A stretch of 39,338 nt of DNA. It comes from Alphaproteobacteria bacterium (lineage in GTDB: Bacteria > Pseudomonadota > Alphaproteobacteria > JALCBB01). The stretch spans positions 1 to 39,338 of the forward strand of contig JALCBB010000004.1 of assembly GCA_028066985.1 (NCBI GenBank), in the 5' to 3' direction. How positions within the stretch are numbered: the stretch's first letter is position 1; every line of letters starts with the position of its first letter. The notes below the pieces were generated by a model that saw only the letters and a program-made list of their open reading frames with translations, was not told the DNA's origin and did no database searches. The position numbers and the translations under genes are program-made. This document shows positions 1 through 39,338 of the stretch, piece by piece.

Positions 1-117
1 TTTATTTTTTTGCGGGCTAGCCCGCACCCATCTGCTGGCATCGCTCGCTTGAGCCGGCATCGTGAATGTCTAAGTCAAACTCCCACTAATGCCAGAGGTC
101 GTTCCATGGGAAGTTTA
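1..117 (+). repeat. Intergenic MITE/REP-like element, copy A (forward)
   Basis: Hairpin GCGGGCTAGCCCGC at 12-25 after a T-tract, then CGCTTGAGCC...GTGAATGTCTAAGTCAAACTCCCACTAATGCCAGAGG; same core as the other copies. Confidence 0.85.
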
Positions 118-145
118 AAAAAATCGGCGCCGTCAAACAAAGCCC

Positions 146-3100
146 TCAGCCCAATGACTCCACGCGCGCCGCGCAATACTTAAACTCCGGAATCTTCCCG
201 TACGGATCCAACGCCGAATTCGTCAGCAAATTCACACTCGCCTCCGCAAAACAAAACGGCACAAAAATCACTCCCTCAGGAACCTGCCGATCCCCGCGCA
301 ACAGTATCTCTATACTCCCGCGCCGCGTCGCAATACGCACCCGATCGCCCGCCGCAAACCCCAAACCCTCCATCTCGCGCGGATTCAACATCGCGACCGC
401 CTCAGGCTCCAGATCATCCAAAACCCCCGAACGCCGCGTTATCGCCCCCGTATGCCAATGCTCCAGCAAGCGGCCCGTCGTCAAAACCATCGGATACTCA
501 ACATCCGGAACCTCCGCGGGCGCGACCAATTCCGTCGCCACAAAGCGTCCGCGGCCGCTCGCCGTCGGAAAACCCTCGCCGAACAATATCTCGCGTCCGG
601 CGCCCGCCTCCGAATCCGCCGGATAAGTCACCGAATCCTCGCGCTCCAATCGCTCCCACGAGATGTTCGCCAGCGACGGCATCAGTTCGCTCATCTCCGC
701 ATACACCTCGCGCGGATGCCCGTAATCCCACGACAAGCCCGTCCGCCGCGCCATCTCCTGAATCAGTTCCCAGTCCATGCGCGCCTCCCCCGGCGGACGC
801 AAAACCGCCCGCCCCATCTGTATCTGGCGATTCGTGTTCGTATAAGTGCCGACCTTCTCCGCATGCGCCGACGCCGGCAGCACCACATCCGCGAACCACG
901 CGGTCTCGGTCAGGAAGATGTCCTGCACCGCCAGATGCTCCAACTTCGCCAATGCCGCCCGCGCATGCGCCTGATCCGGATCCGACACCGCCGGATTTTC
1001 GCCCAGAATATACATCCCGCGCACCGCCCCCGCCAGAATCGCCTCCACCACCTCAACCACCGTCAGCCCCGGCGACGGACTCAACCCGACACCCCACGCC
1101 GACTCAAACACCGCGCGCACCGAGTCGTCCGCGACCGAACGATAGTCGGGATACACCATCGGTATCAGTCCGGCGTCGGACGCGCCCTGCACATTGTTCT
1201 GTCCGCGCAGCGGATGCAAGCCCGTGCCCGCGCGTCCGATCTGTCCGGTAGAAAGCGCCAGCGCTATCAGACAGCGCGCGTTGTCGGTGCCGTGAATGTG
1301 CTGGCTGATGCCCATCCCCCAGAAAATAATGGAGCGCTCCGAGCGCGCATACAGCCGCGCGACCTCGCGCAAAACCTCCGCCTTCACGCCGCATACCGAC
1401 TCCATCGCCTCGGGCGAAAAGTCGCGCAGCGCCTTTTTCAATTCCGCGAAGCCCTCGGTATGCGCCTGAATGTACTGCGCGTCGGTCAGACCCTCTTCCA
1501 CGATCACATGCAGCATCGCGTTCAACATCGCCACATCACTGCCGGGACGAAAGCGCAGATCATACGCCGCGTGACGCGACAACTCCGAACCGCGCGGGTC
1601 GGCAAGAATCAATTTCGCGCCGGCGCGCGCCGCCGCCTTCAGGTAGGTCGCCGCCACCGGATGATTCTGCGTCGGACGCGCCCCGATCACGAAGATGCAG
1701 TCCGACTCCAGCGCCGCGGTGAACGGCGCCGTCACCGCGCCCGAACCGATGCCCTCCATCAGCGCCGCCACCGACGACGCGTGGCACAGCCGCGTGCAGT
1801 GATCCACATTGTTGCTGCCGAAACCCTGGCGCACCAGTTTCTGGAAGAGATACGCCTCCTCGTTGCTCGCCTTCGCCGAGCCGAATCCAGCGAGGGCGTC
1901 GCCGCCGTGCTTGTCGCGGATGCGCGTCAGTCCGCGCGCGGCGAAGTCCAGGGCTTCGTCCCAGGAGGCTTCGCGGAAGTGCGTGAAGGGGTTGTCGGGG
2001 TCAATCTCCATGTCGGCGGACTTCTCGGCGTCCTCAAGGCGAATCAGCGGACGCCGCAGACGGTGCCGGTGATGCACATAGTCAAAGCCGAATCTTCCCT
2101 TGACGCAGAGACGATTTTCGTTCGCGGGGCCGTCGCGTCCGTCAACCTTGACGATTCGCTCAATGACATCGCCGTTGCCGTCATTGACGGGGACAACGAC
2201 ACCGCCGCCGTTTTTGTCGTCCTTGTTAGCGACGGAGACGACAACACCGCCATTGTCGTCATTGTTTTTGTCGCCACCTTTTTTGTCACCGTCACTGTCA
2301 CCGTCATTGACAGAGGGGACGACAACACCGCCGCCATTTTTGTCGTCCTTGTTAGTGACGGAGACGACAACGGCGGCGCCGTTTTTGTCCCCTTTATTTT
2401 TGTCACCGTCGCCGAGACCATTGACATTCGCCGTGTAGACGCGCGTCTGACATCCCACGCCGCAATACGGACACAGCGTATCCACGCTGCGCTCGGGCGT
2501 GAGGGCGCGGCGTCCGTCTTCGGCGGAGACCAGCCGCGACTCCATCAGCGCGCCCGTCGGACACGCCTGCACACACTCGCCGCACGCCACACAACTGCTC
2601 TCGCCCATCGCGTCGCCAAGATCAAAAATGACGCGCGAGCCGCGTCCGCGTCCCGCCATGCCGATGACATCGTTCACCTGCACCTCGCGGCAGGCGCGCA
2701 CGCAGAGTCCGCAGTTGATGCAGGCGCCGAGTTGCACGGTCATCGCGGTGTGCGAGCGGTCGGCGGCGATCTCGCCGTGCGACGGGAAACGGCTCGTCGT
2801 CACGCCGACGCCTTCAGCCTGACGCCAGAAAACTCCGTCGGGGTCGGGCGACATCTCGCGCGCCGGCTGATCCGCGACCAGCAGTTCAAACACAAGTTCG
2901 CGGCTGCGGCGCGCGCGCTCGTCGCCGAGACGGACTTCCATTCCCGCCGTCGGACGCCGAATGCACGACGCCGCCAGCACGCGCTCGCCCTTGATCTCAA
3001 CCATGCATGTCCGGCAGTTGCCGTCGGCGCGGTAGCCGCTCTCGCCGCTGTGACAGAGGTGCGGGATTTCAACGCCGTGACGCCGCGCGGTTTCCCATAT

Positions 3101-3187
3101 TGTTTCGTTCGCGCGCGCCGTGACGGGCTTGCCGTCTATGGTGAACGGGATCTCCTCGGCGGGCGCGGGTTTTGTGCGACTGGACAT
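146..3187 (-). CDS. fdhA: Formate dehydrogenase alpha subunit (NuoG-like 2Fe-2S/4Fe-4S N-terminus plus molybdopterin oxidoreductase, Cys-type active site)
   Basis: CxxCxxxC ferredoxin motifs (CINCGLCVRAC, CVACGECVQACP), CPYCGVGC, DHCTRLCHASSV active-site motif, GRDGPANENRLCVKGRFGFDYV. Likely start is MSSRTK at 3187, not the 3298 ORF start. Confidence 0.93.
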   Translation of the reverse strand: MSSRTKPAPAEEIPFTIDGKPVTARANETIWETARRHGVEIPHLCHSGESGYRADGNCRTCMVEIKGERVLAASCIRRPTAGMEVRLGDERARRSRELVFELLVADQPAREMSPDPDGVFWRQAEGVGVTTSRFPSHGEIAADRSHTAMTVQLGACINCGLCVRACREVQVNDVIGMAGRGRGSRVIFDLGDAMGESSCVACGECVQACPTGALMESRLVSAEDGRRALTPERSVDTLCPYCGVGCQTRVYTANVNGLGDGDKNKGDKNGAAVVVSVTNKDDKNGGGVVVPSVNDGDSDGDKKGGDKNNDDNGGVVVSVANKDDKNGGGVVVPVNDGNGDVIERIVKVDGRDGPANENRLCVKGRFGFDYVHHRHRLRRPLIRLEDAEKSADMEIDPDNPFTHFREASWDEALDFAARGLTRIRDKHGGDALAGFGSAKASNEEAYLFQKLVRQGFGSNNVDHCTRLCHASSVAALMEGIGSGAVTAPFTAALESDCIFVIGARPTQNHPVAATYLKAAARAGAKLILADPRGSELSRHAAYDLRFRPGSDVAMLNAMLHVIVEEGLTDAQYIQAHTEGFAELKKALRDFSPEAMESVCGVKAEVLREVARLYARSERSIIFWGMGISQHIHGTDNARCLIALALSTGQIGRAGTGLHPLRGQNNVQGASDAGLIPMVYPDYRSVADDSVRAVFESAWGVGLSPSPGLTVVEVVEAILAGAVRGMYILGENPAVSDPDQAHARAALAKLEHLAVQDIFLTETAWFADVVLPASAHAEKVGTYTNTNRQIQMGRAVLRPPGEARMDWELIQEMARRTGLSWDYGHPREVYAEMSELMPSLANISWERLEREDSVTYPADSEAGAGREILFGEGFPTASGRGRFVATELVAPAEVPDVEYPMVLTTGRLLEHWHTGAITRRSGVLDDLEPEAVAMLNPREMEGLGFAAGDRVRIATRRGSIEILLRGDRQVPEGVIFVPFCFAEASVNLLTNSALDPYGKIPEFKYCAARVESLG
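2155..2425 (-). repeat. Low-complexity degenerate repeat tract inside fdhA
   Basis: Encodes GDGDKNKGDKNGAAVVVSVTNKDDKNGGGVVVPSVNDGDSDGDKKGGDKNNDDNGGVVVSVANKDDKNGGGVVVPVNDGNGD. About 60-bp internal direct repeat (near 2189-2250 and 2315-2381). Confidence 0.9.
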
Positions 3188-3370
3188 TGCTTCGCAGTGT
3201 ATACCTCTATGCCTCTTCGGGCAAGAATTCTGAAATTCGGCTGTATACGGCGATTTCGGGGCGGCTTTTTTCTTATTGCAAATGACTTTCATTAGCAATA
3301 AGATAGGGAGGTGGAGGATAACGGGCTATTTGCAGGAGCGGGAACCGTGACTATGACAAGTCAAATTTTA

Positions 3371-3480
3371 ATTTTTTGCGGGCAGCGCCCGCAGGCATCA
3401 GTTGGCGCGGTTCGCTTGAGCCGGCGCCGTGAATGTCTGAGTCAAACTCCCACTAATGCCGGAGGCTTGCTCTTCGGAAC
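3371..3480 (+). repeat. Intergenic element, copy B1 (forward)
   Basis: Hairpin GCGGGCAGCGCCCGC 3378-3392, GGCATCAGTTGG...CCCACTAATGCC ending at 3460. Confidence 0.9.
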
Positions 3481-3489
3481 TTTTCGGAG

Positions 3490-3595
3490 TGCGACCTCTG
3501 GCATTAGTGGGCGCGGACTCCAGACTAGCCGCGACAGCGGCTCAAGCGAACTGTACCCGCAGACGGCTGGCGGCACTGCCGCCAAATTAAAATTG
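3490..3595 (-). repeat. Intergenic element, copy B2 (reverse, subtype 2 interior)
   Basis: GGCATTAGTGGG from about 3500, interior CAGACTAGCCGCGACAGCGGCTCAAGCG, hairpin TGGCGGCACTGCCGCCA. Confidence 0.88.
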
Positions 3596-4663
3596 TTTCT
3601 CTCTTTAATTAAGAGACGAACGACCATCACGGCGTCCGTCGGGGGCAGGCTTATTAAGTCTGTCGCCGTCGCCGGTCTCGCCGTTCTTGTTCTCGGCGTA
3701 AATACCGCCCGGGCGCAGACCCTCAACATCTACACCGGCAGACACTACCCCGCCGACCAGATGCTCTACGATCTCTTCCAGTCTCAGACCGGCATCACCG
3801 TCAACGCGCTTGAAGGCAAGACCGGCGCCCTTCTCGAAAGGCTCCGCCTGGAAGGCGACGAAAGTCCCGCCGACCTCTTCATCACCGTTGACGCCGGCAA
3901 TCTCTGGCGCGCGCGAAATCTTGACCTGCTCGCGCCGGTCGTGTCCGATGTTCTTGACGCGAGGATTCCGCCGCATCTTCGCAGTCCTGAGAATCTCTGG
4001 TTCGGATTCGCGACGCGCAGCCGCATCGCGTTTTACAATCCGCGGGTTCTCGCCGCGCCGCCGCGCCGATGGAGCGACCTCGCCCTTCCCGAATACAGGG
4101 AGCAGATCTGCGCGCGGAGTTCGTCCAACATTTACAATCTGTCGCTGCTCGCCTCGTTCATAGAGCGCGACGGCGAAGACGCCGCCGCGCGCTGGGCGCA
4201 GGGCGTCGTCGCGAACTTCGCGCGTCCGCCGGCGGGCGGCGACACCGACCAGTTGCGCGCCGCCGCCGAGGGCATCTGCGGAGTCGCGATCGCCAATCAC
4301 TATTATTACGCGCGGCTGCTGGCGTCCGAAAGCGCGGCGGACAACGATGTCGCGGCGGCGCTGGTGCCGCTCTGGCTCGGCGAGGAGGGCGACGGCGTGC
4401 ATGCCAACATTTCCGGCGGCGCGCTGCTGCGGTCGGCGAAGAATCGGGAGGAGGCGGTGGCTTTTCTGGAATTTCTGGCGAGCGACCGGGCGCAGGAGAT
4501 TTTTGCGGAGGCGAACAACGAGTATCCTGTTGTTGCCGGTGTCGCGCTTTCGCCGGTTCTTGATGTTCTCGGGCTTCATCGGACGGAGGAGGTCAATGTT
4601 TCGGTTTACGGACGCAATCAGGCTTTGGCGCAGCGCATTTACGACCGCGCCGGCTGGCAATGA
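3593..4663 (+). CDS. Fe(3+)-type ABC transporter substrate-binding protein (FbpA/FutA-like)
   Basis: Signal-peptide-like segment (SVAVAGLAVLVLGVNTARAQ) then LNIYTGRHYPADQMLYDLFQSQTGI...ADLFITVDAGNLWRA...SGGALLRSAKNREEAVAFLEFLAS. Start uncertain: ORF is open from 3311, no ATG after the repeat; TTG at 3593 is a candidate. Confidence 0.85.
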   Translation: MFLSLIKRRTTITASVGGRLIKSVAVAGLAVLVLGVNTARAQTLNIYTGRHYPADQMLYDLFQSQTGITVNALEGKTGALLERLRLEGDESPADLFITVDAGNLWRARNLDLLAPVVSDVLDARIPPHLRSPENLWFGFATRSRIAFYNPRVLAAPPRRWSDLALPEYREQICARSSSNIYNLSLLASFIERDGEDAAARWAQGVVANFARPPAGGDTDQLRAAAEGICGVAIANHYYYARLLASESAADNDVAAALVPLWLGEEGDGVHANISGGALLRSAKNREEAVAFLEFLASDRAQEIFAEANNEYPVVAGVALSPVLDVLGLHRTEEVNVSVYGRNQALAQRIYDRAGWQ

Positions 4664-4689
4664 AGCGGCGAACCGCCTCCGGCATCAGG

Positions 4690-4797
4690 CGACGAACGGC
4701 CTCCGGCATTAGCGGGAGTTTGACTAAGACATTCACGATAGCCGCTCAAGCGAACCGCACCCGCAGATGGCTGGCGGCACTGCCGCCAAAAAAATTA
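4690..4797 (-). repeat. Intergenic element, copy C (reverse)
   Basis: GGCATTAGCGGGAGTTTGACTAAGACATTCACGATAGCCGCTCAAGCG...TGGCGGCACTGCCGCCA (4772-4788) then A-tract. Confidence 0.88.
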
Positions 4798-4905
4798 AAA
4801 AATAATGAGAAAACAATTTATTTAATTGACACCATTAATTGTCTATTAATAATTAACAGAATAAATTATTTTGACCCCTTAAACAGTCCAATTGCTTTTT
4901 AATTT

Positions 4906-5012
4906 ATTTTTTTGCAGGCAGCGCCTGCGGGCATCAGTTGGTACGGTTCGCTTGAGCGGCTATTGTGAATGTCTTAGTCAAACTCCCACTAATGCCAGAG
5001 GCCGTGCTTCGA
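4906..5012 (+). repeat. Intergenic element, copy D (forward)
   Basis: Hairpin GCAGGCAGCGCCTGC 4914-4928; core ends CCCACTAATGCC at 4996; outer edge ...GTGCTTCG. Confidence 0.9.
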
Positions 5013-5033
5013 TTGTCCCTAAATTAATTGTTT

Positions 5034-6251
5034 TTAATTTTCCGCCGGCCGCAACCGCGCAAGAGGACGCTCGTCTATCGGCAGATGCAGCACCGTCGCC
5101 AGCACCCCGAACGCCACCGCCGCCAGCCACATCCCGTCATACGAACCCGTCCGATCATACAGATAACCGCCCAGCCACACGCCCGAAAAACTTCCCAGCT
5201 GATGACTGAAAAACACAAACCCGAACAGCGTCGCCATATACCTCACGCCGAACACCTGCAGCACTATCCCCGATGTCAGCGGCACCGTCGACAGCCACAG
5301 CAAACCCATCACGCCCGCGAACATCAGCACCACCGGCTCCGTCTTCGGCAACACCAGCAGCGCCACTATCGCCAGAGTCCGCGCGAAATAAATGAAACTC
5401 AACCCCAGACGCTTGCTGAAATACTGTCCCGCAACCCCCGCGCCGAACGAGCCGATGATGTTAAACAGTCCGATCAGCGACAGCGACCACGCCCCGATAG
5501 ACGCGCCCATTCCCAGATCCTGCAGATACGCCGGAAAATGCACCGTGATAAACGCGACATGAAAACCGCACACGAAAAATCCGAGCGTCAGCAGCACATA
5601 ACCGCGATGCGCGCGCGCCTCCAATAACGCCGAGCGCAGACTCTGCCCCGTGTCCTCGTCCGCGGCGGTCGGATCGCTCGCGGGCAGCGCGAACACCAGA
5701 ACCACGATCAGCAGCACCGACGCCGCCAGTCCGTAGAGTCCCGCCGTCCAGCCGTAGTTCGCTATCAGCGCCTGTCCGAACGGCGAGAACAGCACCTGTC
5801 CGAGCGAGCCCGACGCCATTCCGAGGCCGAGCGCGAACGAACGGCGCTCCGGCGATATGACTTTGACGATAGCGCTCAGCGCAATTGAGAACGACGCGAA
5901 TCCTATTCCGATTCCTGTCAGGATTCCCGCCGTGAAGGTCAGGACGAAGCCGTCCTGCGCCTGTGACATTCCGACGAGTCCGATCGCGTAGATCAGTCCG
6001 CCGATCGCGAGTATTCGCGACGGGCCGTAGCGATCCGAGAGCGCGCTTGCGACCGGCACTGTCGCGCCCCAGAGCAGGTTCTGAGTCGCGAGGGCGAATG
6101 CGAAGGTTTCGCGTCCCCAGCCGCGTGTCGCGGTCATCGGCTCCAGGAAGAGGCCGAGCACCGAGCGCGGACCGAAGCCCAGGAACGATATCAGGCAGCT
6201 CGCCGTGATGACGACAAGCGGTGTGCGCCAGGCGCGGATTGCTGTAGTCAT
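5034..6251 (-). CDS. MFS transporter
   Basis: 405 aa, about 12 hydrophobic segments, SDRYGPSRILAIGGLIYAIGL loop motif. Confidence 0.9.
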   Translation of the reverse strand: MTTAIRAWRTPLVVITASCLISFLGFGPRSVLGLFLEPMTATRGWGRETFAFALATQNLLWGATVPVASALSDRYGPSRILAIGGLIYAIGLVGMSQAQDGFVLTFTAGILTGIGIGFASFSIALSAIVKVISPERRSFALGLGMASGSLGQVLFSPFGQALIANYGWTAGLYGLAASVLLIVVLVFALPASDPTAADEDTGQSLRSALLEARAHRGYVLLTLGFFVCGFHVAFITVHFPAYLQDLGMGASIGAWSLSLIGLFNIIGSFGAGVAGQYFSKRLGLSFIYFARTLAIVALLVLPKTEPVVLMFAGVMGLLWLSTVPLTSGIVLQVFGVRYMATLFGFVFFSHQLGSFSGVWLGGYLYDRTGSYDGMWLAAVAFGVLATVLHLPIDERPLARLRPAEN

Positions 6252-6297
6252 GCCGTTAGTTTTACCAGACCGGCCGCGCCTCGTCCAGATTAATTAC

Positions 6298-6412
6298 AGA
6301 GACAATCGAAGTGCGATCTTTGGCATTAGCGGGCGTTTGACTCAGACATTCACGACAGCCGCTCAAGCGAACCGCACCCGCAGATGGCTGGCGGCACTGC
6401 CGCCAAAAAAAT
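6298..6412 (-). repeat. Intergenic element, copy E (reverse)
   Basis: GACAATCGAAGTGCGATCTTTGGCATTAGCGGGCGTTTGACTCAGACATTCACGACAGCCGCTCAAGCG...TGGCGGCACTGCCGCCA (6389-6405). Confidence 0.88.
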
Positions 6413-6474
6413 TAAATTAAAAAGAAAATAATTTATTTAATTTGACTCCTTAAACAGTCCAATTGCTTTTTAAT

Positions 6475-6592
6475 TTATTTTTTGCAGGCAGCGCCTGCGG
6501 GCATCAGTTGGCGCTGTTCGCTTGAGCCGACACCGTGAATGTCTTAGTCAAACTCCCACTAATGCCAGAGGCTGTTCTTCGTCTGTCTCCTG
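6475..6592 (+). repeat. Intergenic element, copy F (forward)
   Basis: Hairpin GCAGGCAGCGCCTGC 6484-6498, core to CCCACTAATGCC at 6566, outer CTTCGTCTGTCTC. Confidence 0.9.
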
Positions 6593-6603
6593 ATTAAAGG
6601 CTC

Positions 6604-7962
6604 TTAAGAATTTGACGGGGCGCGTAAAGAAACAAACTCCTCCGAAACCGTCGGATGAATCGCGAAACAACGGTCAAGGTCGTCCTTCGTCGCTCCGGCC
6701 GCCAAAGCCAGAGCGAAAACCTGCGCCAATTCAGGGCCCTCCTCGCCCAGCATCTGCACGCCAAGCAAACGACCACTACCACGCTCCGAAACAACCCGAA
6801 TGTAAACACGCTCCCCGCGACCCGACAACGCAAGACGCAGCGGACCAAAATCACTGTCCCAGACCTGAACCTCATAACCGCGCGCGCGCGCCGCCTCCGC
6901 CGTCAGGCCGACCTCCGCCAAAGGCGGATGCGTGAACACCGCCGTCGGAATGTTCTCATACACCAGGTCCGCCGCGCCGCCGCCGAAATGCTTCGCCGCG
7001 AAACACTCGCCCTCCGCAAGCGCGACCGGCGTCAACTCGCGTCCGCGCGACGCCGCGTCGCCAAGCGCGAACACCCCCGACACGCTCGTACAATAATTGC
7101 CGTCAACCTCAATCTTGCCCGCGCCGTCAAGCCGCACCCCCGCGTCCTCAAGTCCCAGTCCCGCCACACGCGGACGCCGACCCACCGCCCAGAGCAGTCC
7201 GTCGCCGCGCACCTCGCGACCGTCACCAAGAACAACCTCGTAACCCCCGCCGCGCTCGCGCACGACATCCACCGCGGCGTCCAGCAACAGTCGCGCGCCC
7301 CCCGAACGCAAAGCATGCGCCAGATGCTCCGACATCACCGCGTCAAAACCGCGCAGCAACCGCGACCGGCGATGAATCAACGTCGTCTCCACGCCCAGTC
7401 CGCAGAAAATAGACGCGAACTCGCACGCGATATATCCGCCGCCCACCACTACCACCTCGCGCGGCAGATCTTTCAGATGAAACAGGTCGTCCGAAACCCA
7501 CGCCGCCGGCACGCCCGAAGGCCGCCACGGCTCCATCCCGACCGCAAGCAGAATCCGCCCGGCGCGAAAACTCTCGCCGTCAACAACAACCTCGTTCGCG
7601 CCGCGCAGCCGCGCGCGTCCGCGCACAATCCGGACGCCGGCGGTGTCCAGCGTGTTCTGATAGGCGTCGTTGAGCCGCCGAATCTCGCGGTTCTTGTTCG
7701 CGACCAGCCGCGTCCAGTCAAGCGCGGGAGCGGGAAGGTCCCAGCCGAAGCCGCGCGCGTCACGCGCCTGCTCCGGCACCGCCGCCGCATGATGAAACAA
7801 CTTCTTCGGAACACATCCGAGATTGACACAGGTGCCGCCGAGCGCGCGGTCTTCCACAAGAACAACCCGCGCGCCGAAGCCCGCCGCGCGCCGCGCCGCG
7901 CGCACTCCCCCGGAGCCGCCGCCGATGACGACAAGATCAGACAATTCGCCGGCGGCGGACAT
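6604..7962 (-). CDS. gor: Glutathione-disulfide reductase / pyridine nucleotide-disulfide oxidoreductase
   Basis: Redox motif GGTCVNLGCVPKKL, two nucleotide-binding GGGSGG/GGGYIA motifs, C-terminal HPTVSEEFV. Confidence 0.93.
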   Translation of the reverse strand: MSAAGELSDLVVIGGGSGGVRAARRAAGFGARVVLVEDRALGGTCVNLGCVPKKLFHHAAAVPEQARDARGFGWDLPAPALDWTRLVANKNREIRRLNDAYQNTLDTAGVRIVRGRARLRGANEVVVDGESFRAGRILLAVGMEPWRPSGVPAAWVSDDLFHLKDLPREVVVVGGGYIACEFASIFCGLGVETTLIHRRSRLLRGFDAVMSEHLAHALRSGGARLLLDAAVDVVRERGGGYEVVLGDGREVRGDGLLWAVGRRPRVAGLGLEDAGVRLDGAGKIEVDGNYCTSVSGVFALGDAASRGRELTPVALAEGECFAAKHFGGGAADLVYENIPTAVFTHPPLAEVGLTAEAARARGYEVQVWDSDFGPLRLALSGRGERVYIRVVSERGSGRLLGVQMLGEEGPELAQVFALALAAGATKDDLDRCFAIHPTVSEEFVSLRAPSNS

Positions 7963-8017
7963 TCAATGCGGACTCCGTTCAAGATGCGCGAAAAACACGG
8001 TGCTATACTAGCGAAAA

Positions 8018-10063
8018 ATGCGCGGCGACGACTACCTGGACTACATCGACCGTCTGGCGACGGCGCGGCGCCGTCTGCGCGCGGAGGAGACGCGTCCGTT
8101 CCGCCTGACTTCCGAGGTGCAGCCCGCCGGCGACCAGCCCGCCGCGATCGCCGCCCTCGCCGACGGACTGACAGCAGGACGCCGCGACCAGGTGCTCATG
8201 GGCGTGACCGGCTCGGGCAAAACCTTCACGATGGCGAATGTGATCGCGCGGCTCGGACGTCCGGCGATTGTTCTGGCGCCGAACAAGACCCTGGCGGCGC
8301 AATTGTACGGAGAGCTGCGCGGGCTTTTCCCCGGGAACGCGGTGGAGTATTTCGTGAGTTACTACGATTATTATCAGCCGGAGGCGTATGTTCCGCGCAG
8401 CGACACCTATGTCGAGAAGGAGGCGTCGGTCAACGAGCAGATCGACCGCATGCGTCATTCGGCGACCCGCGCGCTTTTTGAGCGGCGCGATGTGGTGATC
8501 GTGGCGTCGGTGTCGTGCATTTACGGCATGGGTTCGCCGGAGACCTACGCCGAGATGGTCTTCGCGCTCGCGCGCGGCGAGACCTGCGCGCGCGAGGAGG
8601 TCATCCGCCGTCTTGACGACCTTCAGTATCGGCGCAACGACGGGAACTTCGCGCGCGGCACTTTTCGCGCGCGCGGCGATGTGCTGGAGATCTTTCCGGC
8701 GCATCTGTCGGACCGGGCGTGGCGTCTGTCGTTTTTCGGCGACGAGGTGGAGCGGATGACGGAGTTTGATCCCCTGACCGGCGAGCGCCACGGCGAGCTG
8801 GACGATGTGAAGGTCTACGCGAACAGTCATTATATCGTGCCGCGTCCGACCCTCGGACAGGCGATGGAGCAGATCGGCGCCGACCTCGAGCGCGAGGCGG
8901 CGGCCTTTGACGCGGCGGGCAAATTATTGGAGTCGCAGCGGCTGCGGCAGCGGGTGTCGTTTGATCTGGAGATGATGGAGGCGACCGGCAGCTGCGCGGG
9001 CATAGAGAATTATTCGCGTTATCTCTCGGGACGGAATCCCGGCGAGCCGCCGCCGACCTTGTTTGAATATACTCCCGAGGACGCGGTGCTGTTCGTGGAC
9101 GAGAGTCACATCACGGTGCCGCAGCTGGGCGGGATGTACAAGGGCGATTTCGCGCGCAAGACGACATTGGCGGCGCATGGTTTTCGACTGGCGGCGTGTG
9201 TTGACAATCGTCCGCTGAAGTTCGCGGAGTGGGAGGCGATGCGTCCGCAGACGGTGTATGTGTCGGCGACGCCCGGCGACTGGGAGACGGCGCGCTCGCC
9301 GGCGGCGACGGAGCAGGTGGTGCGTCCGACGGGCTTGCTGGATCCGGAGTGCGAGGTGTATCCGACGGAGGGCCAGGTCGACGAGATTCTGCGCGCGGCG
9401 GGCGAGGCGGCGCGGGCGGGACGCCGCACTTTGATCACGACTCTGACGAAGCGGATGGCGGAGAATCTGAGCGAGTATCTGGGCGAGGCGGGTTTGCGGG
9501 TGCGTTATCTGCATTCGGACATAGAGACCTTGGAGCGCATCGCGATTATTCGGGATTTGCGTCTGGGTGAGTTTGATGTGCTGGTGGGGATTAATCTTTT
9601 GCGCGAGGGGCTGGACATTCCGGAGTGCGGTCTTGTGTGCATACTTGACGCGGACAAGGAGGGTTTTCTGCGTTCGGCGCGTTCATTGATACAGACGATC
9701 GGCCGCGCGGCGCGCAATGTTGACGGACGCGTGATGCTGTTCGCGGATGCCGAGACGGCGGCGATGCGCGCGGCGCTGGGGGAGACGCGGCGGCGGCGGT
9801 CGCGTCAGGAGGCGTATAACTTGGAGCATGGGATTATTCCGGAGTCGGTTCGCAAGGGGGTTGCGGATGTGCTGGGGGGTTTGACGGATGTTGGTTCGTC
9901 TGCTGTGGATTTCGGCGGTGTGGAGGGGGGCGTGTCTTTGCGTTCGTATCTGGAGGAGTTGGGCGAGCGGATGCGGAGCGCGGCGGAGGTTTTGGAGTTT
10001 GAGGAGGCGGCGCGTCTGCGCGATGAGATTCGGCGTCTGGAGGAGGAGGAGTTGGGCTTGTAG
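8018..10063 (+). CDS. uvrB: UvrABC system protein B
   Basis: [15 protein letters not shown] Walker [36 protein letters not shown]-terminal UVR motif. Confidence 0.98.
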
Positions 10064-10164
10064 TCGCGGTGACGGCGCCGCGTTTTGCGGGAGGCGCGGG
10101 CAGGGGTGCTGGAATTCAACTTTAGGTTGTATTGCCTGAATTGATCTGTCGCGGAGGCGGGGGG

Positions 10165-13086
10165 TTAGATGTCCAGGCCGCCGCTCTCCGAGGAGGGGCG
10201 GACTTTGGCGTGGTCCAGGATGTCTTTGATGTTTTTGTGCCCCTTGATCATCTGGTTGAAGAACTCCTGACCAAGCAGCACATACTGCCACTCGCAATGC
10301 GAGCGGTGTTCGGGCGGCAGTTCGTTGACTCTTCTGCACCAGTCGCTTGCCGCCGTCATTTTGCGCGTCACATTCGGATGCGAAAGCTGGTCTGTCCCTT
10401 TCGTCTCGACGAGATAGATCGTGTCGTCGCACCGGACGATGAAATCCGGCGAATAGCGCGAGAAGTCTCTCTCGACTCGTATGTAGCGGAACTTCAGAAA
10501 GTCGTGTTTGTACTCGTCGATTTTGCAGAAAGCCCGCACGGACGCGTCCCGGTCGGCGGCCGTGATGAAGTCTCTCTCGAACCCGCCCCTCTGCGACGCG
10601 AAGCGAAGTCTCTCGTAGATGCACTTGGAGACCGGAAGAGAAAGCGATTCCCGCATCCTCAGCGCGGGCACTTCGGAGAGGCGTTTGTGGAAAACCTGCG
10701 TTTCCCCGACGATTTCCGTTTCTTCGGATTCCGCCAGAGCGATTGTCGCCTCCTTGATGATGTGCTCGGCGACATAATCCAGCAGGAGCAGCCGCCAGTT
10801 TTCGTCTTCCATCGGGTCCATCTCGCGCGCGAAGAGGCGCGTGCGTATGTACCTGTCGATCCACTCGGCGATGAGCGGTCTTTGCACCTGGAGGTAGGGG
10901 AATCTCGCGAATGAACGGGAATCTCTGACGAGCGACCTGCTCGCCACATTTTCGGAGATTCTTGTGGTCATGCGCGCCAGGTAGTCGTTGTAGCCCCTGG
11001 AGGTCATCACTCCGCCCTTGACGCTGTAGTCGCCGAACCTGGTTTTCTTCTGCACATCCACGGAGGCGGCGCGGTCGTGCCTTTGCAGCGCGCTTTTCAG
11101 CTGACTGAAGTCCATCGTGTTGAAAGGCTTCAGACTGTTCACATCAAAGGTTTTCGGCTTGATTTCTTCGTCGGTCTCAATCCAGCGGACGGGAATCTCA
11201 AAGTCGTACGCCTCGTATCCGTCGCGCAGTTCCACGCTCAGCATGTCGCCGATGACTTTATTTCTCGGATCGTCGTCCGTCGCGACGATCAGATTATCCG
11301 CCATCAGTTCGTCGTAGTAGTCCTGAAAATTCGGGTGTTCAATGATGGACAGCATGTCAATCAGGCTGTCCGGCGCGTGACCGTCGTCGATCAGTCTGCG
11401 GTTTTCTTTTTTGGCGTCGGTGTAGTCCGCCTCGCGCCACATCAGGCGGAGACCGCGCCCGATGGTCTGCTCCAGCAGAATGCGCGACCCCGCCGTGCGC
11501 AGAGGAACGATGACGCAGATGTTGTTGACATCAAACCCCTCGCGGAGCATCAGCACATTGATGACGACGCGCGGCTGCTCGTGATCGTCCAGATCAAAGA
11601 GCCGCTCGCGCAGTTTCGCCCATTCGCCCTGCTTCAGTTCCCCCTTTCTGCTTGAGTCCACGGTCAGGATGTCTTCTTCCGTGAGCCCTTCGCCCAGCAG
11701 GAATTCGCTCACGAGCGGAGTGACGGTGGTGTCCTCGCAGACGACGAGCATCTTGGGGCGTTTCGTTTCGTCCAGTTTCCGAAACTCCGTCTCTAGGATT
11801 CCGAGTTTGGTGATGCCCATTCTCAGCATGAGACGCTGACCCTCGGACAGAGACCTTGCCTTCCCCTTTTTTCTCCTGCCCTCCTCGTAGCGCTCGGCGC
11901 GATAATCCATGTCGAGCTCCTCCTGCGGTATGGCGCCGCTTTCAATCCGTTTGTCCAGCAGCAGAGACTTGACGAGGAGATTGCGCAGCGCCTCCTTCAG
12001 GTCAAAGTCGGATATGATGTGGGGAAAGTGGGACGGCGTCGCCGACGCCGTTTTCTGGCTGTAGGGAGTCGCCGAGAAGTCAAAGCGCGTGAATCTGCCC
12101 TGCTTGGGTTCGGCGATGTAGTTCAGGCTTTTCTTCCACTCCACGACGGAATCCTTCTGTCTCGCGTCTTCATGGATGTGGTGCGCCTCGTCGTTGAAGA
12201 CCATCAGGCTGGGAAGCCCGTGCAGGTATTCCAGAATTTCCCCCTTGAGCCGCTTTTTGTTCAGTTGCCCCAGGTCGCTTCCCGCGCCCGCGCCAAGCGG
12301 AGTCGGCAGGATTCCCTTTATCACATCTTTCGGGTCGGGAGTTTCGCCCGGGGTTATGAACGCGTCCTCCTCGCCGTCGTCCGCTTCATCAATCTTGTCC
12401 TGGATGGCGTGCCAGTTGGTGACGGCGATGACGCCGTCGCCAGTTGTTTTCCGGCCGATGTCCTCCTTGCGGCAGAAGGCGTTTCCGATGAAGGCGAGGA
12501 CTTCGCCTCTGTATCGTTCAGGGATAAGCAGGTCCTGGTATTTGTGGAAGTCGGATTTTTCCAGATCCGGTTTCCCGTCTTTTTCCTTGCCGAGGAAGGC
12601 GTCCAGAATTCGCTGATAGACGATGAGTCCGGGCGTGATGATGAGAAAGTTTTTTGTGAATCTGTCGGGAGCCTCGGAATAGGAGGCGTTCAGATACGAC
12701 CAGATGAGCAGGGCGTGAAGCACCCAGGTTTTGCCGGTGCCGGTCGCCATCTTGACGCAGTACAGAGGATGAAGGTCCGTGCCATCCTTCGGCAGAAGAC
12801 CGCCGAGAAGTTCCCTCGGCGCGACTTCTTCGTACAGATGCTTCAGGTTTCTGGTCTGCAGGACTTCGTGGGCGTAGACGGCGTTCAGGATCGCCTGTTT
12901 CTGTCCCTTGTGAAAATTGATGTCGCGTCCGCCTGTCCACTCGCCGGCGAACCAGAAGCGCAGCAGTTCGGCGGTCATCGGCGACACCTTGTCCAGCATT
13001 GGCGCCGCCCCGTCTTCCAGACCGCTTGCCTCCCCGTTCACCATTCGGGAGAGGGTGCGCGCGAGAGTGAGATCGTTCAGCGCCAT
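10165..13086 (-). CDS. Type III restriction-modification system Res subunit (module 1)
   Basis: ATGTGKTWVLHALL Walker A, VFNDEAHHIHED, QTIGRGLRLM, C-terminal PD-(D/E)xK-like SPDFIVRCDDTIYLVETKG; start overlaps mod stop (TAATG). Confidence 0.92.
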   Translation of the reverse strand: MALNDLTLARTLSRMVNGEASGLEDGAAPMLDKVSPMTAELLRFWFAGEWTGGRDINFHKGQKQAILNAVYAHEVLQTRNLKHLYEEVAPRELLGGLLPKDGTDLHPLYCVKMATGTGKTWVLHALLIWSYLNASYSEAPDRFTKNFLIITPGLIVYQRILDAFLGKEKDGKPDLEKSDFHKYQDLLIPERYRGEVLAFIGNAFCRKEDIGRKTTGDGVIAVTNWHAIQDKIDEADDGEEDAFITPGETPDPKDVIKGILPTPLGAGAGSDLGQLNKKRLKGEILEYLHGLPSLMVFNDEAHHIHEDARQKDSVVEWKKSLNYIAEPKQGRFTRFDFSATPYSQKTASATPSHFPHIISDFDLKEALRNLLVKSLLLDKRIESGAIPQEELDMDYRAERYEEGRRKKGKARSLSEGQRLMLRMGITKLGILETEFRKLDETKRPKMLVVCEDTTVTPLVSEFLLGEGLTEEDILTVDSSRKGELKQGEWAKLRERLFDLDDHEQPRVVINVLMLREGFDVNNICVIVPLRTAGSRILLEQTIGRGLRLMWREADYTDAKKENRRLIDDGHAPDSLIDMLSIIEHPNFQDYYDELMADNLIVATDDDPRNKVIGDMLSVELRDGYEAYDFEIPVRWIETDEEIKPKTFDVNSLKPFNTMDFSQLKSALQRHDRAASVDVQKKTRFGDYSVKGGVMTSRGYNDYLARMTTRISENVASRSLVRDSRSFARFPYLQVQRPLIAEWIDRYIRTRLFAREMDPMEDENWRLLLLDYVAEHIIKEATIALAESEETEIVGETQVFHKRLSEVPALRMRESLSLPVSKCIYERLRFASQRGGFERDFITAADRDASVRAFCKIDEYKHDFLKFRYIRVERDFSRYSPDFIVRCDDTIYLVETKGTDQLSHPNVTRKMTAASDWCRRVNELPPEHRSHCEWQYVLLGQEFFNQMIKGHKNIKDILDHAKVRPSSESGGLDI

Positions 13087-14993
13087 TATTCTGTCTCGGC
13101 GGAGGCTTCGGCTTCAAAGCCGAAGACATCCGCGACGCGCACGCAGATTTTTCTGGAACCTTCCACCGGCTCCAGGTCGCCGAGGGTCGCGGAGGTTCGG
13201 ACCCGATCCGGTTCCGGATTCTCTTCGTCGCCGCGATAGTTCTGCCACACCGAGCGAAATGTCTCGCCGTCGTAGTCGGGGTCTACGCTCCAGTACGAGA
13301 TGAGCGAGAGCGGGTCTTCGGCGATGAGCCGCTCCACTTTTTTACGATCCTCATCCTTGAGGTTGATGGCGTGCGGCGACAGCAGGACATAGTTTCCCAG
13401 CGAAACTTCCAGCGTCTCGCTTTTTTCGTGTCTGGCGCGCTTCACCTCGCCCAGGGTGAGATACTGCAGAGGGGAGAAGCGCACCTCGTCTGGCTTCAAA
13501 CCGCCCCCCTCTTTTCGTATTTTCTCCAGCAGGTCGGGAGGAATGACCAGCACCTCCACCTCCTCGCTGTATCCGTTTCGCAGATACTCGCTCATCTCGG
13601 GATCAAAGTTCCAGCCGAGCAGGGTGGCGTTCTCGAATCCTCCGAGCCGGGTTCGCTTGATTTCCATGACGCTTCTCAGCGTTTTCAAGCCCGTGGTTTT
13701 TCTCGGACTGTCCACATAGACAAGGCGATTTTCCTTGACTTTTTCCCCGAGGTTCCCTTTGGGATTTGCTTCGTGATGAAGCGGCGTTCCGCCGAAAAGT
13801 TTGATGACGATCTGCGCCAGATCCCCCGCGGTCATCCTGCGTCCGCCGATGCTCTTTTGCGCCGTGATGCGCGCCTCCTCGGCGTGGTAGTCGCCGATGT
13901 GCATGTAGAGAAACGGCGCCGCTTCTTTTTTCACCAGTTCTTCGCGCGAAATCATGCACGCCGGCTTGCCGGAATCGCAGACGATCCATCTGCGCCCCAG
14001 CCTTTCGGCGACGCGCGCTGTCGTGCCGCTGCCGGTGAAAAAATCAACGACGAGATCGCCCTCGTCGCTTGACGCCTTGATGATGCGCTCGAGCAGACCT
14101 TCGGGCTTCTGTGTCTGATACCCCGTTCTTTGCGTGTTTCGCGTAGCGGTTGCAAATGAAGGAATGTCCGACCACCAGTCGTTTTGTCTTTTGCCCTCCT
14201 TCATTTTCTCCCTGGCTAATTTCTCGGCTTCCTGACGGTCGGTGTGCCCTTTGCGCCAATAGGCGGTTACCGGCAGCGACTCGTAGTCGGCCGCCACCTC
14301 TTTCCAGTTGAAGGTGTTGTTTTCGGCTTTCGCGTAGAAAAGAATCGTGTCGTGCTTTCTTTTGAAGTGATTGTTCGCCTGACCGCCGCCGATATAGCAC
14401 CAGACAATTTCGTTGCGGAAATTGTGCTCGTTGAAGATTTCATCCAGGACCAGTTTGATGACATGGCTCACTGTCGGATCGCAGTGCAGGTAGAAACTGC
14501 CCTTGTCGGACAGCAGTTCTCTCATCAGAATCAGGCGCGGAATCATCATTCCGAGATAACTCTCCGTGCCTTTTGTCCAGAAGTCCGAGTAGGCGAACTG
14601 CTGCAGCGTCGTCGCCGTCTGCTCCACCCTCCCTCCGGGCAGTTTCACCGAAAATGTGTAGTTCGCCCTGCTGTTGAACGGCGGGTCAATGTAAATCAGA
14701 TCCACCTTCCCGCGCAAAGAGGGAGACAACTCGTCACCCGCCAGCAAAGCGGTCATCGCGAGCAGATTGTCGCCGTAAATCAGCCTGTTCATGGACGCCG
14801 GATCAACCTCGACATCCTTGACATTCTGCTGCTTGTACAGCCTGTTCCATGTGCTGTCGCGCGAGGAAATCACGAGTTCGCGCACCTGGAGACCGATGCG
14901 GTTGCCCTCCTCGATGCGCTTGAGCGCGCGCTCGGCCTCGCGCTCGCCGTCGCTCACAATCTTGGGGAGTTTGTGTATCAGAGAGTCAGACAT
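13086..14993 (-). CDS. Type III restriction-modification DNA methyltransferase Mod (module 1)
   Basis: [15 protein letters not shown] (motif IV) followed by [20 protein letters not shown] (motif I), beta-class order. Confidence 0.93.
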
Positions 14994-15117
14994 CGGCAGA
15001 ACGGGGGGTTAAAGAAACAACCCGATAATCATAGAGATACTTCCGCCAGACCGCAAGCGCCGAAATTCGGCGCATTTCCGCCATCTCCGGACAGAAAACC
15101 TTGCCTTTTTGACCAGA

Positions 15118-15150
15118 AAAACGCGGCGGGGTCAATGCAGCCCGTGGAGC
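15118..15150. repeat. Short repeat family 2, copy 1 (AAAAACGCGGCGGGGTCAATGCagCCCGTGgAgC)
   Basis: Shares CGCGGCGGGGTCAATGC..CCCGTG with 15345 and 25435. Confidence 0.7.
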
Positions 15151-15271
15151 CGCGCCGTCTCCATCGCTCCCCGCGCACCGCATCTGCCAGTCTCCATCGT
15201 CAAAAACCAGGACGGGCGGAGGGCGCGCGTCGTGTGCGCCTCGCCGGGTGCAGACTGCGTCCGCGCGACGA

Positions 15272-15291
15272 GTGCGCCGTAAACGGCGCAC
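15272..15291. other. Perfect stem-loop GTGCGCCG-TAAA-CGGCGCAC
   Basis: 8-bp perfect stem, 4-nt loop, followed on + strand by TTTAATTTACTTTTATTT; could be a weak terminator. Confidence 0.6.
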
Positions 15292-15342
15292 GCTTTAATT
15301 TACTTTTATTTATTAATTTACTTTTAACAAGACGGCAAAGGA

Positions 15343-15388
15343 CAAAAAACGCGGCGGGGTCAATGCCTCCCGTGAAACAAAATCAGCG
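15343..15388. repeat. Short repeat family 2, copy 2
   Basis: AAAAAACGCGGCGGGGTCAATGCCTCCCGTGAAACAAAATCAGCGCCCC; closely matches 25435-25476. Confidence 0.72.
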
Positions 15389-15392
15389 CCCC

Positions 15393-15782
15393 TCACCTCT
15401 TCCGAGAATCCAACACCCGCGCCCGCGACGCCGCCCGTCGCGCTCCCTCATCATCTCCAGCCAGCAACGCATCCACCGCCTCCGACATCGCCCGCGTCCG
15501 CGCCGCGCGCCGCCGCCGCTCCCTCAAACGCCGAAACCACCCCCGCAGCCACACCGGCGACAAACACAACAACAACACCCACCGCAGCAAAATCAACAGC
15601 ACCCACGACACCATCAACACCAATACCCCCAGCAGAAATACCCCCGCCTCCACACGAAAACCATCCGCGCCCGCCGTGGAACTCAACTCAACCGATAAAC
15701 GCCACGGCCAGGTCGCTCCCCACAACAATAACGCCACGAAAAACGACAGCAACGCCAGAATCGTCAGCGCGCGCAAGGTCAT
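15393..15782 (-). CDS. Short HemY N-terminal-like membrane protein (possibly truncated hemY)
   Basis: 129 aa, two hydrophobic segments followed by WFRRLRERRRRAARTRAMSEAVDALLAGDDEGARRAASRA, located after hemC-hemD-mitofilin; ends where the TPR region of HemY would begin. Confidence 0.5.
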   Translation of the reverse strand: MTLRALTILALLSFFVALLLWGATWPWRLSVELSSTAGADGFRVEAGVFLLGVLVLMVSWVLLILLRWVLLLCLSPVWLRGWFRRLRERRRRAARTRAMSEAVDALLAGDDEGARRAASRARVLDSRKR

Positions 15783-15792
15783 CGCTCAACCC

Positions 15793-17301
15793 TCACGGAT
15801 TCAATCCCCGCACCGCCGCCAGATCGCCCAGCAACGCCGTCTCAAAACTCAACAACGCCGCCTCCGCCGCCAGACGCACACGCATCTCCTCCTGCCACGG
15901 CGCCAGAACACCGCCCGCGACACCGCCTAAACCCTCCAACGCCACCAAAGCCTCGCCGAAAGCATCGGCCGTCAACGCCGCCTCGGCGCGTCCGAGACGA
16001 CCCAGCAAACCCTCGCCGCCGCCAAGACGGCTGAAACGCAAGTCGCCCGGCAAACGCGACAAAACCCGTCCCCACCAGCCCTGCTCGCGCAGCCAGTCAG
16101 ACTCAACACGCGCCCGCAACATCGCGAACTCCGCCCGCAAACGCGCGCGCGGCGCAATGCCCGCGTCCGCACGCGTGCCAAGCGCCGAAACCAGCGCCGC
16201 AACACCGCCGGCCTCGCCATCACCGCCGCCGCCGCCCGACAAACGCAAAACCACATCCAGAGCCTCGCGGTACGGACGCCCCGAATCCACCGCATGTCGC
16301 AACTGCAAAATCGCCAGCGCCCGCACCGCCGCCTCGTCAGGACGCCGCCGCGCCAGTTCCTCAATCTCCTCAAGACGCGCGTCCAGCCCCGCCTCAAGAC
16401 GGCTGAAGGCGCGCGCGCTCAGCGTCAAGTCTTCCAGTTGCTCCTCCAGAAGCAGCAGCCGCGCCTCAAGCGCGCGCACCGCCGCGAGTTCCTCGGCGCG
16501 GAGAGCGGCCGCCTCGGCAAGCGCCGCCTCGGTCTCGGCGGAACGCGACTCCGCGCGCGGCGGCGGCTCGGGCAGAGTGCGCAGCGCCGGACGGACGCGT
16601 CCCTGCAGTTCGGCGGTCGTCTCTTCGGCGACGGGCGCGGACGGACGCTCCCAGCCGATGCGGTAGTCGCGGAAGACATCCAGCCAGGTCCAGACGATCG
16701 CCGCCAGCAGCGCGAACGCCGCCGACCAGGTGATGACACGCCGCGCCGCCGAAGCGCGTCCGTCGCCGCCGGGGGAAGAGGACGGCGACCGCGACCGTGA
16801 TCGTGATCGTGACGAAGACGGCGAGGACGATGACGGCGACGGCGAGACCGTCACCGTCTCCTGCGCCGCTGTTGTCGTCTCCGACTCTGACTCATTGACT
16901 GCGACCGTCGCCGTCTCTGTCCCCGTCGTCGTCGCCGTCTCTGTCTCCGTCCCCGTCGTTGTCGTTCCCGGCTCTGACTCGTCCACGACGACCACCGACG
17001 CCGCTGTTGCTCCGCGCCGTGTCGCTGTCCGTGTACGCGTCTGCGTCCGTGTCGCCGCGCCGCGCCGCCGCGCTGTTCCGAGGGCGGTTTCCAGTATTTC
17101 GCTGTTGATGCCGGCGCGTTCGGCGAAGTCGCGCACGGCGTCCTCGCGTTTCGGGGGGATTTTGCCGCGCAGTTTCCAGCCCTGCACCGTGGAAACCGAC
17201 AGCCCCAGTCCCGCCGCCAGCGGACGCAATCCGCCCGCCGCCTCTATCAGCGCCGCGACCGCTTCCAGTCCGTCGTCATGAGGGGAAGAGGGGGAGGACA
17301 T
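15793..17301 (-). CDS. Mitofilin/HemX-like membrane protein with N-terminal helix-turn-helix
   Basis: N-terminal GGLRPLAAGLGLSVSTVQGWKLRGKIPPKREDAV (HTH), low-complexity linker, one TM (VITWSAAFALLAAIVWTWL), coiled coil, mitofilin-like C-terminus; operon position after hemD. Confidence 0.7.
   Translation of the reverse strand: MSSPSSPHDDGLEAVAALIEAAGGLRPLAAGLGLSVSTVQGWKLRGKIPPKREDAVRDFAERAGINSEILETALGTARRRGAATRTQTRTRTATRRGATAASVVVVDESEPGTTTTGTETETATTTGTETATVAVNESESETTTAAQETVTVSPSPSSSSPSSSRSRSRSRSPSSSPGGDGRASAARRVITWSAAFALLAAIVWTWLDVFRDYRIGWERPSAPVAEETTAELQGRVRPALRTLPEPPPRAESRSAETEAALAEAAALRAEELAAVRALEARLLLLEEQLEDLTLSARAFSRLEAGLDARLEEIEELARRRPDEAAVRALAILQLRHAVDSGRPYREALDVVLRLSGGGGGDGEAGGVAALVSALGTRADAGIAPRARLRAEFAMLRARVESDWLREQGWWGRVLSRLPGDLRFSRLGGGEGLLGRLGRAEAALTADAFGEALVALEGLGGVAGGVLAPWQEEMRVRLAAEAALLSFETALLGDLAAVRGLNP
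16783..17066 (-). repeat. Low-complexity GTC/GAC repeat tract inside mitofilin-like gene
   Basis: Encodes TRTQTRTRTATRRGATAA...TTTTGTETETATTTGTETATVAVNESESETTTAAQETVTVSPSPSSSSPSSSRSRSRSRS. Confidence 0.9.
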
Positions 17302-18191
17302 TACAGCGACAGAATCTCCATTTGCCAGGGGAGCAGCGTCCGCGCCGTGTCGGCGACGGCGGGGCTGCGGGCGAGTCCGAGTATATGCGTACAGCGGGGT
17401 TCGTGTCCAGAGGCGCGGACAAGAGACGCGAACAGCCGCGCCGTACGCGCCGAGGGCAGGACTACGCCCGCGCCCGCGCCGCCGCGCCGCGCCATTTTCG
17501 GCGCCGCGCGCAGGACTGCTCTTGCGCCGCGCGGCAGATATTCCGCCGCCTTCATTTCGTAGAGAATCAGGGATTGGAGGTTGTAGCCGCCGGCGAGGAG
17601 GCTCTTTGCCGGTTCGGGAGACGCGTGTACGCCTCGCAGGTGCAGGAGCGGAGACGAAAACGCGTGTTTAAGGCGTACGGTTTCGGCGAGGGAGGCGCCG
17701 TTTCCGTCGGCGGTGCAGATGGTCTCAAAGCCGAATTTTTGCGCCGCCGCCGCCGTTTCGGCTCCGACGGCGTAGACGGGCAGCCGACACAGCCCCTCCT
17801 TCAGCCTGTACGCGTTTTCGCTGTCCGCCTTATACGCGTTCTGGTCGTCTGGACTATAAGCGTCCTGATTGCCCGAATTGCGCGTATTTTGGTCGTTTGG
17901 ACTGTAAATGTCCCGTTCGCCTGAATCGCCCGTGTTCTGGTTGTCTGACATATACGCGTTTTTGCCGTCCAAGCCATACGCGTTAAGAGCGCGTACGGCG
18001 TTGGCGCTCGTAAGAATGAGGGCGGAATCGGTTTTTCGCGGAAATTCAGCGAGTTTTTGAAGCACCTCCTCGGGCTGTCCGGCACGGCGGAAACTCCACA
18101 CGGGCGCGGAGATCGCCTCGTGTCCGAGCAGCGACAGGCGCCGCGCCGTCTCCCGCGCCTGATGCGGCGCGCGCAGAACAAGCACCCTCAT
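17301..18191 (-). CDS. hemD: Uroporphyrinogen-III synthase (with internal repeat insertion)
   Basis: Starts 4 nt inside hemC; LILTSANAVRAL, LPVYAVGAETAAAAQKFGF, LLHLRGVHA; between hemC and mitofilin-like gene. Confidence 0.85.
   Translation of the reverse strand: MRVLVLRAPHQARETARRLSLLGHEAISAPVWSFRRAGQPEEVLQKLAEFPRKTDSALILTSANAVRALNAYGLDGKNAYMSDNQNTGDSGERDIYSPNDQNTRNSGNQDAYSPDDQNAYKADSENAYRLKEGLCRLPVYAVGAETAAAAQKFGFETICTADGNGASLAETVRLKHAFSSPLLHLRGVHASPEPAKSLLAGGYNLQSLILYEMKAAEYLPRGARAVLRAAPKMARRGGAGAGVVLPSARTARLFASLVRASGHEPRCTHILGLARSPAVADTARTLLPWQMEILSL
17808..17992 (-). repeat. Degenerate repeat tract inside hemD
   Basis: Encodes NAYGLDGKNAYMSDNQNTGDSGERDIYSPNDQNTRNSGNQDAYSPDDQNAYKADSENAYRL; recurring TACGCGT and GGTCGTYTGGACT at DNA level. 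Confidence 0.88.
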
Positions 18192-19213
18192 CCGACAAGT
18201 CCGCCGCGCCGCCGTAAAATCTCGCCGACACCAAAGGCGGCTTCAAGATGCGCGGCGAGGTCGGCGTCCGCTTTTAATGTACGCGTTTCGCGGACAAGAT
18301 CATCGGCGCCCTGAAACCACGCGTCCAGCGCCAGCGAGGGCGGCGCGGCAGGGCCGGCGGGGCCGGCGGTGAAGCGCGCGAAGACGCCGCAGGGCGTGTC
18401 GCAGTCGCCGCCGAGTCCGAGCAGGACGGCGCGCTCAATCTCGGCGCATCGGCGGGTTTGGTCGTCCTGGAGGGTCTGCGCGAGGGCGAGCGCCTCGGAG
18501 TCGGCGGCGGCGACGCAGACGGCGAGCGTTCCCTGGCAGGCGGCGGGCAGGAATTCGGCGGGCGGCAGGGGTGACGCGTCCAGGGGCGCGAGCGACTCTT
18601 CGCCTTCGGGGACGGCGAGACGGCGCGGCTCTCCGTCCGGCGTGTCTGGCGGCAGGCGGTCGAGGCGCTGGAGTCCGGCGGCGGCGAGGATGAGGGCGTC
18701 CATTTTGCCGGCGGCGAGTCGGCGGAGGCGTGTTGTGACATTGCCGCGTGTCGCGGTGATTTGCAGGTCTGGTCGCAGGTGTTGCAGCCAGGCGGCGCGG
18801 CGCGGCGATGATGTGCCGACCGCGGCGCCTGGGGCGAGGTCTTTGAGGGAGGCGGCGGTGTCGGCGCGGCAGACGAGGGTGTCGCGCGGGTCGGCGCGCG
18901 CGGGCGTGGCGGCGAGGATGATGCCGGTGTTGTCGGTGTCGGCGGCGGGGATATCTTTGAGCGAGTGTACGGCGAGGCGGCAGTGTCCGTTGCGGAGGGC
19001 GGTATTGATGGTGTCGGTGAAGGCGCCTTTGCCGCCGAGGGTTTTGAGGGGGATGTTGTCGCTTTCGTTTTTCTGGTCGCCGCGGGTGTGAGCGGGGATG
19101 AAGCGGAAGTTTTTGTCGGGCGCTGTGCTGCGGAGTTTGCGGATGACTTCCGCGGCCTGCGCCCGGGCGAGTCTGGAGGCGCGCGCGGCGACGGTTATGG
19201 TGTCTGTGTTCAT
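18188..19213 (-). CDS. hemC: Hydroxymethylbilane synthase
   Basis: ARASRLARAQAAEV, KTLGGKGAFTDTINTAL, LAVHSLKDIPA, GTSSPRRAAWLQHLRPDL, RGNVTTRL. Confidence 0.95.
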   Translation of the reverse strand: MNTDTITVAARASRLARAQAAEVIRKLRSTAPDKNFRFIPAHTRGDQKNESDNIPLKTLGGKGAFTDTINTALRNGHCRLAVHSLKDIPAADTDNTGIILAATPARADPRDTLVCRADTAASLKDLAPGAAVGTSSPRRAAWLQHLRPDLQITATRGNVTTRLRRLAAGKMDALILAAAGLQRLDRLPPDTPDGEPRRLAVPEGEESLAPLDASPLPPAEFLPAACQGTLAVCVAAADSEALALAQTLQDDQTRRCAEIERAVLLGLGGDCDTPCGVFARFTAGPAGPAAPPSLALDAWFQGADDLVRETRTLKADADLAAHLEAAFGVGEILRRRGGLVG

Positions 19214-19228
19214 GTTGCGGGGGCGGGG

Positions 19229-22200
19229 CTAGGCGTCCCGCTCGCCGATGATCCTGGAGATCATGTCCTCGATGTAACCCTCATCCTCGGGATAAAGGAC
19301 ATAGCCCGGCAGCTCCGAATACATCTTCTCCACCTCCGCCTTCGGCGTCTGCGAAACGAGAAAATAATGCAGGCGGCAGTCGGAAAACTCCCGGCCGCTC
19401 TTCTCCCTGAGAGCCGGCTCGATCTTTTCCCTGAGGTAGTCGCCGAACTTCACCTTGTCGCTCGCGGGACCCGAATGCACAAGCCCCTTGGGGTCTATGA
19501 AGGCGATGTGCCGCCGGTCGTCCGCGAAGAGCCACATGATGAAGTCCTGGTAGAAGCCGTACTCAATGAAGCCGACCCCGTGTCCGCGGCTGCGGTTCCG
19601 CAGAAGGAAAATTTCCATGCCCCGGTCCCGGCCTTTTTTGTCCCACCACTTCAGCAGGGCTTCCAGGAAGTTCTTTTCGCCGTCGTTGAGACGAGCGTCG
19701 CCCGGAATCACCCTGGCTTCCCTGGGAGGGATGCTGTTCTTAAGCGCCAGAAGCGGCTTGTAAAGGTGCAGGTTGGAGGTGTCCGGCGCGGTAAGGCCGG
19801 CGTATCCCGGTTTGCCCTTTATGATCTCTCCGATGCTGTCCATCAGATGTTTGTTCTGCTTGTCGACGCGCACCTCGTACTTGCTGATGAAGTTGCCGTG
19901 GGACTTGTCCAGCCGCGCGTATTTGCGGTTCGCCGCGGCCCACTCTCTGAGTTCGCGGCGGCGGAAGTTCGTGACATACTGTTTCATCATGTCGGCGGCG
20001 ATGCTCTGCCAGTGGCGGAGTTTTTCCCAGTCGAGGCCTTCGGCGTCGGCGGGGTCGCCGCTCAGGCTGTACCAGTCGTCGTTTTCCAGGAGATCGTCCG
20101 CGAGGCGGTCGTCAAGGACGAGGTTATACCAGCCCTTCACCCGCTTGTGGCGAAGAAGCGCCTCCTGAATCGCGGCGCGGTCAAAAAACGCCTTGTACTG
20201 CGGCGGGATGCGGATGCGCGCGCCCTCGCCGGACTCGGACTCGCGCGCGCTCGTCATGGACGACACCGACATCCGCATGGCGAATTGAACTTCGTCCACA
20301 TCCCGCCCGTCTGAATGTTTGACAAGCACGGACACTTCTTCCCTGAAGCCGTCCTCGTTTTTTTCGGTTTTGACGATGGGGAAAGTCCTGCTGTCAAGCG
20401 TCTCTTCGGCGACGGTGACGGGAATCGTGAAGGGTTTCTGGTCGTCAAGCCCTTCCCGGCGCAGATACTCCTTGAATTCGGCGATGAAGTTCGCGCGCAG
20501 TCCGAAGATGTTGAGGGTTTCCAGGGTTTTGACGCCGGAGTCGGAACTGTTTATCTGGCGTTTGAGGTCGTTGTCCTTGCCGTGCAGACGAATTCCGCGT
20601 CCGAACAACTGGATGATCTCGGTGCCTTCGCTTTTGCCGACATTGAGCAGTCCCATCGTTGAGACGCGCCATGAATTCCATCCCTCGGTGAATTTTTTGG
20701 AGCCGATGAGAACGCTGACGCGCGAATTCGGCTCGTTGATGCGGCGAAAAAGGGAGCCGGAGAAGTTGCGGTCGTCGGCGATCGCGTCCGGCAGATGCTG
20801 CGCGCAGAGTTTGAGAAAGGCGGTGACATCGCCGATGTTGATGACGCCGAAGGGTTCGGCGACACCCGCGCGAAGAGCGATCTCGCCGTCGGCGTCGGCG
20901 ACTTTCTCCAGGTGCAGCGAGGCGGACGAATCGCTCTGAAAAACTTTGGCGAGCAGGTCGGCGTAAATTTCGCGGGGGTCGTCCTTCAGCGGAGAAAACA
21001 GGTCGCCGAAAATCGGATTGCCGTCCGCGTCCTGCAGGCTGTCGCCGTTCCGCAGGATGCCGCGGATGTCGGCTCTGGTCTGTTCGGGATCGCTCAGGAT
21101 TCCGTTCAGAAAAATCACGGCGTCCAGGACATCCGAGACTTTCGCCCGGTTCTCCGTGCGCACGGCGTTCACCCGCGCGCCGACGAAAACCAGCAGCGGC
21201 TTCTCAATGTTATGCTCCTGCCGCCACTTGTCGTCGGACTCGTAGGTCTTCATCTGCAGGTAGAACGCGAGGAGACAGGCGGTGAGATATTTGCGCCTGT
21301 CGTCCTGATTCTCAAAGCCCGCGCTGTTCAGGTTGAAGATTTTGAAGTCCTTGCCGTACTCGTCGTCGTAGAAGCGTCTGTAGGAGTAGTCAAACAGGAT
21401 GCTGCGCGCATACCGCTTGCCGGCGTCCTTGATCTGTCCGAAGGTGGCGGAGTATTCAAAGGAGAACCCGCGCCCGGTCATCGCGGCGCGGTATCGCAGC
21501 CACTTTTCGCCGCTGTGTCCGCGGTGTCCCTCGTCTATCATGACGAGGTTTTTGCTTTCAAAGGCGCTGACGGGAACCGTCTCGCCTTCTCTGGAGGTCG
21601 CGTCGTCGTCGCGGATTTTGTGAATGCTGACGATTTCCACTTCGCCGCGGCGGAAGCCGCCGATGTGTCTTTTGTCAAAGACGCGCGCCGCGATTCCGGA
21701 GTCGCGGAATTCCGCGAGATGCTGGAGAGCGAGGCCGTCGTTCGGAACGAGCAGAATCTCCTGGCTGATGTCGTGCTCGCGTCTGTATTTCTCCAGACAG
21801 CGGCGGAACTGAAGCAGGTTGATGTGCATCATCAGCGTCTTGCCGGAGCCGGTCGCGCTCCAGAGGGCGAGTCTGGCGAGGTCGCTTTCGTCATACCGGC
21901 TCAGCCGGAGAAAGCGGCGATGACGGTGCTCGTCCAGGTCGCGGAGCAGCGCCTCCTTGTCGTGGAACCACAGGTGCAGGCAGCGCTCGGAGAACATCAG
22001 AATCAGCCACTGGAAGTATTCCCACTGCAGGTCGCCGTCGCGCCGTCTGCCGATTTTTTCGGTATGCTCGCGGATGTTGTTGTCGTAGTCGGACAGATGC
22101 TGCCGGAGGTCGGGGTTCAGGCTTTCCTGATTCTCCAGAACCTTCGTGTAATTTTCCGCGGCGACATCTTCCATGAGGGTCTTGAACGCGCCGAGGTCGG

Positions 22201-22312
22201 GAATCGCGTTTCGGTCCAGGGGGATGGCGAACTGGTCGGCGAGAAAACTGAACAGAACGAGGCTCCTGTCCAGCGGGATCTCCGTGCGGGCGGAGGCTCG
22301 GCGCGACATCAT
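19229..22312 (-). CDS. Type III restriction-modification system Res-like helicase/endonuclease (module 2)
   Basis: WSATGSGKTLMMHINLL Walker A, VMIDEGHRGHSG, QLFGRGIRL, C-terminal QDFIMWLFADDRRHIAFIDPKG nuclease-like motif; 4-nt overlap with mod. Confidence 0.9.
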   Translation of the reverse strand: MMSRRASARTEIPLDRSLVLFSFLADQFAIPLDRNAIPDLGAFKTLMEDVAAENYTKVLENQESLNPDLRQHLSDYDNNIREHTEKIGRRRDGDLQWEYFQWLILMFSERCLHLWFHDKEALLRDLDEHRHRRFLRLSRYDESDLARLALWSATGSGKTLMMHINLLQFRRCLEKYRREHDISQEILLVPNDGLALQHLAEFRDSGIAARVFDKRHIGGFRRGEVEIVSIHKIRDDDATSREGETVPVSAFESKNLVMIDEGHRGHSGEKWLRYRAAMTGRGFSFEYSATFGQIKDAGKRYARSILFDYSYRRFYDDEYGKDFKIFNLNSAGFENQDDRRKYLTACLLAFYLQMKTYESDDKWRQEHNIEKPLLVFVGARVNAVRTENRAKVSDVLDAVIFLNGILSDPEQTRADIRGILRNGDSLQDADGNPIFGDLFSPLKDDPREIYADLLAKVFQSDSSASLHLEKVADADGEIALRAGVAEPFGVINIGDVTAFLKLCAQHLPDAIADDRNFSGSLFRRINEPNSRVSVLIGSKKFTEGWNSWRVSTMGLLNVGKSEGTEIIQLFGRGIRLHGKDNDLKRQINSSDSGVKTLETLNIFGLRANFIAEFKEYLRREGLDDQKPFTIPVTVAEETLDSRTFPIVKTEKNEDGFREEVSVLVKHSDGRDVDEVQFAMRMSVSSMTSARESESGEGARIRIPPQYKAFFDRAAIQEALLRHKRVKGWYNLVLDDRLADDLLENDDWYSLSGDPADAEGLDWEKLRHWQSIAADMMKQYVTNFRRRELREWAAANRKYARLDKSHGNFISKYEVRVDKQNKHLMDSIGEIIKGKPGYAGLTAPDTSNLHLYKPLLALKNSIPPREARVIPGDARLNDGEKNFLEALLKWWDKKGRDRGMEIFLLRNRSRGHGVGFIEYGFYQDFIMWLFADDRRHIAFIDPKGLVHSGPASDKVKFGDYLREKIEPALREKSGREFSDCRLHYFLVSQTPKAEVEKMYSELPGYVLYPEDEGYIEDMISRIIGERDA

Positions 22313-25300
22313 TCAACGCCTTCAAACATCAGGCGGCGGAATTCGTATTCCGTCGGCAGCACGCCGTCAATGCGGCAGTCGCCGTTCGCGTAGACGGCGC
22401 TGAATTTTTTGCCGTGTTCTTCTTTCAGGCGATCGCAGAGCGCGCCGAGGGCGTCGTCGTCTGTCCGGCTTCGGCTGCGCCACAGTATCAGGACGCGGCG
22501 GCCGTCCAGGGTTTCGCCGATCACGACGCGCACATCTTCCGTCACGAATTGTTTCTGTACTTTCAGCCCGAGGAGGTAGTTGAAGGTTTCAACGAGGTCA
22601 ACGGAGCGGGGGGAGGTTTTCCCTTCGCGGGTGATGTTCAGCGCGTAGTTCATCGGTTCGTCCAGCCGGGCGATGTCCAGCAGGCTGGGGCTGTCGCGGG
22701 TTTCCACATCCAGCATGTAGCGGATGATGTAGTCAAAGCGGGATTCGGAGAAATCGTCCAGGGATTTCTGCTGGGCGGCGGTGGGGCGCGGGTCTTTGAG
22801 GTTGTCCAGGGCGTCTTCATAGGATTCCGTGCGCTGGACCTTGATGAGCCGCGGCGAACGGCTCTGTTCCCGCTCGCTGGCGGGTCTTTTCGGTTTGCCG
22901 TCTTTCCATTCGGGCGAGTAGGAGGCTTTTTTGATGCGCGGCACAAGCACCGTGTCAAAGTATTCACCCATCTCCATCAGGATGAATTTCCGCCCGCCGC
23001 CGTCTCGGCGATTGAGGTTGATGGCCGCATGACCAGTGGTGCCGCTTCCAGCGAAGTAGTCCAAAATGCCGGCATCACGGTCATCAACCGAGAACACCAG
23101 ATCTTCGTAAAGCTCCGTGGGATGACAATAAGGGAATGCCAGGTCCATCTTCCCGATGTCATCCATGCCCTTCCTGGCATTGGTGATCAAAGACGACAAT
23201 TCGGTTGTGCGGCTGTCCGACAGATACACCTTCCTCCTTGGCTGAGTCGTCTCATCTTCACCAAAAATTAACAAACCCTTCGCCCTCAGGCTGTCCATGA
23301 ATTCCGGCGTGTTGGACCAGCCCCTTTTGGGAACAGGGCAAGGCTTCCCGGTCTCGGGGTGTATTATCGGAACGAAAAACTTCTCGTCCGTCCTCTGTTC
23401 CGGAGCGCCCATATGAACGGACTGGTAGGGGCCGTTCTCGTCCATATGTTTGAACACATCCTCCCCGTCAAGGAAATCGTCTTTCCTGTCCTTCATCCAG
23501 CCGGAAAACTCCTCGGACCTTTCCGCCATGGACTTCGCGCGCTTCCTCATCAAAGAGGCGAACTTCTCCAGAATTTTGTCCGCCGACTTGCGCATTTTGA
23601 TCAGCTTTAATTTGCCCTGCCTCAGCAGGACAACATATTCATGCTGCGTAGACACCTTGTTGCTGCCCCCCACAGGATGAGATTTGTTCCAAATGATTGT
23701 TTCCAGATCTTCGGCGCTCAGGGCGTCAAAGATGCATGACAAATTTTTCTGCTCGTTTTCGTCAATGTGACACATCATCACCGACGCGTCGCCGATGAAC
23801 GGCAAGGAGGCGCTCAGGCAATTCTCCATCATGGTCATCCACGACGAATGTTTGTATCCGTTCTTGTAGAGGAAGCCGTTGGTATTAGTGTTGTACGGCG
23901 GGTCAATGTGGATGCACTTCACCTGCTCGCGGCAGCGATTCTCCAGCAGGCGCAGACCATGGAAATTGTCGCCGTTCACCAGAACGCCGTCGCAGATGTC
24001 GTCAATGTCGTGCGACTCGCCGACATGCGACAGCAGCGCCTCCTTGAAATCGGAGTCAAAATGTTTCGTGTCCACCAGAATGTGCGGCGCCGGCTCGGTC
24101 GTGCCGTAAAGCACCTTCCATTCCGCCGTCTGCGCCTCGTTCTCCAGAACCCGCGCGCGCAGGTCATCGGACAGAAAACGCCACGCCGCCAGCCAGTTCG
24201 TCTCCAGGACAAACTTCTTCTTCAGCCAGAGTTTCTTCTGAAACTCCTCCAGCTGCGCGAGCATGTCAATGATGTAATTCCCCACCTCCTGCGTCAGGCG
24301 AATTCTGTTCATCCATGAGCGAATCACCATCGGCGACGCGTCCGCGACATCGCTCAGGATCATCACCTCGTTCTTCAGGAAAAAATCCAGTTCGCGGCGC
24401 AGGAACGCGCCGAGGTCCTTGTGAATGAAGTAGTCAAAGCGATTGCGCGCGCTGAAAGCGCCGACATGCTTCTCCAGAAGGGTGCGGACAGGATCCCCGC
24501 CGAGCGACTTATTAAGCATCGCCTTCCATTCCTCCGGCAGGGAGGCAAGAATCTTCGTGACATTCCCGCCGTCGCAGTCCGCCTGAGTCGCCTTTCCGGA
24601 TTTTCGCTTCCCGTTCAGTTCCCGTGACGGCTCTTTAAAGGCGAAGTGAACGGTCAGAGTCCCGATGTTTTCGTCAATCTCAATCGGATTTCCGTCGCGA
24701 AGGTCGTCCGCGTCCGCGACCAGGAGCCGGCGGCCGTTCTGATCCTTGTTGTCGTTCTGCTCGGTCTCGGCGCGCGCCACGCGAAAAACGACCTTGCGCC
24801 GTCCGTCGTCCGCGAGGAACACATAGCGGGAGAAGTTCTCGGACGACTTGATGTAATACTGATCGTAATTCGCCCAGTGCAGCCGCACCTCTTCGCCCGT
24901 GTGCGACAGCATGTATTTGTCCTCGCCGCCGTAGCGCCGCTCGCTGATGAAGTCGCCGTCGCGGTAGTAGCGCCTGAAGAAATTGAACAGGTCGGAGTAA
25001 ATCGCGCGCGCCACCTCCTCCCCGTCGGGCCCCTCGTTCCGAAGCCGCTCCTCCAGCTCCATGATCACGGGCGTGGCAGAAATCTGCTTTTCGCTCTGCC
25101 CCATATCCAGCAGAGCCTCCCGTTTCTCCTGCAACTCTCTTCTCGCCCGCATCGCTGTCGCCGTGCGCACCTCGCCGAACCTCTCCTCAATCTTCCGGGG
25201 CAGGTCTTCGCCCAGAAACCGCCGCATCTCCGCGCTCTTTATGCGCAGAATGCGGTAAATGCCGAAGTCCAGATCCCCGCGGTCAATCTGGAAGATCTCC

Positions 25301-25341
25301 TCGATCTTCGCCCTGAGCAGGTCGTACGGTTGCTCGCTCAT
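22309..25341 (-). CDS. Type III-like Mod DNA methyltransferase (module 2), about 1010 aa
   Basis: IHIDPPYNTNTNGFLYKNGYKHSSW and ILDYFAGSGTTGHAAINLNR; long N-terminal extension. Confidence 0.9.
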   Translation of the reverse strand: MSEQPYDLLRAKIEEIFQIDRGDLDFGIYRILRIKSAEMRRFLGEDLPRKIEERFGEVRTATAMRARRELQEKREALLDMGQSEKQISATPVIMELEERLRNEGPDGEEVARAIYSDLFNFFRRYYRDGDFISERRYGGEDKYMLSHTGEEVRLHWANYDQYYIKSSENFSRYVFLADDGRRKVVFRVARAETEQNDNKDQNGRRLLVADADDLRDGNPIEIDENIGTLTVHFAFKEPSRELNGKRKSGKATQADCDGGNVTKILASLPEEWKAMLNKSLGGDPVRTLLEKHVGAFSARNRFDYFIHKDLGAFLRRELDFFLKNEVMILSDVADASPMVIRSWMNRIRLTQEVGNYIIDMLAQLEEFQKKLWLKKKFVLETNWLAAWRFLSDDLRARVLENEAQTAEWKVLYGTTEPAPHILVDTKHFDSDFKEALLSHVGESHDIDDICDGVLVNGDNFHGLRLLENRCREQVKCIHIDPPYNTNTNGFLYKNGYKHSSWMTMMENCLSASLPFIGDASVMMCHIDENEQKNLSCIFDALSAEDLETIIWNKSHPVGGSNKVSTQHEYVVLLRQGKLKLIKMRKSADKILEKFASLMRKRAKSMAERSEEFSGWMKDRKDDFLDGEDVFKHMDENGPYQSVHMGAPEQRTDEKFFVPIIHPETGKPCPVPKRGWSNTPEFMDSLRAKGLLIFGEDETTQPRRKVYLSDSRTTELSSLITNARKGMDDIGKMDLAFPYCHPTELYEDLVFSVDDRDAGILDYFAGSGTTGHAAINLNRRDGGGRKFILMEMGEYFDTVLVPRIKKASYSPEWKDGKPKRPASEREQSRSPRLIKVQRTESYEDALDNLKDPRPTAAQQKSLDDFSESRFDYIIRYMLDVETRDSPSLLDIARLDEPMNYALNITREGKTSPRSVDLVETFNYLLGLKVQKQFVTEDVRVVIGETLDGRRVLILWRSRSRTDDDALGALCDRLKEEHGKKFSAVYANGDCRIDGVLPTEYEFRRLMFEGVE

Positions 25342-25433
25342 CGCCTCAAAGTTCCTCTCTCGTTCCCATGACCCGAATCGCCATGAACTCCCGACACCCT
25401 ACACCAGTTTTTCAGAAAAAACACCCCCCCGAA

Positions 25434-25476
25434 AAGGCGGCGCCGTCAATGCCTCCCCTGAGCCAAAATACGCCCC
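25434..25476. repeat. Short repeat family 2, copy 3
   Basis: GAAAAGGCGGCGCCGTCAATGCCTCCCCTGAGCCAAAATACGCCCC; matches 15345-15388. Confidence 0.7.
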
Positions 25477-25514
25477 GACTACACAAAAAAAGCCGGCGCG
25501 CCTACAATCTCCAC

Positions 25515-26597
25515 ATGCTCATCCTCGCCATAGAAAGCACCTGCGACGAAACCGCGACCGCGCTCCTCAAGACCACGCCGCAGCACCACATCCTCGCGCA
25601 GCACATCACTCCGCAAACACAGCACCGGCGCTTCGGCGGAGTCGTGCCCGAAATCGCCGCCAGACAACACCTCGCAAACCTGCCCGCGCTCCTCGGACAA
25701 ACCCTCCGCGGACAGCCGCAGCCCGGCGCCGTCGCCGCCTCGTGCGGGCCTGGACTCATCGGCGGACTCATCACAGGCGCCTCCGCCGCGCGCGCCCTCG
25801 CCCTCGCCTGGCAGACGCCCTTCCTCGCCGTCAATCACCTCGCCGCGCACGCCCTCTCGCCGCGGCTCGCGTGGCCCGAACTGAAGTTTCCCTACCTGCT
25901 GCTGCTCGCCTCGGGCGGACACTGCCAGACCCTCGCCGTCTCCGCGCACGACAAATTCCGCCGCTACGGACAAACCCTGGACGACGCCCCCGGCGAAGCC
26001 CTGGATAAAGCCGCCCGCCTCCTCGGACTCGGATGGCCCGGCGGACCCGCCCTGGAAAAACACGCCGCGACCTTCCAGCCCGAAAATCCGCAGCAGCGCC
26101 GGGACGCCCTCGCGCTCCTGCCCGATCCCCTCGCGCGGCGCGGCGACAGCGACGGCGACGGCGCGAACCTTGATTTCTCCTTTTCGGGACTCAAAACCGC
26201 CCTCGCCCGCAAAGTAAACAATTCCCCCGCCGCTTCGGTCGACACCGCCGCGCTTGCCTTCGCCTTCCAGGAGCGCGTCATGCGGAGCCTCGCGCGCGGC
26301 GCCGGACGCGCCCTCGCGCGCTTTCGCCGGGAGCACGCCGCCGACACGCCCCTTCTCGCCGCCGGCGGAGTCGCCGCCAACCGGCGTCTTGCCGCGCTGC
26401 TTTCCGAGGTTGCCGTGCGGCACGGCGCTGAGTTCCTTCCTCTTCCTGCGGGACTTTGCACTGACAACGCCGCGATGGTCGCGCATGCCGCGGGCGAGCG
26501 TGTCCGTGCCTGCGGTGATGGAGAGCCGTTTCCTGACGACGGATTTTGCACTCCGTTGCGTCCGCGCTGGCCGCTTGACGCCGGCGCTGTCGCCTGA
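25515..26597 (+). CDS. tsaD: tRNA N6-adenosine threonylcarbamoyltransferase
   Basis: MLILAIESTCDETATALL, RFGGVVPEIAARQHLANLPALL, LLASGGHCQTL, LDFSFSGLKTALAR, AAGGVAANRRL; ORF start at 25368 is spurious. Confidence 0.96.
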   Translation: MLILAIESTCDETATALLKTTPQHHILAQHITPQTQHRRFGGVVPEIAARQHLANLPALLGQTLRGQPQPGAVAASCGPGLIGGLITGASAARALALAWQTPFLAVNHLAAHALSPRLAWPELKFPYLLLLASGGHCQTLAVSAHDKFRRYGQTLDDAPGEALDKAARLLGLGWPGGPALEKHAATFQPENPQQRRDALALLPDPLARRGDSDGDGANLDFSFSGLKTALARKVNNSPAASVDTAALAFAFQERVMRSLARGAGRALARFRREHAADTPLLAAGGVAANRRLAALLSEVAVRHGAEFLPLPAGLCTDNAAMVAHAAGERVRACGDGEPFPDDGFCTPLRPRWPLDAGAVA

Positions 26598-26647
26598 CCT
26601 TTGGCGCGAATTCTGCTATTCTGTTTTCGGAACCGAGGAGACCTCCT

Positions 26648-27055
26648 GTGGCGTACTGGCTTGTCAAGTCTGAACCTGAAGACTACTCGTGGCAGGATCT
26701 CCTGCGCGAGCGTCGCGCGCTCTGGGACGGCGTGCGCAACGCCGCCGCCCGCAACAATCTCGCGCGGATGCGAGTGGGCGACCGTGTATTTTTCTATCAT
26801 TCGGGCGGTCCGCGCGAGATTGTGGGGATCGCGAAGGTTGTGCGCGCGGCGCTGCCGGATCCTGCTGACGGTCGCTGGCTTGCGGTGGAGATCGCGCCTG
26901 CGAAGACATTGTCGCGTCCTGTCGCGCTGTCGGAGTTGCGCGGCGACGGTCGCGCGGCGCGGATGGTTTTGCTGCGGCAGCCGCGTCTTTCGGTGCAGCC
27001 TGTGGGTGTTTCGCACTGGAGGCTTGTTCTTGAGCGCGGCGAGGGGACGAAGTAG
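26648..27055 (+). CDS. EVE domain-containing protein
   Basis: GTG start; MAYWLVKSEPEDYSWQDL...WDGVRNAAARNNLARMRVGDRVFFYHSG. Confidence 0.93.
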   Translation: MAYWLVKSEPEDYSWQDLLRERRALWDGVRNAAARNNLARMRVGDRVFFYHSGGPREIVGIAKVVRAALPDPADGRWLAVEIAPAKTLSRPVALSELRGDGRAARMVLLRQPRLSVQPVGVSHWRLVLERGEGTK

Positions 27056-27077
27056 CGCCGTGTTTTTGTCATTAATT

Positions 27078-27195
27078 AAGGCGACAAACGAAGAACGATC
27101 TTCGGCATTAGTGGGAGTTTGACTTAGACATTCACGATAGCCGCTCAAGCGAACCGCACCAACTAATGCCCGCAGGCGCCGCCTGCAAAAAAAAT
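27078..27195 (-). repeat. Intergenic element, copy G (reverse)
   Basis: GACAAACGAAGAACGATCTTCGGCATTAGTGGGAGTTTGACTTAGACATTCACGATAGCCGCTCAAGCGAACCGCACCAACTAATGCC, hairpin GCAGGCGCCGCCTGC 27172-27186. Confidence 0.9.
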
Positions 27196-27354
27196 TAAAT
27201 TAAAAAGAAAATAATTTATTTAATTAACCCCATTAATTGTCTATTAATAATTAACAGAACAAATCTCTTTTTAACACATTAATTGTCTATTATTAATTAA
27301 TGAAAAACAATTTATTTTAATTGACCCCTTAAATGGTCTAATTGATTTTTAATT

Positions 27355-27470
27355 TATTTTTTTGCGGGCTAGCCCGCACCCGTTAGTTGGCGCGGTTCGC
27401 TTGAGCCAACACTGTGAATGTCTTAGTCCCACGCCCACTAATGCCAAAGAGCGCACTTCGTGGTCTCTTA
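27355..27470 (+). repeat. Intergenic element, copy H (forward)
   Basis: Hairpin GCGGGCTAGCCCGC 27364-27377, core to ATGCC 27445, outer GCGCACTTCGTGGTCTCTTAATT. Confidence 0.9.
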
Positions 27471-30400
27471 ATTTTCGGGGAGGCCGCTCAGCAACTTCAA
27501 ATGCCGGTTCGCCAGCAACAGCATAGACAAGCGCGGGTTCGCATCCACCCGCAACTCCGACAACAACTCGTGCGCCCGCTCATACTCCCGCCGATGCCGG
27601 CTCACCCAGCGGCCGATCGTCGCCTCCGGCTCCAAACCACGCCGCCCGCCCTGCGACAATATCCGCATCGTCAAAGCCGCCTGGTGAAAGTCCGCGTCCT
27701 CCAGCAGACTCTGAACCGCCAGTTTGTCCCACAATGTCAGACGCGGCACCTTCCCCGCCGCCGAACGCAGCCAGTCATACCCGAAATACTCCCCCACCCC
27801 GAAAAACAAACCCGCCACCTCCGCCACAGGCAGACCAAAACGCTGCGCCAGGTCCGATATCCCGCACGCCGACGACAAAAACGGCAGAAACGCCACCTCC
27901 CGCGCCAATGAACCGACAATCCCAAGTTCCGTAAATCGCTCCACCCGCCCCGCGAAACGCGCCAGACTGTCACCCTCAAGCAAATCCGCGCCCATCTCCG
28001 CCAGAGCCTCCACATCGCCGCGATAGCGCGCGACCTGCACCCCGATCGCGCCGTCGGCGCCGTTGCGCAAAAACCACGCCGTCGCCAGTTCGCAGAGACG
28101 CGCCGCCTCCACCAGCACCGCCTCGTCAGGACGGCGCGGATCAAAATCCATCGCCTCCGCAAGACGCCACAGACGCGGAATGGAAAACAACGCCAGCGTC
28201 ATTATCCACGCCCGCACCACCGCCTCGCTCTCGCTCCCCGTGCGCTCGCCGATCTCGCTCACAAACGCCACGCCCATCCGATTGCCGACGCCGTTCGCCA
28301 GCAGCATCGCCGTGATCTCGCGCCGCAGCGGATGCCGCAAAATCTCCGCCGAATAACGCCGCGACAACACCCCGGGAAAATACGCCAGCAACTCCGACTC
28401 CAGAAACGAATCCTCAAGCAGGTCCGAACCGATCAGGTCGTCATACAGGGCGTTCTTCGTGTGCGCCAGAAGCACAGACAACTCCGGACGCGTCAGACCC
28501 AGGCCGCGGCGGTTTCTGTCCTCAAACTCCTCGGCCTCCGGCAGACCCGACAGGCGACGGTCTAATTCATGGTGTCGCTCCAGATGCCGTATCACATGAC
28601 GCAGCCGGTCGCTCAGCGCGACGCTCAAGCCCTCCATCACGCTCAGACTCTGCACCTGCAGAAAATTATGACGCAGGACATGCGCCGCCACATCCGTCTC
28701 CATTGAGCCGAGCAGCCGGTCGCGCGCCGCGCGCGACAACTCGCCGCGCGACTCCGCGCCCGCCAGCAGAATTTTGATGTTCACCTCGTGGTCGGAGCAG
28801 TCCACGCCCGCCGAGTTGTCAATGAAGTCGGTGTTGATGTGTCCGCCGCAGGTCGCGTATTCAACGCGCCCGGCCTGGGTCACGCCGAGATTCGCGCCCT
28901 CCGCCACCACCAGCGCGCGCACCTCGCGGCCGCGGACGCGAATCGCGTCGTTGGCGTGGTCGGAGAGCGCCGCGTCGCTCTCATGACTGCCGCGCACATA
29001 AGTGCCGATGCCGCCGAACCACAGCAGGTCGGCTTCGGCGCGGAGAATCGCGCGCATGATGTCGGCCGGCGGCATCTCGCCCGCGTCAACTCCCAGACGC
29101 CGCGCCGCCGCCTCGCTCAGGCGAATCTGTTTCTCCGAACGCGCATGCACGCCGCCGCCGCGCGACAACTTCGCCGTGTCAAAATGATTCCAGTCCAGGC
29201 CGCCGCGAAAGAGCCGGCGGCGTTCCGCGAACTGAACGGACGGGTCGGGATTCGGATCCAGAAATATCCAGCGATGATTGAACGCCGCCACCAGCCGCAG
29301 CGAGCGCGACAACAGCAGTCCGTTGCCGAAAACATCGCCCGACATGTCGCCGACGCCTGTCACCGTGAGCGGCGCGGTGTCGGCGTCGCGTCCGAGTTCG
29401 CGGAAATGGCGGCGCACCGACTCCCACGCGCCGCGCGCGGTGATTCCCATCTCCTTGTGGTTGTAGCCCGCCGACCCGCCGGACGCGAAGGCGTCGCGCA
29501 GCCAGAAGTCGTGCGCCGCCGCGACGCCGTTGGCGATGTCGGAAAAATTCGCCGTGCCTTTGTCGGCCGCGACAACAAAATAGGGGTCGGGCGCGTCCAG
29601 ACAGACCACGCCTTCCGGACGCAGAAGGGCGCCGGCGGCGTCGCGGTTGTCGGTCACCTCAAGGAGCGCGGTGATGAAGCGGCGATACGCGTCCTCGCCC
29701 GCGGTCGCCAGCGCCGCGCGCTCGGCGGGCGGACGGCGCAGGGCGAAGCCTCCTTTCGCGCCCGCGGGAACAATCACCGCGTTTTTCACTTCCTGCGCCT
29801 TCGCGAGTCCGAGAATTTCGTCGCGGAAGTCGTCCGGGCGGTCGGACCAGCGCAGTCCGCCGCGCGCGATGCGTCCGAAGCGCAGATGCACGCCGTCAAA
29901 GTCGGGCGCCGAGACGAAAATCTCGGCGAGCGGACGCGGACGCGGCAGAAACTCAAGGCGGCGCGGCTCCAGTTTGAACGACACGACTTCGCCGCTGCGG
30001 CTGTCGGCGCCGGCGCGCCAGTAGTTGCTGCGGACGATCGCGCGCACCACTTCCAGGAGGGCGCGGAGGATTCTGTCCTGCGCGGCGTCCGAGACGGCTT
30101 CCAGGGTTTTTTCAATTTGTGTTTCAATCGCCGCGCCGCGCCGCTTGCGTTCTTTTGCTGTCGCCGTCACCGTCGCTGTCACCGTCGCGGACGATGACGG
30201 GGACATTAACGGTGACGATGATGCGCCCGCTGTCACCGTCTCTGTCACCTTCGCGGACGAGGACATTAACGCGGACGATGACGATGGCGCGCTCGTCGTC
30301 ACCGTTTCTGTCTCCGTCTCCGTCACCGTCGCTGTCTCCGTTTCCCCCGCGTCCGGGCGGAGGCGCGTTTCAAACAGCGACACCAGCATCCGCGCCGCCG

Positions 30401-32954
30401 CCGGCGTCCGCATCAGCGCGTTGGCGATGGAATCCAGACTCGCCGGAAAACGCGTCTGCAGAAGATAACGGCCGAAGGCGCGCAGAATCGCCGCCTCCTG
30501 TGGCGACAGGCCGGCGCGCAGAACCAGGCCGTTCATGCGGTCGTCTTCAATGCGTCCTGTGAGGACGCCGACAAAGCACTCCGCCAGCGCCTCGCGGATG
30601 TGCGCCGGCGGCGGCGGCGAGTCTCCGAGCAGCAGCGAAAAGTCGTAGAGCCAGATGCGGTGGCCGCCCGTCGTGCGGAACGAAAATGTATGCTCCTCGC
30701 GCACGCGGAACCCCATGCGCTCAAGCACCGGCAGCGTGTCCGAGAGCGAAAGTTGATCGCCCGGATGCAGACAGCGAAACGCCAGACGCGCCTCGCCCGA
30801 AGGAACATCGCCGGGCGCGTCATACGCCCGCTCCCCCGGAGACGCGCGCGCGCTCACATGATCGCCGAACCACTCCAGCCGCGCGCGCAGTTCCGCCTCT
30901 TCGGCGACCTGATCCAGCCACGCCAGATCCGCCGACGCCTGAATCGGCGCGTAGCGGTCGGCGTATTCGTCGGAGATGCTGCCGCCCCATCGGCGCAGCA
31001 CCGCCGCCGCGCGCTCCTCGCCGAGGCGTTCTATCAGACGCCGCGCCAGACGCTCGCGCCACGAACGCAGACGCTCGTCAATCTCGCGCGTCAGTCGCTG
31101 CAGCGAAATCTGCCGCCGCGCGCCGATGAAGAGTCCGTGAACGCGGACGAGCGAACTTTCGTCGTGAACGGCGCGGAGGGCGTGCGGCTTCGCGTCCAGG
31201 GCGCGCGCGACATAGCGGCGGATTTCTTCCAGCGCCGCCTCGCTCACATTGAGACGCGGCAGGCAGAGCGTCACATACCAGAGTTGCTCGGTCGTCTCGT
31301 GATGCGCGAAGACCCGCGTGCCGGGCTGTTCCTGAAGGCTTTCTATCGCGACCGCGAGTTCCGCCGTGTGCGGGGCGGGAAGGTGAAACAATTCGTCGCG
31401 CGGCCAGGTGTTGAGGATATGCCGCAGCGCCTTGCCGCTGTGCGACGACTCCGAGAGGCCGGCGCGTCCGGTGATTTCCACGAGTTTGCGGCGCAGGATC
31501 GGAATCTCGCCGATGTCTATGAAATACACATTGGAGGTGAAGAGTCCGACGAACATCGCGAAGACCGGCTTCTGTCCGCGCGCGGCGGGAAGGCGCACGA
31601 CCACGAGGTCCATCGGCGCGTCCAGATGAACGCGCGAGCGCATGCTGGATTTCCAGATCACCAGACGGCCGGGCGGCTCGTGGCGCGTCTTCGGCAGATT
31701 TTCGCGGCGACGGAAAATGCCGAGCGCCCGGCTCTGACTGCGGCGGCGCTCGGTGCCGGTCAGCGCGCCGAGGAATGTGAAGTGATCGTCGGCGAGCCAG
31801 CGCAGGAACTCGGCTTCTTCGGCGCGTTTTTCGCTTCGTGAGGACGAGGCGTCGGCGGCGAGGATGTCGGCGATTTCGCGGCAGCGGCGGCGCATCGCGC
31901 GCCAGTCGGCGACGGCGAGGTTGAGGTCGGCGTAGGTTGAGCGCATCTCGGCGTGAATCTCCGCCATTCGTTCCACCGCGCTCGGCGAGAGTTCTATCAG
32001 CACGACGGATTCGCTTTTGCGTCCGCGTGTTTCGGCTGTTGTGCCGGTCTCGCCGGCCGCGTCGGCTCTGGAGCCGGGGACGAGGTGCGTGAGGCGTCCG
32101 CCGGAGTCGCGGACGACGGAGACGACCGGATGCAGCACGAGGCGCGTCTCAACGCCGAGACGATTCAGCGCCGCGAGGGTGCTGTCGACGAGGAACGGCT
32201 TGTCGTCGTGAATCGTCAGCAGAAACGGACGCGCCGCCGACATCGGGTCGGATGACGGCGCGTGAAAGACTTCAAGAATCTCGCGTCCGCCCGCGCGTCT
32301 TCGCAGACGGCGGAAACTGTGCGCCGCCGCCGCCGCGAGCGCGGCCGGATCGCGCGCGCGCAGGGCTTCGTCGGTTGTGGTGGCGAAGAGGGCGGGCAGG
32401 TAGCGCGCCGCGAGCGCGAGTTCTTTTTTGTCGGACGCGTCGCCGAGGTCAATGCCGCCCGCCTGTCCGGCGAGTGCGAAGAGGGTCTGCGTCGGCTTGC
32501 CGCGCGGCGCGCGCAGGTAGCCGAGGCTTTCGGCGCTCAGGCGGTCGCGCACGCTGCCGGCTTTTGCCTGTCTCTTCGCTCCCGCCTTTGGCGCCGCCGC
32601 CGTTGTCGCCGCCTTTTTTGTCACCTTTTTGGTCGACGGGGACGATGAAGCCGCCCGCCTCGCCGCCCGTTTTTTTGTCGCCGCCGTTTTTGTCCCCGGG
32701 GACGACGAGGCTGCGCGTCCTCTCGCCTTTTTTGTCGCCTGCTTCGCGGACGCCGTTTTTGTCGCCCGCTTCACTGACACCTTTTTGGTCGACGGGGACG
32801 ATGAGGCTGTCCGTCTCCTTGTCCGGCTTTTTTTCGGCGCCGTTTTTGTCGCCCGCTTCGCGGACGCCTTCTTTGTCACCTTTTTGGTCGACGGGGACGA
32901 TGAGGACACCCGCCCTCTCGCCTGTTTTTTTGTCGTGCGTGTCTTTCGCGCCAT
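27468..32954 (-). CDS. gdhB: NAD-specific glutamate dehydrogenase (large, about 180 kDa class) with two repeat-rich insertions
   Basis: 1828 aa; KPFLVDSTLAALNRLGVE, GLRWSDRPDDFRDEILGLAKAQEVKNAVIVPAGAKGGF, SAGYNHKEMGITARGAWESVRRHFRELG, GVGDMSGDVFGNGLLLS, AEGANLGVTQAGRVEYA. Confidence 0.96.
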   Translation of the reverse strand: MARKTRTTKKQARGRVSSSSPSTKKVTKKASAKRATKTAPKKSRTRRRTASSSPSTKKVSVKRATKTASAKQATKKARGRAASSSPGTKTAATKKRAARRAASSSPSTKKVTKKAATTAAAPKAGAKRQAKAGSVRDRLSAESLGYLRAPRGKPTQTLFALAGQAGGIDLGDASDKKELALAARYLPALFATTTDEALRARDPAALAAAAAHSFRRLRRRAGGREILEVFHAPSSDPMSAARPFLLTIHDDKPFLVDSTLAALNRLGVETRLVLHPVVSVVRDSGGRLTHLVPGSRADAAGETGTTAETRGRKSESVVLIELSPSAVERMAEIHAEMRSTYADLNLAVADWRAMRRRCREIADILAADASSSRSEKRAEEAEFLRWLADDHFTFLGALTGTERRRSQSRALGIFRRRENLPKTRHEPPGRLVIWKSSMRSRVHLDAPMDLVVVRLPAARGQKPVFAMFVGLFTSNVYFIDIGEIPILRRKLVEITGRAGLSESSHSGKALRHILNTWPRDELFHLPAPHTAELAVAIESLQEQPGTRVFAHHETTEQLWYVTLCLPRLNVSEAALEEIRRYVARALDAKPHALRAVHDESSLVRVHGLFIGARRQISLQRLTREIDERLRSWRERLARRLIERLGEERAAAVLRRWGGSISDEYADRYAPIQASADLAWLDQVAEEAELRARLEWFGDHVSARASPGERAYDAPGDVPSGEARLAFRCLHPGDQLSLSDTLPVLERMGFRVREEHTFSFRTTGGHRIWLYDFSLLLGDSPPPPAHIREALAECFVGVLTGRIEDDRMNGLVLRAGLSPQEAAILRAFGRYLLQTRFPASLDSIANALMRTPAAARMLVSLFETRLRPDAGETETATVTETETETVTTSAPSSSSALMSSSAKVTETVTAGASSSPLMSPSSSATVTATVTATAKERKRRGAAIETQIEKTLEAVSDAAQDRILRALLEVVRAIVRSNYWRAGADSRSGEVVSFKLEPRRLEFLPRPRPLAEIFVSAPDFDGVHLRFGRIARGGLRWSDRPDDFRDEILGLAKAQEVKNAVIVPAGAKGGFALRRPPAERAALATAGEDAYRRFITALLEVTDNRDAAGALLRPEGVVCLDAPDPYFVVAADKGTANFSDIANGVAAAHDFWLRDAFASGGSAGYNHKEMGITARGAWESVRRHFRELGRDADTAPLTVTGVGDMSGDVFGNGLLLSRSLRLVAAFNHRWIFLDPNPDPSVQFAERRRLFRGGLDWNHFDTAKLSRGGGVHARSEKQIRLSEAAARRLGVDAGEMPPADIMRAILRAEADLLWFGGIGTYVRGSHESDAALSDHANDAIRVRGREVRALVVAEGANLGVTQAGRVEYATCGGHINTDFIDNSAGVDCSDHEVNIKILLAGAESRGELSRAARDRLLGSMETDVAAHVLRHNFLQVQSLSVMEGLSVALSDRLRHVIRHLERHHELDRRLSGLPEAEEFEDRNRRGLGLTRPELSVLLAHTKNALYDDLIGSDLLEDSFLESELLAYFPGVLSRRYSAEILRHPLRREITAMLLANGVGNRMGVAFVSEIGERTGSESEAVVRAWIMTLALFSIPRLWRLAEAMDFDPRRPDEAVLVEAARLCELATAWFLRNGADGAIGVQVARYRGDVEALAEMGADLLEGDSLARFAGRVERFTELGIVGSLAREVAFLPFLSSACGISDLAQRFGLPVAEVAGLFFGVGEYFGYDWLRSAAGKVPRLTLWDKLAVQSLLEDADFHQAALTMRILSQGGRRGLEPEATIGRWVSRHRREYERAHELLSELRVDANPRLSMLLLANRHLKLLSGLPEN
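30158..30352 (-). repeat. GTC/GAC-rich repeat tract inside gdh (internal)
   Basis: Encodes GETETATVTETETETVTTSAPSSSSALMSSSAKVTETVTAGASSSPLMSPSSSATVTATVTATAKE. Confidence 0.9.
32565..32954 (-). repeat. Repeat-rich N-terminal region of gdh
   Basis: Lysine-rich SSPSTKKVTKKA / SVKRATKTASAKQATKK repeats; the same strand read in another frame (ORF 32449-32976) gives VPVDQKGDKKGGDNGG, like the fdhA insert. Confidence 0.88.
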
Positions 32955-33012
32955 TTAAGCCTCTCCCGAAAGACAACCCTAGCAGATTTTCGCCGTCCGC
33001 AAAAACCCGAAG

Positions 33013-33903
33013 TCAGCCGCCGCCGCGCTCGCCGCGCGCAAGCAGAATCGCCCCCTCAAGAGCATCGCCAAGCGGCTCCGACAAACATCCGCGCCAGCGC
33101 GAAGACAGCAAAGGCGCGTAAAGTCCGCTCAAGCCCCCCAGCAGAAACAGACGCGGTGAACGCTCCGGACACAACGCCGCCAGGGTCGCCTCCAACGCCG
33201 ACAGCGCGCGCGCGATGATCGCCGCCGCCGTCTCGTCTCCGTCGCGCGCGCCCGCGAAAACCCGCGGCGCATACCCCGCGAAGTCGCGCGGCGTCGCCGA
33301 AGCCGCGAACAACGCCAGACGCGGCGCGTCTCCGCCGAACTCTTCAAGGATCGCCGTCGTCAGGGGCGTGCGCGGCGTCACTCCGTCATGCGCCAGGAGC
33401 GACTCGCGCACCGCCTCAAAACCGATCACCGCGCCCGACGACTGATCGCCTCCCATGAAACCCCAGCCGCCCAGACGGAAAATCTCGCCGCCGCGCCGCG
33501 CGATATACACCGAACCCGTGCCGAGCAAAGCAAGCGCGCCGTCGCTGTCCGCGTCGCCGAGCGCGCCCGCGAGCGCCGTCTCGGAGTCGCTCACAATGCG
33601 CAGCGAGCCGAACGGCAGACGAGCCGAAACACGCGCCGCCGCCGCCGCGTCAATGTTGGAACCCGCGAGACCCAGCACCGCGTGACTCGCCGAAAATATC
33701 CGCGCCAGATCGCCGTTGTCCGCGCCCGCCGCGCGCGCCGCCTCGGACGCCGCCGCGACAATGCGCTCCGCCGCGAGCGTCTCGTAACTCGTCAGATTGC
33801 TGGATTCCGCCGCGCCGCGTCCGCGTATCGCGCCGTCGCGCGGCGCATACGCCGCCCGCGTGCCGCTGCCGCCGCCGTCAATCCCGAAAAACACCTCGGT
33901 CAT
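33013..33903 (-). CDS. BadF/BadG/BcrA/BcrD ATPase family protein (GlcNAc kinase-like)
   Basis: FFGIDGGGSGTRAAYA, LALLGTGSVYIARRGGE, GGWGFMGGDQSSGAVIGFEAVR. Confidence 0.9.
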   Translation of the reverse strand: MTEVFFGIDGGGSGTRAAYAPRDGAIRGRGAAESSNLTSYETLAAERIVAAASEAARAAGADNGDLARIFSASHAVLGLAGSNIDAAAAARVSARLPFGSLRIVSDSETALAGALGDADSDGALALLGTGSVYIARRGGEIFRLGGWGFMGGDQSSGAVIGFEAVRESLLAHDGVTPRTPLTTAILEEFGGDAPRLALFAASATPRDFAGYAPRVFAGARDGDETAAAIIARALSALEATLAALCPERSPRLFLLGGLSGLYAPLLSSRWRGCLSEPLGDALEGAILLARGERGGG

Positions 33904-33944
33904 TTAATTAACCTGCACACCCTGTCGTCCGTCAGTGAAAAACA

Positions 33945-34020
33945 ATTTTAACTTTGCGGACAACGGCCGCAGGTTCAACCACGATTTAATTGACACCGTG
34001 GCGGTCGTCTGTCCCTTAAT
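33945..34020 (+). repeat. Decayed/internally deleted intergenic element
   Basis: TTTGCGGACAACGGCCGCAGGTTCAACC...GTCTGTCCCTTAATTAA: hairpin and outer edge retained, core missing. Confidence 0.55.
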
Positions 34021-34039
34021 TAAAGAGAAAGACAATTTT

Positions 34040-34147
34040 AATTTTTTGCGGGCAGCGCCCGCAGGCATCAGTTGGCGCAGTTCGCTTGAGCCAACACTGT
34101 GAATGTCTAAGTCAAACTCCCACTAATGCCAGAGACCGCACTTCGAA
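34040..34147 (+). repeat. Intergenic element, copy I (forward)
   Basis: Hairpin GCGGGCAGCGCCCGC 34048-34062, core to ATGCC 34130, outer CGCACTTCG. Confidence 0.9.
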
Positions 34148-34162
34148 AAGTCCCGTAGAACA

Positions 34163-34338
34163 AACCTCTGGCATTAGTGAGCGCTGAATTCAGACTCTTA
34201 AAGCAGTCGCTCAAGCGAACAACACCCACTTAAGCCCGCGGGCGCTGCCCGCCTCAAGCGAACAACACCCACTTAAGCCCGCGGGCGCTGCCCGCCTCAA
34301 GCGAACAACACCCACTTAAGCCCGCGGGCGCTGCCCGC
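34163..34338 (-). repeat. Intergenic element, copy J (reverse) with triplicated hairpin end
   Basis: CCTCTGGCATTAGTGAGCGC...CGCTCAAGCGAACAACACCCACTTAAGCCCGCGGGCGCTGCCCGC; end module repeated. Confidence 0.88.
34210..34338 (-). repeat. Three perfect tandem 43-bp repeats
   Basis: CTCAAGCGAACAACACCCACTTAAGCCCGCGGGCGCTGCCCGC at 34210-34252, 34253-34295, 34296-34338. Confidence 0.97.
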
Positions 34339-34346
34339 CGCCACTG

Positions 34347-34418
34347 AGCGGGCGAAGGGATTCGAACCCTCGACCCCAACCTTGGCAAGGTTGTGCTCTA
34401 CCCCTGAGCTACGCCCGC
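34347..34418 (-). tRNA. tRNA-Gly (anticodon GCC)
   Basis: GCGGGCGTAGCTCAGGGGTAGAGCACAACCTTGCCAAGGTTGGGGTCGAGGGTTCGAATCCCTTCGCCCGCT folds as cloverleaf; CCA not encoded. Confidence 0.97.
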
Positions 34419-34440
34419 ATACACAAAAACTATACCACAC

Positions 34441-35724
34441 CTACGGACACACAGGCAACTCCGACGAACCATGCCGCCGCGCCACCGAAAACTCCACCAC
34501 CCCGCCCAGCAAAGCGAACCCCCCCGCCAGCAGAAACAACCCCTCGTATCCCCCCAGCGTGACCAGCAGCCACACATAAAACGCCGACCCCGCCGCCTGA
34601 AACAAACCGAACAAAAACGACGCCCGCGCCCACACCCGCCGGCTCAACACCTCGTCGCCTCCGAGCAAAGCGCGAAGCCGCGCCGCCAGCACTCCGACCT
34701 GCGCGAAATTAAACACCCCGATGCAGAACGACATCACGCCCAGCACCCACACATTAACACTCGCTATCGGAACCAGCAGCGTCACCCCCAGCGCCAGCAA
34801 AGCCACGCGATACGAAAAACCGCGGCCGAACCTGTCGGCGAAGCGTCCGAAACAGAGAGAGCCGAAAATCGCGCCCGCTCCCATCATCTGCCAGTACAAT
34901 CCGCCCGTCGACATCCCGTAACCGAGTTCGCGCACCACAAAATCAATAAACAGCACCTGCGGCATCGCCAGACTCAGCGAACTCAGCGAATACGAAATAT
35001 AACTCCCGACAACCAGACGATGAACCGCCGAATCCACGGACGAATCCGCCGACACCGTTTCTGCCGCCGTCATTGTCGCCGTTGTCGCCGTCATTGCCGG
35101 CGCCGTTTCTGCCGCCGTTCGCGCCGGCGCTGTCGTCACCGTCGCCGTTTCCGTCTGCGAAGACTCGCGGGTGTCGTCGCTCCACGCGGCCCAGGTCAGT
35201 CCCGTCAGCGCCAGACATGTCACGCCCAGACCAAGCCACACCGTCGTCAGACTCAATTCCGACAACAGCGGCACCAGCAGCCCCGACAAAATCAGACCGC
35301 CGCCCATTCCCGAAACCAGGATGCCGCCGATCAGCGCATGATGCGGCGGCGGCGTGCGCGACTGCACATTGAGCATCGCCAGGACCAGCACCACTCCCGA
35401 GGTCATGCCGCCGGCGAAGAGAAAAAACGCGAACCACGCGAACTCGCCGGGACGCGAACACGCGAAAAAACTCAGCGCCGCCACGCACAAAGACGCGCGT
35501 ATCGCCGCTCCGGACGGCACGCGGAACCACGAGAACGACGCCAGCAGCGCGCCGGCGAGGTATCCGAAGAGGTTGCCGACGCCGAGGGTGTAGGTTTGCG
35601 TTTCGGAGAACCATCCTGCCTCTATGGCGAGCGGAATGAGGGTGGCGAAACTGAAGCGCGCCAGTCCCATCGTCACGAGGAGCGCGCAGAAGCCCGAGAA
35701 CACTATGTAGATCGTGCGTGCCAT
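34441..35724 (-). CDS. YbfB/YjiJ-family MFS transporter
   Basis: MARTIYIVFSGFCALLVTMGLARFSFATLIPLAI, GRFADRFGRGFSYRVALLALG; upstream extension to 36462 is spurious (antisense to YbaK gene). Confidence 0.88.
   Translation of the reverse strand: MARTIYIVFSGFCALLVTMGLARFSFATLIPLAIEAGWFSETQTYTLGVGNLFGYLAGALLASFSWFRVPSGAAIRASLCVAALSFFACSRPGEFAWFAFFLFAGGMTSGVVLVLAMLNVQSRTPPPHHALIGGILVSGMGGGLILSGLLVPLLSELSLTTVWLGLGVTCLALTGLTWAAWSDDTRESSQTETATVTTAPARTAAETAPAMTATTATMTAAETVSADSSVDSAVHRLVVGSYISYSLSSLSLAMPQVLFIDFVVRELGYGMSTGGLYWQMMGAGAIFGSLCFGRFADRFGRGFSYRVALLALGVTLLVPIASVNVWVLGVMSFCIGVFNFAQVGVLAARLRALLGGDEVLSRRVWARASFLFGLFQAAGSAFYVWLLVTLGGYEGLFLLAGGFALLGGVVEFSVARRHGSSELPVCP
35048..35165 (-). repeat. 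GTC/GCC-rich repeat tract in MFS central loop
   Basis: Encodes QTETATVTTAPARTAAETAPAMTATTATMTAAETVSA between the two six-TM halves. Confidence 0.85.
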
Positions 35725-35817
35725 GGCGGACAGGATCCCGTCGCAGAAGTCCCGCGCGGCGGCCGGAGCGGCGCGCGTCTTGTGGCTATAGCACTCCTGT
35801 GGCAGAAATACCAGACC

Positions 35818-36351
35818 ATGAGCGACAGCCCCGGCCAGGACGCGCTTTTCCGCCTGCTTGACGATCTCGGGATTCGGCGGCACACCTCGCGCCATCCGCC
35901 GCTTTTCACTGTGGAGGACTCGCGGCGTCTGCGCGGCGAGCTGCCCGGCGCGCATATCAAGAATTTGTTTCTTGTGGCGCGACGGGGGAAGCGCGAGAGG
36001 TCGTACTGGCTTTACACTTGTCTTGAGGAGCGCCGGGTTGATCTGCGGGGTCTGGCGCGCGCGCTGGACGCCGGTCGTTTTTCGTTTGCGGATGCTGATG
36101 TTCTGATGCGCCTGCTTGGGGTTTTGCCTGGCGCTGTGACGCCGCTTGCGGTGTTTGCGGATGCTGGTTGCGAGGTTCGTGTTGTGCTTGACGCGGCGCT
36201 TGTTCGGTCTGAGGAGGTGAATGCGCATCCGCTTGTTAACACGGCGACGACGCGTCTGGCGGTCGGTGATCTTGTGCGTTTTCTGGAGCATTGCGGACAC
36301 TCGCCGCTCTGGTTTGACCCTGACACGAATTCCCTTTCCCCCTCCCCTTGA
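35818..36351 (+). CDS. YbaK/ProX-type aminoacyl-tRNA deacylase
   Basis: HPPLFTVEDSRRLRGELPGAHIKNLFLVARRGK, LGVLPGAVTPLAVFADAGCEVRVVLD, VNAHPLVNTATTRL. Confidence 0.88.
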   Translation: MSDSPGQDALFRLLDDLGIRRHTSRHPPLFTVEDSRRLRGELPGAHIKNLFLVARRGKRERSYWLYTCLEERRVDLRGLARALDAGRFSFADADVLMRLLGVLPGAVTPLAVFADAGCEVRVVLDAALVRSEEVNAHPLVNTATTRLAVGDLVRFLEHCGHSPLWFDPDTNSLSPSP

Positions 36352-36354
36352 GAA

Positions 36355-36467
36355 TGAGACAGGCGAAGCGCGGCCTTTGGCATTAGTGGGCGTTTGACTA
36401 AGACATTCACAATAGCCGCTCAAGCGAGCGATGCCAGCAGACAGGTGCGGGCTAGCCCGCAAAAAAA
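36355..36467 (-). repeat. Intergenic element, copy K (reverse)
   Basis: GAGACAGGCGAAGCGCGGCCTTTGGCATTAGTGGGCGTTTGACTAAGACATTCACAATAGCCGCTCAAGCGAGCGATGCC, hairpin GCGGGCTAGCCCGC 36447-36460. Confidence 0.9.
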
Positions 36468-36532
36468 TTAAAAATAAAAAGAAAATAATTTATTTAATTG
36501 ACCCCCTAAATAGTCCATTTAATCTTTAATTT

Positions 36533-36650
36533 ATTTTTTTGCAGGCAGCGCCTGCAGGCATCAGTTGGTGCTGTTCGCTTGAGCCAACATCGTGAATGTC
36601 TTAGTCAAACGCCCACTAATGCCAAAATTCGCACTTCGTCTGTCCATTAA
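36533..36650 (+). repeat. Intergenic element, copy L (forward)
   Basis: Hairpin GCAGGCAGCGCCTGC 36541-36555, core to ATGCC 36623, outer CGCACTTCGTCTGTCCATTAATT. Confidence 0.9.
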
Positions 36651-36670
36651 TTGTCAATTAATTTCTATTT

Positions 36671-36780
36671 AATTTTTTGCGGGCGACGCCCGCAGGCATC
36701 AGTTGGCGCAGTTCGCTTGAGCGGCTGTCGTGGCTAGTCTGAATTTAACTCCCACTAATGCCAGAGGCTGGTTCTTAATT
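36671..36780 (+). repeat. Intergenic element, copy M (forward, subtype 2 interior)
   Basis: Hairpin GCGGGCGACGCCCGC 36679-36693, interior GAGCGGCTGTCGTGGCTAGTCTGAATTTAAC, ends CCCACTAATGCC 36762. Confidence 0.9.
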
Positions 36781-37608
36781 AGTTTCATCAAGGTCGACAA
36801 CTATCGGAGCATGATCACTCGGGCCCTTCCAGCCGCGCACACGCGACACCGTGTCCGTCCCGACAACATGCGGCGCCAGGCCGGGCGAACCCAGCGCGTA
36901 ATCCAGTCGCCACCCCCGCCCCGCCCCGAACGCGCCAGGATGCCGGTACGTCCACCAGCTGAAATGAAACTCCGCCGCCGGCACCCGCTCGCGCTCCAGA
37001 TCCGTCCAGCCGCCCGCGCGCACCATCCGCCCGAAACTCTCCCGCTCCAGATCCGTATGCCCGACACTCCGCCACGCCGTCTCGTGATTCCAGACATCCG
37101 TCTCCAGCCACGCCACATTCAGATCGCCGACCAGCAGCCGCGGAGTTTCCGCGTCCAGGGTGCGCGACCAGCGCGTCATCGCCGACAGAAAACGCAGTTT
37201 GTCGTCATACTTCGGATTTCGCTCCCGACTCGCGACACCGCCGCCCGACGGAACATAAAAACAATGCAACTCCACCTCGCGTCCGCCCGGCGCGATCTCC
37301 ACTGCCGCTGACAAGTGCCGCTTATCCTCTTTGCCGCGCCAGCGCCGCACAGGACGCGCCTCGAGACGCCGCCGCGACAAAATCGCGACGCCGTTATATC
37401 CGCCCTGTCCGAGCACGATCTGATGCTCGTATCCCCATCGCCGGAAGGCGTCGCGCGGAAAGAAGTCGTCCGCGACTTTCGTCTCCTGCAGACACAGCAC
37501 ATCCGGACGCAAAACCCGCGCCAGCCGTCCGACCTGCGAAAGCCGCCGCCGCACCGAATTCACATTCCACGACATCACCCGAAGTCCCGGAGAATTTTCA
37601 GACACCAT
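36775..37608 (-). CDS. xthA: Exodeoxyribonuclease III
   Basis: LRVMSWNVNSVRRRL, DVLCLQETKVADDFFP, GGYNGVAILSR, LLVGDLNVA, GPSDHAPIVVDL. Confidence 0.95.
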   Translation of the reverse strand: MVSENSPGLRVMSWNVNSVRRRLSQVGRLARVLRPDVLCLQETKVADDFFPRDAFRRWGYEHQIVLGQGGYNGVAILSRRRLEARPVRRWRGKEDKRHLSAAVEIAPGGREVELHCFYVPSGGGVASRERNPKYDDKLRFLSAMTRWSRTLDAETPRLLVGDLNVAWLETDVWNHETAWRSVGHTDLERESFGRMVRAGGWTDLERERVPAAEFHFSWWTYRHPGAFGAGRGWRLDYALGSPGLAPHVVGTDTVSRVRGWKGPSDHAPIVVDLDETN

Positions 37609-37666
37609 CCGCCGTCACCATCATTGTCGCTGTCGGCGCCGCCGCGAAATCGGGTTCCAGAAACGC

Positions 37667-37712
37667 GCAAGGCGGCGCGCCAAGGGGGGAACTTTGGTCG
37701 CGACCGCCTTGC
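37667..37712. other. Stable imperfect hairpin in long xthA/yccA intergenic region
   Basis: GCAAGGCGG-CGCG-CCAA / TTGG-t-CGCG-a-CCGCCTTGC, 17 bp with two single-nt bulges. Confidence 0.75.
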
Positions 37713-38109
37713 TCAACCCTTCGGCGCTTTACTCCTCCGGCAGGGGGCTCCCGGAGTCCGTTCGCGCGGCGGAAGACATCGCCTCCCGCGCGCCGCGCCC
37801 AAGGGCATGCTCAATGTTCGTATTTTGCGCCCGAAAGCCCTCCCCGGCAAGACCTTCAGAAAACCCCCTTGATTCTCAAAGAGATTTTTATCGCGGAAAA
37901 TCCTCCCCGCCGCCCCGACGGGCAGGACGCCCCCGCCCGAAATCTCCGCCCCGCGCAACTCCCCTGAAATACACGACTTTTCGCCTCCGCGCCCGGTCTT
38001 TGCCCCTCCCGCGATTCGCGCGCATGGAAACCTTGATTTTCTCCTTTAAAACCCCTAAATTCGGAGTATAACCGAGACCCCTGCGAACCCCCTAGGAGAG
38101 GAACTTCCG

Positions 38110-38850
38110 ATGTCCGACCAGCAGCCTCGTCAGTGGGGCGGCGCCGTTGCGCAGCCTGCTTCTGATGTTATTAACGAGGGCGAGCGCGCCTTCATGCTCC
38201 GTGTTTTCAACTGGATGGCGCTTGCCGTCGCTTTCACGGGCGCGGTTTCGCTTTTTGTGGCGTCGGTGCCTGTGCTGCTCGCGTTCGCGCAGGGCGCGGG
38301 GATCATCGGCTTTTTCGCCATCATCGGACTCGGACTCTTCGCTCCCCGAATCATCGCCACGAAGTCTCTGAACGCGGCGCAGATCACTTTCTGGGCGTAT
38401 GCCGGTCTCTGGGGATTTTTCATCGCTCCGATCATCAATCTTTATCTGCAGGTGGATCCTGGACTCCTCGTGCGCGCCTTTTTCATCACTTCGGCGACAT
38501 TCGCGGGCGTCAGTCTTTACGGATACACCACGAAGCGCAATCTCACCCGTGTCGGCACTTTCGCGGTGATGATGATTCTCGGAGTTCTTGTGGCGGCGGT
38601 GGTGAATCTTTTTGTCGGCAATCAGATGCTTGACCTGCTGATTTCGGTCGCTGTTGTCGGACTTTTCTCGGCGGTGACGGCCTGGGAGGTGCAGTCGTTG
38701 CGGCAGAGTTATTATGATTCTCCCGGCACGGGCGAGGCGGGCGAGGTTGTGATCGCGCGCAAGTCTATTCTGGGGGCGCTGCAGTTGTACGGCAGTTTTG
38801 TGGTTTTGTTTGTGCACATTCTCAACATTCTCGGCCACATGCGCCGCTGA
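38110..38850 (+). CDS. Bax inhibitor-1/YccA family membrane protein
   Basis: Seven hydrophobic segments; FMLRVFNWMALAVAFTGAVS, SATFAGVSLYGYTTKRNLTRVGTF; RBS GGAGAGG upstream. Confidence 0.93.
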   Translation: MSDQQPRQWGGAVAQPASDVINEGERAFMLRVFNWMALAVAFTGAVSLFVASVPVLLAFAQGAGIIGFFAIIGLGLFAPRIIATKSLNAAQITFWAYAGLWGFFIAPIINLYLQVDPGLLVRAFFITSATFAGVSLYGYTTKRNLTRVGTFAVMMILGVLVAAVVNLFVGNQMLDLLISVAVVGLFSAVTAWEVQSLRQSYYDSPGTGEAGEVVIARKSILGALQLYGSFVVLFVHILNILGHMRR

Positions 38851-38870
38851 GCGCTGGTGTTTGTCGGGGT

Positions 38871-39215
38871 ATGGGGGTGCCCGAGCATCTCAGCGCGCAG
38901 CAGCGCCGGCGGCGGAGGCGCCGGCGGCGGCAGGTCGCGTGGGGCGCTTTGCTCGGGGTTTTATTTTTTTATTTGCTGCTGACGCTGGTTCAGGGCCGGC
39001 ATCGTTTACAGGAGCAGCGGCTGCTGGAGCTGCGAGTCGAGCGGCTTGAGGGCGAGTTGGGGGAGTTGCGTGATCGGCGCGAGGTTCTGGAGCGGCGCGC
39101 GGGTTTATTGCGCGCGGAGTCTCTGGATGCGGATTTGCTTGACGAGGGCGCGTTGCGGGAGCTTGGTTTTGTCCGGCCTGAGGATCTGCTGATTGTGCTG
39201 CCTGAGGACGAGTAA
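38871..39215 (+). CDS. FtsB/DivIC-type septum formation initiator family protein
   Basis: N-terminal TM, coiled coil, LDADLLDEGALRELGFVRPEDLLIVL. Confidence 0.85.
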   Translation: MGVPEHLSAQQRRRRRRRRRQVAWGALLGVLFFYLLLTLVQGRHRLQEQRLLELRVERLEGELGELRDRREVLERRAGLLRAESLDADLLDEGALRELGFVRPEDLLIVLPEDE

Positions 39216-39219
39216 CTAT

Positions 39220-39338
39220 TAATGGAGACAGACGAAGTGCGGCCTTTGGCATTAGTGGGCGTTAAATTCAGACTAGCCACGACAGCGGCTCAAGCGAGCG
39301 ATGCCAACTAATGCCCGCAGGCGCTGCCTGCAAAAAAA
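39220..39338 (-). repeat. Intergenic element, copy N (reverse, subtype 2 interior)
   Basis: GGAGACAGACGAAGTGCGGCCTTTGGCATTAGTGGGCGTTAAATTCAGACTAGCCACGACAGCGGCTCAAGCGAGCGATGCCAACTAATGCC, hairpin GCAGGCGCTGCCTGC 39317-39331. Confidence 0.9.

Follow-up and report, generated by a model that had tools for sequence, protein, structure and literature searches.

The phenomenon nearest to the one described here is that of the Rickettsia palindromic elements (RPEs), reportedly described by Ogata in 2000, together with their Wolbachia counterpart (WPE); the PARCEL repeats and certain mitochondrial coding palindromes stand further off. RPEs are reported to measure about 100-150 bp, each family having its consensus and a conserved peptide (PMC10969869, PMC3767692), and the families RPE-4, RPE-6 and RPE-7 are rich in ATGAC (PMC3767692). 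PARCELs are dyad-symmetric coding repeats which spread within genomes, mostly in genes for membrane or surface proteins, and show one amphipathic motif (PMC2996958). Coding palindromes are common in the mitochondrial genes of Nematomorpha, with both arms encoding conserved protein sequence (PMC6649704).

An insert in the iron-sulfur domain of a formate dehydrogenase

The window analyzed here is a stretch of 39,338 nucleotides from an alphaproteobacterium (contig JALCBB010000004.1), close to one end of which lies a formate dehydrogenase (FDH) gene with the following features:

146..3187, minus strand: open ORF for the alpha subunit of a formate dehydrogenase (FdhF/FdsA type), 1013 aa, carrying the insert
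2168..2425, minus strand: in-frame insert, residues 255-340, 86 codons, a GAC/GTC-phased RNY tract (boundaries from the alignment)
2189..2245, minus strand: first 57-nt copy of an internal direct repeat
2315..2371, minus strand: second 57-nt copy, with 93% identity to the first
2366..2389, minus strand: exact match to the imperfectly palindromic core of the family, GACAAAAACGGCGCCGCCGTTGTC

The ORF scores 701.7 bits against the TIGR01591 (Fdh-alpha) profile, whose curated cut-off is 666.25, and Pfam searches recover all of the Fe4S4, molybdopterin and MGD-binding domains. The spacing between the CPYCGVGC and CVKGR motifs is 114 aa, as against 26-31 aa in 91 homologs drawn from contigs and whole genomes of Alphaproteobacteria and beyond (26 aa in 83, 27 in three, 30 in two and 31 in three), with a value of 31 aa in G001, a genome of the same family; the net insert therefore amounts to 83-88 aa. 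The initial annotation, which had pointed to an insert of about this size in a turn that is normally short and lies beside the Fe4S4 cluster, is borne out by this spacing, as is its suggestion of an internal duplication by the two 57-nt copies. Despite the insert, the frame is open throughout and the characteristic FDH cysteine motifs and molybdopterin domains are intact, as it had also stated. The enzyme probably stays functional.

At the insertion site the homologs show the turn of a β-hairpin (VxVKDDKILYVDGR). An AlphaFold2 model computed from an alignment including 42 homologs has the two strands of this hairpin (residues 247-255 and 342-350) flanking the insert as expected, whereas residues 257-339 are without structure, with pLDDT below 50 (near 23). 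The remainder of the model matches FDH1 of Methylorubrum extorquens (8j83/7vw6; TM 0.84/0.93), the closest solved relative (MeFDH1, 7vw6), whose sequence aligns with both flanks of the insert and itself lacks it. The tract sits at the tip of a β-hairpin adjoining the 4Fe-4S cluster domain. It contains four hairpin-like units (DKNGAAVVVS, DDKNGGGVVVP, DDNGGVVVS and DDKNGGGVVVP) and departs sharply in codon usage from its host gene: GAC and GTC account for 28 of its 86 codons but for at most 13 in any other 86-codon window of the gene, i.e. a third of the insert against 5% of the rest, and 80% of its codons are of the RNY form against 25% elsewhere in the gene. These excesses indicate that the insert is not a product of chance.

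A lineage-restricted family of triplet-phased repeats

The DNA of the insert returns 95 blastn matches within its own genome (E<=0.01). The insert belongs to a family of GAC/GTC-phased, RNY-type tracts, whose units of about 27 bp (24-30 bp) follow the imperfectly palindromic pattern GACAAWRAMGGCGCC(GCC/TTC)RTTGTCGTC. In the scanned contigs GAC and GTC recur in a single triplet phase within each stretch. The tracts vary in length from about 45 to 370 bp; an alignment of 107 cores shows only the core itself to be conserved, embedded in indefinite RNY sequence, and no constant tract ends were seen among these cores in a DNA-level comparison of filled sites. A fixed palindromic element was rejected on the basis of this alignment.

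The family is restricted in its distribution. Searches for its degenerate 15-mer core, GACAAWRAMGGCGCC, give 170 hits in the 2.0 Mb genome studied here, 0-5 hits in each of 384 other alphaproteobacteria and no hit in G001, and an extended version of the core is found 23 times here and never in 199 other genomes of the phylum. Viral contigs contain no exact match to the extended core, and a phage source was rejected on this ground. Runs of seven in-phase GWC triplets number 37 in this genome and are lacking in 51 of 57 other genomes; the remaining six have at most seven such runs each, and those listed as examples are either simple microsatellites or grouped at one or two sites. Contigs of the genome chosen without regard to tracts have 8.6-13 phased tracts per 100 kb (about 1.1% of the sequence), while 400 kb of G001 yielded none at a stricter cut-off and one at a looser one. 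Scaled up from the contig density, the whole genome would hold roughly 170-260 tracts. In a literature search of partial coverage we found no report of this particular repeat family.

The tracts also bear traces of copying. Exact 21-mers are common to 117 pairs of loci, where codon-shuffled or codon-Markov controls lead one to expect 1-3, and there are 325 24-mers repeated within loci against an expectation of zero; together these point to a short unit that was first dispersed and afterwards multiplied locally. Exact matches between loci do not exceed about 26-30 bp, which gives no sign that whole elements have transposed recently. Compared with codon shuffles, the folding of 60 whole tracts gives a mean z of -0.54, with 11 of the 60 below -1.645; the FDH insert does better (z -2.25). 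Palindromicity of whole tracts beyond their codon composition is thus weak.

Other repeats in the window and the genome

Another dispersed repeat (TGCGGGCTAGCCCGCA...TCGCTTGAGC...CCCACTAATGCCA) is very abundant, occurring 27.6 times per 100 kb, with a ratio of 196:5 outside versus inside genes, and is absent from 400 kb of G001. In the window it is seen at:

13, 45-82, 3412-3540, 4744-4985, 6361-6555, 27104-27434, 34082-34209, 36379-36751 and 39248-39288: second dispersed repeat

Part of the intergenic repeat is present in three perfect 43-bp tandem copies at 34210-34339, beside a tRNA (34347-34418). The HemD ORF (17301-18191) is split at about 17825-17955 on the minus strand by an Asn/Asp/Tyr-rich repeat (QNTGDSGERDIYSPNDQNTRNSGNQDAYSPDDQ) that is not of the GAC/GTC type, and its Pfam match falls into two stretches. 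By eye, the neighboring ORF pairs at 10165-14993 and 19229-25341 are putative type III restriction-modification systems (helicase/restriction and methylase). The hexamer GGCGCC occurs 148-174 times per 100 kb here and six times per 100 kb in G001, where its scarcity perhaps reflects site avoidance.

Tracts inside genes and the frames in which they are read

Beyond the FDH gene, the window has four further tracts:

16781..16978, minus strand: second tract of the family, T/E/S-rich, in ORF 15793-17301, read in another frame than that of FDH
30160..30336, minus strand: third tract, in NAD-glutamate dehydrogenase between the HM3 and catalytic domains, other frame (TETETVTTSAPSSSS)
32607..32698, minus strand: tract of related sequence (blastn, 74% to the FDH insert) in the N-terminal part of the glutamate dehydrogenase ORF, with tandem repeats at 32612-32791
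35055..35119, minus strand: weaker tract, rich in T/A/V, in an MFS transporter, where it lies in the central loop between two Pfam half-matches

Lys/Ala/Thr-rich N-terminal tails resembling histone H1 (TKKATKKAARPSSRSRSR) are found in CarD (contig L163, 3131-3457) and at the glutamate dehydrogenase N-terminus (window 32582-32791); these appear to be a subclass of the triplet-phased family.

The gene calls are rough, as they come from a simple gene finder based on codon usage; among them, 79 of 518 genes bear a tract overall, and 18 of 129 (~14%, about one in seven) do so in the random contigs. Some of the tracts counted as intergenic, e.g. that inside ThiM, are probably genic. Pfam matches verify 26 carrier genes: FDH alpha, NAD-glutamate dehydrogenase, an M81 peptidase, a UPF0004/radical-SAM protein (MtaB-like), a tetrapyrrole-methylase-family protein (RsmI-like), DnaX, MutL, penicillin amidase, MurJ, YhdP, MnmA, an ABC ATPase, SMC, pyruvate carboxylase, RplE, ThiM, NtrY, a BPD permease, HisS, GuaA, an HrpJ-like protein, a DUF2125 protein, HtpG, CarD, an S15 peptidase and YidC. 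Relative to G001, FDH is longer by a net 83 aa, pyruvate carboxylase by 66 and MurJ by 101. Where the tract forms an N-terminal extension (RplE, DnaX, MnmA and the ABC ATPase), it may lie upstream of the true start.

The 99 genic tracts are distributed over the three frames as 59, 40 and 0. In the 59, GAC is read as a codon and D/N/G/V-rich peptides result, whereas in the 40 a shifted phase with ACN and TCN codons gives T/S/P/A-rich peptides; a count by hand in the Pfam-verified genes gave 14:17:0. The two used frames are open in about 80 of 90 tracts, and the third, used by none of the 99, has TGA in 66-76 of the 90. No genic tract shows a break in phase, as against three of 25 tracts outside genes. 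A contrast is offered by the genome's other abundant repeat (CCCACTAATGCC), which lacks triplet phasing and is found outside versus inside genes at 196:5. The tracts are probably translated as disordered peptides, and if so the frame split and the unbroken phase are as expected from purifying selection acting on a DNA insert that is itself indifferent; neither a peptide under selection nor a sequence that is removed would be expected to give this pattern. Hence the initial annotation of a Gly/Asp/Lys/Val insert as a feature of formate dehydrogenase holds only in part: it is indeed present there, but as dozens of unrelated genes carry the same DNA family, read in two frames, the unit is a DNA repeat rather than that peptide.

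Origin of the tracts

We consider it likely that the FDH insert represents one local colony of a selfish, triplet-phased repeat DNA specific to this lineage, which is dispersed in the genome and kept in genes only where it is in frame at loops, linkers or termini. A function of the insert selected at the protein level, such as an acidic calcium-binding or partner-docking loop, could be read from its DGDSDGD-like acidic runs and preserved ORF; it is improbable given that none of the 91 homologs has the insert, let alone a folded domain shared by all orthologs, that the domain search gives only a sub-cut-off match to GroES (E 0.0076), that AlphaFold2 predicts no fold there, and that the tracts of other genes yield T/S/P/A-rich peptides through another frame. 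Somewhat less improbable, though still unlikely, is a discrete, fixed-length mobile element of the MITE or RPE class moved by a transposase in trans. The dispersal of the tracts, their in-frame position in genes, their short palindromic cores and their enrichment in ATGAC/GTCAT (12.5 against 2.1 per kb; an enrichment also reported for RPE-4/6/7, PMC3767692) speak for such an element; against it stand the variable lengths and ends, the weak palindromicity of whole tracts, the use of two reading frames and the lack of any detected Y1 transposase or reverse transcriptase.

That the tract might be removed before or during translation, by splicing, as an intein or by ribosomal bypass, would fit its position inside a conserved Fe-S domain with a normally short turn. 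This is highly improbable: no intron-type RNA or intein match was found, and as removal would make the in-frame constraint needless, the absence of all 99 genic tracts from the stop-rich frame and of any break in their phase counts against it. Least probable of all is an artifact of assembly or binning, for which one could cite the 199 contigs of the genome with their runs of N, some adjoining tracts; the tracts are diverse in sequence, are spread over dozens of contigs and are all in frame when genic.

Several candidate drivers were also rejected. Neither a Y1/RAYT transposase (PF01797) nor a reverse transcriptase was found in this genome. The SbcD hairpin nuclease was not detected here, but it is also missing in G001 and none of 21 relatives scored over the cut-off; hence, its loss does not discriminate and was dismissed as the cause. 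Loss of mismatch repair was set aside as both MutS and MutL are present, and an RNA element as Rfam gave no match besides a tRNA.

Returning to selfish repeat DNA, the imperfectly palindromic unit makes hairpin-driven slippage or template switching plausible, although whole tracts fold only slightly better than shuffles. Under the proposed mechanism the complementary GAC and GTC triplets would form hairpins, these would drive slippage or template switching that lengthens the tract, and short pieces of it would be copied to new sites. Survival in a gene would need a length that keeps the frame, a TGA-rich frame that is not the reading frame and a site in a loop, linker or terminus; the surviving genic tracts would then be translated as disordered peptide.

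Comparison with known systems

Like the RPEs and WPEs, the tracts are dispersed repeats of an alphaproteobacterial host, inserted in frame at exposed sites in unrelated protein-coding genes. They differ from RPEs in their variable length and sequence, strict triplet phasing of a ~27 bp unit and use of two frames; compared by descriptions and ATGAC enrichment, they do not form a discrete 100-150 bp element with a consensus and an overall palindromic fold. With PARCEL they share dyad symmetry in coding repeats and intragenomic spread, but the carriers here are mostly cytoplasmic, housekeeping enzymes and the peptides are of two unrelated types, depending on the frame. With the Nematomorpha palindromes they share inverted repeats inside translated genes that are common in the organism, whereas the tract here is extra sequence. 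Low-complexity disordered loops are also inserted genome-wide in housekeeping enzymes of Plasmodium, as here; those inserts differ in having another base composition and no such shared dispersed unit, and the present case is a 2 Mb bacterium.

More tentatively, and with somewhat less than even confidence, we propose that the family is a distinct kind of selfish coding DNA, i.e. a strictly triplet-phased, strand-symmetric (RNY/GNC) repeat that has entered about one in seven genes, including housekeeping ones, and whose generator is a replication or repair process. Being open in four of the six frames, such a repeat could enter genes whichever way round it lies, and in two frames.

In this genome, repeat DNA has invaded essential bacterial genes in frame at an unusually high density. 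The use of two frames separates spread at the DNA level from selection at the protein level, with the stop-rich frame acting as a built-in filter, and the about 26 verified proteins are natural experiments on the amount of disordered sequence that enzymes tolerate and on the places where they do so. The generator, if found, would explain the entry of new peptide sequence into old bacterial proteins.
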